NCBI RefSeq assembly: GCF_001613385.1
Contig: NZ_BDCG01000009.1
Span: forward strand, 62,001 to 126,000
Source of the DNA: Nocardia flavorosea NBRC 108225
GTDB taxonomy: Bacteria > Actinomycetota > Actinomycetes > Mycobacteriales > Mycobacteriaceae
Direction of reading: 5' to 3'
DNA: 64,000 nt
The position numbers and the translations under genes are program-made. The notes under the pieces are model-generated. The model did not search any database. It saw nothing but the letters and a program-made list of their open reading frames with translations, and was not told where the DNA came from. Below, one piece after another: positions 1 to 64,000 of this stretch (position 1 is its first letter; every line of letters starts with the position of its first letter).

Positions 1-2016
1 AACGGCCATCCGGGCACCGCGATGAGCCTGGCCCCGCTGGCGTACACGCTGTTCCAGCGCACCATGCGGCACGACCCTGCCGACCCGGAATGGGCCGGGC
101 GCGACCGTTTCGTGCTGTCCTGTGGCCATTCCAGCCTCACCCTCTACATCCAGTTGTACCTGGCGGGTTTCGGTCTGGAACTCGACGATCTGAAGAATCT
201 GCGCAAGTGGGGTTCGCTGACGCCGGGACATCCGGAGTACCGGCACACCAAGGGTGTCGAGATCACCACCGGCCCGCTGGGCCAGGGACTGGCGTCGGCA
301 GTGGGTATGGCGATGGCGGCACGCCGTGAGCGCGGCCTGTTCGATCCGGAGGCCCCGACCGGCGCGAGCCCGTTCGACCATCACATCTATGTGATCGCCT
401 CCGACGGCGATATGGAGGAGGGCGTCACGTCCGAGGCCTCCTCCATCGCCGGCACCCAGCAGCTCGGCAACCTGGTGGTGATCTACGACGACAACAAGAT
501 CTCGATCGAGGACGACACCACGATCGCTTTCACCGAGGATGTCGCGGCCCGCTATGCGGCGTACGGCTGGCATGTCGAGGTGGTCGAGGGCGGCGAGGAT
601 GTCGTCGCGATCGAGACGGCGCTGGCCGCGGCGAAGGCCGAGACCGCCAAGCCGACGCTGATCCTGCTGCGCACCATCATCGGTTATCCCGCGCCGAACA
701 AGATGAACACCGGCGCGGCGCACGGTGCGGCGCTGGGCGCGGACGAGGTGGCCGCGGCCAAACGCGCCCTGGGCTTCGATCCCGAGCAGACCTTCCAGGT
801 CGACGACGAGGTCATCGCGCATACCCGCAAGGCCGCCGAACGGGGCGCGAAGGCGCATGCCGACTGGACCGTCGAATTCGATGCCTGGGCCCAGCGGGTG
901 CCGCAGGGCAAGGCGCTGTTCGACCGGCTGTTCAACGGTCAACTGCCGGACGGCTGGACCGACGGCCTGCCCACCTGGGAGCCGGACGCCAAGGGCCTGG
1001 CCACCCGGAAGGCCTCCGCCAAGGTCCTCGCCGCCGTCGGTCCGGTACTGCCGGAGCTGTGGGGCGGTTCGGCCGACCTCGCCGAATCCAACAACACCAC
1101 CATTCCGGAATCGATGAGTTTCGGTCCCGAATCCATCTCCACCGGAATGTGGAAGGCCAACCCGTACGGCCGCACTCTGCACTTCGGTGTCCGCGAGCAT
1201 GCGATGGGGTCGATCCTCAACGGCATCGCCCTGCACGGACCCACCCGCCCCTACGGCGGCACCTTCCTGGTGTTCAGCGACTACATGCGCCCGGCGGTGC
1301 GGCTGGCCGCTCTTATGCGGGTGCCGGTGACCTACGTCTGGACCCACGATTCCATCGGTCTCGGCGAGGACGGTCCCACCCACCAGCCGATCGAGCATCT
1401 CGCCGCACTGCGCGCCATCCCCGGCCTGTCGGTGGTGCGCCCCGGTGACGCCAACGAAACCTCCTACGCCTGGCGCGCGGTGATCGAGAAGCACAGCGGT
1501 AAGCACAATTCGCCGTTCGTCTCCAGCGACGCCGTGGGCACCGGTGGCCCGGCCGCGCTGGCACTGACCCGCCAGGACCTGCCGGTCCTGGAAGGCACCA
1601 GCCTCGCCGGCGTATCGAAGGGCGGTTACATCCTCGCGGAGGCCTCCACCGGCGTTCCGCAGGTGATTCTGATCGGCACGGGCTCCGAGCTCCAGCTCGC
1701 CGTGGCCGCGCGCACTACCCTGGAGGAGCAGGGCATCGGCACCCGGGTGGTCTCGATGCCGTGCGTGGAATGGTTCGACGCACAGGACAAGGCCTATCGC
1801 GACGAGGTGCTGCCCCCGGCAGTGGCCGCCCGGGTCGCGGTCGAAGCCGGTATCGCGATGCCGTGGCACCGGTTCACCGGCGATGCGGGCGAGATCGTAT
1901 CGATCGAGCATTTCGGCGCCTCGGCCGATTACAAGACCTTGTTCCGCGAGTTCGGCTTCACGCCGGAGGCTGTCGTGGCCGCTGCGCAGCGCACGCTCGA
2001 CAATGTGAAGGGATAA
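1..2016 (+). CDS. tkt: transketolase (5' end outside the window)
   Basis: Thiamine-diphosphate transketolase of the non-oxidative pentose-phosphate pathway, moving two-carbon units between ketoses and aldoses in the cytosol. The frame is open from base 1 ([12 protein letters not shown]), so the N-terminus lies outside the window; the ATG at 22 is internal by comparison with the family, and roughly 30-40 residues are missing. Visible motifs are the ThDP/Mg loop SDGDMEEG followed by [11 protein letters not shown], and the pyrimidine-domain signature [19 protein letters not shown]. The C-terminal domain is complete, ending at TAA 2014-2016. It leads a tightly packed rightward set tkt-tal-zwf-opcA-pgl with 5-bp gaps or overlaps, which implies co-transcription. 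Identity is near certain; only the true start is unseen. Confidence 0.97.
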
Positions 2017-2021
2017 GGGTT

Positions 2022-3155
2022 ATGGCACAGAACGAGAACGTCGCCGCCCTGGCCGCGGCCGGGGTATCGGTGTGGCTGGACGATCTGTCACGCGATCGGA
2101 TCAACTCCGGCAACCTCGCCGAACTGATCGCCACCCGCGGGGTCGTCGGGGTCACCACCAACCCGACCATCTTCCAGGGTGCCCTCAGCAAGGGGCACGC
2201 CTACGACGAGCAGGTCCGGGCGCTGGCGGCCCGCGGCGCCGATACCGACGCCGCCGTCCGCACCATCACCACCGACGATGTCCGCGCGGCCTGCGATGTG
2301 CTGGCCCCGGTCTTCGAACAGACCGGTGGCGTGGACGGGCGGGTCTCCATCGAGGTCGATCCGCGGCTGGCCTTCGACGCCGACAAAACGGTGGCCCAGG
2401 CCGTCGAACTGTGGAAGATCGTCGACCGGCCGAACCTGTTCATCAAGATCCCGGCCACCGAGGCCGGCCTGCCCGCCATCACCGCGGTCATCGAGGAGGG
2501 CATCAGCGTCAACGTGACCCTGATCTTCTCGGTCCAGCGGTACCGCGCGGTCATGGGCGCCTATCTGGACGGGCTGCGTAAGGCCCGGGTCGCCGGGCAC
2601 GATCTGGCCAAGATCCATTCGGTGGCTTCGTTCTTCGTCTCCCGGGTGGATACCGAGATCGACAAGCGGCTGGAGGCGATCGGTACCCCCGAGGCCCTGG
2701 CGCTGCGCGGTAAAGCGGGCGTGGCCAATGCCCGGCTCGCCTACGCCGAATACCTGGACGTCTTCGGTTCCGGTGGCGACCACGCGTCGACCTACAACCC
2801 TCTGGCCTCCGCCGGCGCGAACCGGCAGCGGCCGCTGTGGGCCTCGACCGGGGTGAAGAACCCCGAATACCCCGACACCATGTACGTCACCGAATTGGTC
2901 GCCACGAACACGGTGAACACGCTGCCGGAGAAGACGCTCGAGGCCGTCGCCGATCACGGTCAGGTCCGCGGGGACACCGTCTCCGGGACCGCCGAGGAGG
3001 CGGCCGGGGTCTTCGAACAGCTCCGCGAGGTGGGTATCGACCTCGACGATGTGTTCGCGGTACTCGAACGCGAGGGCGTGGACAAATTCGAGAAATCCTG
3101 GCAGGAACTGCTGGACGCCACCACAGCCGAGCTGGCTGCCGCAGGAGGTAACTGA
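2022..3155 (+). CDS. tal: transaldolase
   Basis: Transaldolase (377 aa) of the pentose-phosphate pathway; it transfers a dihydroxyacetone unit through a lysine Schiff base. The ATG at 2022 lies 5 bp after the tkt stop and gives the family N-terminus [20 protein letters not shown]. The Schiff-base lysine is in [12 protein letters not shown] at about residue 142. Other family blocks are [19 protein letters not shown] and the late [16 protein letters not shown]. The longer open frame reaching back to 1761 overlaps tkt and is not used. Length fits actinobacterial transaldolases. It sits second in the operon, between tkt and zwf, as in mycobacteria. Confidence 0.97.
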
Positions 3156-3160
3156 CCCCG

Positions 3161-4735
3161 ATGGCCGGCGCTCCGGAGAGCACAGTGACGGCATCCGGCA
3201 GCCCGTGGCGTAATCCGCTGCGGGACAGCCGCGACAAACGGATTCCGCGGATCGCGGGCCCGTGCAGCATGGTGATCTTCGGAGTCACCGGAGATCTCTC
3301 CCGGCGCAAGCTCATGCCGGCCATCTACGATCTCGCGAACCGGGGGTTGCTGCCCCCGGGTTTCGCGCTGGTCGGTTTCGCCCGCCGCGAGATGTCGGAC
3401 CGGGATTTCGGCGATATCGTCCACGACGCGGTGCGCGCGCATTCGCGGACGCCGTTCCGCCAGGAGGTCTGGGATCATCTGGCGGAAGGGTTCCGCTTCG
3501 TGCAGGGCACCTTCGAAGACGACGACGCCTTCGCGACGCTCGCCGATACCCTGGCCGGGCTCGATACCGAACGCGGTACCGGCGGCAATCACGCCTTCTA
3601 CCTCTCGATCCCGCCCGATTCGTTCCCGGTCGTACTCGACCAGCTGCATCGGCATCGGCTCACCGGCCGGCACGCCGAGCAGGGGCCGGCACCGTGGCGG
3701 CGGGTGGTGATCGAGAAACCGTTCGGGCACGATCTCGACAGCGCCCGCGAACTCAATGCATTGGTGAACCGGGTGTTCCCCGAGGAAACCGTCTTCCGGA
3801 TCGACCACTACCTCGGCAAGGAGACGGTGCAGAACATCCTGGCGTTGCGTTTCGCGAACCAGCTGTTCGATCCGATCTGGAACGCCAACTATGTCGACCA
3901 CGTGCAGATCACCATGGCCGAGGATATCGGCCTCGGCGGCCGGGCCGGCTACTACGACGGGATCGGCGCCGCCCGCGATGTGATCCAGAACCATCTCCTG
4001 CAACTGCTCGCGCTCACCGCCATGGAGGAGCCGATCAGCTTCGAACCCCGGCAGCTGCAGATGGAGAAGATCAAGGTCCTCTCCGCCACGAAACTCGTGG
4101 AACCGCTCGACGAAACGACCGCCCGCGGCCAGTACGCGGCCGGTTGGCAGGGCGGGCAGGAAGTGGTGGGGCTGCTGGACGAGGAAGGTTTCGATCCGCA
4201 GTCCCGCACCGAAACCTATGCCGCGCTGACCCTCGAGGTCGATACCCGGCGCTGGGCCGGAGTCCCGTTCTATCTGCGGACCGGTAAACGCCTGGGCCGA
4301 CGGGTCACCGAGATCGCGGTGGTGTTCAAACGCGCGCCGCATCTGCCGTTCGACCAGACCATGACCGAGGAACTCGGCGAGAACGCACTGGTCATCCGCG
4401 TGCAGCCGGACGAGGGCATCACCATGCGCTTCGGTTCGAAAGTGCCCGGATCGTCCATGGAAGTACGCGATGTGAACATGGATTTCAGTTACGGCGAAGC
4501 GTTCACCGAATCCTCCCCGGAAGCCTACGAACGTCTCATCCTCGACGTCCTGCTCGGCGAACCCTCCCTTTTCCCGGTCAATGCGGAGGTCGAATTGTCC
4601 TGGCGCATCCTCGATCCCGTACTCGCCCACTGGGCGTCCGACGGTAAACCCGAACAGTACGAGGCCGGGACCTGGGGCCCGGATTCCGCCGCCGAGATGC
4701 TGGCCCGCACCGGCCGCGAATGGCGGCGGCCGTGA
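3161..4735 (+). CDS. zwf: glucose-6-phosphate dehydrogenase
   Basis: Glucose-6-phosphate 1-dehydrogenase (524 aa), which oxidises glucose 6-phosphate to 6-phosphogluconolactone with NADP in the first oxidative step of the pathway. The dinucleotide-binding motif VIFGVTGDLSRRKL is near residue 35, the substrate lysine lies in RVVIEKPFGHD, and the catalytic signature RIDHYLGKETVQN is near residue 210. The ATG at 3161 follows a good ribosome-binding site (GCAGGAGG, 3141-3148), though its spacing of about 12 bp is long. The last bases overlap the start of opcA, suggesting coupled translation. OpcA is the known activation or assembly partner of this enzyme in actinobacteria and cyanobacteria. Confidence 0.98.
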   Translation: MAGAPESTVTASGSPWRNPLRDSRDKRIPRIAGPCSMVIFGVTGDLSRRKLMPAIYDLANRGLLPPGFALVGFARREMSDRDFGDIVHDAVRAHSRTPFRQEVWDHLAEGFRFVQGTFEDDDAFATLADTLAGLDTERGTGGNHAFYLSIPPDSFPVVLDQLHRHRLTGRHAEQGPAPWRRVVIEKPFGHDLDSARELNALVNRVFPEETVFRIDHYLGKETVQNILALRFANQLFDPIWNANYVDHVQITMAEDIGLGGRAGYYDGIGAARDVIQNHLLQLLALTAMEEPISFEPRQLQMEKIKVLSATKLVEPLDETTARGQYAAGWQGGQEVVGLLDEEGFDPQSRTETYAALTLEVDTRRWAGVPFYLRTGKRLGRRVTEIAVVFKRAPHLPFDQTMTEELGENALVIRVQPDEGITMRFGSKVPGSSMEVRDVNMDFSYGEAFTESSPEAYERLILDVLLGEPSLFPVNAEVELSWRILDPVLAHWASDGKPEQYEAGTWGPDSAAEMLARTGREWRRP

Positions 4736-5649
4736 TCATCGATATCCCCGACACCACCACCGGCGCGGTCACCAAACGCCTGGTTCAGCTGCGCGAGAGC
4801 AATGGCGTGATCACCATGGGCCGGGTGCTGACCCTGGTCGTGTGCACGCTGGACAGTTCCGAGGCCGAGGGCGCCATCGACGCCGCCAACGACGCCAGCC
4901 GCGAACACCCCTGCCGGGTGGTCGTACTCGCCCGCGGGGACCGCTCGGCCGATACCCGCCTGGACGCGCAGATCCGGGTCGGGGGCGACGCCGGCGCCGC
5001 GGAGGTGATCGTGCTGCGCTTACAAGGGCAGCTGGTGAACCACGAAAGCAGCGTGGTGATCCCGTTCCTGCTGCCCGATACCCCCGTGGTGGCCTGGTGG
5101 CCGCGGGGCGCCCCGGAATTCCCGTCGAAGGATTCGGTGGGCCGGCTGGCGGCGCGCCGGATCACCGATGCCACCTTCGCGCGCGACCCGCAGGCCACCA
5201 TCAAAAAACGCCACAGCTCCTACGCCCCCGGCGATTCCGATCTCGCGTGGAGCCGGATCACCTATTGGCGGGCCCTGCTGGCCGCCGCGATGGACGAGGC
5301 CCCGCACGAACCGGTGCAATCGGTGACGGTTTCCGGGCTGCGTGAAGAACCCGCACTGGATATGCTCGCCGGCTGGCTCGCCCGGCGACTCGACTGCCCG
5401 GTGTATCGGAAAACCGGCGAGCTGGTGGTCGAACTCCATCGCCCGACCGTGTCGATCGCCATCGCCCGACCGCAGACCGGGGTCACCGCGACACTGACCC
5501 GCACCGGTGAACCCGAACAGCGGATCGCGCTGGCGCGGCGCGAGACCCGTGACTGCCTGGCCGAGGAACTACGCCGTCTGGACGCCGACGAAATCTACGC
5601 CGAAGCCCTCGCCGGAATCGAAAGGGTGACCTATGACCACCAGCCGTGA
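4732..5649 (+). CDS. opcA: glucose-6-phosphate dehydrogenase assembly protein OpcA
   Basis: OpcA-type protein (305 aa from the GTG at 4732) that allosterically activates or assembles glucose-6-phosphate dehydrogenase. The GTG overlaps the zwf stop as GTGA and gives the family-like N-terminus VIIDIPDTTTGAVTKRLVQLRE; an ATG at 4720 in the same frame is the alternative. Family hallmarks are MGRVLTLVV near the N-terminus, the segment PDTPVVAWWPRGAPEFP in the middle, and the C-terminal DCLAEELRRLDADEIYAEAL. It is placed between zwf and pgl, the usual actinobacterial order. No enzyme active site is expected. Confidence 0.95.
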   Translation: MIIDIPDTTTGAVTKRLVQLRESNGVITMGRVLTLVVCTLDSSEAEGAIDAANDASREHPCRVVVLARGDRSADTRLDAQIRVGGDAGAAEVIVLRLQGQLVNHESSVVIPFLLPDTPVVAWWPRGAPEFPSKDSVGRLAARRITDATFARDPQATIKKRHSSYAPGDSDLAWSRITYWRALLAAAMDEAPHEPVQSVTVSGLREEPALDMLAGWLARRLDCPVYRKTGELVVELHRPTVSIAIARPQTGVTATLTRTGEPEQRIALARRETRDCLAEELRRLDADEIYAEALAGIERVTYDHQP

Positions 5650-6388
5650 CGCGGCCCCCGCCGCCACCGTGGATGTACATCCCGACAGCGACGCCCTGAC
5701 CACCGCCGCCGCCCGCCGATTCGTCGAAGTCCTGGTGGCGGCGCAAGCCGAACGCGGCACGGCATCGGTGGTGCTGACCGGCGGCGGCACCGGTATCACC
5801 CTGCTGGAGAAGGTGCGCGCCGAACCGGGCGAGCTGGACTGGTCGAAACTCGATATCTTCTGGGGTGACGAACGTTTCGTTCCCGCGGGCGATCCCGAAC
5901 GTAACGAACTACAGGCTCACCGGGCACTGCTCGACCACGTCGGTGTGGACCCCGCCCGGATCCACACCGTGGCCACCTCCGACGGTGAATACCCGGACCC
6001 GGTCGAAGCGGCCGCCGAGTACGCCACCGCGGTCCGCGCCCACCTCGCCGCATCCGGCGGTTTCGACCTGCATCTGCTCGGCATGGGCCCGGACGGGCAT
6101 ATCAATTCGCTGTTCCCCGGGCACGCCGATACGATCGGCGAAGAGCGTGAACCGGCCGTGGCGGTCACCGACTCCCCCAAACCACCTCCGGTCCGGGTCA
6201 CCCTGACCTATCCGGCGATCCGGCGGTCACGGCACGTCGTCCTGGTGGTGTCGGGTGCGAACAAGGCCGACCCCGTGGCGGCCGCACTGAACGGCGCCGA
6301 CCCGCTCGAGATCCCCGCCGCGGGCGCCCACGGCACCGAATCCACCACCTGGATCCTCGACGAGGCCGCAGCCGCCGCGATTCGCTGA
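5633..6388 (+). CDS. pgl: 6-phosphogluconolactonase
   Basis: 6-phosphogluconolactonase (251 aa, NagB/SugarP-isomerase fold), which hydrolyses the lactone made by Zwf to 6-phosphogluconate. The ATG at 5633 overlaps the end of opcA by 17 bases. Family blocks are VVLTGGGTGITLLEKV near residue 45, FWGDERFVPAGDPERN near residue 80, and the catalytic region HLLGMGPDGHINSLFPGH near residue 145. It is the last gene of the operon; the next 580 bp hold no recognisable gene. Gluconate-6-phosphate dehydrogenase is not adjacent. Confidence 0.96.
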   Translation: MTTSRDAAPAATVDVHPDSDALTTAAARRFVEVLVAAQAERGTASVVLTGGGTGITLLEKVRAEPGELDWSKLDIFWGDERFVPAGDPERNELQAHRALLDHVGVDPARIHTVATSDGEYPDPVEAAAEYATAVRAHLAASGGFDLHLLGMGPDGHINSLFPGHADTIGEEREPAVAVTDSPKPPPVRVTLTYPAIRRSRHVVLVVSGANKADPVAAALNGADPLEIPAAGAHGTESTTWILDEAAAAAIR

Positions 6389-6971
6389 ACCGGCCGTCAG
6401 GTGCGGCGGTGTTGCCCTCTGCACGGACCTTGCGCAATCCGCCGAGGAACCCCGCGGATCGATTGCCCAGCGGCGCCGACGTAACCGACGCGGCGATTCG
6501 CAAAGTCACCGCTCGGAGGCATACTCGACGACTACGGGACCGAAGCGTTTCGGCCCCGACCGGATTGCCTTATCGCTGCGTGGCCGCCAACACCGAGTAG
6601 AGCCGAAGGAGCCCGGCCCACCGAGCCGAAACGCGCGTTGCAGCCCCCTCCGGATTAGTTGCTGTGGGTCAAAGGCCTGGCCCGGTCGCGTAAGCGGTTG
6701 GGTCGCCGAACTCGAGCCGGTAGACCGCAGGCATCGGCATCGCCTGCTGGAAAGCCCAGCCGACGCCGGAACATCCGAGCCCGATCAGCGCTCGCGCGAT
6801 GAACGTGCCGTGACAGAACGGCGTGGTGCTCGGTGAGCGATGTCACCGATTCGCCGGGTCCTCGGTGACACACATGGCCGGTGGCATCACACATGATCGC
6901 CGCCGTGAAACGGGGGATCGGATATCTCGCGCGTCCTGGTGCGATAGCCTCGCCTCCGGGGAGGACACGTG
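6389..6971. other. intergenic region, no gene recognised
   Basis: About 580 bp between pgl and the next membrane protein. Open frames here (for example 6655-6981 on the minus strand) are rich in Arg/Pro/His and show no motif or ribosome-binding site, so I treat them as chance. The end of the region has a strong GGGGAGG at 6958-6964 that serves the next gene. No tRNA, riboswitch or convincing hairpin was seen. Confidence 0.6.
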
Positions 6972-7667
6972 ATGACACCACCGAACGAATCGGCGCCTGG
7001 CGAGGGTGAATTCGCCGAATCCGAGGCAGCGGAGCCGGCGTTCACCACATCGCGGCCGCTCGCCGATTCGGGTTTCACTGCTGGAGATTGGATTCTGGGA
7101 CTCTTCCTGCCGCTGGTCGCGCTGGCGACCGTGTCCGGTGCACTGTGGTACTCCGCCTTTCTGGCTCCTCCTGGCGCCGACTACGACGCCTTCGGTACCG
7201 CCGGCGTCATCGGGATACTCTGGTACATATTCTTCGGGTTCACCGACTGGGCACGGTTCGGGAAGCGCGCGGCGGCACTACTGATCGTGCCGCTCCTCCT
7301 CTCTGGGGCCTGCCTCGGGTTCGGCGTCTACAACCTCGCCATGGAGCATCGCGGCGTGGTCCTCGTCTGCGAGGTAAGAGTCGCCGAGACCTCCCGGGCC
7401 GGCAGCCGGGAAACGACGACCTACTCCCTGGACTGTGGCGAGCGCAGGGTATCGGTACAACGAGAGGCCGATTCAGGCCCCGGCCTTCTCAGCACCGACC
7501 GGGGCAGCATTCGAATCGAGTATGACCCGCGGGGACTGCTCGGTGTCCGGGAACAGAATATCGGCGCCCCATCGTGGCCGTGGTTGTTGGCGAGCCTGGC
7601 GCTGGCGGTGGCCGGGATCGGCATCAGAATGCTGATACGTCCCGCACCACAGACTCGATCTTCCTGA
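6972..7667 (+). CDS. predicted four-pass membrane protein, unknown function
   Basis: Unrecognised protein of 231 aa. An acidic N-terminal tail of about 35 residues (PNESAPGEGEFAESEAAEP) is followed by hydrophobic segments near residues 38-60, 70-92 and 98-120. Then comes an exported or cytosolic loop with two cysteines (VVLVCEVRVAE and TYSLDCGERRVSV), and a last hydrophobic segment (WPWLLASLALAVAGIGIRML) before a short basic tail. The loop after the third segment looks like a small beta domain. The start is ATG 6972; the GTG at 6969 in the same frame is closer to the ribosome-binding site and less likely. It stands alone. Confidence 0.7.
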   Translation: MTPPNESAPGEGEFAESEAAEPAFTTSRPLADSGFTAGDWILGLFLPLVALATVSGALWYSAFLAPPGADYDAFGTAGVIGILWYIFFGFTDWARFGKRAAALLIVPLLLSGACLGFGVYNLAMEHRGVVLVCEVRVAETSRAGSRETTTYSLDCGERRVSVQREADSGPGLLSTDRGSIRIEYDPRGLLGVREQNIGAPSWPWLLASLALAVAGIGIRMLIRPAPQTRSS

Positions 7668-7686
7668 CGCAGACACTGTGGTCCGG

Positions 7687-8199
7687 TTACGGCTGCGGCC
7701 GCAGGCGTGAAGTGGCCACCGCTGCGAGCAGCGCCGGACAGAGTACACCGGCCATCACCGCCGCGGTGGGAGCGGGGCCGGTATCGCCGAAGACCCGACG
7801 ACCGGCGAGGCTGCGGCGCCGAGCAGAAACTGCCCGCCTCCCAGGAGCGCCGATGTCGCCCCAGGAGCGTCGCGTGCCTGGGCGATGGTGACCACGGCGG
7901 GAAAGAAAACACCGAATGCGGTCAGCGACATCAGAAGACAAAGCCAGGTCACGCTCATCGAAGCGCCGACGGTGAACGCTACCGTCCAGCAGTACCGGTC
8001 CGGTCAACGCGACTGCGGCACTTGCGCACAGCAGGATTTCCGGCGGCCGGTGCCGCGCCAGCCGTCTGTAGGAGAGGCTGCCGATCATATTCCCGATCGC
8101 GTTCAGACCGTATACCAGGCTCGCCGCGGCGGGATATGTCAAAGCTTGAATATACGACCGCCGTTTCGGGATGCGGGAGGTTGGGCGGGCACGGCACAT
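7687..8199 (-). pseudogene. relic of a Bcr/CflA-type drug MFS transporter (C-terminal half, frameshifted)
   Basis: Minus-strand remains of a 12-TM multidrug transporter, pieced together from two frames. One frame (near 8145-7990) reads AASLVYGLNAIGNMIGSLSY and on to ILLCASAAVALTGPVLL. A second frame (7958-7755) reads MSVTWLCLLMSLTAFGVFFP and then ATSALLGGGQFLLGAAASPVVG. The first frame resumes near 7790 with APTAAVMAGVLCPALLAAVATS before the stop at 7687. The order matches the C-terminal half of Bcr/CflA-like efflux pumps. The N-terminal half that should lie beyond 8200 is absent and replaced by unrelated sequence. At least two frameshifts plus a truncation make it a pseudogene; the exact subfamily is uncertain. 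Confidence 0.65.
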
Positions 8200-8309
8200 G
8201 TCGTGCCCCCTCGTTCCGGTTCACGGGCCGCGATTACCAGCGAGTCCTACACCACTTCCCTGATCGCGACGCCTCGGCTGCGGGCCGGTTCGCGGGTAGC
8301 GTCGCGCGC

Positions 8310-8833
8310 GTGCCTTCGACTCTGTCTACTCAGCGTCTCGTCCTGGAGCGGTACGTCCCAGAGGACGAGGAAGCCTTCGTCGCTTTGTTCCAGGACACGA
8401 GGGTGTCTCGGTGGATGGGCGACGGCCCATCTTCCGAAGCGGCCGACCGCGCCTTGTTCGGGCGGGTTTTCACCAAGGTCTATGCGGACAATCTGTTCGA
8501 CGTCTGGGCCGTTCGCCGGGACGGACGCCTGGTAGGGCATGCGGAGATCAAGCCGACCGACGTGGTCGAGGGCTACGAGATCATTTACGCTTTGACCCCG
8601 CAGGTGTGGGGATGCGGTTTGGGTGTCGAGTTGGCCGAAGCGCTCGTCGCTTACGGCTTCCACTCCCTGGGCTGACGGAGGTGCACGCCACCGTGGCCGC
8701 GCCGAACAAGGCTTCGCTGCGTGTTCTGGGCAAAGCCGGTTTCATACATGTCCGCGACATCCCAGAAACCGATGGCAGTACCACCCTGCTGTTGACCCGG
8801 TCGGTCAGTGACCACTCCCCCATCGATCGATAG
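8310..8833 (+). pseudogene. GNAT-family N-acetyltransferase, single-base frameshift
   Basis: RimJ/RimL-like GNAT acetyltransferase. From the GTG at 8310 the frame reads STQRLVLERYVPEDEEAFVALF through GCGLGVELAEALVAYGFHSLG and stops at TGA 8673-8675. The missing end of the domain continues one base back from 8672 as LTEVHATVAAPNKASLRVLG and then KAGFIHVRDIPETDG, to the stop at 8833. Joining the frames gives an intact domain of about 175 aa, with the acetyl-CoA loop (Q/R-x-x-G-x-G/A) as QVWGCGLG. The defect behaves as a one-base loss near 8670-8672. It may be a true mutation or a sequencing error. Confidence 0.75.
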
Positions 8834-9420
8834 CCTCGACGGCCTGTCGCCCAGCACTCGACAGACAGCGTCGCCCGCGAACAAACCTTCGGGGCCGTGA
8901 ATCGGATCCGGATACTCTCACCTCACTGCTCGCTCGTCACGGCGACACCGGATGCGACGAGCCGCCGATGACAACGACGGTCCAGCGGGGGCTCGCGTTC
9001 GACGGACGACCCGAAGACGTGTTGATCACTCGAACAAGTGGTCGTAGCCGATTGCGAAGGTGTAGTCGGAGGAATCGATCACCACCTGGTGCCGGTCACC
9101 GAGCCGCGGAAGCGGGAGAGCGGCCGGAATCTCACAGTCCGCCGCGAACGTAGGTCTTCTCCCCGCACGGTCATGCCACCCGACCGGCACCTCCGGCCGG
9201 CTGTCGCTGTGGTGGCCGCCTACGACGCGAGCCGGGTGGCGGCACGCGTCGATGACGCGGGTGGTGCCGGTGCTGCCGCGGGTGAGGATGGCCCGGCTGT
9301 GAAGGTGGCCGTGGCGACTGTGGACGCCGGGGAGGGGTTCTGCAGGCGCGCCGCGACTTGCCGTATCCGGACACGCCGAGCTTCCGTTCCGCGCCTTAGG
9401 CTCGTAACGGTGATGGTCCG
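8834..9420. other. intergenic region with a possible gene remnant
   Basis: About 590 bp without an intact gene. On the minus strand the 3' end of an open frame (roughly 9170 to 9026) uses strongly coding-like codons and reads DRHQVVIDSSDYTFAIGYDH before its stop. Upstream of it the frame turns into low-quality Arg/Pro-rich sequence. I suspect the tail of a decayed gene of unknown family. Nothing else is recognisable. Confidence 0.35.
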
Positions 9421-11886
9421 GTGAATATCGACGAGGCCGAACAGCGGTTCCGCACGGAGATCGCGGGGCTGCGTCCTGCAGCGGCGGCACCCGATCATGA
9501 ACTCGCGCCCGGGATCACCGGTGCGCGCTGCCTCGACCTGTTCACCGCACAGGTGCTGAGCAGGCAGGCCGATCTGGCTGCGCGGCGATTGGGGGCGAGC
9601 GGGCGAGGGTTCTACAGCATCGGATCGTCGGGGCATGAGGGCAATGTCGCCTTGGCCGCCGCGAGCCGCGTCACCGACCCCCTCATGCCGCATTACCGTT
9701 CCGGCGCACTGTTCATCGAGCGGGTGCGCCGGGCGGGCGGTATGCACCCGGTACGGGATCTTTTACTCGGAGTGGTCGCCGCCGCCACGGACCCCATCGC
9801 CGGCGGCCGGCACAAGGTGTTCGGCAGCGCGGCGGCCCATATCATCCCGCAGACCTCGACCATCGCCTCCCAGCTACCCCGCGCGGTAGGACTCGCGTTC
9901 GCGATCGAGCGCGCCGCCCGGCTCGGAATAGACTGCCCTTGGCCACGTGATGCGCTGGTGATGTGCGGCTTCGGCGATGCCTCGGCCAACCATTCGACCG
10001 CAGCCGGGGCGATCAACGCTGCGGTGCATACGGCGTACCTCGGGGTGCCCGTTCCGGTGTTGTTCGTCTGCGAGGACAACGGGATCGGGATCAGTGTTCC
10101 CACGCCGCCGGGATGGATCGAGCGGGCCTACGGTCACCGGCCGGGTCTGCGTTATTTCAGTGCGGACGGGTGCGATGTCCTCGATGCGGTCACCATCGCG
10201 TCCACCGCCGTGGAATGGGTGCGTGCGCACCGACGGCCGGCCTTCCTGCGACTGCGTACGGTGCGGTTGTTCGGGCATGCCGGGTCCGATGTGGAGTCCG
10301 CCTATCGCGACAGTGCCGCGGTCGCCGCCGATCTGAGCCGCGACCCGATCACCGCCACCGCTCGACTGCTGGTCGCTGCAGGAATCCGGACTCCGCAGGA
10401 GATTCTCGACGACTACGACCGCCTGGCCGCGCAGGTCACCGCCACGGTCGACGACGTGTGCCGGGAACCGCAGCTCGGCTCGGCGGACCAGGTGATCGCA
10501 CCGTTGGCGCCATCCCGCCCGGACGCGGTGCGCACGGACGTCCTGCGGTCCGGCCCACCGATACAGACACCCCGTCATCCGGGCACGCCGGGCGAATCCG
10601 GCAGTCGCGACGCTGTCTCCCCTGCCGACGACGCGTCGACGGACACCGCTCCCGGACCCGACGACGGGATAGCCGGCGACGACGGGCCCGGTCCAGGTGC
10701 GCCGCCGATCCGCCACGATCGGCGGGCCGGGCAGGCCCGGGTCTCGGCCCCCCGGTCCGAGCGGGGCCCGGTATCCGGGCAGGACACGCACGCGGACGGC
10801 CCTGAACACGGCCCCGCGGATCGCCCCGGGCCCGACAGCTCGCAGGCACCGCAGGCGGTCCCGGTGACGCTGGCGCAGGCACTCAACCACACTCTCGCCG
10901 AAATGCTGGCCCGCGACCGCGATGTTCTCGTTTTCGGCGAGGACGTCGCGCGCAAGGGCGGTGTCTACGGAGTCACCAAAGGGCTCGGTAAGAGATTCGG
11001 CGCGCGCCGCGTGTTCGATACCCTGCTCGACGAGCAGAGCATTCTCGGTACCGCGCTCGGCGCCGGACTCGCGGGTTTCGTCCCGATCCCGGAAATCCAG
11101 TACCTGGCCTACGTGCACAACGCCCTGGACCAGTTGCGGGGCGAGGCGGCCACCCTGTCGTTCTTCTCGGCGGGCCGCTACCGCAATCCGATGGTCGTAC
11201 GGATCGCCGGCTACGGCTATCAGCGAGGTTTCGGCGGGCATTTCCACAACGACAATTCCGTGGCCGCGTTGCGCGATATCCCCGGGCTCGTCGTGGCTTC
11301 ACCGTCTCGCCCCGATGATGCGGCGGCCGTACTCCGCACCTGTGTCTCGGCGGCACGGGTGGACGGACGGGTCTGTGTGCTGCTCGAACCCATCGCGCTG
11401 TATCACACCCGCGACCTGTACGAACCGGGTGACGACCGATGGGCGGCGCCTGTCACCGGCGACCATGTGCCCATCGGGCAGGCCCGCGTGTACGGCGAAG
11501 GAACCGATCTGACGATCGTCGCCTTCGCCAATTCCGTCCCCATGTGCCTGCGGGTCGCCCGCCGCCTGGCGCGGCACGGAATCACCGCCCGTGTCCTCGA
11601 CCTCCGCTGGCTGTCTCCGCTCCCCTACGCCGATCTACTGCGGCACGCCGAAGCCACCGGCCGCGTTCTGGTCGCCGACGAGACACGGCGTAGCGGCGGA
11701 ATCAGCGAATCGGTGTGCACGGCACTGGTGGACGGCGGGTTCACCGGGGCCCGGGCCCGGGTGACCAGTGCGGACAGCTTCGTCCCCCTCGGACCGGCCG
11801 CCGCGTCGATCTTGCTGAGCGAAACCGATATCGAAGCCGCCGCCCACCGGTTGCTCGCCGGCACCGGGAAATCCACGCCCGCGTGA
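9421..11886 (+). CDS. fused E1 alpha-beta subunit of a branched-chain-type 2-oxoacid dehydrogenase
   Basis: 821-aa ThDP-dependent E1 component joining alpha and beta subunits in one chain; it decarboxylates a 2-oxo acid (probably branched-chain) and passes the acyl group to an E2. The alpha half (about residues 1-345) has the ThDP motif GFGDASANHSTAAG, ending in FVCEDNGIGISVPTPPGW. The beta half (from about 479, VPVTLAQALNHTLAEMLARD) has VFGEDVARKGGVYGVTKGL, LDEQSILGTALGAGLAG and the C-terminal transketolase-type domain. A linker of roughly 130 residues rich in Pro, Gly, Asp and Arg joins them. The GTG at 9421 is chosen because the frame closes just upstream and the alpha domain starts promptly. 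No E2 or E3 gene lies beside it. Confidence 0.88.
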   Translation: MNIDEAEQRFRTEIAGLRPAAAAPDHELAPGITGARCLDLFTAQVLSRQADLAARRLGASGRGFYSIGSSGHEGNVALAAASRVTDPLMPHYRSGALFIERVRRAGGMHPVRDLLLGVVAAATDPIAGGRHKVFGSAAAHIIPQTSTIASQLPRAVGLAFAIERAARLGIDCPWPRDALVMCGFGDASANHSTAAGAINAAVHTAYLGVPVPVLFVCEDNGIGISVPTPPGWIERAYGHRPGLRYFSADGCDVLDAVTIASTAVEWVRAHRRPAFLRLRTVRLFGHAGSDVESAYRDSAAVAADLSRDPITATARLLVAAGIRTPQEILDDYDRLAAQVTATVDDVCREPQLGSADQVIAPLAPSRPDAVRTDVLRSGPPIQTPRHPGTPGESGSRDAVSPADDASTDTAPGPDDGIAGDDGPGPGAPPIRHDRRAGQARVSAPRSERGPVSGQDTHADGPEHGPADRPGPDSSQAPQAVPVTLAQALNHTLAEMLARDRDVLVFGEDVARKGGVYGVTKGLGKRFGARRVFDTLLDEQSILGTALGAGLAGFVPIPEIQYLAYVHNALDQLRGEAATLSFFSAGRYRNPMVVRIAGYGYQRGFGGHFHNDNSVAALRDIPGLVVASPSRPDDAAAVLRTCVSAARVDGRVCVLLEPIALYHTRDLYEPGDDRWAAPVTGDHVPIGQARVYGEGTDLTIVAFANSVPMCLRVARRLARHGITARVLDLRWLSPLPYADLLRHAEATGRVLVADETRRSGGISESVCTALVDGGFTGARARVTSADSFVPLGPAAASILLSETDIEAAAHRLLAGTGKSTPA

Positions 11887-11897
11887 CTCCCGACCGG

Positions 11898-12845
11898 CTA
11901 TCGGGCGATTCCACCGGCGAACGGCAGTTCACGCCACTGCGCGAGGGCGGGGGTCAGATAGTCGTGCAGGACCGGTTGCTGCGGTACCAGGGCCAGACAG
12001 GCGACGACCCGCAGCATCCCCACCGCGTTCACGAATCGCAGCACACCGGCGTCGAGCGTGCGGATACCGTTGCGGCGGGCACCGCTGTCGTAGGCGGCTT
12101 CCAGTTCGGGCCCGAGACCCGCCAGATCCCATTCGACCGGGCCCAGCGTGACGAGTTCGAAGTCGGCGAACAGGTGTCCGCCCACACCGGCGAAGATGTT
12201 GGCCGGCGGCGAATCGCCGTGTACGGGTTGCACGTCGATCCCGGGGAAGAAATCCTCGAAAGCCCGCCGGGAACGGACGAGCGGGCCGAGGACCCGCCAC
12301 TCGCGGCGAGCCCGGTCCAGATCGGCGGCGTCGAGCAGATCCGGGTATTCGCCGAGCACCGTGAGACTTTCGGTGACGAAATCCGGTTCGGCGGCGGACA
12401 GGAAAGGTAGTGGCCTCGGATACGCCCGTAGCGCAGCGTGCAGATCGGCGACGAGATCACAGTTCGCCGCATAGTCGGGCGATGCAGCCCGGTCTTCTTC
12501 CGCATACTGCCAGAACGTCATCGAGAATCCGTCGCGCCGGACAGGCTCCCGGGGTACCGCCGGACTCGGAGCGATCACCGGGACCCCTTGCCCGGCAAGC
12601 CACGTCGTCACCTCCAGCTCTGCCTGCTGGCGCCTCCCCAGCAACGCGAGCTGGGCCGGCGACAACACAGTGGGAACCCGCGCCACCACGGGCTCCGGCC
12701 CGAGGTGCACCACCACCGAGAACATATCGTGCAGCACAGCGGCATCGGTCACGACGAGCCCGAGATCGCGGGCAGCACCGACGGCCGCATCGACAGCGGC
12801 GGACGTACGGCGGGCAAGCTCCTGCGGCGTCACGAAATCGGTCAC
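11898..12845 (-). CDS. APH-family phosphotransferase
   Basis: Aminoglycoside-phosphotransferase/choline-kinase fold protein (315 aa). The catalytic loop reads VHGDSPPANIFAGV (HGD..N type; residue after D is Ser) and is followed by LFADFELVTLGPVEWDLAGL, the DxE metal-binding equivalent of the DFG motif. The N-terminal half carries the nucleotide-binding beta-sheet (FSVVVHLGPEPVVARVP). Such proteins phosphorylate small molecules; the substrate cannot be told from sequence, and antibiotic resistance should not be assumed. It converges with the E1 gene, leaving an 11-bp gap. Confidence 0.85.
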   Translation of the reverse strand: MTDFVTPQELARRTSAAVDAAVGAARDLGLVVTDAAVLHDMFSVVVHLGPEPVVARVPTVLSPAQLALLGRRQQAELEVTTWLAGQGVPVIAPSPAVPREPVRRDGFSMTFWQYAEEDRAASPDYAANCDLVADLHAALRAYPRPLPFLSAAEPDFVTESLTVLGEYPDLLDAADLDRARREWRVLGPLVRSRRAFEDFFPGIDVQPVHGDSPPANIFAGVGGHLFADFELVTLGPVEWDLAGLGPELEAAYDSGARRNGIRTLDAGVLRFVNAVGMLRVVACLALVPQQPVLHDYLTPALAQWRELPFAGGIAR

Positions 12846-13084
12846 GCCCGAATCGTCGCACGTCCGGGCCGGCGCCCGGTTTCTGCCCGCTTATCGCAGC
12901 CATTCACCCACCGCCGGCTACCGGGTCCCGCATTCGCCAGGTCGACCGGGCAACCCGCTCGAAATCGGCCCCGGGCGCCCGAAGCGGGACAGCACACCCA
13001 CGTCCGTTCCGACCTGCAGGGGCAGGCATGCGTGCTGGTCCCAGAGCAAGTCCATGGATCGGATACTGCCCGTCCGCGCAACAT

Positions 13085-13678
13085 TCACAGCAGCCGCCGC
13101 TGAACGGCGTCGGCCATGATCGTGTCAACGATCCGGCCCACAGCCGCGGTGTCCGGTCGTGCCGGGGCGCCCGCGAACAGCAGATGTCCGGCGCCGATCA
13201 GCGATAGCGCCAGTGTTTCGGTATCCGCATCGGCAGCGATACGGCCTTGCGCGCATTCGTCGGCCAGGTAGCCGGCGATCATGGTGCCGGCCTCGGTGAG
13301 GACGGGCAGGCCGGGTGCGGTCCGGCGTAATCGTGTGCGTAATTCGTCTCGGGCCACGATCAGGGCCACGATCGCCACCGCGACCGGGTCGAAAAGCTCG
13401 AGCAAGGCCTCGGTGAGGTTGTCCTTCACGGTCCCGGTGCCGGCAGATCGGCGCAGGGTCTGCGCCTGGTCCGCGAGCCGGGTGAGCCGGCCTTCGACCA
13501 GTTCGGCGAGGAATGCGTCGAAATCGTCGAAATACCTGTGCAGGACGCCTTTGGCCACTCCGGCTTCGGTGGTGACGGCGCGGCTGGTCAACGCGCTCGC
13601 CCCGTCTCGCAGCAGGATACGTTCGGCCGCGTCGAACAACTGCTGACGCGCGTCTCGGATATGCACACCGGTCGGCAC
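13085..13678 (-). CDS. TetR-family transcriptional regulator
   Basis: 197-aa TetR-type repressor. The N-terminal DNA-binding domain reads RDARQQLFDAAERILLRDG, then SALTSRAVTTEAGVAKGVLH and RYFDDFDAFLAELVEGRL. The C-terminal ligand domain is all-helical with no recognisable ligand motif. I use the GTG at 13678 (VPTGVHIRD); the open frame runs back to 13879 but that part is Arg/Gly-rich and crosses the divergent gene. It is transcribed away from the methyltransferase at 13750, and two palindromes between them look like its operators. Confidence 0.88.
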   Translation of the reverse strand: MPTGVHIRDARQQLFDAAERILLRDGASALTSRAVTTEAGVAKGVLHRYFDDFDAFLAELVEGRLTRLADQAQTLRRSAGTGTVKDNLTEALLELFDPVAVAIVALIVARDELRTRLRRTAPGLPVLTEAGTMIAGYLADECAQGRIAADADTETLALSLIGAGHLLFAGAPARPDTAAVGRIVDTIMADAVQRRLL

Positions 13679-13719
13679 CGAGTCCGTCCCTTCACTGGTT
13701 TTCCTGCCCGCCGATTGCC

Positions 13720-13757
13720 TAGTGGGCGGCCGCCCACTAATGTGGGCGCATGCCCAC
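13720..13757. promoter_or_regulatory. paired palindromic operator between tetR and methyltransferase genes
   Basis: A perfect 20-bp palindrome TAGTGGGCGGCCGCCCACTA occupies 13720-13739. A second, near-palindromic copy of the same half-site (GTGGGCGCATGCCCAC) occupies 13742-13757 and contains the ATG of the methyltransferase gene. The shared half-site is GTGGGC/GCCCAC. Placement between a TetR gene and its divergent neighbour suggests autoregulation and direct repression of the neighbour; binding is inferred. Confidence 0.7.
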
Positions 13758-14577
13758 TCTACCGCGGCCCTACTCTTCGTCCTCCCAGCCGGAGCCACAC
13801 CGGCACCGCGAGGTCGCCGAATCGTTCGGCGCCGACCCACAACGCTACGACCGGGCCCGCCCCCGCTACCCCGACGCACTCGTCACTCGGATCATCACCA
13901 CGAGCCCAGGCCGCGATGTTCTCGATATCGGTTGCGGCACCGGTATCGAAGCCCGGCAATTCCAGGAGGCCGGGTGCACGGTGCTCGGCATAGACCCGGA
14001 CGACCGGATGGCTGCATTCGCCCGCGACACCGGGGTCGAGGTCGAAACCGCCACGTTCGAAGCCTGGGATCCGGCCGGCCGCACCTTCGACGCGGTCGTC
14101 GCCGGCCAGGCCTGGCACTGGGTCGACCCGGTCACCGGTCCCGCAAAGGCCGCGCAGGTCCTGCGCCCGGGCGGCCGGATCGCCGTATTCGGGCATGCAT
14201 TCGATGCCCCCGCCGAAGTCACCCGGGCACTGGCCGCGGCCTACGCGAGGATCGTGCCCGATTCGCCCTTCAGCAGTGCGGCCACCAGCGCGAAATCCGC
14301 GCTCGAAACCTACCGGGAAATGTTCGCCGCAGCCGCCGACGGTATCCGCCGGGCGGGCCGGTTCGACGAACCCGAGCAATGGCGTTTCGACTGGGAGCAG
14401 TCCTACACCCGGGACCAGTGGCTGGACCATCTGCCCACCACCGGCCCGCTCACCCGGCTCACCCCGGATCAGCTGACGACTGTGCTCGACAACGTCGGTG
14501 CCGCCATCGACGAAATCGGCGGCCGTTTCACCATGCCGTACACCACGCTCGCGGCGACTGCCACGCTGGCCGGCTGA
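13750..14577 (+). CDS. class I SAM-dependent methyltransferase
   Basis: 275-aa Rossmann-fold methyltransferase of the Methyltransf_11 type. Motif I is VLDIGCGTGIEARQFQEAG near residue 57; the acidic residue for the SAM ribose is in LGIDPDDRM; motif IV is FDAVVAGQAWHWVDP. It resembles ubiquinone/menaquinone-like or small-molecule methyltransferases; the substrate is unknown. The start ATG 13750 lies inside a palindrome proposed to be a TetR operator, so binding there could block both transcription and initiation. It runs divergently from the TetR gene. Confidence 0.86.
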   Translation: MPTLPRPYSSSSQPEPHRHREVAESFGADPQRYDRARPRYPDALVTRIITTSPGRDVLDIGCGTGIEARQFQEAGCTVLGIDPDDRMAAFARDTGVEVETATFEAWDPAGRTFDAVVAGQAWHWVDPVTGPAKAAQVLRPGGRIAVFGHAFDAPAEVTRALAAAYARIVPDSPFSSAATSAKSALETYREMFAAAADGIRRAGRFDEPEQWRFDWEQSYTRDQWLDHLPTTGPLTRLTPDQLTTVLDNVGAAIDEIGGRFTMPYTTLAATATLAG

Positions 14578-14653
14578 ACCCACCGCAACGACCGGGCGCA
14601 TAAGGGGCGCTGGTCATCGGCCGTCGAGAAACCTCGGCCGAACCGGCTGTGGG

Positions 14654-14908
14654 TCAGCGGATCCCGTACTCGGCCAGCGCATCCACCAGTGCACACAGCC
14701 GCTGATCGACCGGCAGGGGCTCCACCAGCGTGACCGCACAGCCCAGTCCGGCGGCGGCACCGTCGGCCTCGTAGCTGTCACCGATCATCAGGACCTCGCC
14801 GGGGGCGATACCGATACGGCGACAGGCGATATCGAAGAGCCGCGGATCGGGTTTCACCGCACCCTCGGCATACGACAGGACGAACTCGGTCACCTGCTCG
14901 GCGACCCC
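14654..14908 (-). pseudogene. HAD-superfamily hydrolase, C-terminal half (split by transposon)
   Basis: C-terminal part of a HAD phosphatase-like hydrolase: GVAEQVTEFVLSYAEGAVKP holds motif III (Lys in GAVKPDPRLF), and GEVLMIGDSYEADGAAAG is motif IV. The reading frame enters from the target-duplication bases 14904-14908 with no start codon of its own. The N-terminal part lies 15 kb away at 30172-30585. Joining the pieces at the duplicated GGGGT (minus strand) restores ...VFKRAGV-AEQVTEFV... in frame. The GTG at 14893 could be misread as a start of a 79-aa gene. Confidence 0.9.
14904..14908. repeat. left target-site duplication (ACCCC)
   Basis: ACCCC immediately left of the element, repeated at 30172-30176 on the right. 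Five-bp duplications are typical of Tn7/Tn5053/Tn552-type transposition. The HAD reading frame is restored if only one copy is kept. Confidence 0.92.
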
Positions 14909-15008
14909 TGTGATTGTTCGAAGTCGTGTTCAGTGCTGACCTGCGGGTTCGGTTCTGGTTGAAGAGGACTTCGGTCATCGGCGTGTCTCGAACTCGGGTT
15001 CAGTAGCG
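14909..15008 (+). repeat. left end of transposon: terminal inverted repeat and inner repeat
   Basis: Terminal repeat at 14909-14935 with core TTCGAAGTCG then TTCAGTG. A diverged direct copy at 14986-15008 has core CTCGAACTCGGGTTCAGTAG. Such repeated sites near each end are the transposase-binding sites of Tn7/Tn5053-type elements. The region before tniA (to 15049) otherwise holds only its promoter. Confidence 0.82.
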
Positions 15009-15049
15009 TGCTTTTCGCTCGTACTCGTCTGCAGTAAGGGAATCGCGGG

Positions 15050-16723
15050 ATGGTCGGGGATTCGTCGGTGGCTGATCGGGGTGTGTTGACCGCGGAGGAG
15101 GCGCGCTGGCAGGTGGCGGTGCGGCGGGCGGAGGTGGTCGGAGCTTTAGCGCGGTTGGATCGGGTGAGTGTGGCCGCTGCCGATGAGGCCGCCGTCGAGT
15201 TGGGGGTGACGCAGCGGCAGGTGTATGCGCTGGTGAAGCGGTGGCGGGCTGGTGAGGGGGTGGTGTCGGATCTGCTGCCGGGCCGGTCGTCGGGTGGCCG
15301 GGGTGGTGAGCGGTTGCCGGATGAGGTGGAGGAGATTGTGCGGACGGTGCTGCGGGCGCGGTATTTGACTCGTCAGCGGCGGTCGGTGGCGGTGATCTGC
15401 CGGGAGATCGATCGGGAGTGCAAGGTGCGCGGGTTGCGGCCGCCGTCGCGGTCGGCGGTGCAGCGTCGGATCGGCAGGCTGGATCCGGTGAAGACTGTGG
15501 CAGCGCGGGAGGGTCAGGGCGCGGCCCGGGCCCGCAGGCCCGCCGGTGGGGTGGCGCCGCCGGTGGAGGGGGTGTTGGAGCGGGTGCAGATCGATCACAC
15601 TCCGGCGGATGTGATCGTGGTCGACGAGCATCATCGGCTGCCGATCGGGCGTCCGTATGTGACGGCGGCGATCGACGAGGCCACCAAGTGCGTGCCCGGG
15701 TTCGTGCTCACTTTGGAGGCGCCGTCGGCGACTTCGGTGGGACTGTGTTTGGCGCACATGGCGATCGACAAACGCGCGTGGTTGGAACGCATCGGGGTGC
15801 AGGCGGTGTGGCCGATGAGCGGCAAACCCGCCCGGCTGTATACCGACAACGCGACGGAGTTCAAGAGCGAAGCGTTGCGGCGGGGTTGTGACCAGCACGG
15901 CATCACGGTCGGCTACCGGCCGCCGGGTGCCCCGCATTACGGCGGGGTCGTGGAACGCCTGGTCGGGACGATGATGCGGATGGTCCACGAATTGCCGGGT
16001 ACGACGTTTTCCGACACTCGTGAGCGCGGTGACTACGACAGCGACGCGAAGGCTGTTCGCACCTTGGCTGAGTTGCAACGCTGGATGGCCCTATCCGTGG
16101 CCTGTTATCACGGTGAACCCCATGACGGGTTGGGTGGGCGGACCCCGGGCGGGCTGTGGGCGGAGAAGGTGGCCGCCCAGGGCGCGCCGCCGACGGTGAC
16201 GAACGAGGCGGCGTTTCTGGTCGATTTCTTGCCGGTGGAGCGCAGATCGTTGCGGCGCACCGGGTTCGTGCTTGATCACGTGCAGTACTACAGCGACGTG
16301 TTGAAGCCGTTGATTGCACGGCGCGAGCAGCTGGGGAAGGTGGTGTTGCGGCGCGACCCGCGCGATATTTCCCGGATCTGGGCGCTGCATCCGGAGACCG
16401 GCGAGTACCTGGAGGTGCCGTACCGGACGTGGTCGCGGCCGGCGATCTCCTTGTGGGAACAGCGCGCGGCGGTGGCCCGGTTGCGGGAGTCCGGCCGCGC
16501 CGAGATCGACGAGAACGCACTGTTCGCGATGGTCGAGCAGATGCGCCACATCACCGCCGAAGCGACTGCGACCAGTCGGCGAGCGCGCCGCAACACCGAA
16601 CGCCGCCGAGCGATCCCGGCACGCAGCCGGGCCATGCCACCGGCACCACCACCGCCACCAGCGGTGGCCGAGGGTGCTGAGCCGAGGGTGGTGGCGCCGT
16701 TCGAGGTGATCGAGCAGTGGTGA
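15050..16723 (+). CDS. tniA: TniA-type DDE transposase
   Basis: 557-aa transposase of the Mu/TniA/TnsB group (rve integrase core), which cuts and joins the element ends. The N-terminal 150 residues contain helix-turn-helix-like segments (TQRQVYALVKRWRAGEG). The catalytic triad is visible: Asp in VQIDHTPAD (residue about 182), Asp in LYTDNATEFKSE (about 266), and Glu in GGVVERLVGT (about 302). A Mu-type C-terminal beta domain follows and a Pro-rich, basic tail contacts TniB in related systems. The ATG at 15050 follows AAGGGA at 15036-15041. It overlaps tniB by 7 bp. Size and domain order match TniA of Tn5053-like elements. Confidence 0.93.
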   Translation: MVGDSSVADRGVLTAEEARWQVAVRRAEVVGALARLDRVSVAAADEAAVELGVTQRQVYALVKRWRAGEGVVSDLLPGRSSGGRGGERLPDEVEEIVRTVLRARYLTRQRRSVAVICREIDRECKVRGLRPPSRSAVQRRIGRLDPVKTVAAREGQGAARARRPAGGVAPPVEGVLERVQIDHTPADVIVVDEHHRLPIGRPYVTAAIDEATKCVPGFVLTLEAPSATSVGLCLAHMAIDKRAWLERIGVQAVWPMSGKPARLYTDNATEFKSEALRRGCDQHGITVGYRPPGAPHYGGVVERLVGTMMRMVHELPGTTFSDTRERGDYDSDAKAVRTLAELQRWMALSVACYHGEPHDGLGGRTPGGLWAEKVAAQGAPPTVTNEAAFLVDFLPVERRSLRRTGFVLDHVQYYSDVLKPLIARREQLGKVVLRRDPRDISRIWALHPETGEYLEVPYRTWSRPAISLWEQRAAVARLRESGRAEIDENALFAMVEQMRHITAEATATSRRARRNTERRRAIPARSRAMPPAPPPPPAVAEGAEPRVVAPFEVIEQW

Positions 16724-17631
16724 CCGTCGGTGAACCCCTCGACCTGTCGCATCTGCATCCGTCGGCGCAGCGGCCGGCGATGCTGCCGGATGCCGAGCGG
16801 ATCCAGTACGTGCGGGCGGATCGGTGGATCGGCTACACCCGCGCGAGGCAAGCGTTGGCCCGACTGGAGGGGCTGCTCACGATGCCGGATAAGCAGCGGA
16901 TGCCGAACCTGCTGCTCATCGGTGCGACGAACAACGGCAAGTCGATGATCATCGAGAAGTTCCGCCGTGACCACCCGCCGGTCTCGCATGCCGATAGGGA
17001 GGAGATCGCGGTGCTGACCGTGCAGATGCCGTCGGAGCCGTCGGTGTCGCGGTTCTATGTCGCGGTGCTGGCCGCGCTGGGGGCGCCGATCCGGCCGCGG
17101 GCGCCGCGGCTGGCCGAGCTGGAACAGCTGGTGCTGCGCCTGCTGCGGACCTGTGGTGTGCGGGTGCTGGTGATCGATGAGCTGCACAATGTGCTCGCCG
17201 GGAGGGGAGACACGCGCCGGGAGTTTCTGAACGTGCTGCGGTTTCTGGGCAACGAGCTGCGGATTCCGCTGGTCGGGGTCGGTACCCGGGACGCCTATCT
17301 GGCGATCCGTTCCGATCCGCAGCTGGAGAATCGGTTCGCGCCATTCACGCTGCCGCTGTGGGAGCCCGGGGACGAGGCGTGTGCGTTGCTGGCGAGTTTC
17401 GCGGCGTCGTTCCCGCTGCGGCGGTCTTCTCCGATCGCGACCGAGGAGATGGCGTCGTACCTGCTCACCCGGTGTGAGGGCACGATCGGGGAACTGACCG
17501 CGTTGCTGTCGGAGGCGGCGATCGCGGCGATCGAATCCGGGGAGGAGACGATCAACCAGCGCACCCTGCTGCTGGCGTCGTATGCGGGGCCGACCGAGCG
17601 GCGGCGGATGTTCGAACGCGAGCTGGCGTGA
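16717..17631 (+). CDS. tniB: TniB-type AAA+ transposition ATPase
   Basis: 304-aa AAA+ regulator of the TniB/TnsC class; it forms an ATP-dependent complex on target DNA and recruits the transposase. Walker A is GATNNGKS (residues about 69-76) and Walker B is VLVIDELHN (about 151-157). A sensor-like segment GVGTRDAYLAIRSDPQLENRF follows. The GTG at 16717 (or 16720, GTGA overlap) starts inside the end of tniA, and its stop overlaps the start of tniQ1, so translation is probably coupled through the set. Confidence 0.93.
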   Translation: MVTVGEPLDLSHLHPSAQRPAMLPDAERIQYVRADRWIGYTRARQALARLEGLLTMPDKQRMPNLLLIGATNNGKSMIIEKFRRDHPPVSHADREEIAVLTVQMPSEPSVSRFYVAVLAALGAPIRPRAPRLAELEQLVLRLLRTCGVRVLVIDELHNVLAGRGDTRREFLNVLRFLGNELRIPLVGVGTRDAYLAIRSDPQLENRFAPFTLPLWEPGDEACALLASFAASFPLRRSSPIATEEMASYLLTRCEGTIGELTALLSEAAIAAIESGEETINQRTLLLASYAGPTERRRMFERELA

Positions 17632-19003
17632 GCCAAGCGTCGCCGCGGCGCTGGCCACTGCACCCACGCCCGGGTGCGCTGGAATCGCTGTCGTCGTGGC
17701 TGGACCGGCTCGCCTCTACCAGGTGCCGGTGGCAGATCTGCTCGGCCCGAATCTCGGTGTACTGGTCGGCATCCGGAATGTTCTCGACGAAGATCCGCCT
17801 CCGGCGGTGTTCACCGCGCTTGCCGAGCGCACCGGCGTGCTGGCGGGGCAGGTGCGGGCGATGACGCTGCCCGGGTGGGTGCCGTGGTTGTTCGACGCTT
17901 ACCCGCTGCCCGAACGCGACGCTACCGACGGGTTCTACACCTATGTCCGCCAATATTCGGTGCTGCTGGCACCAGGGGAGGCGCCGCGTTTCGAGGTGAC
18001 CCGGCGTCGCTGGCGGGGCCCCTGGATTCCGCAGCACCCGGTGCGAAGATCGTGCCCGCAATGCGCGGCCGGGCCCGACCCGGCCCGCGCGCTGACCTGG
18101 CAGTTGCCGCTCACGGTGAGCTGCCTGCAACACCACTGCCGGCTGACGACCGACACCGAGACCTTCGCAGCCGAGGCAGCAGGCGAGCCCAACGAGGCGG
18201 TTCCGATCAGCGAACCAGTGACGACCCTGGACGGCTAAACCCGTCAAGCTCTCCTCGATGCCGCTGTTAGGTTGCCGGGCCGCACGGTGCACGCCGGGGT
18301 GTGGTTTCGGCTGCTGCGTTGTCTGCTCGACGAACTCAGCCTCGCCGGTTCCAGTATTTCCCGCAGATCGCAGCAGCTGCTCAAGCAAATCTGGGATGCG
18401 ACCGGTGCGCCGGTGCGGGCCGGGCTGGCGGTGTGGCAGCCGTACGAGAATCTGGAATGGCCGATCCAGGAGAAGCTGTTGACCGCCGCCGCGACAGCCC
18501 TGTCCCTGGCCGCCGACCGGCTCATTCAGCCTCGGGGGACTCTGGCCGGGTTGCTCATCGAACCGCGCCCTCTGCCCGTCTACGACGGCGACTCACCGTG
18601 GCCACCGGCACCCGACCAGGCCGAACGGGCCGGACGGAAGGTCATGGGGGCGATGAACGCCTGGTATGCGCGGGCCCGCGTCGATGCCGATGCCGCCCGC
18701 ACGATACTGCGGTTGTTGACCGAGTTCGATACGCGACCGGCGCACGCCACCCGGCACCGCGACGTGCTGATCGGTGAGGGTATCCCCTCGCGATTCCTGC
18801 GCAACGATCTGCTGAGGTACCCGGGCCGGCGCACCCGCGAGGAAACCGAAACCCTGCTGGTAGCCGAAGGGTTCGATCCCAGCGAGGTGGCCTATGAGCT
18901 GGACCGGTGCATCGACGAGACGGTAACGCGGGACGTGCCCGAGGTGGGTGTGCTGATCGACAACGACGAACTCGCCCGGATCCGCACCCGCCTGGAGTTG
19001 TGA
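17628..19003 (+). pseudogene. tniQ1: TniQ-family target-selection protein, first tandem copy, broken
   Basis: First of two tandem TniQ-type genes. From the GTG at 17628 it reads RRWPLHPRPGALESLSSWLD and then loses frame at 17714/17715. The paralogue next door has four extra bases (ACGG) at this point, so this is a 4-bp deletion. The continuing frame carries LPGWVPWLF and the zinc-binding pattern CPQC...C-x2-H, then meets TAA at 18236-18238 where the paralogue has a Tyr codon. After the TAA the same frame continues as QALLDAAVRLPGRTVHAGVW, ending at 19003 with a longer helical C-terminus than tniQ2. The two defects make it very likely inactive. Labels tniQ1 and tniQ2 are mine. Confidence 0.85.
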
Positions 19004-19006
19004 AGG

Positions 19007-20146
19007 GTGCCCCGATGGCCGATACACCCGCAACCGGGACCGATCGAATCGTTGTCGTCGTGGGTCGAACGGCTCGCCACGGTCTACCAGCTGCCGGTAA
19101 AAGTTCTGGTGGCGGACCTGTGCGCCGACCTCTCGCCGAACGTGCGCGCGTTCGCGAGTCGGCTGGACCATCCGCCGCGAGCGCTGCTGGTCGCGCTCGC
19201 CGACCGCACCGGCGTTCCGGTGCCCCGGCTGGTGACGATGACCCTGTCCGGGTGGGTGCCGTGGCTGTTCGAGAAACTGTGGCCGCGCGATTTCGAGCAG
19301 CAACAGCTGTTCGACAACTACGTGGGGCGCCACTCGGTGTTGCTGCTGCCCGGCGCCATCGAACGCGACATCGCCCGCCGCGCCAAATCCCGATGGGACG
19401 CGCCCTGGCTGCCGTACCCGCGCAGACCGCGGGCCTGCCCGGTCTGCGCCACCGCCCCGGACTCCGGCCGCGCCCTGATATGGGATCTGCCGCTGATGCT
19501 CAGCTGCGTCGAGCACCGCTGCCGCCTCGAACCCGCCGGCGCCGTCGCAGGCGGTGACGCCCCGGTGGTCGCCGTGGGCGAGACGGTCACCACGATGGAC
19601 GGGTACACCTACCAAGCACTCACCACCGGGCTGGTGCAGCTACCGGGCCGAACCGTGCACGCCGGGGTGTGGTTTCGGCTACTGCGCTGCCTGCTCGAAG
19701 AACTCTGCGCGTCCCGCCTGGCAGGCAGCGCCCGCACCGGCGCGGTCCTGGAAACCATCTGGGACACGATCGAACTCCCGATAGACGGCCGGATCGGGAT
19801 GCTGGAGCCGTATGAGTGCCTGGACCCCGAAGTCGCCGAAACACTGATGCGCGCCGCCGCATCGGCGCTGGCGCTGGCCGCCCAGCGGTCCATTCCGGCG
19901 GTTGGGGAACTCGGGCCCGCACTCGCCCCGGTGCCCTACCGGCCCGCGCCGCCAGGAGGTCCTGCCGTGCGACCCTCCACGCCGCCGCGGCGCGATCTGC
20001 TGAATCCGCCCCGTTGGTGGCCCGCAGCGCCGGTGCAGGCCGGACCACCACGGGACTGGTCACAGACCGCCCGCCGCTACGCGCTCAAGCGAGGGGTCCC
20101 GGCATGGGCTTTGCCCGACCTCGCCGGCCGACCCTGGCTCGAATAG
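19007..20146 (+). CDS. tniQ: TniQ-family target-selection protein, intact second copy
   Basis: 379-aa TniQ-family protein, the adaptor linking TniB/TnsC-type ATPases to the target. The N-terminus RWPIHPQPGPIESLSSWVER is the family signature. The block MTLSGWVPWLFEKLW follows, and zinc-binding cysteines appear as CPVCATAP then LSCVEHRCRLE. The C-terminal third is Pro-rich, ending with a basic helix (SQTARRYALKRGVPAWALPD). The GTG at 19007 starts 3 bp after the tniQ1 stop. It is a paralogue of tniQ1 with near-identical stretches (for example LPGRTVHAGVWFRLLRCLL), but a different C-terminal tail. Confidence 0.9.
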   Translation: MPRWPIHPQPGPIESLSSWVERLATVYQLPVKVLVADLCADLSPNVRAFASRLDHPPRALLVALADRTGVPVPRLVTMTLSGWVPWLFEKLWPRDFEQQQLFDNYVGRHSVLLLPGAIERDIARRAKSRWDAPWLPYPRRPRACPVCATAPDSGRALIWDLPLMLSCVEHRCRLEPAGAVAGGDAPVVAVGETVTTMDGYTYQALTTGLVQLPGRTVHAGVWFRLLRCLLEELCASRLAGSARTGAVLETIWDTIELPIDGRIGMLEPYECLDPEVAETLMRAAASALALAAQRSIPAVGELGPALAPVPYRPAPPGGPAVRPSTPPRRDLLNPPRWWPAAPVQAGPPRDWSQTARRYALKRGVPAWALPDLAGRPWLE

Positions 20147-20435
20147 CTCTCGCCGGGAAGGATTCTGTGCGGTCTACCAGTCGTTGCTGTCGAACGACAG
20201 CGGATCATGGCAGCTGGCGTGGAACGCCGCCATTGTCTCGGCTTCGGCCCTGGCCCGGGGGTATTGCCATTGAGCCAGTTGCGTGCGCGGTCGAGCATGC
20301 TCTGCTCGCGACGTAGTTCGGCGGCGCCGAGCTGAGCGGACGGCCCCGGAATCACAGACCAGGGCTGTCCTCGACCGCCACCCCGAGGGAGACGGTGCCG
20401 CAGCCTCACCGAAATCATGAGCCTCACCGGGTTCA
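20147..20435. other. gap between tniQ and tetR, possible small gene remnant
   Basis: Just under 300 bp. On the minus strand two frames together read like a short protein tail: AAELRREQSMLDRARNWLNG in one, ETMAAFHASCHDPLSFDSNDW in the other. This suggests a decayed gene with a frameshift near 20255. I cannot assign a family. No terminator hairpin was evident. Confidence 0.3.
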
Positions 20436-21074
20436 TCACGTCGCGGCACGGACTGCGGCGATCAGTATGTCCAGTTCCGCCTCGAAGATCTCGTCCCCCG
20501 TCACGGCCCGCAGCGCGGGCAGCAGCGCTTTGAGCCGCACCGCGTCGCGGCTGGTCTCGGCGGCCGCGAACAGCTCTGCGTTGCGGCCGGGCGTGGTTGG
20601 ATCACCGTGTGTCTCGCGGTGCGCGCGCCCGAGTACGAGATCCACGAAAATCAGGTAGCAGCGCGCCGCTTGACCGACGCCGAGCCCTGCTGCAGCGAGG
20701 ATGTCCGCGATCGTCTCGGCGATTCGGAGCCCACCGGCTCCGGCGTTGCCGTGGACCATGATGCGCTCCGCGAAGCCGGGGTAGGCCCGCAGTTCCTGGC
20801 GCATGCCGCGCGCGAGATGACGCAGCCGCTCGTCCCACGGCCCCATCAACGCCCTGTCCGGGATCACATGGTTCATCGCGATCTCGTCGGCGACCAGGTT
20901 CAGCAGCGCTTCCTTGTCCGGTACGTGCCGGTACAGGCCCATCCGTGATGCGCCGACCTCGGTGGCGAGGCGGCGGATGGTGAGCGCGTCGAGGCCCTCG
21001 GCACGCGCGATCCCGAGGGCGGCCTCGACGATCCGCCCACGCTCCAGGCTGCCCCACGGGCGTCGGTCGCTCAC
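20436..21074 (-). CDS. TetR-family regulator (TetR_C drug-type) within the transposon
   Basis: 212-aa TetR-type repressor starting at GTG 21074 (VSDRRPWGSLERGRIVEAAL). The helix-turn-helix reads ALTIRRLATEVGASRMGLYR followed by HVPDKEALLNLVADEI; this combination and the long ligand domain resemble tetracycline-repressor-like regulators of efflux pumps. The open frame to 21386 upstream overlaps the divergent MFS gene and is not used. A 21-bp palindrome 14 bp upstream is the likely operator shared with the MFS gene. Confidence 0.9.
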   Translation of the reverse strand: MSDRRPWGSLERGRIVEAALGIARAEGLDALTIRRLATEVGASRMGLYRHVPDKEALLNLVADEIAMNHVIPDRALMGPWDERLRHLARGMRQELRAYPGFAERIMVHGNAGAGGLRIAETIADILAAAGLGVGQAARCYLIFVDLVLGRAHRETHGDPTTPGRNAELFAAAETSRDAVRLKALLPALRAVTGDEIFEAELDILIAAVRAAT

Positions 21075-21087
21075 ACCCGGCAGCCTA

Positions 21088-21108
21088 CTTGCGGACAGCG
21101 TCCGCAAG
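21088..21108. promoter_or_regulatory. TetR operator palindrome
   Basis: Two 9-bp arms, CTTGCGGAC and GTCCGCAAG, separated by AGC give a perfect inverted repeat in the 60-140 bp between the divergent tetR and MFS genes. Form and place fit a TetR operator controlling both directions. Inferred, not tested. Confidence 0.75.
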
Positions 21109-21112
21109 ATGC

Positions 21113-21131
21113 TTAAGTAAGGCTCACCTAA
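21113..21131 (+). promoter_or_regulatory. DtxR/IdeR-type iron box
   Basis: TTAAGTAAGGCTCACCTAA matches the actinobacterial iron-box form TTAGGTTAGGCTCACCTAA at 17 of 19 positions. It lies 5 bp from the TetR palindrome, upstream of the MFS gene. This suggests repression by an iron-loaded DtxR/IdeR-type regulator and hence iron-limited expression of the exporter. Confidence 0.7.
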
Positions 21132-21216
21132 TAGAAAGGTGGGCATTGTGTGGGTCCTCGCGGGGCTGACCGCCCTCACGCTCTTTTTCCGGCGCAAGAT
21201 CATGAAAGGCCCCGGT

Positions 21217-22506
21217 ATGACAACGAGAATCACGCTCGCTGCGGTCCTGTTGGCGGCGTTCTCGATCAGCACTGCGCAGACAATCGTCATCGCGGCCCTC
21301 CCCGGGTTCGCGCGCGAATTCGGCGTCGCCACGACGACCACGGCGTGGGCACTGACCGCGTTCATGCTCGCCGCCGCCGTCGCCACGCCGATCGCGGGAC
21401 GGCTCGGCGACCTGTTCGGCTACCGGCGAATCATGCTGGTATGTCTAGGGTTCTTCGTCGTGGGCCTGCTGCTGTGTGCGCTGGCGAATTCGTTCCCGCT
21501 ACTTCTCGCGGGCCGCGCGGTGACGGGCGTCGCGGCGGGTGTGTTCCCGCTCGCGTTCGGGCTCGTGCGCCGCGAGGTGTCCCCGGCGCGCCTGCCGGGC
21601 GTGGTCGCGTTGCTGTCAGCGATGTTCGGGATCGGCGGTGCCGCGGGCATGCTCGCCGCCGGGCCGCTGCTCGACGTGTTCAGCTCCGCGTGGCTGTTCT
21701 GGCCGCTGCTCGTACTCGGTGCCGTAGCGCTAGTGCTGGTGATCCTGCTTCCCGGCGAGCCCGGCGCGGGCGGCCGGGTCGATCTCGCGGGCGCCGTCCT
21801 GCTCGGGCTCACGCTGGTCGCGCTGCTGCTGGGCATCAGCGAGGTGCGCCAGTGGGGCATCGGGCCCGCACTCGCGCTGTTCGCTCTGGCCGCCATACTG
21901 GCCGTCGCGTTTGCCGCCGTGGAACTGCGCACGCACCAGCCACTCGTCGACGTGCGGCTGCTCGGCCATCGCGCGGTGGCCATGACAAACCTGGCCACGG
22001 TCATCATCGGCGCCGCGATGTTCGGTGTAGTCACGGTGATTCCGTTGCTGGTTCCGCAGAACCGGATCGCGGTCGCGCTGCTGCCGATGGTTGTGACGAT
22101 GCTGATCGCAACGCCGCTCTCCCCCCGGCTCGGGGGCCGGATTGCGGTGCGGACAGGCGCGATGCTGGCGATCGTCTCCTGCATCGCGTTGGCGCTCTGG
22201 CACAACGAGTTGTGGCAGGTCTGCATGGTGAGCCTAATCCTCGGCGCGGGCTACGGGCTGGCGTTCGCGGCGTTCGGCACGCTCGTCGTGGAGGTCGTCG
22301 AGACTCGGCAGACCGGGGAGGCCACCGGCGTCAACACGATCGCCCGGACAGCTGGCGGTGCGCTCGGGGCGCAACTCGCGGCGGCACTGAGCATCAGCGG
22401 CTTCGGGCCGACATTCTGGGTACTCGCCGGGATCGCCGTCGCCGCGCTGCTGGTCACGAGCACGCTGCCGAAACGTGCGCTGGCAACCTCGCCCTCACCG
22501 GTATGA
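21217..22506 (+). CDS. MFS efflux transporter (DHA-type)
   Basis: 429-aa major-facilitator exporter from the ATG at 21217 (MTTRITLAAVLLAAFSISTA). The frame is open to GTG 21139, which would add 26 residues. Motif A appears as GRLGDLFGYRRIM and motif C-like glycines as LLSAMFGIGGAAGMLAAGPL. After IPLLVPQ the chain goes straight to NRIAVALLPMVVTML, where relatives have about 10-15 more residues, so a small internal deletion is possible. Substrate unknown; the adjacent TetR gene suggests a drug-like inducer, the iron box a siderophore-like or iron-linked substrate. Confidence 0.85.
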   Translation: MTTRITLAAVLLAAFSISTAQTIVIAALPGFAREFGVATTTTAWALTAFMLAAAVATPIAGRLGDLFGYRRIMLVCLGFFVVGLLLCALANSFPLLLAGRAVTGVAAGVFPLAFGLVRREVSPARLPGVVALLSAMFGIGGAAGMLAAGPLLDVFSSAWLFWPLLVLGAVALVLVILLPGEPGAGGRVDLAGAVLLGLTLVALLLGISEVRQWGIGPALALFALAAILAVAFAAVELRTHQPLVDVRLLGHRAVAMTNLATVIIGAAMFGVVTVIPLLVPQNRIAVALLPMVVTMLIATPLSPRLGGRIAVRTGAMLAIVSCIALALWHNELWQVCMVSLILGAGYGLAFAAFGTLVVEVVETRQTGEATGVNTIARTAGGALGAQLAAALSISGFGPTFWVLAGIAVAALLVTSTLPKRALATSPSPV

Positions 22507-22644
22507 GACGCAGGCTACCTCTGCGGCCAGCGCAACGAACTCGATCCCGCCGGATGCAACTGCCGGTGAAACGCTCGACGTGATGCTGGTCGCGGCGATC
22601 CGCAGCAGGCCACGGAGATCGATCTTCCGGGCGGTAGATATCAC

Positions 22645-22944
22645 GTGGTGACCGACTCGTTCGCCATGTTCGCCGCTGAGCTGGGTAAAGCCGTGAAGGC
22701 GGGGTGCGCACCAACGGGGTTCACCGTGGTGCTGCGGGGCTATTCATGGGCCGACTCGGAACCAACCCGTCCGCGCGAGCGCCGACTCATCGTGAGCGAC
22801 CTGAGCACCGATGAACTCACCGCACTGGCCGCCGGGTCGGTGACCGCGCTGGACAAGGTGATCACCCGCGCTTTCCATGCCCGCAACTCCCCGCCAGATT
22901 TCACCTATGAGGGCACCAGGGCATTCAGTTTCCAGACCTGCTGA
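22645..22944 (+). CDS. small hypothetical protein
   Basis: 99-aa protein from GTG 22645 (or 22648), with mixed charged helical and beta character (FAMFAAELGKAVKAGCAPTG, then ERRLIVSDLSTDELTALAAG). No family is recognised. It ends 2 bp before the convergent resolvase stop. Upstream, 22515-22570, a frame reads YLCGQRNELDPAGCNCR before a stop, possibly the tail of another decayed small gene. Confidence 0.5.
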   Translation: MVTDSFAMFAAELGKAVKAGCAPTGFTVVLRGYSWADSEPTRPRERRLIVSDLSTDELTALAAGSVTALDKVITRAFHARNSPPDFTYEGTRAFSFQTC

Positions 22945-22946
22945 TC

Positions 22947-24203
22947 TCATCCCACGCTGCCGTGGTCCGGGCAGACCGGCCCGGCGTCGGTGACACGCCA
23001 GCGGCGCACCGCCAGCCAACGGCGGACCAGTGACGGGATATCGCCGGTCTCGCGGAGTTCGGTGGCGTAGACGCCGGTGAGCAGGGGCCCGCCGCAGTCG
23101 CAGGCCGCGCATTCGATGTCGGTGATCGGCACGTCGCGGGGTCGGCAGCGCTGGCAGTGGCGGCGTTCGACCATGCCGCCGTCGTCTGCCGGTTCGAGCC
23201 AGACGACCTGGATGTCTTCGAGTAGCCGTCCCCGCTCGGAGGTGTCGGAGGTGGTGTAGCCGCACATCGGGTTCGGGCATACCGCAGGCGGTTCGGGCAG
23301 GTTGCGCTGTGCGGTCTGCTTGAGCCGCCACACCAGATTCGACCGCCCGTGAACGAGGCCGTTTGTCGTGCTGCTGGTTTCGTACCGCGCATCGTCTACG
23401 ACGGCCGTGGGAGCAGCGGGTTTCGGACGGTCCGGCGCCGGTTCGTGATCGGCCCGGGTGATATCGGACCGGTCATCCGGATCGCCGATGGCCCTGCGGG
23501 TTTCCGGTTCCGAAAGCACCGATACCGAAGCCGCCGCGGCGGCGGGGACCGGCACGGCGTCGGCGGTCTGCCCTGAGGGGCTCACCGCTACCGGCGCGGC
23601 AGCTGGTGTTGTGGCCGTGGGGCCGGAGTGGGGCCGGGCGCCGATGCGGGTTTTGTCGAGGTGGCCGTAGAGGGTGCCGCGTTTGACCCCGAGGATGTCG
23701 GCGATCTGCTGGACGGTGTGGCGGCCTTCATCGTAGAGCCGCTGGGCTTGTTCGGCCTGGTGGGTGGTGAGTTTCGGCCGTCGGCCGCCTTTGCGGCCGC
23801 GGGCGCGGGCGGCTTCGAGTCCGTCGCGGGTGTTGGCCAGGATCAGTTCCCGCTGCAACTCCGCCAGCACCGAGAGCATGCCGAACATGGCGCGGCCTTC
23901 GGCGGTATCGGTGTCGATGCCCTGCTCGACGACCTTCAACCCGATCCCGCGCTCGCGCAGCTGCGCGCCGAGAGTGATCAGGTGCAGCACCGACCGGCCG
24001 AGCCGGTCGAGGCGGGTGATGACGATCGTGTCGCCGCGACGCGCGAGAGTGAGCACGAGATCGAGTTTCGGTCGCGAGGCCTTCGCGCCACTGGCAGTAT
24101 CGATATGGACATCGGCCGGGTCGACGCCGGCGCGGCGCAGGGCGTCGATCTGGTGTGCGGGGTTCTGGTCGGCGGTCGACACCCGCCCGTAGCCGATCAA
24201 CAT
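22947..24203 (-). CDS. extended serine resolvase/recombinase
   Basis: 418-aa small-serine-recombinase-type protein. The catalytic domain starts MLIGYGRVSTADQNPAHQID with the nucleophile Ser at residue 9, followed by VITRLDRLGRSVLHLI and AEGRAMFGMLSVLAELQREL. A C-terminal HTH follows (GRRPKLTTHQAEQAQRLYDE, then TVQQIADILGVKRGTLYGHL). This much equals a complete resolvase (about 200 aa). Another 200 residues follow: a Pro/Ala/Asp-rich linker, then a Cys-rich module (CPNPMCGY, HCQRCRP, ECAACDCGG, GPVCPDHG) suggesting zinc ribbons. ATG 24203 is chosen because the alternative ATG 24239 lies in the res-like repeats. Likely resolves cointegrates. Confidence 0.85.
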   Translation of the reverse strand: MLIGYGRVSTADQNPAHQIDALRRAGVDPADVHIDTASGAKASRPKLDLVLTLARRGDTIVITRLDRLGRSVLHLITLGAQLRERGIGLKVVEQGIDTDTAEGRAMFGMLSVLAELQRELILANTRDGLEAARARGRKGGRRPKLTTHQAEQAQRLYDEGRHTVQQIADILGVKRGTLYGHLDKTRIGARPHSGPTATTPAAAPVAVSPSGQTADAVPVPAAAAASVSVLSEPETRRAIGDPDDRSDITRADHEPAPDRPKPAAPTAVVDDARYETSSTTNGLVHGRSNLVWRLKQTAQRNLPEPPAVCPNPMCGYTTSDTSERGRLLEDIQVVWLEPADDGGMVERRHCQRCRPRDVPITDIECAACDCGGPLLTGVYATELRETGDIPSLVRRWLAVRRWRVTDAGPVCPDHGSVG

Positions 24204-24227
24204 GGTGTCGAAATTAGCCGAAATCGG

Positions 24228-24327
24228 GTTTGCCGACATTGTTTTCCGGCACGGGTTTCCGACACTCGCGTCCTGGGCTTTCTCCCGCTCACGCAAGGTT
24301 GTCGGCAAACGATCGTTTTCCGACAAC
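24228..24327. promoter_or_regulatory. res-like recombination site
   Basis: Five copies of a half-site close to GTTTkCCGACA lie upstream of the resolvase start. They are at 24229-24239, 24241-24251 (GTTTTCCGGCA), 24255-24264, and as the two arms of a 30-bp palindrome at 24298-24327 (GTTGTCGG ... CCGACAAC, 14 of 15 pairs matched, centre GATC). The palindrome is the best candidate for the crossover site; the others could be accessory resolvase sites and also overlap the resolvase promoter. Confidence 0.72.
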
Positions 24328-24486
24328 CAGCATTCGGGCCGAACACGCTCACCAATCCGGTTTACAGCGAACCTCATCTATCAACATGTTCCCGGTCAAA
24401 GCTGCTCTTATTCATCGTTTGTAATCCGATTTGAATCGATGTGACACTGTTAATACCACGCCAGGTCTACACGAGGAGTGTGCTGT

Positions 24487-25194
24487 ATGGCTGTCCGGTT
24501 CAAGCTCGGCTATTACTCACCAGTCACAGGCGACCCGCTGAATAGGGAGTATGTCGGCTATTTCCCGCGTATGACCGAAGATGAGGCATGGACAGCGGGC
24601 CGGGGCGTATGGAAGGCCAACAAGGAACGGCTAGCCCGAGAGAAGTTCGCCCTCATCATCGGTGACGGCCAGGTGTGCGCCGTTGCCGAGATCCACGGCG
24701 TGTCCGTGCATGAGGATCGGGTCGCCGTCGTCGGCGAGGTGCTGACCGAAGGTCACCCGGTTCGCGACGAGTGGATCGGCAAACAGGATCCGGTGGTCAA
24801 TGCCTCGCAGAACCCGGTCGGCTACTGCGAGCTCCCGGAGGAAGCCGAGTTCCGTGAGCGGCCCTGCGGGTGCGGGTGCGGGGAGATCAGCACCCGCGAT
24901 TTCCTGCCCGGCCACGACGTGCGCGCCTTCCAGGACCGGGTGCGGCGCATGTTCGCCGGATCGGCCCTGGAGTTCTTCCGTTGGGTCGACCGCATGGGCG
25001 CCGAACACGGCCTTCCTCTACTGAACAACCCCACCGGCGCCGCGGCACAGCCCGATGACTACCGCAAGACACCGACTCCAGTGTCCGGCGAACAGCAGCC
25101 GCAGGAGCCGGGAACCTCCCACGCTGGGCTCCCCGATTCCGAAGAGCCGTTGCCCGGCAACGAATCCCGCGCGGCTGTCAGCGCACACGGCTAG
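24487..25194 (+). CDS. hypothetical protein with CGCGC zinc-knuckle-like motif
   Basis: 235-aa protein from ATG 24487, with GAGGAG at 24472-24477 as ribosome-binding site; GTG 24478 is an in-frame alternative. The N-terminal about 115 residues form an alpha/beta domain (RFKLGYYSPVTGDPLNREYV ... GKQDPVVNASQNPVGYCELP). A short motif RPCGCGCGEISTRDFLPGHD then resembles small Cys-rich motifs seen in actinobacterial mobile-element proteins; the acidic, Pro-rich tail looks disordered. No enzyme family is recognised. It sits between the res-like site and the Tn3 transposase relic, where the body of a tnpA gene would be expected. Confidence 0.6.
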   Translation: MAVRFKLGYYSPVTGDPLNREYVGYFPRMTEDEAWTAGRGVWKANKERLAREKFALIIGDGQVCAVAEIHGVSVHEDRVAVVGEVLTEGHPVRDEWIGKQDPVVNASQNPVGYCELPEEAEFRERPCGCGCGEISTRDFLPGHDVRAFQDRVRRMFAGSALEFFRWVDRMGAEHGLPLLNNPTGAAAQPDDYRKTPTPVSGEQQPQEPGTSHAGLPDSEEPLPGNESRAAVSAHG

Positions 25195-25379
25195 ACATCC
25201 CAGGTCGCGCGCTGGCCGAGCTACGCGGCCAGGGCTACCCGGTGCTAGATGCGGATGTGGGGCTCTCGCCGTTTGTCCGGACCCACATCGGCATCGACGG
25301 GCACTACAGCTTTCATCTACCCGATCTCGGTGGAACACACCGGCCGTTGCGTGATCCCGACTCTCGTGACGACGAATGA
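25194..25379 (+). pseudogene. C-terminal relic of a Tn3-family transposase (tnpA)
   Basis: Sixty codons in one open frame without a start: DIPGRALAELRGQGYPVLDA, VGLSPFVRTHIGIDGHYSF, HLPDLGGTHRPLRDPDSRDDE, then TGA. This is the characteristic end of Tn3-family transposases (..SP..R.HIN..GRY.F.LP....LRPLRDP). The catalytic domain is missing. About 45 bp downstream GTTTTCGGAGACG (25423-25435) resembles part of a Tn3-family terminal repeat, weakly. Confidence 0.8.
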
Positions 25380-25475
25380 GGCATGTCTTCGAGGTGTCGG
25401 GCTGCGGGGACATGCCGGACGGTGTTTTCGGAGACGTGGGGATGCGGGACTGTACCGGAAGGCGCCGACAGCGCT
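25380..25475. other. short gap with possible Tn3-type end relic
   Basis: Ninety-six bp between the tnpA relic and the DUF5313 gene. The 13-mer at 25423-25435 matches the inner part of the widespread end sequence GTCTCAGAAAAC (opposite strand) except one base, but the outer GGGG/CCCC bases do not fit. Otherwise featureless. Confidence 0.3.
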
Positions 25476-25856
25476 TCAGCGCCTGTGGCGTCGTTCGTAG
25501 GCCTCGCGTTCCGCGGCGTGTTTCTGGCGCTCTCGGGCATCGGCCAGGGCGGGGTCGAGTCCGTGCTTGGCGAGGCGGTGGCGGCGGTAGACGTACATGA
25601 GCGCGGTGGTGAAGTAGATCAGTGGCAGGTACAGCAGCGCCATCATCGCCAGCCCCATCCACAGCGGTCCCGGAATGAGCAGGAACACGCACAGCGGCGC
25701 GATAATCGGCAGCAGGATCCGGAGATGGTATCGGCGGGCTGCGCCGGGGCCGGTGAGATCGTCGATCACCCACTGGTGCATCGACGGTGGCAGGGTCGCA
25801 CCGGCGATGTAGCGCACGCGCTGGGTCAAGGTCGGCGTGGCCGGTTCACCGCTCAT
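25476..25856 (-). CDS. DUF5313-family membrane protein
   Basis: 126-aa protein typical of the actinobacterial DUF5313 family: an N-terminal RVRYIAGATLPPSMHQWVID, DLTGPGAARRYHLRILLP, two adjacent membrane segments (residues about 47-90), then YRRHRLAKHGLDP and a basic, charged tail ending YERRHRR. Function unknown. Its start overlaps the sulP stop by 4 bp (ATGA), so it is the last gene of the arsR-pckG-sulP operon and probably acts with the transporter or in the membrane alongside it. Confidence 0.82.
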   Translation of the reverse strand: MSGEPATPTLTQRVRYIAGATLPPSMHQWVIDDLTGPGAARRYHLRILLPIIAPLCVFLLIPGPLWMGLAMMALLYLPLIYFTTALMYVYRRHRLAKHGLDPALADARERQKHAAEREAYERRHRR

Positions 25857-27499
25857 CGAATTCCTCCGACCGGTTCGGGAAGATCGCCGCGTGCGTGGGC
25901 GATCGCGTCGACCGTGTTCCCGAAGATCGCCTTCTCGCCCGCAGCGGGCAGCGCACCGATCGCGGTGAGGCGGCGGAGGTGATCGGCGCGGAGCCCGGAC
26001 ATGAGGACGGTGATGTTGTGGTGTTCGAGTTTGCGGATGGAGTCTTTGAGGACGAGTGCTCCGGTGGTGTCGAGGGCGGTGATGCCAGACATGCGCAGGA
26101 TGACGACTTTCACGTCGGAGACGTCGGCCAGTTCGAGCAGGAACCGGTGCGCGGCGGCGAAGAACAGCGGGCCCTCGATCCGGTAGGCGATGATGTGGTC
26201 GCGTAGCAGGTCGTGTTCTTCGGTGAGGTGATCTCCTTCGTCGAGGGGGACTTGGTCCAGGCGGGCTTCGCGGGCCACCGAGCGCAGGGCCAGCAGGACC
26301 GCGATCCCGACACCGATAGCGACAGCAGTGACCAGGTCGAAGGCGACAGTGGCGGCGAAGGTGATCACCATGATCGCGGCGTCACCGCGGGAAGCGCGGG
26401 CAATCGCGGCCAGGGACGCGGTTTCGACCATCCGCACTGTGGTGGCCAGCAGCACACCGGCGAGGGCGGCCAGCGGTATCTGGGCGACCAGTGGTGCGGC
26501 GAGGTAGAGCAGGGCGGCCAGAACGACTGCGTGGGTGACGGCGGCGAGGCGGGTGCGGGCGCCGGAGCGGACGCTGACGGCGGTGCGGGCGATCGCGCCG
26601 GTGGCGGGGACTCCACCGACCAGTGGTGCGGCGATATTGGCCAGGCCCTGGCCGAACAGTTCGCGATCGGGATTGTGGCGGGTGCCCACCGACATCGAAT
26701 CCGCGGCGGTAGCCGACAGCAGTGATTCCAAGGCGGCGAGCGCGGCCACAGCCAGTGCGGGCGCAATCAGCGAGGCGAGCTGGCCGGGGTCGAGGAACCC
26801 GAGGGAGGGCGCGGGCAGCCCCGCGGGCAGGGCCCCGATACGGGTGAGGTCGATCCCGGCGAGTCCGGCCACAGCAGTGGCGACCGCGACCGCTAGGAGC
26901 GCGAAAGGCAGTTTGGGCAGGTAGCGGCCGCCGATCAGCACGGCGGCGGCGACCAGCAGGGCGGTGATCGGCGGGGCAGGGTCGGGGTGGTCGAGGTAGC
27001 GGCCGACCGCGTCGGAAGCCAGCTGCCACATCTTCTCGCCCTCGGCCTCGCCGACACCGAGGGCAGACGGGAACTGCTGCAACGCGATCACCACCGCGAT
27101 ACCGGCGGTGAATCCCTCGATCACCGGCGCCGGCATATAGCGGACCGCGCGACCGACACCGGCCGCAGCGAGAACAATCAGCACCACACCGGCCAACAAT
27201 CCGACGGCGAGGACGCCGGGACCGCCGTGTTCGGCCACAATCGGCAGCAACACCACGGTCATGGCACCGGTAGGACCGGACACCTGGAACCGGGAGCCAC
27301 CGAACACCGCGGCCACCACACCGGCGATGATCGCGGTGGCCAGACCCGCAGCGGCGCCGAGACCGGAACTGATCCCGAAACCGAGTGCCAACGGCAACGC
27401 GACCAGCGCGACGATGACACCGGCGAGCAGGTCCGGGCCCGGGCGGCGCAGCGCCGGCGTCCAGTCCGCCCGGGTGGGCAGCAGCGCACGCAGAGTCAC
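25853..27499 (-). CDS. SulP-family anion transporter with STAS domain
   Basis: 548-aa SLC26/SulP transporter. The N-terminus has the family signature [20 protein letters not shown] followed by multiple membrane spans, and [18 protein letters not shown] in the anion-binding region. A C-terminal STAS domain (about residues 435-540) includes [20 protein letters not shown]. SulP proteins carry sulfate, bicarbonate or dicarboxylates; sequence alone does not settle it. No fused carbonic anhydrase. It overlaps pckG by 4 bp and DUF5313 by 4 bp, so all three are co-translated. The pairing with PEP carboxykinase makes bicarbonate or a dicarboxylate an attractive but unproven substrate. Confidence 0.92.
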
Positions 27500-29370
27500 G
27501 ACGCCCCGGCGGTGCCGGCGGGGCGGGCCGGGGTGTGGGCCAGGCGGTTCTTCAGCGCGGCGAGCTGATCACACAGCGGCCCAGGGAGCGTGTCGGCGCC
27601 GATGCCGGCGTACCAGTCCTCGATGGAGACGACCTCGTCGGCCCATTCGTCGTGGTGGACTTCGAGCGCGGCCCGTGCCGAGCGTTTGTCGGCGTCGGAG
27701 AATCCGGACAGGTCCAGCGAGTGTGGCATCGGGACATAGCCGATCGCGGTGGCGTCGGCTGCCGCGGTGCCCTCGATCCGTTCCAGCGCCCATTTCAGCA
27801 CGCGCACGTTGTCACCGAATCCCGGCCACAGGAACCGCCCGCCGGCGTCGCGGCGGAACCAGTTGACCTGGAATATCTTCGGCAGCTTGGCTGGGTCCGC
27901 TGTGTTGCCGAGGCGCAGCCAGTGCGCGAAGTAGTCGCCGACGTGATATCCGAGAAACGGCAGCATCGCCATCGGGTCCCGACGCACCACACCGACCTGC
28001 CCCGCTGCGGCGGCGGTGGTTTCCGAAGACAGCACCGAGGCGGTGAACACCCCGTGGGTCCAGTCGAAGGATTCGGCGATCAATGGGATCGTGGTGGCGC
28101 GGCGGCCGCCGAAGAAGATCGCCGACAGCGGCACCCCGGCCGGGTCGTCCCATTCCGGGGCAACCGACGGGCACTGCTCGATCGGGGTGCAATACCGCGA
28201 GTTCGGGTGCGCGGCAGGCCCGGTCGTGGTCTCTGGAGTCCAGTCGTTGCCATGCCAATCAGTGAGATGCTGCGGTGGGGTGTCGGTGAGTCCTTCCCAC
28301 CACACGTCACCGTCGTCGGTGAGAGCGGTGTTGGTGAAGATCGAATTGCCCTGCTCGATGGTGGCGATCGCGTTCGGGTTGGTCTTCGCGCCGGTGCCCG
28401 GGGCGACACCGAAGAACCCGGCCTCCGGGTTCACCGCATACAGCCGGCCGTCGGGACCGAACCGCAACCAGGCGATATCGTCGCCGACCGTTTCGGCCTT
28501 CCAACCCTCCAGAGCGGGTTCGAGCATGGCGAGGTTGGTTTTGCCGCAGGAGGACGGGAACGCCGCCGCCACATAGTGCGTGCGGCCCTGCGGGGAAGTG
28601 AGTTTGAGGATCAGCATGTGTTCGGCCAGCCACCCCTCGTCGCGGGCCAGAACCGAAGCGATCCGCAGGGCGAAGCATTTCTTGCCCAGCAGGGCGTTGC
28701 CGCCGTAGCCGGAGCCGTAACTCCAGATGGTGCGGGATTCGGGGAAATGCGCAATATATTTCGTGTGGTCACACGGCCACGCCACATCCGCCTGCCCGGG
28801 GCTCAGCGGCGCACCGACCGAGTGCAGACACCGGACGAACTCCGCGTCGTCGCTGAGCTGGTTCCACACCGGTGCTCCGGAGCGGGTCATGATCTGCATC
28901 GAGACCGCCACGTATTCCGAATCGGTGATCTGCACACCGTATTTCGGGTCCTCGGCGTCGAGTGGGCCCATGCAGAACGCGATCACATACATGGTGCGCC
29001 CGGCCATCGCGCCGCGATAGTGCTCGGTCATCACCGTGCGCATATCGACCGGATCGACCCAGTTGTTCGTCGGTCCCGCATCCCGCTTGTCTCGTGAGCA
29101 GATGAAGGTGCGGTCTTCCACCCGCGCCACGTCTTCGGGATCGGAGACACACCAGAACGAGTTCGGCTTCCCCGACAACGCCACGAAGGTGCCCTTGTCC
29201 ACCAAGCGAGCGGTCAACCGATCCCACTCCTGGCGCGACCCATCGCACCACACCACATCCTCGGGCGCGGTCAGATCGGCGACCTCGGCCACCCACGCCA
29301 AGACTTGCGCATGATCAGTGGGCGCGGCCACCGGCGCCATTGCCGGCGCGGGCATGTGATCGGTATCCAC
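27496..29370 (-). CDS. pckG: phosphoenolpyruvate carboxykinase (GTP)
   Basis: 624-aa GTP-dependent PEP carboxykinase, interconverting oxaloacetate and PEP plus CO2. Visible motifs: the P-loop region with reactive Cys [16 protein letters not shown] (about residues 270-285), [20 protein letters not shown], and [18 protein letters not shown] in the GTP site. Length is normal for the family (about 605-625). GTG 29370 is chosen 7 bp after GGAGGA; GTG 29373 is also in frame. It is the second gene of the leftward operon, about 110 bp after arsR. All motifs inspected are intact, so it is probably active. Unusual as transposon cargo. Confidence 0.96.
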
Positions 29371-29482
29371 CACTATCTCCTCCGGGAACAACTAGATGAC
29401 TATGTAGGAAAATATGCAAACAGGAACCCCGCGACTCTCCCCACCCGATACGCGCCGCGAGGATCGCCGAGAGCCCGAACCG
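29371..29482 (-). promoter_or_regulatory. arsR-pckG intergenic region with repeated TTTGCATA motif
   Basis: On the minus strand TTTGCATA occurs at 29420-29413 and a good ribosome-binding site (GGAGGA) at 29383-29378. The same TTTGCATA occurs just upstream of arsR on the other strand. A second promoter or operator for pckG is possible. Confidence 0.45.
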
Positions 29483-29812
29483 TCAGGCGGGCTGTTCCAG
29501 AACCTCCGCCTGACCCGCCACCACCCCGGTCAGGATGGCCCGCGCCGCGGTCAGCAGCTGCGCCACCTGCGGCGAGGTCAGCTCATAGGTCACCGACAAA
29601 CCCTCCCGGCGACTGGTGATCAACCCCGCTCGCCGCAAAACTGCCAGCTGTTGCGACAAATTCGCCGCCTCGACATCGATATCGGCCAGCATCTCCGACA
29701 CCGCATGCTCCCGCTGACTGAGCAACTCCAGCACCCGAATCCGCACCGGATGCCCCAACGTCTTGAAGAACTCCGCCTTCATCTGATATAAGGGCCTGCT
29801 CGATCCCGGCAT
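29483..29812 (-). CDS. ArsR-family winged-helix regulator without metal-site cysteines
   Basis: 109-aa ArsR/SmtB-type regulator (from ATG 29812; 120 aa from ATG 29845). The winged-helix core reads MKAEFFKTLGHPVRIRVLEL, then EMLADIDVEAANLSQQLAVL and RRAGLITSRREGLSVTYEL. The alpha-3 ELCVCDL metal site of ArsR/SmtB is here QREHAVSEML, with no cysteine anywhere in the protein, so a classical thiolate metal sensor is unlikely. ATG 29812 is preferred because ATG 29845 lies inside the putative operator. First gene of the cargo operon; the regulator probably represses it. Confidence 0.88.
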   Translation of the reverse strand: MPGSSRPLYQMKAEFFKTLGHPVRIRVLELLSQREHAVSEMLADIDVEAANLSQQLAVLRRAGLITSRREGLSVTYELTSPQVAQLLTAARAILTGVVAGQAEVLEQPA

Positions 29813-29835
29813 CTTCCCGCCTTTCGGCCAACCTG

Positions 29836-29855
29836 CTATTTGCATAGATTAGCAA
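29836..29855. promoter_or_regulatory. putative ArsR operator
   Basis: AT-rich island upstream of arsR in GC-rich DNA: CTATTTGCATAG (arms CTAT/ATAG) overlapping TTGC-N8-GCAA. TTTGCATA is shared with the region before pckG. ArsR-family sites are often imperfect AT-rich palindromes of this sort. Weak arms, so moderate confidence. Confidence 0.45.
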
Positions 29856-30122
29856 GCAGATAACCTGCCGGGTCCGCCACAACCCACATCGAGTCGTATC
29901 TCACATCGTGAGCGCCGTCTCGGTGCCACACAGCACGCTGGGAGTACCCCCACACGGTGACACCCACCGACCTGCCACCGCTGGCATCCGACAGATCCAA
30001 GCGAATCCGTCACGGAGAAGAGGTCCGCGTCGCCACCGCCGAACCTGCAGACATTCATGCAGTGGATCCCCTCAATGCAGAAACGCATCGACAAACTTGC
30101 GGCCCTTACCGACCCCCCGCCC
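29856..30122. other. right-end non-coding region of the transposon
   Basis: Between arsR and the right end there is no convincing complete gene. A rightward open frame ends at 30127 with FMQWIPSMQKRIDKLAALTD; it has coding-like composition but begins without a credible start, perhaps a relic. The arsR promoter must lie at the left part of this stretch. Confidence 0.4.
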
Positions 30123-30171
30123 CGGTGAACAGGACTTCGAAAATCACTGAAGGCGACTTCGAAACCTGACA
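30123..30171 (-). repeat. right end of transposon: terminal inverted repeat and inner repeat
   Basis: Read inward from 30171 the end is TGTCAGG followed by TTTCGAAGTCGCCTTCAGTG (to 30145), matching the left end at 21 of 27 positions. A second copy, TTTCGAAGTCCTGTTCACCG, follows directly at 30142-30123. Two tandem transposase-binding sites are inferred. Confidence 0.85.
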
Positions 30172-30176
30172 ACCCC
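30172..30176. repeat. right target-site duplication (ACCCC)
   Basis: Copy of the ACCCC found at 14904-14908, directly after the ...CCTGACA end of the element. Confidence 0.92.
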
Positions 30177-30431
30177 GGCACGTTTGAACACCGGCCGGAT
30201 ATCCCAGGCGATATTGCTGACCACCGCGATCGGCATCCCGGCCGCGGCCACCGCGGTCAGCGCGGCCTCCGTATCGGGGAACGGCCGCCAGGCCTCCGCC
30301 GACAACAGTTGTTCGTACAGATACTCCGGATTACCGACCCCGGACCCGCGCAGCACCGCCAGATACAGTTCGCGATGCAGCGGCGGGTCCAGATCCCGGC
30401 GTCCCCATTCGTCGCGCAGCCGCTCGGGAGA

Positions 30432-30447
30432 CCGGCCGGCCGGCCGG
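30432..30447. repeat. CCGG tetranucleotide tandem tract (four units)
   Basis: Four CCGG units inside the HAD gene. With three units the hydrolase frame is open (TAPAGRSPERL); with four it is shifted. Slipped-strand expansion is the simplest explanation. Confidence 0.8.
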
Positions 30448-30673
30448 CGCCGTCATCCGCCGTACCACCTCGGCCTGCGCTTCACCGTCGAGAGGTTCCC
30501 CGTCGCGTCCGACCAGCCCGTCCAGTTCCGGCTCGAACCTGAAGAGGGTCCCGGAGAAGTCGAACAGCACACCGCGGACAGTCATACCGGCCAGGTTACG
30601 GAGAACCCACCGCGCGCAGACAAGCGGTTGCCGGCGGCCGTGGGGCGCCGTTCGCACCGGGTCCGGCAGAACC

Positions 30674-31639
30674 TCAGGGCACGAGGTCGCGGAGGCTGTC
30701 GAGCAGGAAACTGTTCACCGCGGCGGTGGCTTCCAGCTGGACCAGATGCCCGGCTTCGGGGACACACCGGACCTCCCGCAGATCCGGTAGCGCCGCGCGC
30801 ATCGTGTCGAGCGGGTCGCGTCCGCTGAAACCCTCCATATCCGGGTCGTTCTCCCCGTAGACGAAATACACCGGCGCGGTGGGAGCGGCGTGCGCGTATT
30901 CGGCGGTGAGCTCCCAGTTGCGGTCGAGGGCGCGGTACCAATTCAGTCCGCCGGTGAAACCGGTGCGTTCGAATTCGGCGGCGAGGACGTCGAATTCCGC
31001 CTCGGGAAGCCACGACCACGGAAATTGCGGGGCCCGCGGCAGCGCGTCTATATAGCGCATACCCGGCGGGTTCTGCCACACATCGAGGTAGTGGTAGTCG
31101 CCGCTCAGCGCGTAGTACACCCGGGACAGGAATTCGCGCGGCTGTTCGGCGAGATGGGCGTCGGCGACGCCGGGTTCCTGGAAGTACTGCATATGCAGGA
31201 AGTGCCGTTCGGCCATTTTCGCCCAGTAATATCCGGGGGGTTTCGGTGAGCGCGGCGCGAACGGATTGTTCAGCACGATCAGGCCGCGTACCCGTTCCGG
31301 TGCCCGCATCCCGAGTTCCCACAGCAGGGCAGCACCGAAGTCGACACCCACGAATACCGCTCGTTCGGCACCGATATCGTCGAGCAACGCCAGCAGATCA
31401 CCGATCACGGCCCGGTTGGTGTACTCGTCGACCGCCGCGGGGGCGTCGGTGCGGCCGGCGCCGCGCAGGTCGGGAGCGATCGCCCGGTATCCGGCTGCCG
31501 ACAGGGCGGCGAGCTGCCGCTGCCAGACGTACCCGGTATGCGGAAATCCGTGACAGAAGATCACCGGATCGCCCTGCCCCTGTTCGGTGATGTGCATCCG
31601 CACACCCCCGGTATCGATGAACCGGTGTATCGGCGCCAC
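30674..31639 (-). CDS. alpha/beta-hydrolase, epoxide-hydrolase-like
   Basis: 321-aa alpha/beta-hydrolase. The oxyanion segment is IFCHGFPHTGYVWQRQ; the nucleophile elbow VFVGVDFGAALLWEL has Asp as expected for epoxide hydrolases and haloalkane dehalogenases rather than Ser. The acid lies in VYFVYGENDPDM and the catalytic His in PEAGHLVQLE near the end. A lid region with conserved tyrosines (VYYALSGDYHYLDVW) favours epoxide hydrolase. It is divergent from the SDR gene with a 54-bp gap that holds a KstR-like site. Confidence 0.88.
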   Translation of the reverse strand: MAPIHRFIDTGGVRMHITEQGQGDPVIFCHGFPHTGYVWQRQLAALSAAGYRAIAPDLRGAGRTDAPAAVDEYTNRAVIGDLLALLDDIGAERAVFVGVDFGAALLWELGMRAPERVRGLIVLNNPFAPRSPKPPGYYWAKMAERHFLHMQYFQEPGVADAHLAEQPREFLSRVYYALSGDYHYLDVWQNPPGMRYIDALPRAPQFPWSWLPEAEFDVLAAEFERTGFTGGLNWYRALDRNWELTAEYAHAAPTAPVYFVYGENDPDMEGFSGRDPLDTMRAALPDLREVRCVPEAGHLVQLEATAAVNSFLLDSLRDLVP

Positions 31640-31655
31640 GGAACCTCCCGAGTAC

Positions 31656-31669
31656 TAGAACGCGTTACA
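31656..31669. promoter_or_regulatory. KstR-like operator between divergent hydrolase and SDR genes
   Basis: TAGAACGCGTTACA fits TnnAACnnGTTnnA, the binding site of the cholesterol-catabolism TetR repressor KstR of mycobacteria and rhodococci. It lies centrally in the 54-bp divergent promoter. With eight fixed positions, about one chance match is expected in a window this size, so only location raises the odds. Confidence 0.45.
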
Positions 31670-31693
31670 GTTTCACGGTAACGTCCCGGGACT

Positions 31694-32542
31694 GTGAGCG
31701 GAACACCACACCCCTTGAAAAACCGGATCGCAGTGGTCACCGGCGCGAGTCGCGGTATCGGCAAAGGTATCGCGCTGGAACTCGGCGCGGCCGGCGCGAC
31801 CGTATACGTCACCGGGCGATCGCAGCAGCCCGGCAAGCTCCCGGGCACGGTGCACGAAACGGCGGCGCAGATCGACGAGCTGGGAGGCACCGGCGTACCC
31901 GTCGTCTGTGATCACGGCGACGACGACGCCACAGCATCCCTCTTCGAGCGCATCGCCACCGAACACGACCGGCTCGACATCCTGGTCAACAACGTCTACA
32001 ACTCCCCCGCCGCCGCCCGCTGGCTGGGCCGGAAATTCTGGGATGTACCGCCGAAGGCCTGGGATGAGACGTTCCGGATCGGAGTGCGTTCCCATTACGT
32101 CGCAGCCGTATATGCGGCACCACTGCTGCTGAAAACAGACGGCCTCATCGTGAACGTATCCTCGCCCGGCGCGCAACGGGCCATGCACAACGCCGTGTAC
32201 GGGGTCGCGAAAACGGCACTGGACCGGATGACCGCCGATTTCGCCCGCGACCTCGCCGATACCCAGGTCACCGCCGTCTCGATCTGGCCCGGCCTGGTCG
32301 CCACCGAACTACTGCAACTGGTGCCGGCCGACGACACGGGTAAACGCGTGGTGACCCTGCCCGGGGAGGGCAGCTTCGACCTGGACGAGGCGGAGACGCC
32401 CCGGTTCGCGGGCCGCGCGGTGGTGGCGCTGGCCGCCGATCCCGACCGCGGGAAGCGGGCGGGTAAGGCCTGGAAAGTCGCCGATCTGGCCGAGGACTAC
32501 GGATTCACCGATATCGACGGGCGGATACCCCGAACCGACTGA
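31694..32542 (+). CDS. short-chain dehydrogenase/reductase
   Basis: 282-aa classical SDR oxidoreductase. NAD(P)-binding motif VVTGASRGIGKGIALELG near residue 16; catalytic Ser in NVSSPGAQ, Tyr and Lys in AVYGVAKTAL. The pattern, with LVNNVYNSPAAARWLGRKFW and VSIWPGLVATELLQL, resembles the DHRS1-like group. GTG 31694 is used. Divergent from the epoxide-hydrolase-like gene; the shared promoter suggests joint control, possibly in lipid or steroid breakdown. Confidence 0.9.
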   Translation: MSGTPHPLKNRIAVVTGASRGIGKGIALELGAAGATVYVTGRSQQPGKLPGTVHETAAQIDELGGTGVPVVCDHGDDDATASLFERIATEHDRLDILVNNVYNSPAAARWLGRKFWDVPPKAWDETFRIGVRSHYVAAVYAAPLLLKTDGLIVNVSSPGAQRAMHNAVYGVAKTALDRMTADFARDLADTQVTAVSIWPGLVATELLQLVPADDTGKRVVTLPGEGSFDLDEAETPRFAGRAVVALAADPDRGKRAGKAWKVADLAEDYGFTDIDGRIPRTD

Positions 32543-32545
32543 CGA

Positions 32546-32779
32546 TCAGGCGAACTTGATCTCCAGGCCGATCCCCAGAATCGCGATGAACCAGACCAGC
32601 CCGGTGAATATGGTGATGCGGTTGAGGTTCTTCTCCGCCACGGTCGAGCCGGACAGCGCCGACTGCGTCCCACCGCCGAACAGGCTGGACAGACCTCCGC
32701 CCTTGGCGCGGTGCAGCAGCACCATCAGCACCAGCAGCAGGCTGGTGACGATCAGGAGGATATCCAGGAACATCCGCAT
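32546..32779 (-). CDS. secG: protein translocase subunit SecG
   Basis: 77-aa SecG: two membrane spans (ILLIVTSLLLVLMVLLHRAK and TIFTGLVWFIAILGIGLEIK) flanking the conserved cytosolic loop GGGLSSLFGGGTQSALSGST. Part of the SecYEG protein channel. In mycobacteria it lies near tpiA-pgk-gap; here about 7 kb of transporters and regulators separate them. It converges with the SDR gene, leaving a 3-bp gap. Confidence 0.96.
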   Translation of the reverse strand: MRMFLDILLIVTSLLLVLMVLLHRAKGGGLSSLFGGGTQSALSGSTVAEKNLNRITIFTGLVWFIAILGIGLEIKFA

Positions 32780-32793
32780 GCCGGACAGTGTAT

Positions 32794-34401
32794 CTATGCG
32801 CGCGGTTCGACCGACACCAGGTGGGTGAGCGTCTCGTCGTGGGCGAATTCCGCGACCGCGCGTTCACGCATCAGGTCCTGGGCGGTCAGCCGCACCTTGT
32901 GCTGCTGCATATGCTCCGACCAGGAGCGCACCACGAAAGCCTCGACGTAGCGGTCCTCGGCACCGACATCGCGGTACAGCCGCCATTCCATGGCACCGGT
33001 GCGCTGCCGGGACCGGCCCACGAAACTCATCGCGTCGAGGAACTCGGTGACGCGGTCCGCCGGTACGTCGTAGTCCTTGAGCACCAGCACCGGGCCATCG
33101 TCCGGTTCCGGTTCCACCACCAGCTGCGGTTCGGGCCAGTATGCATGCGGGGTCAGGTCGAAACCGGCGGCGAATTGGCGCATGGGCAGCCATACGGTGC
33201 TGAGCGCGGCCAACCCGAGCAACCCACCGGCGATCAGCAGGGCGGTGACGGCACCGTAGGCGCCGGCGACCAGGCCCCATACCACCGAACCGATCGCCTG
33301 ACCGGCCATGAAAACCAGCATGTACACCGACAGTCCACGCGCCCGCACCCATCCGGGGAGCAGCAGCTGCATGGTGGCGTTCATGGTCGAGAGGGTGAGC
33401 AGCCAGGCCGCACCGGCGAATACCAGCAGAATCAGCACCAGCGCCTCGACCCGCAGCAGCGCGGTTCCGCAGCAGGCCACACCGAACATCAGCGCGGCAG
33501 CGGCGACCTGCTGAGTGGGAGTGAGCAGCGCGCGCACCCGCGCCAGGCTGACCGCGCCGAGTACCGCGCCCACTCCGAGCGCGCCGAGCATAACGCCGTA
33601 ACCGGACGAGCCCAGGCCCAGCTGATCACGTGCGATCACCGGTAGCAACGCCCACAACGCACTACCGGGGGCGACGAACAGCGCGGTGCGCAGCAGCACC
33701 CGCCGGATCGCCGGTGCCGATTTGATGAATCGGGTCCCGGCCTGCAGTGCCGCCAGCGGGCGTTCGCTCGGGAACTCGCGCGCCACCTTCGGCCGCCGCC
33801 ACAGCAGCAGCGCACCGACGATCGCGCAGAAGGAAAAGGCGTTGAGCGTGAACACCAGCGCCGGCCCGGACAGCGCGACCAGCACGCCCGCAATCGCCGG
33901 GCCCACAGCCCGCCCGATGTTCATATTCATACTGCCCAGCGCCGCAGCAGACGGAATCTGGTCGCGCGGCACCAGTTCGGGCTGGATCGCCTGCCACGAG
34001 GGAGCGACGACCGCCTGACCGCAGCCGAGCAGGAACAACAGGATGAGCAACACCGAGGGGGTGGTGTGACCGGTGGCGGTCGCGATCGCCAGGACCGCCG
34101 CCAGCACCGCCATGGTGCACTGTGCGCCGAGCAGCAGGCGCCGGCGGTCCAGCAGATCGGCGAGCACCCCGGACGGTATCGACAAGATCATCACCGGCAG
34201 CGTCGTCGCCGTCTGCACGAACGAAACCAGGGCCGCCGCATTGGGTTCGTCGACCAGCACCCACTGGGCGCCCACCATCTGCATCCAGGTGCCGAGATTG
34301 GAGACCAGCTGGGCGATCCACAGCGCCCGGTAAACCGGGGATCGCAGCGGCGCCCAGGTGGAAACTGGTTTCGGCGCGGCTGTGGTCACTCGGGACAGCA
34401 T
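32794..34401 (-). CDS. MFS transporter with fused C-terminal ABM-like domain
   Basis: 535-aa MFS protein of the MFS_3/EntS-like group: 12 spans from about residue 20 to 415 (YRALWIAQLVSNLGTWMQMV at the start, motif A as SIPSGVLADLLDRRRLL). After the last span a soluble domain of about 110 residues (VLVLKDYDVPADRVTEFLDA, MEWRLYRDVGAEDRYVEAFV, SWSEHMQQHKVRLTAQD) resembles the small ferredoxin-like ABM/MFS_3-associated domain. Substrate unknown; siderophore or drug export are options in this family. It lies 14 bp upstream of secG on the same strand. Confidence 0.87.
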   Translation of the reverse strand: MLSRVTTAAPKPVSTWAPLRSPVYRALWIAQLVSNLGTWMQMVGAQWVLVDEPNAAALVSFVQTATTLPVMILSIPSGVLADLLDRRRLLLGAQCTMAVLAAVLAIATATGHTTPSVLLILLFLLGCGQAVVAPSWQAIQPELVPRDQIPSAAALGSMNMNIGRAVGPAIAGVLVALSGPALVFTLNAFSFCAIVGALLLWRRPKVAREFPSERPLAALQAGTRFIKSAPAIRRVLLRTALFVAPGSALWALLPVIARDQLGLGSSGYGVMLGALGVGAVLGAVSLARVRALLTPTQQVAAAALMFGVACCGTALLRVEALVLILLVFAGAAWLLTLSTMNATMQLLLPGWVRARGLSVYMLVFMAGQAIGSVVWGLVAGAYGAVTALLIAGGLLGLAALSTVWLPMRQFAAGFDLTPHAYWPEPQLVVEPEPDDGPVLVLKDYDVPADRVTEFLDAMSFVGRSRQRTGAMEWRLYRDVGAEDRYVEAFVVRSWSEHMQQHKVRLTAQDLMRERAVAEFAHDETLTHLVSVEPRA

Positions 34402-34432
34402 AGCTGCGCGCTCTGACCGGGCGGCCGGCTGC

Positions 34433-35791
34433 TCACGCGGTGAGGCGATCCTCCTCGCGGATGAACCGGGTCGCGATCACGCTCACCACCGCGGTCCCCA
34501 CCAGGTATCCGCATGCCGGCCACGGTGTGGAGCCCCCGACCGCGATCAGTGCCGTGACGATCATCGGAGTCAGCCCCGAAGCGTAGATACCAGAGAACTG
34601 GTAGACGAACGACAGCCCCGTGTACCGCACCTCGGGCGGAAACAGACCGGCGTACAAGGTGCCCTGCGCTCCGTAGAACAATGCGTGCGCGACACCGAAC
34701 ACCGCGATGATGGCCACGGTGAACACCACGATATTGCCGGTCTCGAAAAGCAGGAACACCGGATACACCAGCACCCCGTAGGCCGCGATCCCGGCGATGT
34801 ACACCCGCCGCGGCCCGAAACGGTCGGTGAGCAAGCCGGAGACCGGGATGAGCGCGGCCATCACCACCGCCGCGACGGTGACCGCCAGCAGCACCGGCAC
34901 CTGCTCGAAACCCAGTTGACCGGTCGCGAAGCTGATCGCGAAAACACCCCAGGTGTTGAATGCCGCGCCCTCACCCCAGCGGGACAACAATCCCAGGACA
35001 GTATTACGCCGGGAACGGGCGCTGCGGAACAACTCGACCACCGGCACTTTCGAGATGCGTTTCAGCCGGTCCACCTCGCGAAACGCGGGCGTCTCATCGA
35101 TTTTCAACCGCACCACCAGGCCGATCAGCACCAGCACCAGACTGGCGCCGAACGCGATCCGCCATCCATACGCCAGAAACGCGTCTTCGCTCATCACCGT
35201 GCGCAACAGCGCGAAGACCCCGGTGCCCAGCGCAAGGCCCAGTGCCAGCCCGACCTGCGGATAACTACCGAACAATCCCACTTTCCGGCGCGGACTGTGC
35301 TCGACGGCCAGCAGTACCGCACCGGCCCATTCCCCGCCGAGCGCAAAACCCTGCAGCATCCGCAGCGCCAGCAAGAGAATCGGCGCGGCGACACCGATCG
35401 CGGCGGCGGTGGGCAGTACGCCCATCAGGGCGGTGGATCCGCCCATGATGGCCATCGTCAATGCGAGCGTACGTTTCCGGCCGATCCGGTCGCCGATATG
35501 CCCGAAGACGAGACCGCCCACCGGACGCATCAGGAACCCGACGGCGAAGGTGGCGAACGACAGCATGGTTCCGACGAAGGCACTGGTGCTCGGGAAGAAC
35601 AGTTCGTCGAAAACAATGCCCGCCGCGGTGGAGTAGAGGAAGAAGTCGTACCACTCGACGGTGGTCCCGATCAGACTCGCAGCAACCGCTTTCCGGGTGT
35701 CGCGAGCGGCCGGCCCGCCCGTGCCCGCCGCGGCCGGGACCGAGGGGACGTCGGTGCGGGCAGGCACCTCCGCGGTTTCCAGCAACGACAT
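34433..35791 (-). CDS. MHS-family metabolite:proton symporter (MFS)
   Basis: 452-aa transporter of the metabolite:H+ symporter family (ProP/ShiA/KgtP type). The signature start SLIGTTVEWYDFFLYSTAAG is present, then motif A as GHIGDRIGRKRTLALT and ALRMLQGFALGGEWAGAVLL. About 12 spans. Members import dicarboxylates, shikimate, betaine or similar; the substrate cannot be read from sequence. It lies 31 bp upstream of the preceding MFS gene on the same strand, so the two may be co-transcribed with secG downstream. Confidence 0.9.
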   Translation of the reverse strand: MSLLETAEVPARTDVPSVPAAAGTGGPAARDTRKAVAASLIGTTVEWYDFFLYSTAAGIVFDELFFPSTSAFVGTMLSFATFAVGFLMRPVGGLVFGHIGDRIGRKRTLALTMAIMGGSTALMGVLPTAAAIGVAAPILLLALRMLQGFALGGEWAGAVLLAVEHSPRRKVGLFGSYPQVGLALGLALGTGVFALLRTVMSEDAFLAYGWRIAFGASLVLVLIGLVVRLKIDETPAFREVDRLKRISKVPVVELFRSARSRRNTVLGLLSRWGEGAAFNTWGVFAISFATGQLGFEQVPVLLAVTVAAVVMAALIPVSGLLTDRFGPRRVYIAGIAAYGVLVYPVFLLFETGNIVVFTVAIIAVFGVAHALFYGAQGTLYAGLFPPEVRYTGLSFVYQFSGIYASGLTPMIVTALIAVGGSTPWPACGYLVGTAVVSVIATRFIREEDRLTA

Positions 35792-35941
35792 GGTGTCCCC
35801 TTCGGTACGGCATCGGCTCGACCGGTGAGGTTATGGCGCCACGGAGCGGCTCGGCAGGGTTGGAATCAGTGCGATTCGAGCGCGGTCGCGCCCGGATGTC
35901 GCCGCCCGGACGGCCGGCCCGCGCCAGGTAACATCGGCGGC

Positions 35942-36739
35942 ATGCCCGGACGACTGCTCCGATTCGGCGCGGCCCTCGCACTGATCCTGCTGGCTGCCAC
36001 AGCCTGCTCGAATGATGAGGAGCCGGAACCCGCGACGCCCACGGCTACGCCGATGGGCCATACCTATATTTCCACCGAGGTCACCGGCACAGCGATCCCT
36101 GGCGGCGGACCGCTCACCCTCGCTTTCGCCGACGGCCGGATCACCGCCGACGCCGGTTGCAACACACACAGCGGTGCGGTGGATCTGCACGATCGCGTTC
36201 TGCACGTATCCGAACTGGCGAGCACCCTCGCCGCCTGTCCCGGTGAACGCGCCGGATCCGATACCTGGGTGGGCGAACTGCTGCGCGGCGAACCGACCTG
36301 GGAGCTCGACCGCGACCGGCTGACGCTGATCGGCAAGAAAGCGACGGTGGTACTCACGGACAAGAAAGTCGCGCAACCGGACCGGCCGATCCGCGGTACC
36401 GAATGGGTCGTCACCACGCTGCTCACCCCACAGGCCCAGGTCTCATCCCGCACAATCGACGAAGTGCGGCCCGGCCTCACCATCGCCGAGGACGGCGGGC
36501 TGACCGGTTTCGCCGGCTGCAACCGGCTGACGGGCCGCGCCGAGGTCACCGAAACCCCGGAAGGCGCCGATATCGCGTTCACCGCGGCCACCACCCGGAT
36601 GATGTGCACACCCGAGGTGATGGAGGTGGAGCGCGCGGTACTCGCCGCCCTCGACGGCACGGCGCAGGCCACGGTCGACGCCGAAACCCTCACTCTGCGC
36701 AACCCCAACGGCCACGGTTTGACGCTGCGCGCCCGGTAG
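35942..36739 (+). CDS. lipoprotein with two META (HslJ-like) domains
   Basis: 265-aa exported protein. MPGRLLRFGAALALILLAATAC is a lipoprotein signal with Cys22. Two META-domain repeats follow: the first has ADAGCNTHSGAVDLHDR and STLAACPGER, the second GFAGCNRLTGRAEV and TTRMMCTPEVMEVE, each with the paired Cys of HslJ-like domains. The ATG 35942 is set by the signal peptide; upstream sequence in the same frame is the antisense of the MHS gene. Such proteins occur in envelope stress or heat-shock contexts; function here unknown. Confidence 0.85.
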   Translation: MPGRLLRFGAALALILLAATACSNDEEPEPATPTATPMGHTYISTEVTGTAIPGGGPLTLAFADGRITADAGCNTHSGAVDLHDRVLHVSELASTLAACPGERAGSDTWVGELLRGEPTWELDRDRLTLIGKKATVVLTDKKVAQPDRPIRGTEWVVTTLLTPQAQVSSRTIDEVRPGLTIAEDGGLTGFAGCNRLTGRAEVTETPEGADIAFTAATTRMMCTPEVMEVERAVLAALDGTAQATVDAETLTLRNPNGHGLTLRAR

Positions 36740-36876
36740 TTCGATCCGCCGCTCCGGTCCGCGTGGACGCAGGTTGCCTCCCGGCGACCGCGGCGGCGAC
36801 CATGATTCCCGCCTCGGGCCTCGGCTGGGCCTCGGACCTCAGACCTCGGCTAGGGCTCGTGTATCGGCGCCGGCAA

Positions 36877-37170
36877 CTATGAGCCGAACACCACGCTCTC
36901 GAATGCTCCGGTTTCCGCGTCCATGGGCACGCCTTCGCAGTTCGGTCCGGGGAATGCCGCCACGTCCATATCGGTGTCGTTGGCGAGCATTCCGGCAGCA
37001 CCCGGGGTGTTGTAACACCGGTCGGATTCCAGATCGTTCAGCACAGCCGGACCACCGACCTGGGAGCGGTAGACGAAGTCGCCGGGAGCCGCCTCGGCGC
37101 CGAGCTCGGCAGTCAGTGTGAGCGCTGCGCCGACGGCGAAAACACCCACGGTTTCGAGAAGGTATCGCAC
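36877..37170 (-). CDS. small secreted protein
   Basis: 97-aa protein with a signal peptide (MRYLLETVGVFAVGAALTL to about GAEAAPG) and a short mature part with two cysteines (DRCYNTPGAAGMLAND, GPNCEGVPMDAETG) that could form one disulfide. No family recognised, but small nocardial/mycobacterial exported proteins of this style are common. A ribosome-binding site GAAAGGAA precedes the ATG at 37170. Confidence 0.7.
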   Translation of the reverse strand: MRYLLETVGVFAVGAALTLTAELGAEAAPGDFVYRSQVGGPAVLNDLESDRCYNTPGAAGMLANDTDMDVAAFPGPNCEGVPMDAETGAFESVVFGS

Positions 37171-37314
37171 GCACTGTTCCTTTCGCTCGGAGTTGTGGTC
37201 TGTTCGGGTCCGGCACCGCAGTATTCCGGATCCGCGGCCGCGTCTGCGATAGCCGGGCGGTATCGCCCGTCGATGGGCACGTCGCGGCGGCCGCAGACCC
37301 GCCTCTGCCCGGAA

Positions 37315-37908
37315 TCACCCGGCGGGCCGCGCGACGCGGCCTTCGGGGCGCCTGTCGTCGTCTCGCGGATGGAGGGCAGGGATGAGAAAGCGTTGCAACA
37401 GCTGAGCTTCCGATTCCGCGTCGGTCGGCCACAACAGCAGGGACAACACCGATCGGATGAACCAGATGCCGACGAGGGGATCGTCCGCGGGCGTGCCCAG
37501 CATATCGGAGACGATGCCGATCAGCGCCGGCGATTCGGCGAAGGTCACCACCGAACGGGGCCCGTGCTGCGAGGCGAGAAACGCGACGACGATGGGATCG
37601 GAGCGGACTTCGTGCAGTGTGACGGTGAGCGCCGCAGACACGCGGTCGGAGCCGGTGAGGTCACCGAGGGCGGACTCGACCACCCCGGCGATACGGTTTG
37701 CCGCGCGAGCAAGGACGGTCTCGCGGAGATGGGTTACACCGCCGGTATGCCGGTAGACGGTGGCGCGCGAGCAGTGCGCATGCCGTGCCACGGTATCGAC
37801 ATCGAGACCATCGAAGCCGCGGCGCGTGATCAGCTCGGCGACCGCGGCATAGATGTGGTCGGCGGCGGCGTCGTGACGATCCGCGCCGAGGAGCCAGTCT
37901 CGAGCCAT
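37315..37908 (-). CDS. TetR-family regulator
   Basis: 197-aa TetR-type regulator from ATG 37908 (MARDWLLGADRHDAAADHIY). HTH: GFDGLDVDTVARHAHCSRAT then VYRHTGGVTHLRETVL. The frame reaches ATG 37971 but the extra residues are upstream of the usual domain start. Divergent from the DHA2-type MFS gene at 38169; a palindrome lies just upstream of its start. Confidence 0.88.
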   Translation of the reverse strand: MARDWLLGADRHDAAADHIYAAVAELITRRGFDGLDVDTVARHAHCSRATVYRHTGGVTHLRETVLARAANRIAGVVESALGDLTGSDRVSAALTVTLHEVRSDPIVVAFLASQHGPRSVVTFAESPALIGIVSDMLGTPADDPLVGIWFIRSVLSLLLWPTDAESEAQLLQRFLIPALHPRDDDRRPEGRVARPAG

Positions 37909-37911
37909 CGG

Positions 37912-37922
37912 CTCATTATGAG
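37912..37922. promoter_or_regulatory. small palindrome near TetR start
   Basis: CTCATTATGAG, a perfect 11-bp palindrome 3 bp upstream of the TetR start codon. A related sequence ATGTGAGAC lies at 37969-37977. Together they may be operator half-sites for autoregulation and control of the MFS gene. Short, so tentative. Confidence 0.4.
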
Positions 37923-38109
37923 ACGAACCTGCTACCGGAGTTCTCGCTTTCTCCCAGTTCACGACAATCATGTGAGACAGCAGCGGATAATCTCGCGGCG
38001 AATTGTGTTTCTACTTCGGTCGCAGATCTTGTTCCGGCGGCAGACAGCGACGACCGTGGATGCGGACACGACGCCGGCGATCGGTCGTCGCGCCGGCCGG
38101 CTCGGCGCA

Positions 38110-38128
38110 CGGCCGCCTTCGGCGGCCG
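38110..38128 (+). promoter_or_regulatory. GC-rich hairpin in the leader of the MFS gene
   Basis: CGGCCGCC-TTC-GGCGGCCG: 8-bp perfect stem with a 3-base loop, 40 bp upstream of the MFS start. No T-run follows. It could be a leader structure or part of a promoter; no known riboswitch class is recognised. Confidence 0.4.
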
Positions 38129-38168
38129 CCCGAAGCCGGCGGCGCGTCGGACTGCGAACGGAGAGCGG

Positions 38169-39797
38169 ATGTCGACCCTCGAAGTGATGGACCCGCCGGT
38201 CGGCGGCTGGACGTGGGCACAGCGGCGGACAGTGGTCGTTTCCTGCCTGGCCGTCACTCTGGTGATCGCCTCGATGGCCGCCCTGTACACCTCGCTGGCG
38301 GAGATCTCTATCGCCACCGGCGCGAGCCATACTCAGACGACCTGGATCGTCGACGGCTATACGCTCGCCCTGGCCTGTATGGTCCTGCCCGCGGGCGCCC
38401 TGGGTGACCGCTACGGCCGGCGACGCCTGCTGATCGGCGGGCTCCTCGTTTTCGCGGTAGCGTCCACGGTTCCCTTGGCGACGTCGGCGGTCGACTGGCT
38501 CATCGGCGCCCGCGTACTCGCCGGCCTCGGTGCCGCCCTGGTCATGCCGTCCACTCTGTCCATGATCACCACCGTGTTCCCGCCGGGCGCCTCGGCCCGG
38601 GCCGTCGGGGTGTGGGCCGGAGCCGCCGGTTCCGGAGGTCTGCTCGGCCTCGTCGGGTCCGGGCTGTTACTGCAATGGTGGTCGTGGCAGTCGATCTTCG
38701 TCGCCATGGCCGGTGCCGCGGTCGTGCTCGCCGCCGCGGGATTCGGGCTCGCCGAATCCCGCAGTACCACCCCGGCCGGACTGGACCCGATCGGTGCGCT
38801 CACCGGTGTCGCCGCTATCGCACTGCTGGTCTGGTCGCTGATCGCGGTCGCCGACCGGGGCTGGAGCGATCCCTATATTCTGGCCGGGCTGGCGAGTTCG
38901 GCGCTCGCCACCGAACTTTTCGTCCTCACCGAACTCCGGGTCCGGTATCCACTACTGGATCTGCGGTTGTTCGCGCGGCGGGGTTTCGGTTGCGGTGCCG
39001 CGTCCATTACCGTCCAGTTCCTCATCACGTTCGGTCTGTTCCTGATCGTCGTGCAGTATCTGCAGTTGATCCTGGGCTACAGCCCCCTGCACGCCGCCGT
39101 TGCCGTCCTGCCCATGGGAATCGCCGTCGTCGCGCTGTCGTTGCTGTCGTCACTGCTCACCACCCGCTACGGACTTCGCCTGCCCACAGTGGCCGGTCTG
39201 ACCGTCCTCGCCGCCGGGCTGCTGCTCATGACCCGCCTGACACCCGACGCCGGTTATCCGGGCGTTCTGATTCCACTGACCATCGTGGGCATCGGAATCG
39301 GCCTCGCCGCGGCACCGGCCACCACCGCGATCATGACCGACGCCGATACCGATAGGCACAGCGTCGCCGCGGCCGTCAACGACGCCGCCCGCGAAATCGG
39401 CGCGGCCATCGGTATCGCCGTCGCCGGCACCGTTCTGACCGCCGGTTACCGCGCCGGTGTCGCCACCAGCCTGCCCCGGTTGCCCGAACCGGCCCGCGAA
39501 CCCGTCGCGCACTCGCTCGGCGCCACCACCCAGCTCGCCGAACAGGCCGGGCCGCAGGCGCAACCACTGCTCGACCTCGCCCGGTCCGCGTTCGTCGACG
39601 GCCTGCACGACACCGTTTTCGCTCTCGCGATCATCGGTCTTTTCGCCGCGGTCGTCCTCGGTTTCTGGGCACCCGGGCCCCGGAAAGCACCGAGGCCCGC
39701 CGGGACGGTACCCGGCGGGCCTCGAAACCTTCAGCTGCTCAGGGCAGGGGACCACCTGCGGCGATCGCGGACAGCGTGGCGAACTCGTCGCCCTTGA
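38169..39797 (+). CDS. 14-TM DHA2-type MFS drug exporter
   Basis: 542-aa transporter of the QacA/EmrB/Stp type. Start ATG 38169. Motif A is [16 protein letters not shown], preceded by [40 protein letters not shown] and the alternating access region follow, with an extracellular loop near residue 450 ([20 protein letters not shown]). The last about 30 residues, after [14 protein letters not shown], run through the tpiA terminator hairpin and overlap tpiA antisense by 59 bp, so the natural stop may have been lost or the tail is non-functional. Control probably by the divergent TetR gene. Confidence 0.88.
39693..39722 (-). terminator. intrinsic-type terminator downstream of tpiA
   Basis: AGGCCCGCCGGG and CCCGGCGGGCCT form a perfect 12-bp stem with a 6-base loop, 17 bp after the tpiA stop. 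Only a weak T-rich tail follows on the minus strand, as is common in actinobacteria. The convergent MFS reading frame passes through it. Confidence 0.8.
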
Positions 39798-40523
39798 GCG
39801 ATGCCCCGCCCACCAGCGCACCGTCGATATCGGTCTGCTTGCTCAGCTCACCGACATTCTTGGCGTTCACCGAACCGCCGTAGAGCACCCGCACGGTCTC
39901 GGCGACCTCGGCTCCGGCCAGTTGGGCGAGCTCGCCACGGATGGCGCCGCACACCTCCTGCGCGTCGGCCGGGGTGGCGACCTTTCCGGTGCCGATCGCC
40001 CATACGGGTTCGTAGGCGATGACGACCTTCGCGATCTCCTCGGGCTTCAGGCCCTTCAGCGAACCCCGCAACTGCTCGAGGTTGTACTCGACGTGGGTGC
40101 CCGCCTCGCGGACATTCAGGCCCTCACCGATGCAGACGATCGGGGTGACCCCGTGCTTCAGCGCCTGCTTCGCCTTGGCGAGTACCGTGGCGTCGTCCTC
40201 GTTGTGGTACTGGCGGCGCTCCGAATGCCCGACCACCGCAAAACGGCACCCCAGCTTGGCCAGCATGGCCGCGCTGACCTCACCGGTGTAGGCGCCGGAT
40301 TCGTGTACCGAAACATCCTGCGCACCGTAGGTGATCCGCAGTTTGTCGCCTTCGATCAGCGTCTGCACGCTGCGGATATCGACGAACGGCGGAATCACCG
40401 TGACATCGACCTTGTCGAAATACTTGTCCGGCAGCGCGAACGCGATCTTCTGCACCAGGGCGATGGCCTCGAGGTGATTGAGGTTCATCTTCCAGTTGCC
40501 CGCGATCAGCGGTTTCCGAGCCA

Positions 40524-40524
<1 letters not shown>
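39739..40524 (-). CDS. tpiA: triosephosphate isomerase
   Basis: 261-aa [23 protein letters not shown] (catalytic Asn/Lys), catalytic His in [12 protein letters not shown], catalytic Glu in [18 protein letters not shown] with the flexible loop, and RVLYGGSVN for phosphate binding. Interconverts dihydroxyacetone phosphate and glyceraldehyde 3-phosphate. Last gene of the leftward gap-pgk-tpiA operon; its start overlaps the pgk stop by one base. Confidence 0.98.
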
Positions 40525-41747
<1,223 letters not shown>

Positions 41748-41754
41748 GCCGGTC

Positions 41755-42786
<1,032 letters not shown>

Positions 42787-43053
42787 TCAGCTGTCAAGCG
42801 GATGATTCCGACGCCATCCACACTAATGCCTCGGGGTCCGCTCTCCGACACACCCCTGGTGTTGGTGAGCACCGGCTATCCGGGCGCGCCCGGACCTCAT
42901 CCGCGGCGCAACCTCCGCGTGTCGGGCCGGGCGTGCCGGATCCGGCGGGCGACCGCAGCTCCGGCCCGAATCCGCAACCCCGCGGGGGCCTACGACCGCA
43001 ACGGGCCCCGTAAATCACTGGCAACTCCCGGCGCCGCACCGCAGGATGGTGGG

Positions 43054-43662
43054 ATGTCCAGTTCATCTCTCCCCGATCCCGGGCCGCACGTCCGTCCGGC
43101 CACTCCCGCCGATATCCCCCACGCCACCAGAAGCCTCACCCGGGCATTCGCCGACTACCCGTGGACCCGGCACACCATCGCCGCGGACGAGCACGAACGC
43201 CGGCTGGCCGAGTTCCAGGAACTCTTCCTCACCCGCATCGGACTACCCCACGGCAGGGTGTGGGTCGCCGACGACGGTGACGCGGTCGCCGTCTGGACCA
43301 CCCCCGCCACCGACGCCGGCGCGGTGTTCACCGAACTCGCCCCCCGCTTCACCGAACTGGCCGGTGACCGCGCCGAGGCACACGCGGCAGCGGAGGCGGC
43401 GATGCATCCGCACCGACCGATCGAGCCCGTCTGGTTCCTCGGCACCGTAGGCGTGGACCCCACCCGCCGGGGCAGCGGACTGGGCCGCGCCGTGATCGAG
43501 CCCGGTCTGACCGCCGCCGCGCGCGAGGGTGCCGCGGCGTTCCTGGAAACATCGACCGCGGAGAACGTGCGCTTCTACGAGCACCTGGGTTTCCACGTGA
43601 CCGCGGAAGTGGATATCCCCGACGGCGGCCCGCTGACCTGGTGCATGCTCCGGCAGCCGTAG
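43054..43662 (+). CDS. GNAT-family N-acetyltransferase
   Basis: 202-aa GNAT protein from ATG 43054. VRPATPADIPHATRSLTRAF at the N-terminus, the acetyl-CoA loop in VDPTRRGSGLGRAVIEPGL, and the C-terminal ENVRFYEHLGFHVTAEVD. It resembles the mycobacterial/streptomycete group with GTVGVDP before the CoA loop. Substrate unknown. Frame is open far upstream, but that part is antisense of gap-pgk. Confidence 0.88.
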   Translation: MSSSSLPDPGPHVRPATPADIPHATRSLTRAFADYPWTRHTIAADEHERRLAEFQELFLTRIGLPHGRVWVADDGDAVAVWTTPATDAGAVFTELAPRFTELAGDRAEAHAAAEAAMHPHRPIEPVWFLGTVGVDPTRRGSGLGRAVIEPGLTAAAREGAAAFLETSTAENVRFYEHLGFHVTAEVDIPDGGPLTWCMLRQP

Positions 43663-44097
43663 CGGTTCCGGAGCACGGGCAGCCGGGCGCCGCCCCGGTG
43701 AGGTGGCGGAAGGCCCGCACGCCGGCCGACCGAACCACTCCGGTTCTACGGGCCACCCGGGCGGGCACGCATGGGGCAAGCAATAACCTCCGAGCGGACC
43801 ACGGACCCGCGCCGGGTCATGCGCGGCCCCTGCCCGGTCGTATGCCCGCCGCCCCGCCACAGAAGTGGGGTCCGAGCACAGCCGCCGGACCACACTCTGC
43901 GGTGTTCCCAGCCGGGTATCCGCAGCACGGCAGAGCGGCACGCGTCGAGCCGGGGCGGCGCGCACCATACCGAATCCATGGCATATGAGCCGATCATGGA
44001 AGGCGCATCGTGCTGGAACGTCTCCGCGCGGTGTCGTCGGAGCCGGGCCCGTATCCACGGCACGGCGCCCGGCCGCGGACCCCGGACCCACGGCGGC
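43663..44097. other. intergenic region between convergent genes, no gene recognised
   Basis: 435 bp between the ends of the acetyltransferase and whiA genes. Several short open frames on both strands are Arg/Pro/His-rich with no motifs. I see no RNA gene and no clear terminator, although one must act here for each side. Confidence 0.55.
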
Positions 44098-45075
44098 TCA
44101 GGCGTCGTCGAGCAGTTCGGCCGTAACCGCCGATTCGGTATCGGGGACGCCGAGTTCCTTGGCCCGCCGATCGGCCATGGACAACAGCCGCCGGATACGG
44201 CCGGCCACCGCGTCCTTGGTCATCGGAGGGTCGGCGAGCTGGCCGAGTTCCTCTAGGGAGGCCTGCCGGTGTTCGACGCGCAGCTTCCCCGCCGCCGCCA
44301 GATGGTCCGGGACGTCGTCACCGAGCAGTTCCAGCGCACGTTCGACCCTGGCCGCCGCCGCGACCGCGGCGCGTGCCGATCGCCGCAGGTTGGCGTCGTC
44401 GAAGTTGGCGAGCCGGTTGGCGGTGGCGCGGACCTCACGCCGCATCCGGCGTTCCTCCCAGGTGAGCCGGGTGTCCTGCGCACCCATCCGGGTGAGCAGC
44501 GCCCCGATCGCCTCACCGTCGCGCACCACGACCCGGTCGGTGCCACGCACCTCCCGCGCCTTCGCCGAGATACCGAGCCGCCGCGCGGCGCCCACCAGCG
44601 CCAACGCCGCCTCCGGACCCGGGCAGCTCACCTCGAGCGCCGAGGAGCGGCCGGGTTCGGTGAGCGAGCCGTGGGCCAGGAAGGCGCCGCGCCACGCAGC
44701 CTCGGCATCGGCGACACTGCCGCCGACGACCTGGGCGGGTAGTCCGCGCACGGGCCGGCCGCGCACGTCCAGCAGTCCGGTCTGGCGCGCGAGGGCTTCG
44801 CCCTCCTTCGCGACCCTGACCACGTAACGGGAGGATTTGCGCAGGCCACCGGCACTGAGCACATGCACATCCGACCCGTATCCGTAGAGTTCGAAGATCT
44901 CCCGCCGCAACCGCCGCGCGATGGACCCCATATCGACTTCGGCTTCGACGATCACCCGCCCGCCGACGATATGCAGACCGCCGGCGAAACGCAGCAGGGC
45001 GGACAGTTCGGCTTTACGCGCACTCACCTGTGTTACGGCGAGCCGGCTCAGCTCGTCTTTCACTTCGGCTGTCAT
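44098..45075 (-). CDS. whiA: WhiA sporulation/division regulator homologue
   Basis: 325-aa WhiA: an N-terminal LAGLIDADG-like domain ([20 protein letters not shown], then [20 protein letters not shown]) and a C-terminal helix-turn-helix ([40 protein letters not shown]). WhiA acts in septation/division control in actinobacteria. ATG 45075 overlaps the yvcK stop as ATGA; last gene of the rapZ-yvcK-whiA operon, the standard order. Confidence 0.97.
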
Positions 45076-46127
45076 CGCCACGAGACGTGCTCCTTTCCAC
45101 CCAACCCGGACCGCACATCCTGACCCATGTGCTGTCCCTCGACTCGAAACCCCGGTAACGCGGGCCGGGGCTCGTGGATCAGTTGATCCAGTGCGGCGGC
45201 GAGCTTTCCGGCATCGTGCCGGGCCGTTCCCGCGTCGGCGACATCGGAAAAGACTACTCGTGCCCGCAGTTGCCCGGCCGCTCTGGCCACATGTTCGCGC
45301 TCGCGTCCCTCCGGTACGCACCCGGAATCGACCAGAACCTCGTCGACCGCGAAATCCGGTGCGTGCTGGGACAATACATGCAGATGACGTTCGGCGGAGA
45401 AACCCGCCGTCTCACCGGGCTGTGCGACCAGATTCAGAATCAGCACCTTACGCGCCCGGGTGTGCACCAGCGCATCGCGCAGACCGGGCACCAGCAGATG
45501 CGGGATGACGCTGGTGAACCACGATCCGGGCCCCAGGACCACCGCATCCGCTCGTTCGATGGCGGCGATGGCCTCGGCACAGGCGGGCGGGTCGGCGGGC
45601 AGCAACCGCACCCGGCGCACCTTGCCGGGAGTGGTGGCCACTGCCACCTGACCGCGGATACAGCGGCTCACCCGCGGGTCGGTTTCCAGCCCCGAGACAT
45701 CGGCCTCGATATCGAGCGGAAGGGTCGACATGGGCAGTACCCGCCCACTGATACCGAGCAGCTCACCGACCTTGTCGAGGGCGGCCACCGGATCACCCAG
45801 TACCTCGGTGAGACCGGCCAGCAGCAGATTCCCGACCGAATGCCCGGCCAGTGCGCCGGTACCGCCGAAGCGATGCTGCACGGTCCGGGTGAGGACGCCG
45901 TCGGCGTCGGCCGCCAGCGCCGCCAGGGCCATCCGCAGATCGCCGGGCGGCGGGACGCCCAGTTCGCGGCGCAGCCGGCCGGAGGAACCGCCGTCGTCGG
46001 CGACGGTGACCACCGCGCTGATCCGCCGGGTGAGCCGGCGCACCGCCGACAGGGTGGCGTAGAGACCGTGTCCGCCGCCGAGTGCGACGACCTCGGGACC
46101 GTGGCGAGTGCCGTCCGGGACGCTCAT
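45072..46127 (-). CDS. yvcK: gluconeogenesis factor YvcK/CuvA family protein
   Basis: 351-aa YvcK-like protein (CofD-like fold). [20 protein letters not shown] at the start, [20 protein letters not shown], then [19 protein letters not shown]. Homologues bind UDP-sugars and are needed for growth on gluconeogenic carbon and for envelope synthesis. It overlaps both rapZ (4 bp) and whiA (4 bp). Confidence 0.95.
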
Positions 46128-47080
46128 TCGCGCCCCAGATCCCGATGCAGGACCCGCACCGTATCGACCGGGCCGTCCGCGTCGTTGTCGATGCTGCGGC
46201 CGGCCAGCTGACCGAGGGCCTCGGCGATCGCGACACTGCGATGTCTGCCGCCGGTACAGCCCACTGCGACGGTCATGTATCGCTTCCCCTCTTGGCGGTA
46301 ACCCTGGGTGGTCAGCTCGATCAGATGCTCGCAGGTCCGCAGGTAGTCCTCGGCGCCCGGACGCGACAGCACATAGTCACTGACCACCGCTTCCTGACCG
46401 GTGTGCTGCCGAAGTTCTGGTACCCAGTGCGGGTTGGGCAGGAAACGCACATCCAGCACCATGTCCGCGTCCAGCGGGACACCGTACTTGAATCCGAACG
46501 ATTGCACGGTCAGCTGCAGTGCGGCGGGCGTGCCGCCGCCGTAGACCTCCTCCAGTTTCCGGTGCAATTGGTGGATCGACAGCTCCGTGGTGTCGATGAC
46601 CACATCGGCAGCGGCCTTCACCCCGGCGAGCCGGACTCGTTCGGCGGCGATCCCGGCCGACAGGGTTCCGTCGGCACTGTCGTTCTGCAGCGGGTGGCGG
46701 CGCCGGGCGAACCCGAACCGGCGGATCAGCACATCGTCGGAGGCCTCCAGGAACAGGATCCGGGTGGGCACGCCACGGGCCCGCAACTGATCGGTGACCG
46801 CGGGGAGATCACCGGTGAAGAAACGACTCCGTACATCCATCACGATCGCCAGCCGGCGGATGGGCGGATCCGCCGAGGCGCCGAGTTCGACCATCCGCCC
46901 GATCAGTTCCGGCGGCAGATTGTCGGTGACGTACCAACCGAGATCCTCCAGAACTCGCGCGGCGGTCCCCCGCCCCGCACCGGACAGCCCGGTCACCATC
47001 ACGACCTCGACCGGGGTCCCCGCACCCGGTCCCCCACCCGGCACCACTTTCGTACTGCTGTTCGATTCGACGCGAGTCAT
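46124..47080 (-). CDS. rapZ: RNase adapter protein RapZ/YvcJ family
   Basis: 318-aa nucleotide-binding protein. Walker A VTGLSGAGRGTAARVLEDLG (with Arg-Gly instead of the usual Lys-Ser), then VTDNLPPELIGRMVEL, and the C-terminal signature VAVGCTGGRHRSVAIAEALG. RapZ homologues bind small RNAs or glucosamine 6-phosphate in other bacteria; role in actinobacteria less clear. First gene of the rapZ-yvcK-whiA set. The P-loop deviation is visible in the sequence. Confidence 0.95.
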   Translation of the reverse strand: MTRVESNSSTKVVPGGGPGAGTPVEVVMVTGLSGAGRGTAARVLEDLGWYVTDNLPPELIGRMVELGASADPPIRRLAIVMDVRSRFFTGDLPAVTDQLRARGVPTRILFLEASDDVLIRRFGFARRRHPLQNDSADGTLSAGIAAERVRLAGVKAAADVVIDTTELSIHQLHRKLEEVYGGGTPAALQLTVQSFGFKYGVPLDADMVLDVRFLPNPHWVPELRQHTGQEAVVSDYVLSRPGAEDYLRTCEHLIELTTQGYRQEGKRYMTVAVGCTGGRHRSVAIAEALGQLAGRSIDNDADGPVDTVRVLHRDLGRE

Positions 47081-47245
47081 GTACCACCCGGATCTGTGTT
47101 CGGGAATGCGTTTCGGTCACCCTGCTGTAGCGCATGCGCCCGGCCCCCTGTTCCGGAGCGCAGCAACACCGCCGCGGGGCGCAGGAACAAACGTACGTGA
47201 CCCGCACCGGTCACCGTGCTGTTGCGCCGTGCGCCGCGCCGGAGG

Positions 47246-49288
47246 CTATCGGTCGTGCAGGGCGGCCAGTACTGCCTCCGCGGTGGCCCGGCCGATACCG
47301 GGCACCTCGATGATCTCCTCCACGGTCGCCTCTTTCAGCCGGGCGACCGACCCGAAATGCGTGACCAGCGCGGTACGACGGGCCGCGCCGAGCCCGCGCA
47401 CCGAATCCAGCGCGGAGGCCGTCATCCGCCGGGATCGTTTACTGCGATGGAAGGTGATGGCGAAGCGGTGCGCTTCATCACGTACACGTTGCAGCAGGTA
47501 GAGCGCCTCACTGGTGCGCGGCAGGATCACCGGGTCGGGTTCGCCCGGCACCCAGACCTCTTCCAGCCGTTTCGCCAGCCCCACCACCGCGACATCGGTG
47601 ATCCCGAGCTCGTCGAGCACCTCTGCCGCGGCCGCGACCTGCGGTGCCCCACCGTCGACGACGTACAGATTCGGCGGATAAGCGAACTTCCGGGGGCGGC
47701 CCGTCTTCGGATCGATTCCGGGACGGGTGGTGATCTCCTCCTCCGCGAGGTCTTCGGCTCCGGGCGCGCTCTCGAACTGCGGCACCTCGGCCGTCCCGGC
47801 GAGATCGGCCTGTTCGGTGGCATCGCGTTCCCGGCGCAACCGCAGGAACCGGCGCCGGGTGACCTCCGCGATACTCGCGACATCATCGGACCGGCCCCCG
47901 CCGGCCGCCTCCCGGATCGCATAGTGGCGGTAATCGGATTTCTTGGGCAGCCCGTCCTCGAACACCACCAGCGAGGCCACCACATCGGTGCCCTGTACAT
48001 GACTGATATCGACGCATTCGATCCGCAGCGGCGCGGTATCGAGGTCGAGGGCGTCCTGGATATCCTGCAGTGCCACCGAACGCGAGGTCAGATCGCCGGC
48101 CCGGCGGAGTTTGTGCTGCGCGAGCGCCTCGGTGGCATTGCGAGCGACGGTATCGGCGAGGGCCTTCTTGTCACCACGCTGCGGTACCCGGACCTGTACG
48201 GCGCCGCCCCGTAGTTGCGACAGCCAGCGCTGGACCTCGTCGACATCGGCGGGTAGTTCCGGTACCAGGACCTCCCGCGGGACGACCGCCGCCGTCTGGT
48301 CCCCGGCGGTCTGCGCAGCGACCGCGGCCTGCTCACCGTAGAACTGGGTGAGGAACTGTTCCACCAGCGCGGCCAACTCTCCCCCCTGGTCCGGGGTGTC
48401 TGCCGCGTCGCCGGATTTGTCCACCACCCAGCCGCGCTGGCCGCGCACCCGGCCGGCGCGCACATGGAAGACCTGCACCGCGACCTCCAGATCGTCGCCG
48501 GCGAAAGCGATCACATCGGCGTCGGTACCGTCGCCCAGCACCACGGCCTGTTTTTCCAGCGCCCGGCGCAGGGCCTGCACATCGTCGCGGAGCCGGGCCG
48601 CGGTTTCGAAATCGAGGTCCTCGGACGCGGCGTGCATCCGGCGTTCCAATTCCTTGACCATCCGGTCGGTACGCCCGGCCAGGAAATCGCAGAAATCGTC
48701 GACGATACGCCGATGCTCGTCCGCCGAGACCCGGTCCACACACGGCGCCGAACATTTGTCGATATAACCGAGCAGACAGGGCCGGCCGATCTGCCCGTGC
48801 CGTTTGAACACCCCGGCCGAGCAGGTACGGGCCGGAAAAACCCGGAGCAGCAAATCGAGGGTCTCCCGGATCGCCCACGCATGGGCGTAGGGCCCGAAAT
48901 AGCGGACCCCTTTCCTCCGTGCACCCCGATAAACGAACAGCCGCGGATATTCCTCGTTCAGGGTGACGGCCAGCACCGGATAGGATTTGTCGTCGCGGTA
49001 ACGGACGTTGAATCGTGGATCGAATTCCTTGATCCAGTTGTATTCCAGCTGCAGCGCTTCCACCTCGGTGGAAACCACGGTCCATTCCACACTCGCGGCG
49101 GTGGTGACCATCTGCCGCGTCCGCGGATGCAACGCGGCCACATCGGCGAAATACGAGTTGAGCCGATTACGCAGACTTTTCGCCTTACCGACGTAGACGA
49201 CCTGCCCGTAGGAGTCACGGAATTTGTAGACACCGGGTTCGAGCGGAATACTGCCCGGCTGCGGCCGGTACGTCGCGGGATCTGCCAC
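47246..49288 (-). CDS. uvrC: excinuclease ABC subunit C
   Basis: 680-aa UvrC, the dual-incision nuclease of nucleotide excision repair. GIY-YIG domain: [23 protein letters not shown] motif: [20 protein letters not shown]; RNase H-like nuclease centre: [20 protein letters not shown] and [16 protein letters not shown]-terminal helix-hairpin-helix: [23 protein letters not shown] 49288 ([12 protein letters not shown]) is used; the frame is open much further upstream but that is antisense of ggt. Confidence 0.96.
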
Positions 49289-49522
49289 GGGTCCAAGGTT
49301 AGTAGCGACGTCGGACAGGCTTCCGCCCGACCGGACCGCCGGAGGCTTCCCGACCGGGGATCGCCACCCTGGGCCCGCCGCACCGGCCGTCGAGAGTGCG
49401 GAGATCCGGCCACGCTCCGCCGCGGCGACACGTATCGGCGCGCGGACGATCGGTACGCGATGGTGCGACCCGCTCGGTGGTTCCGCCGCCAACGGTCGTA
49501 CCGGACGGCTACAGTTCGGAAT

Positions 49523-51475
49523 ATGCGCCCGGTACAACGGATTCGGTACGCACTGACCATTACGGGCCTGCTCGTGGCCGCATCCCTCAGCGGATGTTCC
49601 GCCGCGAGCGATACCGCGGGCCCGTGCACGCCGGTGCCCAACGGCACCGCCGTCACCGCCGCCCCCGGCACCGGCTCGGCGGTACCGGCCACCCGCGATC
49701 TCGCGACCGACCCCGAGATCGCCTCCGGCTACCGGTCGGATATGACGGCCGTACGCACCACCGGTTATGCCGTATCCACCGCCAATTCGCACGCCACCCG
49801 CGCCGCCTGCGGGGTCCTGCGCGCCGGCGGTACCGCGGCGGATGCGCTGATCACCGCACAGACCGTGCTCGGAATCACCGAACCACAGGCGTCCGGACTG
49901 GGCGGTGGCGCCTTCCTGCTGTACTACAACGCGGAGAACGCGACCGTCGAGGCCTACGACGGCCGGGAGACCGCACCGGCGGCGGCAACGGAGAACTATC
50001 TGCGCTGGATCAGCGAAACCGACCGCACCGAACCGCAGCCGGATGCTCGCGCCAGCGGGCGCTCCATCGGGATCCCGGGGGTCGTGCGCATGCTCGGGAT
50101 GGTGCATGCCGAGCACGGGCACACCGCCTGGCGCGAACTGTTCGATCCCGCGGTCGCCCTCGCCGATCAAGGGTTCGAGATCAGTCCGCGGCTGGCCGGG
50201 CAGATCGCCGAATCCGCCCCCGAGCTGGCCCGGGATCAGGCGGCCGCCGAATACTTCCTCGAACCGGACGGTTCCCCCAAACCCGCCGGGACGGTACTCA
50301 CCAATCCGGCGCTGTCGAAAACCTTGAGCACGCTGGCCACCGAGGGGGCCGACGCCTTCTATTCCGGGCCCATCGCGCAGGACATCGTTGCCGCCACCGC
50401 GGCGAGCACCGGCGGCCGCACTCCCGGCGCGCTGACGGCCGCGGATCTGGCCGGCTACCGAGCGGTGAAGCGGACACCGCTGTGCACCGGTTACCGGGAA
50501 CACGAGATCTGCGGAATGCCGGGGCCCTCCTCCGGCGGCACCACCGTCGCGGCCACCCTCGGCATACTGGAGAACTTCGATATCCCGGCCCTGCCGCCCG
50601 AACGGGTCGACCACAACGGCGGAGTCCCGCGCGCCGAGGCCGTCCATCTGATCGCGGAGGCCGAACGGCTTGCGTACGCCGACCGGGACAAATACATCGC
50701 CGATCCGGATTATGTTCCACCGCCCGGCGATTCCCCGCAGACCCTGGTCGACCCGGAGTATCTGCGAGAGCGGGCCGGGCTCATCGATCCCGGCCGCAGC
50801 ATGGGCACCGCCCGGCCCGGCGACTTCGGCCCCACCACGCTGGGAGCCGGGCCCCGGACCCCCGAACACGGCACCAGCCATATCTCGGTGGTCGATTCCT
50901 ACGGCAATGCCGCGGCCATGACCACCACCGTGGAATCGGCGTTCGGCTCGTTCCACATGGTCGACGGGTTCCTGCTGAACAACCAGCTCACCGATTTCTC
51001 GGCCGACCCGGTCGATACTGCCGGCGTTCCGGTGGCGAATCGAGTCGAACCGGGTAAACGCCCCCGCAGCTCCATGAGCCCGACCCTGGTCTTCGAACCC
51101 GGTCCAGGCCCCGGGCCCGGCACCCTCACTCATGTGGTCGGCTCACCCGGGGGTTCGGTAATCATCCAGTTCGTGGTGAAAACCCTGGTGGGCATGTTGG
51201 ATTGGGGCCTGGATCCGCAGCAGGCGGTCTCCGCCGTATCGTTCGGTGCCGCGAACACCCCGGCCACCGGCGTGGGCGGTGAGCATCCCGCAATCGATAC
51301 CCGTGACGACGGCGCCCACGACCCGCTCGTCACCGCTTTGCGCGAGCGTGGGCACCAGGTTTCGGTGGCGCCACAGACGAGCGGGCTCAGCGTCCTGAGC
51401 CGCGACGGCGAGAACCATTGGATCGGCGGCGCGGACCCGCGCCGCGAAGGCGAGGTATTGGGCGATACCCGCTGA
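49523..51475 (+). CDS. ggt: gamma-glutamyltransferase (lipoprotein)
   Basis: 650-aa N-terminal-nucleophile enzyme that transfers or hydrolyses gamma-glutamyl groups (for example glutathione). Lipoprotein signal [20 protein letters not shown], so it acts at the outer face of the membrane. The autocleavage/catalytic Thr is in [19 protein letters not shown] (near residue 451); LNNQLTDFS and the substrate loop [15 protein letters not shown] follow, with [12 protein letters not shown]. Complete and probably active. Confidence 0.94.
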
Positions 51476-51619
51476 TTCCACGGGACGGCGTGCCGTGGGC
51501 TCGGTGTCTGCGTATCCCCGGGACCCGCAACTGTGAGGTGCCTCGCCCAACGCAGCGAAAAGGTTGCCGACCGATAGCGGATGTGCGATTTTGGTTTCAG
51601 AGCCCGATGATGTGGGCTT

Positions 51620-51660
51620 CCGGACGAGAGGGTCGTACCCGGCGTGCGACAAGACGACCC
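51620..51660 (+). promoter_or_regulatory. guanidine-III riboswitch
   Basis: Matches the compact actinobacterial guanidine-III (formerly ykkC-III) fold: CCGGACGAG, then GGTCGTACCCGG, then CGACAAGACGACC. Pairings CCGG/CCGG and GTCGT/ACGAC give the two interlocked helices of the pseudoknot. It ends at 51660, directly before ACGGAGG (51661-51667), the ribosome-binding site of the SMR gene, so ligand binding likely controls translation start. Confidence 0.88.
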
Positions 51661-51672
51661 ACGGAGGTCGTC

Positions 51673-51993
51673 ATGGCATTGTCGTGGATCGTTCTCGTAG
51701 TATCCGGTGTCCTGGAGGCGGTATGGGCCACCGCCCTCGGCAAAACCGAGGGCTTCTCCAAATGGCCGCCCACCCTCCTGTTCGTCGTCGCACTCGTTGC
51801 CAGCATGGGCGGACTCGCCTACGCAATGCGCGATCTCCCGGTGGGCACCTCCTACTCGGTGTGGGTGGGTATCGGAGCGGTACTCACCGTCATCTACGCG
51901 ATGGCCACCGGAGAAGAGCCGGTCACGATCGGGAAGTTGGTCTTCCTGACCATGATCATTGCCGGAGTGGTCGGACTGAAGCTGGCCCACTGA
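51673..51993 (+). CDS. gdx: SMR-family guanidinium exporter (SugE/Gdx type)
   Basis: 106-aa four-TM small multidrug-resistance protein. The key Glu of the SMR core is in IVLVVSGVLEAVWATALGKT (Glu15); GTSYSVWVGIGAVLTVIYAM is the SugE-type fourth-helix signature region and the C-terminus is GLKLAH. SugE-type members export guanidinium, and the guanidine-III riboswitch just upstream supports this role. Confidence 0.93.
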   Translation: MALSWIVLVVSGVLEAVWATALGKTEGFSKWPPTLLFVVALVASMGGLAYAMRDLPVGTSYSVWVGIGAVLTVIYAMATGEEPVTIGKLVFLTMIIAGVVGLKLAH

Positions 51994-52104
51994 CCAACCG
52001 AGCGCGCGATCGGCATCGCGAAGCCGAAGGAGCCCCCCGCACTCGCCGTATCCATGCCCGAAGCAGAGACGTGGAAGGGTCGGGTAGTTCCGGTCGGCCG
52101 CGGG

Positions 52105-52599
52105 TCAGGCGGCGTCGTTGTACTTCGCACCGAGTTCGCGGAGCCGGTCCAGGGCGGCGGCGGCACGCTCACCGTCGTTGGCGCGGATGGCCAGCATGGG
52201 GACGTAGTCGTCGTTCACCAGCTCCAGCCGGGCCCACGACTTACGGTCGGGGAACGATACACCCCGGATATGTTTCCATTCGAATTCGCTGTCGCCCAGC
52301 ACATTACGTACCACGACACCGCGTTCCCCGGCGAGTACACGCGGTCTGGTCAGCAACAGTACGGCGATGGCGCCGAAGATACCGATACAGGCCATCGCGA
52401 ACTGGTCCACGACCCGGAAATTCACTCCGGTGTAGTCGACCCGCAGGAACACCCCGAGCAGGACGAACACCACCACCAGGCAGCCGGCCACGATAAAAGC
52501 GGTCCGGCGCGCTTTACGCGGGCGCACCTCGAACTCCCACTCGGACGGCCGTTCTACGCCCGGGCGCATACCCCGCCGCAGAATCTGCACCACCGGCAT
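52105..52599 (-). CDS. PH-domain membrane protein (low-molecular-weight antigen Cfp6-like)
   Basis: 164-aa protein: a short N-terminal part (WEFEVRPRKARRTAFIVAGC), two membrane segments (about residues 32-50 and 66-84), and a bacterial PH-like domain (ERGVVVRNVLGDSEFEWKHI, SWARLELVNDDYVPMLAIRA). Mycobacterial homologue lies beside ribH too. It follows ribH by 3 bp on the same strand. Function unknown. Confidence 0.88.
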   Translation of the reverse strand: MPVVQILRRGMRPGVERPSEWEFEVRPRKARRTAFIVAGCLVVVFVLLGVFLRVDYTGVNFRVVDQFAMACIGIFGAIAVLLLTRPRVLAGERGVVVRNVLGDSEFEWKHIRGVSFPDRKSWARLELVNDDYVPMLAIRANDGERAAAALDRLRELGAKYNDAA

Positions 52600-52602
52600 C
52601 GA

Positions 52603-54355
<1,753 letters not shown>

Positions 54356-54433
54356 GTCTGCAATGCTCCATCTCGATTGGTCGCTGATCACACTACTGGG
54401 TCCGTCCGGCCCTTCCGGGCGCGGCCGGAAGTA

Positions 54434-55054
54434 TCAACCGCGCTGATGGAGGCGCTCGACGTACTTCGCGATCACATCGACTTCCAGGTTCACCACGGTC
54501 CCGGCGGCGGCGGAGCCGAGATCGGTGAGGCTCAGGGTGGTCGGAATGAGGGAAACCTCGAACCAGTCGCGGGCGCCGTCGGCGGCCGGTGTTCCGGCGC
54601 GGCCGAGCCCGGACACGGTGAGCGAAATACCGTTCACCGTGATGGAGCCCTTCTCCACCACATACTTGGCGATCGCGTCGGGCAGCGAGATCCGGACGAC
54701 CTCCCAGTTCTCGCCGGGCGTACGGGTCAGGATGGTGCCGGTGCCGTCCACGTGCCCCTGCACGATATGGCCGCCGAGGCGGCTGTTCACGGCGGCGGCC
54801 CGCTCGAGATTGACCTGCGCGCCGGCGCCGAGCCCGCCGATACTCGACCGGCGCAGGGTTTCGCCCATCACGTCGACGGTGAACACATCGTCGATGACAT
54901 CGACCACGGTGAGGCACACACCGTTGACCGCTATGGAATCGCCGTGCCCGGCATCGGAGGTGACCAGTTTGCCGCGGATGGTCAGCCGGGCCGCATCGGT
55001 CAGCTGTTCGCAGGCGACGATCTCACCCAGCTCCTCGACAATGCCTGTGAACAT
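54434..55054 (-). CDS. ribE: riboflavin synthase, alpha chain
   Basis: 206-aa riboflavin synthase with the two homologous lumazine-binding halves. The first starts MFTGIVEELGEIVACEQLTD with VCLTVVDVIDDVFTVDVMGE; the second has LGGHIVQGHVDGTG and ISLTVSGLG. Dismutates two lumazines to riboflavin. First gene of this set. ribD/ribG, present nearby in mycobacteria, is not in the window; neither is lprG. Confidence 0.96.
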   Translation of the reverse strand: MFTGIVEELGEIVACEQLTDAARLTIRGKLVTSDAGHGDSIAVNGVCLTVVDVIDDVFTVDVMGETLRRSSIGGLGAGAQVNLERAAAVNSRLGGHIVQGHVDGTGTILTRTPGENWEVVRISLPDAIAKYVVEKGSITVNGISLTVSGLGRAGTPAADGARDWFEVSLIPTTLSLTDLGSAAAGTVVNLEVDVIAKYVERLHQRG

Positions 55055-55728
55055 GCCTTCTCCCGTTCGCATCGGTGTTCCGCCTACGGAACGGCGCCAG
55101 CGGTACCGAATATTCCCAGTTCGCCGTCCACGACCAGACTAGTTGGCGCCCGCATCCGCGAACCACGGCCGCCCACTCGCCGGAACACGGTTGCTCCGAT
55201 CGCATACCGGTGCGGCACGGTCGAGCCGGTTCCCTCGCCCCCAGCCGGAAATATTTCGGTTGAATGACTGCCATCACAGTTTTCACCCCGGGGTTCGTAA
55301 GCCTTCCAACAAGCATCTATCCGGTCCGGACCGGTTTCCGGCCGTTCACCTTTTCCCGGCCGAGACCGCATCGAAACCGGAAATGTTCCTCGATTTGCGC
55401 GCTCACACCGGCCGACGCAATATGGTGAGGTGATCGGCCCACCGCCCTCGACCACCCCGCGGCGCGGCCGGGCACGATATTCACCGATGACGGCCACCGC
55501 CGCGGAAGACCGTGCGCCACAAGCCTTCACGAACAACCGGATCGAATCACCACAACGCGGCCGGAACATCCGGCCGCGGACCGGCGATCCGGTCCCCCTC
55601 ACCCCGGCGACAGTGTTGTCCGGGCACCGGATCCCGCGGTAACAGCACCGGGCAGATCCGTGCGGTGCCCCGCCCCGGAAAACCGCGCCCAGTCAGGCAC
55701 GTCCATCACTCGAGGAAGCCCGAGCGTT
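55055..55728. other. intergenic region upstream of ribE, no gene recognised
   Basis: About 670 bp between divergent ribE and a hypothetical gene. Open frames lack motifs. A somewhat AT-rich section near 55245-55330 might hold the ribE promoter. I looked for an FMN riboswitch on the minus strand and did not find the conserved blocks. Confidence 0.5.
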
Positions 55729-56190
55729 ATGACCACATTCACCGAGTCCGCCCTCGAACTGCACTGCCGGCGATACCGGGAGCGGGATCTGCTGCCGGCC
55801 GTGGTCGATCCCGTATCGCAACGCATCCTGCTGCATATCGGTGCCGCCTACGGTGCGGTGACCATGCCCACCGAACTCGGCGAACCGGTACTGCAGCGAC
55901 TCCGGGCCGCCGGGTCGGCCGGACCGGTTTTCGCACACCCCAGAGCCGGGCGATGGACATTCCTCACCGGTCCCACCCGGCACGACGAATTCCCGGCCGC
56001 CGCCGCGGCCGAACTGTTCCGCCGATACACCACGGTCGCCGGCACCGGCAGCCAGATCGTGCTGCCTTCCGCCGAGGACGAGGCCAGCGGCTACCGGCTA
56101 TGGGTGGCCGGACCGGATACCTACGGCACCCGGCCCCCGCAGCAGGCGGTGATCGACGCGGTCTGCGCGAGCGGTCCCCACCCTTTCTGA
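55729..56190 (+). CDS. hypothetical protein (primase/polymerase-N-like actinobacterial family)
   Basis: 153-aa protein from ATG 55729. GAVTMPTELGEPVLQRLRAA, then GPVFAHPRAGRWTFLTGP and GSQIVLPSAEDEASGYRLWV form a pattern I associate with small actinobacterial proteins often annotated as hypothetical or as resembling the N-terminus of bifunctional DNA primase/polymerase. Catalytic residues of a polymerase are not evident. Divergent from ribE; stands alone. Confidence 0.6.
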   Translation: MTTFTESALELHCRRYRERDLLPAVVDPVSQRILLHIGAAYGAVTMPTELGEPVLQRLRAAGSAGPVFAHPRAGRWTFLTGPTRHDEFPAAAAAELFRRYTTVAGTGSQIVLPSAEDEASGYRLWVAGPDTYGTRPPQQAVIDAVCASGPHPF

Positions 56191-56498
56191 GCGCGACCGG
56201 CTCCGGTCCGGGTGGAGTTCGCCGCCGCCATACCGCTGCGGTTCGAGATCCGGCGGTGCAGTCGCCGGACAGCGACCTCCGCCGAATCCGTACCGGGCCG
56301 GACTCGACCGCCGAGGGCCGTAGCTCTGGTCGTGGATTCGCCCACCCGTCGACCGATCGTCACCACTGGAGCTGATCTCCGTTCGGTCGTCTCGGAGAGC
56401 GGCGACCACGATCAGCGGATCGCGGTCGCGCGGGCCGACGGAGCCGACCGCCACCGCGGAAGGCATCGGCGACCGCCGGGCCGGTCCGGTAAGCGGCG
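56191..56498. other. intergenic region, no gene recognised
   Basis: About 300 bp between the convergent hypothetical gene and rpe. No motif, RNA or strong hairpin seen. Confidence 0.5.
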
Positions 56499-57212
56499 TC
56501 AGCGTGCGGCGTGATGCGGGGACCGCGCCGCGGCCGCCCGACCGCGCAGTTTCTCCACGGTCGCGCCCGGGTCGGCAGTGTTGTACACGGCCGATCCCGC
56601 AACGAAACAGTCGATCCCGGCCGAGGCGGCCTGTTCGATGGTGTCGGCGTTGATCCCGCCGTCGATCTCCACCACCAGCCGCAACTCCCCCGCGTCGACC
56701 AGCCGCCGCACGGTCTTCGCCTTGTCCAGTACTGCGGAAATGAACGACTGGCCGCCGAACCCCGGCTCGACGCTCATCACCAGCAGGGTGTCGAAATCGC
56801 GAAGAATCTCCAGGTACGGCTCGATCGGCGTATTCGGTTTCACCGACAGTCCGGCCTTCGCCCCGGCCGCCCGGATATCGCGGGCCACCGCCACCGGATC
56901 GTCGGTTGCCTCGGCGTGGAAGGTCACGTTGTAGGCGCCGGCCTCCGCGTAGGGCGGCGCCCACCGCGCCGGATCCTCGATCATCAGATGGCAGTCCAGC
57001 GGAATATCGGTGGCCTTCAGCAGGCTCTGCACCACCGGGAGACCCAGGGTCAGGTTCGGAACGAAATGCGCGTCCATCACATCGACGTGTAGCCAGTCGG
57101 CACTCGCCACCGCCTGCGCCTCATCGGCCAGCCGCGCAAAATCCGCGGACAGGATGGATGGGGCGATCATCGGGGCCGCCGGACGGGTGAAAGTGGGCTC
57201 GGACGCAGTCAC
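56499..57212 (-). CDS. rpe: ribulose-phosphate 3-epimerase
   Basis: 237-aa Rpe (from GTG 57212; 223 aa from the ATG at 57170). [37 protein letters not shown] with metal ligands, [23 protein letters not shown] and [15 protein letters not shown]. Interconverts ribulose 5-phosphate and xylulose 5-phosphate, linking to the tkt/tal genes at the start of the window. The GTG start is preferred by analogy with the extended mycobacterial N-terminus. Confidence 0.95.
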
Positions 57213-57357
57213 GCGGCGCAGTCTAGTGCGGTCCGGCGATGCCGCCGAATGCGCCCGACCGCGCCGACGTGCCGGATCGGGCTGCGGCAATTCGCCGGCC
57301 CAGCGGACGCCAAACCCCGGGCGCGCCGATGCGCCGCAAACCCAGTAACCTGCCAGA

Positions 57358-57780
57358 GTGATCAATACTTCGGCGGAAGAGGGGATTCACGGCTCCCCGG
57401 TGGAGATTCGAGTGGCGGCATCGGTGACGCAGCTGCCGATCGTGCGCGGTCTCGCCGAAACTCTGGTCCTGCTCAGCGATTTCACCTTGGACGAGGTCGC
57501 CGATATCCGGCTCGCGGTGGACGAGGCCTGTTCGACGCTGATCGGCCTGGCGGCACCCGATACCAGCCTGCTGTGTGTATTCACCATCGGCGAGACCGAT
57601 CTGCGGGTGCGGGTCACCGGGGTCGCGGCACGGGAGGGTCTGCCCGATTCACGCAGTTTCGGCTGGCATGTGCTGCGTACCCTGACCGATTCGGTGGACG
57701 CCCGGCAAGAGCCCTTCGACCAGCAGGTTTCCGGATTTCCGACAGCGGTCGAGTTCCGTCGGGTCCGGGGGAAAGCGTGA
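57358..57780 (+). CDS. anti-sigma factor of the RsbW/UsfX type
   Basis: 140-aa HATPase-like anti-sigma factor from GTG 57358. [20 protein letters not shown], then [20 protein letters not shown] at the N-box position and [16 protein letters not shown] near the end. The canonical N-box Asn (EAxxNA) is Thr here and the glycine-rich lid motif is much reduced, so ATP binding or kinase activity may be weak. The stop overlaps the sigma gene start (GTGA), the typical pair. Confidence 0.88.
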
Positions 57781-58715
57781 CCGAACAGGACAAGCCGCTC
57801 GACCCTCCTACCGGCACGCCCGATACTCATGGTCCGGAACCCGATTCCGGCGGGGGCACCGATACCGCGCCGGCGGCGGAGGCCCGGTCGGCTGCGGAGG
57901 CGGCATCGGCCCCGGACGCCGATTCCGAGACCGAGGCGGAACTGGCGGATTCGGGTAAGGCCGGCGGGTACGACGATGTCGCCGACCTGTTCACCCAGCT
58001 CGCGGCCGCGGAACCGGAATCGGCCCAGCATGCCACGCTCCGTAACGAGCTGATCGGGCGCTGTATCCCGCTCGCCGACCATATCGCCCGTAAGTTCAGT
58101 GGCCGCGGCGAGCCGTTCGACGATCTGACGCAGGTGGCCCGGGTCGGGCTGGTGCACGCGGTGGATCGTTTCGATGTATCGCGCGGTTCGAATTTCCTGT
58201 CGTTCGCGGTGCCGACGATCATGGGCGAGGTGCGCCGGTATTTCCGGGACAACACCTGGGCGATGCGGGTGCCGCGCCGGGTGAAAGAAACCCATCTGCG
58301 TATCGGGGCGGCGGTGGATGCACTGTCGCAGTCGCTGGGCCGGTCACCGACGGCCAAGGAGATCGCGGCCGAACTCGATGTGGATCCCGACGAAGTAACG
58401 CAGGCGGTGATCGCCGGCAACGCCTACCAGCCGACATCGATCGATGCGGCATCGGTCGGCCGCGATACCGATGCGTCACTGCTGGACACGCTCGGCGAGG
58501 AGGAAGCGCAGTTCGACCGGGTCGAGGAGTATGTGGCGATCAGGCCGTTGCTGGCGGGCCTCCCGGAGCGGGAACGCCGGATCCTGACCATGCGATTCTT
58601 CGAATCGATGACCCAGACGCAGATCGCCCAGCAGATGGGGATATCGCAGATGCACGTGTCACGTATCCTCACGAAAACCCTGGCCCGGCTTCGGGAACAG
58701 TCGTCGCGGGAGTAG
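57777..58715 (+). CDS. sigF: RNA polymerase sigma factor SigF/SigB-like
   Basis: 312-aa group 3 sigma factor. An acidic/Ala-rich N-terminal extension of about 60 residues precedes region 2 (LADHIARKFSGRGEPFDDLT, QVARVGLVHAVDRFDVSRGS), region 3 (WAMRVPRRVKETHLRIGAAV) and region 4 (LPERERRILTMRFFESMTQT, QIAQQMGISQMHVSRILTKT). GTG 57777 overlaps the anti-sigma stop. Stress-type sigma in actinobacteria; held by the upstream anti-sigma factor. No anti-anti-sigma gene is adjacent. Confidence 0.93.
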   Translation: MTEQDKPLDPPTGTPDTHGPEPDSGGGTDTAPAAEARSAAEAASAPDADSETEAELADSGKAGGYDDVADLFTQLAAAEPESAQHATLRNELIGRCIPLADHIARKFSGRGEPFDDLTQVARVGLVHAVDRFDVSRGSNFLSFAVPTIMGEVRRYFRDNTWAMRVPRRVKETHLRIGAAVDALSQSLGRSPTAKEIAAELDVDPDEVTQAVIAGNAYQPTSIDAASVGRDTDASLLDTLGEEEAQFDRVEEYVAIRPLLAGLPERERRILTMRFFESMTQTQIAQQMGISQMHVSRILTKTLARLREQSSRE

Positions 58716-58828
58716 ACGCACCGGTTCGTTTCCAGTGACTGTTGTGTCCGGTTCGCCGATCGGTCTACCCTCATCTGTGAGAGATCGAGTGGGTAATTAT
58801 CTCAACGAACCATTCACAAGGTGAGGCC

Positions 58829-60994
58829 ATGACCACAGAAACCGTCGCCCGGCAATGCACCCTGTGTGAGGCCCACTGCGGGATCCTGGTAACCGTCGAG
58901 GATTCGGCCGTCACCAGGATCGAAGGCAACCCCGAGGATGTGCTGTCCAAGGGGTACATCTGTCCCAAGGCGACGGCGATGGCGGGCCTCCACGACGATC
59001 CGGACCGGTTACGTACTCCGATGCGGCGGGTGGGTGGCCGCTTCGAGGCGATCGGCTGGGATGAGGCGTTCCGCGAGGTCGGCGCCCGGCTGCGGCAGGT
59101 GCGGCGCGACCACGGCCCCCATGCGGTCGGCATGTACCTCGGTAATCCGGCAGCGCACAATTCGGCGATCATGTACGCCATGGCGTTGCGGGCCGGCCTG
59201 ATGACCCGCAACCTCTACACCGCTTCCTCGATCGATCAGTTCCCCCAGGAGTTCGTGGCCTGGCAAATGTACGGCTCGAATTTCCTGATGCCCATCGCCG
59301 ATATCGACCGCACCGATCGGCTGGTGATCATCGGCGCCAACCCGGCGGTGTCCAACGGTTCGGTGACCACCATGCCGGGCGCCAAGAACCGGATCAAGGA
59401 GGTACGGGCCCGCGGCGGCAAGGTCGTGGTGATCGACCCACGGCGGACCGAAACCGCGCGGCTGGCCGACGAACATCTGGCCGTATTGCCGGGCGGCGAC
59501 CCGTACCTGTTGCTGGCCGTCCTGCACGTGCTGCTCACCGAGGATCTGTACGACCGGACCGCTCTCCGCACGCAGTGCGCCGGCTCGGATACGTTGCGGC
59601 AGCTGGTCTCCGGGTTCTCTCCCGAGGAGGCCGCACCGTACGCGGGCGTCGACCCCGCGGTCATCCGGCGACTGGCCCGCGAACACGCCGCGGCGAAATC
59701 GGCGGTGATGTACGCCCGGATCGGGGTCTGCCAGACTCTCACCGGGACGATCACCCACTGGCTGGTCAACGCCATCAACGCGGTCACCGGAAACCTCGAC
59801 CGGCCCGGTGGCCAGATGTATGCCACCCCCGCGGTGGACCTGCTGCCGCTGGCGCGGCGGATGCCGCCGTTCCACGGCGCCTGGACCGACCGCTCGGGCA
59901 AGTACAAATCGTTCCGCTTCGAACTGCCCGTGGCCGCCTTGGCTTCCGAGATCCTGGACGAGGGGCCGGAACAGATCCGCGCCATGATCACCTATGCCGG
60001 AAACCCGGTACTGTCCACCCCGCAGCGCGGGCAGCTGGACAAGGCGCTGAGTTCCCTGGATTTCTACGTGGCCGTGGATATGTACATCACCGAAACCACC
60101 CGCCACGCCGATATCATCCTGCCGCCGGTATCGCCGCTGGAACGTGAGGATCTCGACATTCTGCTGACCATGTTCAGCGTGCACAACAACATTCGCTACA
60201 ACGCGCGGGCGGTCGACGCACCGGCGGACGGTCTCGAGGACTGGGAGATCATGGCCCGGCTGACCACGGAGATCCTGCCGCTGCCTGCGCGTTCGCTGAC
60301 CGGCCGGGCCCTCAACGCGGTATTCGCCCGATTCAGCCCGGTGCGCGCGGCAGCCTTGGGGATCGCGGTCGGGCCGCACGGTGTACTCCGCCGGGGCCGC
60401 CGCGGCGTCACCCTGGCGAAAGTCCGCGCGGCCCGCGGCGGAATCGATCTCGGCCCGCTGCGTCCCCGCCTGCCGTCCCTCATCGCGACCGCTGACCGGA
60501 AGGTACAGCTCGCCCCGGCAACCTTCGTCGCCGAAGCCCGCCGGTTGCTCGCCGACGCCGATTCCGCACGCGGCGAAGGTTTCGACCTGCGTCTGATCGG
60601 CCGCCGCCATCTGCGCAGTAACAATTCGTGGCTGCACAATGTCCCGTCGATGGTGAAAGGCCGCGACCGCTGCACCGCGCTGATGCATCCCGCCGATGCC
60701 GCCGCACGCGGCCTGGCCGACGGCGACCAGGCGACAGTGAGTTCACCCACCGGCGCCATCGCGGTACCGGTGGAGGTCAGCGCCGATATCCGGCCCGGGA
60801 CAGTGGCCATCCCGCACGGCTGGGGTCATAACGAACCGGGCGTCGGCTGGACCGTGGCGGCCTCGCTACCGGGCGCGAATGTCAACCTGCTGCACGATCC
60901 GGAGCAGGTGGACCGTATCTCGGGGACCGCTGCGGTGAACAGCACCTGGGTGCGGATCGAACCGGCCGGAAAAGCGGCGGCCACCGCCGGCTGA
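58829..60994 (+). CDS. molybdopterin oxidoreductase (Mo-bisMGD, one 4Fe-4S cluster)
   Basis: 721-aa protein of the DMSO-reductase superfamily. Cluster cysteines C10, C13, C17 and C45 appear as ARQCTLCEAHC and SKGYICPK. Cofactor-binding blocks include IIGANPAVSNGSVTTMPGAK, VVVIDPRRTETARLADEHL, ITYAGNPVLSTPQRG and, in the last domain, RNSW-like LRSNNSWLHN and HGWGHNEPGVGW. No Tat signal, so cytosolic. Its electron partner and substrate are unknown; no neighbouring subunit gene is seen. Related to assimilatory nitrate reductase/formate dehydrogenase-like single-subunit enzymes. Confidence 0.92.
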   Translation: MTTETVARQCTLCEAHCGILVTVEDSAVTRIEGNPEDVLSKGYICPKATAMAGLHDDPDRLRTPMRRVGGRFEAIGWDEAFREVGARLRQVRRDHGPHAVGMYLGNPAAHNSAIMYAMALRAGLMTRNLYTASSIDQFPQEFVAWQMYGSNFLMPIADIDRTDRLVIIGANPAVSNGSVTTMPGAKNRIKEVRARGGKVVVIDPRRTETARLADEHLAVLPGGDPYLLLAVLHVLLTEDLYDRTALRTQCAGSDTLRQLVSGFSPEEAAPYAGVDPAVIRRLAREHAAAKSAVMYARIGVCQTLTGTITHWLVNAINAVTGNLDRPGGQMYATPAVDLLPLARRMPPFHGAWTDRSGKYKSFRFELPVAALASEILDEGPEQIRAMITYAGNPVLSTPQRGQLDKALSSLDFYVAVDMYITETTRHADIILPPVSPLEREDLDILLTMFSVHNNIRYNARAVDAPADGLEDWEIMARLTTEILPLPARSLTGRALNAVFARFSPVRAAALGIAVGPHGVLRRGRRGVTLAKVRAARGGIDLGPLRPRLPSLIATADRKVQLAPATFVAEARRLLADADSARGEGFDLRLIGRRHLRSNNSWLHNVPSMVKGRDRCTALMHPADAAARGLADGDQATVSSPTGAIAVPVEVSADIRPGTVAIPHGWGHNEPGVGWTVAASLPGANVNLLHDPEQVDRISGTAAVNSTWVRIEPAGKAAATAG

Positions 60995-61006
60995 TACCTC
61001 GTCCAG

Positions 61007-61360
61007 CTATCCACCGGTTGCCCGATCCCTGGTTCTGCGCAGCTTCGCGGGAGCGACGAGCCACCACGCGGCGTCGAGCAGTTCCCGCAATTGCCCGGTG
61101 TCGACGCGCTCCAGGTCGATGAGGATGTAGGGATATCCGTCGTAGTGCGGCGTGGTGTAGAAGGCCGGATCGCCGGAGGCCAGCAGGGCTTGTTTCTCCG
61201 TCATCTCACAGCGCAGCGCAAGACCGCCCTCGGCCTCCGTGCGCAAACGAGCGAAACGTTTGCCCGATACCTTCAGCGCCGGGGTCCGATAGGAGGTCGA
61301 TTCCGCGACCTCCGGCAGTTCGGTGGCGATTCCGACCACGTTCTCCCAGGTGAGGCTCAT
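61007..61360 (-). CDS. MmcQ/YjbR-family DNA-binding-like protein
   Basis: 117-aa protein of the MmcQ/YjbR family: VGIATELPEVAESTSYRTPA, LKVSGKRFARL and LDAAWWLVAPAKLRRTRD are typical. The fold resembles double-wing DNA-binding proteins but function is unknown. ATG 61360. It converges with the molybdopterin gene and precedes nothing obvious in an operon. Confidence 0.88.
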   Translation of the reverse strand: MSLTWENVVGIATELPEVAESTSYRTPALKVSGKRFARLRTEAEGGLALRCEMTEKQALLASGDPAFYTTPHYDGYPYILIDLERVDTGQLRELLDAAWWLVAPAKLRRTRDRATGG

Positions 61361-61433
61361 ACCCCCGAGTCTGCCTGGGCCGGTGTCGGCAGGCTTGGAA
61401 ATCCGTCGCCTACGCGCGAGCCCGGCTGCCGCG

Positions 61434-63764
61434 CTATTGCGGTTTGCGCAGCGCGGCCACGAACATCGCGTCGGTGCCGTGCCGGTGCGGCCACAACTGC
61501 ACCGCCGGTCCGGCGCCGAGCCCGGTGACGCCGGGCAGCAGCTCGCGGGCGTCCAACTGTTCGGCCCCGGTACGGCGCACCGTATCCGCCACCACCGCAA
61601 CGGTTTCGGGTAGGTGTGGGGAGCAGGTCGAGTAGACGAGGACGCCGCCGGGTCGCAGCAGTTCCCAGGCCGCCGCCATCAGTTCCCGTTGTAGCGCCAC
61701 CAGCTCCGCGACATCTCCCGGGGTGCGCCGCCAGCGGGCCTCCGGCCGGCGGCGCAGGGCGCCCAGTCCGGTGCACGGGGCGTCGACGAGGATCCGGTCG
61801 TAACCGGTGGGCAGACCGCTGTCGCGGCCGTCGGCGATATGCACCTCGACCGGCATGTCCCGGGTCGCCGAACGCACCATTTCGGCACGATGCGCGGCCG
61901 GTTCCACCGCATCCACCCGGTAGCCGTCGATACCGGCGAGCGCACCCAGCAGCGCGGTTTTACCGCCCGGCCCCGCGCACAGATCGAGCCAGCGCCCGGT
62001 ATCCGGGCCGTGCAGCGATGCGCGGGTGAGCGCGAGTGCCACGAGCTGACTGCCCTCGTCCTGTACCGCCGCCATCCCCTCGCGGACCGGTTCCAGCGAT
62101 CCCGGGTCGCCGCCCTCCAGATACACCGCGTACGGGGACCATCGGCCTTCCTCACCACCGGTGACGAGAGCGAGTTCCTCGGCGGTGATATCACCCGGAC
62201 GGGCCACCAGATGCACTACGGGGCGGGCGTCGTCGGCGGCGAGCAGATCACGTAGTTCACCCGCATCGGGGCCGAGCGCGTCGGCGAAGGCCTGGGCGAT
62301 CCATTCCGGATGCGCATATTCGAAAGCCAGCCTGCCGACCGGGTCCGGCGGGGCGAGCCGCGCCACCCAGTCGTCCGGTGAGCGTTCGGTGACCCGGCGC
62401 AATACGGCGTTGACGAATCCGGCACGGCTCGCACCCGAATCGGCACGGGCCAATTCCACCGCAGTGTGCACGGCGGCATGCGCTTCGACACGAGTGCGCA
62501 GCAATTGATAGGTGCCGAGTCGCAGGACGTCCAGCAGCGGACCGTCGATATCCGCGACCTCGCGGCCGGCGCATTCGGCGATCACCGCGTCGAGAATGCC
62601 GAGGCTGCGGCACGCGCCGTACCCCAGTTCGGTGGCCAGAGCGGCATCGCGGCCCTGCACGGAATATTCGCGCAGGAACGCCGGGAGCACCAGGTTGGCA
62701 TAGGCATCCCGCTCCCGGACGGCGCGCAGGGTTTCCAGCGCGACGGTGCGCGCCGGATCCTTGACCCGTTTCGGCCGCCCCGCAGATTCGCCACGCCCGG
62801 CACGTGTCCGGTCGGTACCGGACCGCTTACCGGCGCCGGACGTCGCGGATCCGTTATCCGAACGCCGGTGTTCGTCCTCGCGCCGGCCCGGCCCGTTCGT
62901 GCTGCGCCTGTCGCCGCCTTCGACGGCCCCGGAGCTGCCGCGGCGCCGGCCACCGGGGCCGCGTTCCGCTCCTCCACGCCGGCCTGCGCCCGTATCCCGG
63001 CGTTCGCTCGAATGCGGGCCGCCTTCGCGACCACTGTTCGCGCGACCCGGCCTCGTCCGGTCCGCTCGGCCCTCACCGAAGTCGCTGCGCTGCCGCGGAT
63101 CCGGCCGCCCGCCGCGTGCCGGTGCGAGCCGGTCGGCCGGGCGGCCGCCCGAATCCGCCCCGCGCTCTTGTTTTTCGCGACGGGCCGGACCCTCGCCCCG
63201 GTAGCCGGACCGTTTCCCACCGGAACCCGATGACTTCCCGCCGGGTTCGGCATCTCTCCGGCGGTCGCCCTTCGCGGATCCTCCGGGACGATCGCGCCAC
63301 GGTCGCTTTTCCGCCGCGGAGCCGGCCGGGCGGCCCTGCTGTTCACGACGCCCAGGGCCGTCACCCCGTTCCCCGCCCGAGCGCGATGTTCTCCCGCTGT
63401 GCCCGAAGTCTTTACGGCGGTCACCGGTCGCGCTGTCACGTCCCGTCCGCCGCTCTTCTGCCGGGGAATCGCCCCGGCGGCCGCTGCCTTCGGCGTTTCG
63501 ACCGGTTCCGTTCCGGTAGGAACCACCGGGCTCCGTACCCTTCACCCGCCTGCCGGCGTGTCCATCGCTCGGCGTATCCGAGGAACCCGGGCGATCGCGA
63601 CCGGTACCGGCGCGGTCCTGCGAGCGGGAATCGGGGGCGTGACGTGGCCCCGGCCCGGTCGCGCCGCGGTCTGCGCCCGAATCGCGATCCATACCACCGG
63701 CCCCGCCGTCCGTGGATTCGGGGTGGCGCCGGAAACCGCGTGGCCGCTCGGCGGAGCCGGTCAT
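61434..63764 (-). CDS. rsmB: 16S rRNA (cytosine-C5) methyltransferase RsmB with long basic N-terminal extension
   Basis: 776-aa RsmB/Fmu-type RNA methyltransferase. From about residue 335 the NusB-like domain ([20 protein letters not shown]) and then the methyltransferase domain ([19 protein letters not shown]; catalytic Cys motifs [18 protein letters not shown] and [16 protein letters not shown]) are normal. The first about 330 residues are a low-complexity chain of Arg, Gly, Asp, Ser with repeated GRR/RGD/DRR patterns, far longer than in usual RsmB. The ATG at 63764 overlaps the fmt stop by 4 bp and no better start with a ribosome-binding site was found near the domain, so I keep it. Confidence 0.93.
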
Positions 63765-64000
63765 TCGACCACCGCGCCGGGTTGCAGGCGGGCGCCCCGC
63801 GCCCAGTCGAGCGCCGCCATCATGCGTTTACCCTGCGGCTGCACCCGGTCCAGGCGTACCGCGGTGGTCGCGGTGCCGATATAGACGCCGGTTTTACGTA
63901 CGTCGATCTGCCGTTCCGGCAGTGCCTCCTCGACCAGTTCCACGGGGCTCAACTTGAGCCGGATACCGGCCACGGTCGTCCAGGCGCCGGGATGCGGCGT
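63761..64000 (-). CDS. fmt: methionyl-tRNA formyltransferase (C-terminal part; gene runs off the window)
   Basis: Last 79 residues of Fmt: [20 protein letters not shown] and [20 protein letters not shown] match the C-terminal OB-like domain. The start lies beyond 64000. Formylates initiator tRNA. It precedes rsmB with a 4-bp overlap, as in many actinobacteria. Confidence 0.92.

Follow-up and report, generated by a model that had tools for sequence, protein, structure and literature searches.

A transposon-borne arsR-pckG-sulP-DUF5313 cassette in Nocardia flavorosea, with a tentative role at the PEP-oxaloacetate node

Enzymes of central carbon metabolism are usually viewed as fixed chromosomal functions, and transposon cargo as a matter of resistance or defence. 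The closest described relatives of the element considered here are the Tn5053/Tn402-family TniABQ(R) transposons; Tn5053 has TniA, TniB, TniQ and a serine resolvase, carries inverted ends that start with TGT, and generates a 5-bp target duplication. The nearest models for its cargo come from PEP carboxykinase (PEPCK), a reversible enzyme that in the engineered E. coli succinate strains is reportedly of the ATP type. According to the available part of the report on such strains, neither pck or ppc nor a bicarbonate carrier increased succinate production by itself, whereas the combination did, and the productivity of a bicA plus pck strain was not above that of the empty-plasmid strain (PMC4667291). 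Oxaloacetate synthesis by M. tuberculosis Pck is favoured by reducing conditions, as described in an excerpt of PMC4370629. Anaerobic M. tuberculosis secretes succinate and incorporates bicarbonate, and the authors state, in the portion of their text available here, that there was at that stage no evidence for Pck as the incorporating enzyme (PMC3188519). For the regulator, the model is Rv0081 of M. tuberculosis, described in the accessible part of PMC6177252 as an autorepressor that is induced early in hypoxia and is without a defined metal site. No description of an arsR-pckG-sulP-DUF5313 cassette was found in the literature searched.

The window (the whole 64,000-nucleotide stretch of N. 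flavorosea DNA that was analysed) contains a 15,263-bp transposon of the TniABQ-plus-resolvase class, which spans 14909-30171 and interrupts a HAD-hydrolase-like gene; one half of that gene was assigned, by reading, to 30172-30657 on the reverse strand. Comparison by blastn revealed the empty site in three relatives (L060, L061 and L062), where window position 14908 joins 30172 with a 5-bp overlap, corresponding to the target duplication ACCCC at 14904-14908 on the left and 30172-30176 on the right. The first-pass annotation had placed the cassette inside a mobile element, and this junction proves the placement; the empty site together with the duplication establishes the cassette as real transposon cargo. 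The element ends were defined by the empty-site comparison as the left terminal repeat TGTGATTGTTCGAAGTCGTGTTCAGTG (14909-14935, forward strand) and the right terminal repeat TGTCAGGTTTCGAAGTCGCCTTCAGTG (30145-30171, reverse strand), and not by a repeat search, whose 25 longest listed pairs matched at 70-83% and lay away from the ends. This right end also occurs at a different site in N. rhamnosiphila (L034, position 12547); a search of L034 and L065 for the left end of that related element found nothing.

The backbone begins on the forward strand with a Mu-type (DDE) TniA transposase (15050-16723), the TniB ATPase (16717-17631) and a first TniQ-like region (17582-19003). That region is split within a single frame into ORFs at 17582-18238 and 18272-19003; the second of these has no Pfam match and by eye looks like the C-terminal portion of the other TniQ (19007-20146, forward strand). 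Further along are a serine resolvase (22947-24377, reverse strand), which may play a TniR-like role, and a backbone protein of unknown function (24478-25194, forward strand) that adjoins tni genes in the sister elements L190 and L191 as well. The element has in common with Tn5053/Tn402 the tni genes, the serine resolvase, the inverted TGT-starting ends and the 5-bp duplication, but differs in its second TniQ reading frame and in its cargo, where a TetR-MFS pair accompanies the central-carbon cassette. The pair consists of a TetR-family regulator (ORF 20436-21386, reverse strand, with a true start probably further in) and, as second cargo, an MFS transporter (21139-22506, forward strand). No RNA element was detected at the gathering threshold in 14000-31000.

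The cassette had been described as four leftward genes with 4-bp overlaps; all four were found, and both overlaps are real. Read along the reverse strand, they are a cysteine-free, Rv0081-type arsR (29483-29812), a 91-bp gap, the GTP-dependent PEPCK that we call PckG-II (27496-29391), a SulP/SLC26 anion transporter with a STAS domain (25853-27499), and a small DUF5313 membrane protein (25476-25856). The pckG/sulP overlap is GTGA, and the sulP/DUF5313 overlap, at the sulP stop, is ATGA. The start of arsR is likely at 29812, as the longer ORF to 29845 enters the operator, while that of PckG-II is probably a GTG slightly downstream of the TTG listed as its start (29391), preceded by GGAGG. The order arsR-pckG-sulP is the same in all 19 of the Nocardia loci opened first (L033-L051), with DUF5313 next in 13 of them; in L077 and L110, DUF5313 lies between pckG and sulP.

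Specific cargo status would have been refuted had this been the only pckG of the host and had most Nocardia carried the block in one non-mobile context, but a separate core pckG, 67% identical to the cassette copy, lies on contig C20. A search of other genomes, which the first-pass annotation had proposed, located 73 PckG-II copies, spread over 69 of the 148 Nocardia genomes sampled (47%) and three of them in a single genome; 68 of the 73 have a matching SulP no more than 1 kb away, an arrangement of pckG and sulP that is beyond chance. On Rhodococcus/Prescottella plasmid records, PckG-II has SulP within 1 kb in 14 of 18 cases. The cassette was absent from the three plasmid pckG loci opened in Sphingobium, Tsukamurella and Arthrobacter. 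The arrangement is conserved and the locations are scattered: flanks are common to 13 of 78 pairs of PckG-II loci, versus 78 of 78 for the core pckG control. An expected general association with the tniA of the element did not hold up, as a TniA of at least 72% identity is present on the same contig for only one of the 73 loci. Because only that one copy adjoins a close relative of the element's tniA, several vehicles must carry the cassette; TniABQ transposons and plasmids are among them, and there are probably others. The same two figures, the 47% of genomes and the single tniA neighbour, are what one would expect if PckG-II were an ordinary accessory paralogue, a chromosomal Nocardia duplicate that was captured once by a transposon. 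The scattered flanks, the plasmid copies and the three copies in one genome all argue against this origin, as does the long stem that the PckG-II clade shares with Rhodococcus plasmids, and we regard it as quite improbable.

PckG-II is by several measures a GTP-PEPCK: it is full length, has both Pfam domains, and scores 951 bits against the NF003253 cut-off of 504. In a 17-sequence alignment the P-loop cysteine C282 and the phenylalanines F512 and F520 are invariant and F525 nearly so (at least 90%); the role of this Phe triad in nucleotide binding is described in the available part of PMC4370629. The phylogenetic comparison that had been suggested gave a clear answer, with PckG-II forming a single clade separate from the core copies (SH-aLRT 100). 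PckG-II resembles ordinary PckG in its length, its score and its nucleotide-site residues, but differs in being mobile, in having its own regulator, in its separate clade, and in three extra cysteines (49, 81 and 188) that are invariant and replaced by alanine in 13 core Nocardia copies. The redox cysteines of M. tuberculosis Pck, given as C273, C391 and C397 in an excerpt of PMC5279734, align by reading with C282, C401 and C407 of PckG-II, which are kept in 39 of 39 PckG-II sequences and likewise in the core copies. The extra cysteines, along with the spare housekeeping genes (e.g. thiolase, KasA, AcpM and GroEL) in some plasmid neighbourhoods, could point to a resistance function, in which an alternative PEPCK survives thiol-reactive or metal stress that poisons the core enzyme. 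Additional cysteines should however make the enzyme more and not less thiol-sensitive, and the ArsR has none; this explanation is very improbable.

The best solved relative of the ArsR is Rv0081, at 110 bits, with the next match at 49. The protein is 109 residues long and without a single cysteine, and so lacks the thiol ligands of metal-sensing ArsR/SmtB proteins. A putative operator, the dyad TTGCTAATCTATGCAA as read on the strand of arsR, lies at 29840-29855, and operators of the type TTGC-N8-GCAA occur upstream of arsR in 88 of 112 stretches (shuffle maximum 3), or in 74 of 90 once near-duplicates are removed (shuffle maximum 2). Operator and regulator type are conserved; in the order-level set, the dyad is present in only 13 of 30 ArsR loci. 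Control by DosR gained no support: a DosR box did not appear in any of the 45 upstream stretches listed, which have at least 7 mismatches out of 20 to the consensus, that of the window having 10. A NuoB-like CNGCE motif is encoded downstream in 10 of the 30 ArsR loci examined, and within the 1.5-kb flanks of the same loci SulP occurs in 7 and a malic-fold protein in 2. The cassette has the same type of ArsR as the M. tuberculosis Rv0081-Rv0088 hypoxia locus, with the NuoB-like gene as a further likeness in the relatives' loci, but its targets are pckG-sulP-DUF5313, and neither a Nuo/Hyc-type gene nor a DosR box was recognised in the element. By analogy, the ArsR may repress itself through the dyad and respond to oxygen, and it is from such relatives that we infer a link between the cassette and hypoxia.

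What the transporter carries is less readily read from its family. SulP has the Sulfate_transp core and the STAS domain above Pfam cut-offs, and shares its fold family and the STAS domain with DauA (a C4-dicarboxylate carrier) and BicA (a bicarbonate carrier), but it falls below the TIGR00815 sulP subfamily cut-off (278 vs 380 bits) and below the equivalog cut-offs for both DauA (NF008660, 333.5 vs 614) and BicA (NF050096, 247 vs 880). The order of the last two scores decides nothing between dicarboxylate and bicarbonate, as all seven proteins compared as controls rank DauA above BicA. Over residues 23-534 of 548, SulP shares 32% identity with E. coli DauA, and its anion-site loop is similar to the DauA loop AIARSAANVRAGA and unlike that of BicA. 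This likeness would suit a gluconeogenic booster, with SulP importing C4-dicarboxylates and PckG-II decarboxylating oxaloacetate to PEP during growth on aromatics, lipids or organic acids, and with the ArsR sensing a metabolite rather than oxygen. Some Rhodococcus/Prescottella cassette plasmids do carry catabolic genes and thiolases, and M. intracellulare TnSeq data, in the available part of PMC12726824, link hypoxic growth to a need for pckA that is read as gluconeogenesis. On the other hand, such a booster has no need of carbonic anhydrase neighbours or of Rv0081-type control, and gluconeogenesis would already be covered by the core pckG; we consider it unlikely, the metabolite-sensing ArsR included.

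We favour instead, if only tentatively and at somewhat less than even confidence, a mobile cassette with its own control that acts at the PEP-oxaloacetate (C3/C4) node under low-oxygen or CO2-rich conditions, one that probably adjusts carbon flow to a shortage of oxygen. The first-pass annotation had offered a portable C3/C4 or CO2/bicarbonate module, and it is the C3/C4 half that gains, from the hypoxia-type regulator and from two features of the Rhodococcus versions: carbonic anhydrase neighbours on 4 of the 7 plasmids opened, and an added protein with a malic-enzyme fold. The fold search result for the latter is strong; by sequence it has no useful match in the PDB, and a profile comparison with two malic enzymes was collinear but weak (E 0.0057, probability 6.5%). 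It was not found in the host, in a search without a positive control. Under this C3/C4-node reading, the ArsR would bind the TTGC-N8-GCAA dyad to repress its own promoter, and would release it under oxygen shortage or on a shift in CO2 or formate metabolism. PckG-II would then make oxaloacetate by carboxylating PEP, a step that yields GTP and supplies the reductive TCA branch. SulP, perhaps assisted by DUF5313 as an accessory subunit, would move the matching anion, which could be bicarbonate or a C4-dicarboxylate (succinate, for example). On the plasmids, the malic-enzyme-fold protein might be a malate sensor or scaffold at the same node, and the carbonic anhydrase its supplier of CO2.

A bolder and more doubtful version holds that transposons and plasmids bring in a programme of sensor, operator, carboxylating PEPCK and carrier, joined on plasmids by the malic-enzyme-fold accessory, and that this programme lets strict aerobes ferment toward succinate without oxygen, fixing CO2 as they do so. 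The engineered E. coli strains, as presented in the available part of PMC4667291, have the same pairing of pck with a bicarbonate transporter (SbtA, or BicA, which is a SulP), but they are artificial, have no regulator, and did best with SbtA and not BicA. What is unusual here is that a PEP-oxaloacetate enzyme travels as a unit with a hypoxia-type regulator and a carrier, and that the unit is present on Rhodococcus plasmids as well as in nearly half of the Nocardia genomes sampled. Should the C3/C4-node proposal be true, low-oxygen carbon flow would be a trait that these aerobes can transfer, and deleting one cassette in a non-tuberculous laboratory species could reveal the direction of mycobacterial-type PEPCK in hypoxia.

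SulP often stands without pckG, and the pairing is therefore facultative. Outside Nocardia, Rhodococcus and Hoyosella, no pckG adjoins SulP at any of 20 loci (L144 being cut off upstream), and 19 of these have an ArsR within 3.5 kb; in Rhodococcus/Hoyosella, 10 of 15 SulP loci are without an adjoining pckG. The association of arsR with sulP is older and wider than the four-gene cassette, as would be expected of a bicarbonate or proton-anion stress unit serving anion and pH homeostasis, which would have gained PckG-II for its use of CO2 in oxaloacetate synthesis under acid or high-CO2 stress. In keeping with such a unit, the cassette SulP scores better on the BicA model than true DauA does (247 vs 176 bits), and of three Streptomyces plasmids opened, one has carbonic anhydrase at a distance of about 4 kb from its SulP. 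The distance from the BicA equivalog cut-off speaks against it, as does the glutamate that SulP has in place of the BicA aspartate, a Na+ ligand, and we judge it distinctly unlikely. Within Nocardia, 10 of the 148 genomes have SulP only, with no PckG-II, and two copies (L196 and L197) look like pckG losses.

The four minus-strand genes described in the first-pass annotation, and their two overlaps, are all present where it placed them: DUF5313 (25476-25856), a SulP carrier with a STAS domain (25853-27499), a GTP-PEPCK of the cassette type, PckG-II (27496-29391), and ArsR (29483-29812), with overlaps of 4 bp each (GTGA and ATGA). A longer ArsR frame, to 29845, runs over the operator, and 29812 is therefore the better arsR start. 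The question of a second pckG in the host, which the same annotation had raised, is answered by a core copy on host contig C20, 67% identical to the window copy. Among the matches listed for 148 Nocardia genomes, pckG identities form two groups, 73-100% (PckG-II) versus at most 68%, and PckG-II is found at no fewer than 73 loci in at least 69 genomes. Cassette-type SulP lies within 1 kb at 68 of these 73 loci; the five that lack it are the loci in genomes G107, G049 and G043, the 73% copy in G027 and one copy of the pair in G040. PckG-II does not adjoin 13 of the 81 SulP rows of the cassette type (one is a piece at a contig end), and ten Nocardia genomes have this SulP and no PckG-II. Two Nocardia loci (L196 3394-5715 and L197 7118-9232) keep arsR and sulP without pckG, the former with a short pckG-like remnant, so that pckG is separable from the arsR-sulP pair. 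In an order-level sample of 200 genomes, three of them Nocardia and 27 from the same family outside the genus, listed matches of at least 73% identity occur only in the three Nocardia genomes. The 27 same-family genomes have one pckG match each; outside the family, two matches occur in some genomes, none of them listed above 69%.

The surroundings of PckG-II are rarely shared. When stretches of up to 20 kb from 13 genomes were compared with the cassette genes masked, at least 1 kb was common to only 13 of 78 locus pairs (median 0), as against 78 of 78 pairs (median 8,068 bases) for the flanks of the core pckG in the same genomes, which served as control. Nocardia carnea (G003) has three PckG-II copies on three contigs, and at the locus that carries the element in the window its site is empty. 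A proposed phylogeny against core copies bore out the distinctness of the cassette enzyme: in a quick-mode tree of 82 rows, all 39 PckG-II sequences, whether taken from Nocardia or from plasmids or assemblies of Rhodococcus, form one clade (SH-aLRT 100, stem 0.38), and the 13 core Nocardia copies fall outside it. The suggested association of the four-gene block with tniA did not prove general. TniA had some match in 37 of 148 Nocardia genomes, and among the 12 genomes with the 13 rows kept at 72% identity or more, only the host has TniA and PckG-II on one contig. Given the unshared flanks and a tniA link confined to the host, the cassette is mobile by several vehicles.

One such vehicle can be delimited in the window. 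In three stretches from close relatives (L060, L061 and L062), the homologue of position 14908 joins that of 30172 directly with a 5-base overlap, an empty site, and the overlap, ACCCC, flanks the window element on both sides; the element therefore spans 14909-30171 (15,263 bp). Its ends read TGTGATTGTTCGAAGTCG... and TGTCAGGTTTCGAAGTCG..., and it contains TniA, TniB, two TniQ reading frames, a serine resolvase, a TetR-MFS pair and the cassette. The interrupted gene reads as a putative HAD hydrolase. The first TniQ-like region (17582-19003) can be read as two ORFs in one frame, and the divergent TetR-MFS pair (20436-22506) is a second cargo of the transposon. The same right end and cassette occur at a different site in Nocardia rhamnosiphila (L034, genome G031), where a search for the left end found none. 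A sister transposon (L190, genome G010) shares the left end, and its TniA is about 91% identical; neither pckG nor sulP was found there within 20 kb of sequence. At two further loci from N. carnea and N. flavorosea (L036 10169-17683, L037 5603-13116), a resolvase and a homologue of the backbone protein at 24478-25194 adjoin the cassette, which is oriented opposite to that in the window.

Plasmids carry a longer version. SulP lies within 1 kb of pckG on 14 of 18 Rhodococcus/Prescottella plasmid pckG records, a set that includes near-identical plasmids and three records with pckG matched in two or three pieces; of the other four, three lack a SulP row and on one the distance to SulP is 6 kb. All seven opened plasmids have the order arsR, a hypothetical protein of about 295 aa, pckG, with DUF5313 downstream; sulP stands between pckG and DUF5313 on five and is missing there on two, and a carbonic anhydrase lies upstream of arsR on four. 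One plasmid, typed as conjugative, encodes arsR, the extra protein, pckG, sulP and DUF5313. The extra protein gave no Pfam or NCBIfam match and no useful PDB sequence match. Its AlphaFold model (pLDDT 83, ten rows) retrieved malic enzymes in all 50 listed rows of a fold search (best E 1.6e-11, TM about 0.7), counting three rows titled only PH1275, which another row names as a malic enzyme. The malic-enzyme NLED and GAGAAG motifs were not visible when its sequence was read by eye, which suggests a possible role of this malic-fold protein as sensor or scaffold. A Sphingobium plasmid of conjugative type (L056 10191-13782) has a pckG of 65% identity and, facing away from it, a SulP-like gene without STAS; the gene after pckG carries the annotation alkylphosphonate utilization (PhnA-type). 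This pckG-SulP pairing possibly arose independently.

TniABQ elements, PEPCK, SulP and Rv0081-type ArsR are all of known kinds, and what is new is their combination as mobile cargo. No description of this combination was found in full-text literature searched by title and abstract opening, a weak negative with subscription papers mostly outside it; a full-text search on DUF5313 gave a single paper, which was unrelated.

The best match of ArsR is M. tuberculosis Rv0081 (110 bits), followed by a BigR-type protein (49 bits), and ArsR contains no cysteines. Rv0081 is described, in the portion of the source cited, as induced early in hypoxia, autorepressing and without a defined metal site (PMC6177252). 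A dyad TTGC-N8-GCAA (TTGC/TTGT and GCAA/ACAA allowed) precedes arsR in 88 of 112 stretches; 200 rounds of mononucleotide shuffling gave 0.5 on average and 3 at most. These stretches include loci represented twice and close kin; after merging at 75% identity or more, the dyad is present in 74 of 90, and shuffles average 0.4 and do not exceed 2. In its stricter form, TTGCNAANNTNNGCAA, the dyad has a single occurrence in the 7.44-Mb host genome, at the cassette promoter; the reversed control pattern has five. The arsR upstream stretches showed no DosR box. Among 30 ArsR loci from the order-level search (best per genome), the dyad is present at 13 and a NuoB-like CNGCE motif lies downstream at 10; their 1.5-kb flanks hold SulP at seven, the malic-fold protein at two, PckG of 85-100% at three (all Nocardia, including the host) and a 37% PckG piece at one.

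PckG-II scores 951 bits against a PEPCK cut-off of 504 and retains the P-loop cysteine and the nucleotide-binding phenylalanines, with F512 and F520 invariant and F525 nearly so. Cysteines C273, C391 and C397, reported in the cited part of one study to affect M. tuberculosis Pck by redox (PMC5279734), correspond to C282, C401 and C407, kept in 39 of 39 PckG-II sequences and in core copies too. Extra cysteines at 49, 81 and 188 are likewise invariant in the 39, and the core Nocardia copies, 13 in number, have alanine at these positions; at 81, cysteine is also present in roughly 70% of 27 further Mycobacteriales copies. SulP shares 32% identity with the E. coli C4-dicarboxylate carrier DauA, and the anion-site loops of the two are similar. 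The best solved match to its profile is the bicarbonate carrier BicA, in a list from which full-length DauA is absent. It falls below the DauA equivalog, BicA equivalog and TIGR00815 subfamily cut-offs. Since DauA outscores BicA for all seven SulPs compared, controls included, the scores leave the substrate undecided.

The likeliest role for the cassette, which we propose at a little under even confidence, is to control the PEP-oxaloacetate node when oxygen is low or CO2 is high: either condition would derepress arsR, PckG-II would carboxylate PEP, and SulP would move an anion. Literature backing for each step comes from relatives only. In the passages cited, oxaloacetate synthesis is favoured by reducing conditions (PMC4370629), and M. 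tuberculosis without oxygen secretes succinate carrying bicarbonate carbon, its authors stating there that at that stage they had no evidence for PEPCK or malic enzyme doing the incorporation (PMC3188519). In E. coli, more succinate was made when a carboxylating enzyme was paired with a bicarbonate carrier; SbtA was the best partner, and in the productivity table bicA plus pck was not above the empty-plasmid strain (PMC4667291, in part). Against such a role, M. intracellulare data are interpreted, in the section cited, as gluconeogenesis (PMC12726824).

The neighbours of SulP bear on how the cassette was assembled. In the best 80 of at least 522 confirmed SulP loci, with ArsR and PckG counted within 3.5 kb and others within 8 kb, the 45 Nocardia loci have ArsR at 43, PckG at 38, DUF5313 at 17, the malic-fold protein at five and carbonic anhydrase at two; the corresponding counts for 15 Rhodococcus/Hoyosella loci are 14, 5, 5, 4 and 1. 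The 20 other loci have ArsR at 19 and PckG at none, and ArsR-SulP therefore looks like the older association, with pckG added in Nocardia/Rhodococcus. YjdM/PhnA genes are rare in Nocardia (nine genes in 8 of 40 genomes), and four of the nine lie within 2 kb of a cassette PckG or SulP; the YjdM cluster is near SulP at 21 of the 80 loci. These zinc-ribbon genes stand near arsR-sulP in Nocardia and Streptomyces (L094 11645-11995 and 20 other loci). Also recurrent, counted without a background rate, are a GAF histidine kinase at 8 of the 80 loci, universal stress proteins at 7 and genes of the Nuo/Hyf type at 6 to 9. In two Nocardia species (L108 12505-17147, L123 13375-18014), two SulP-carbonic anhydrase fusion-type genes lie close behind the cassette, their domains having been checked in L108 only.
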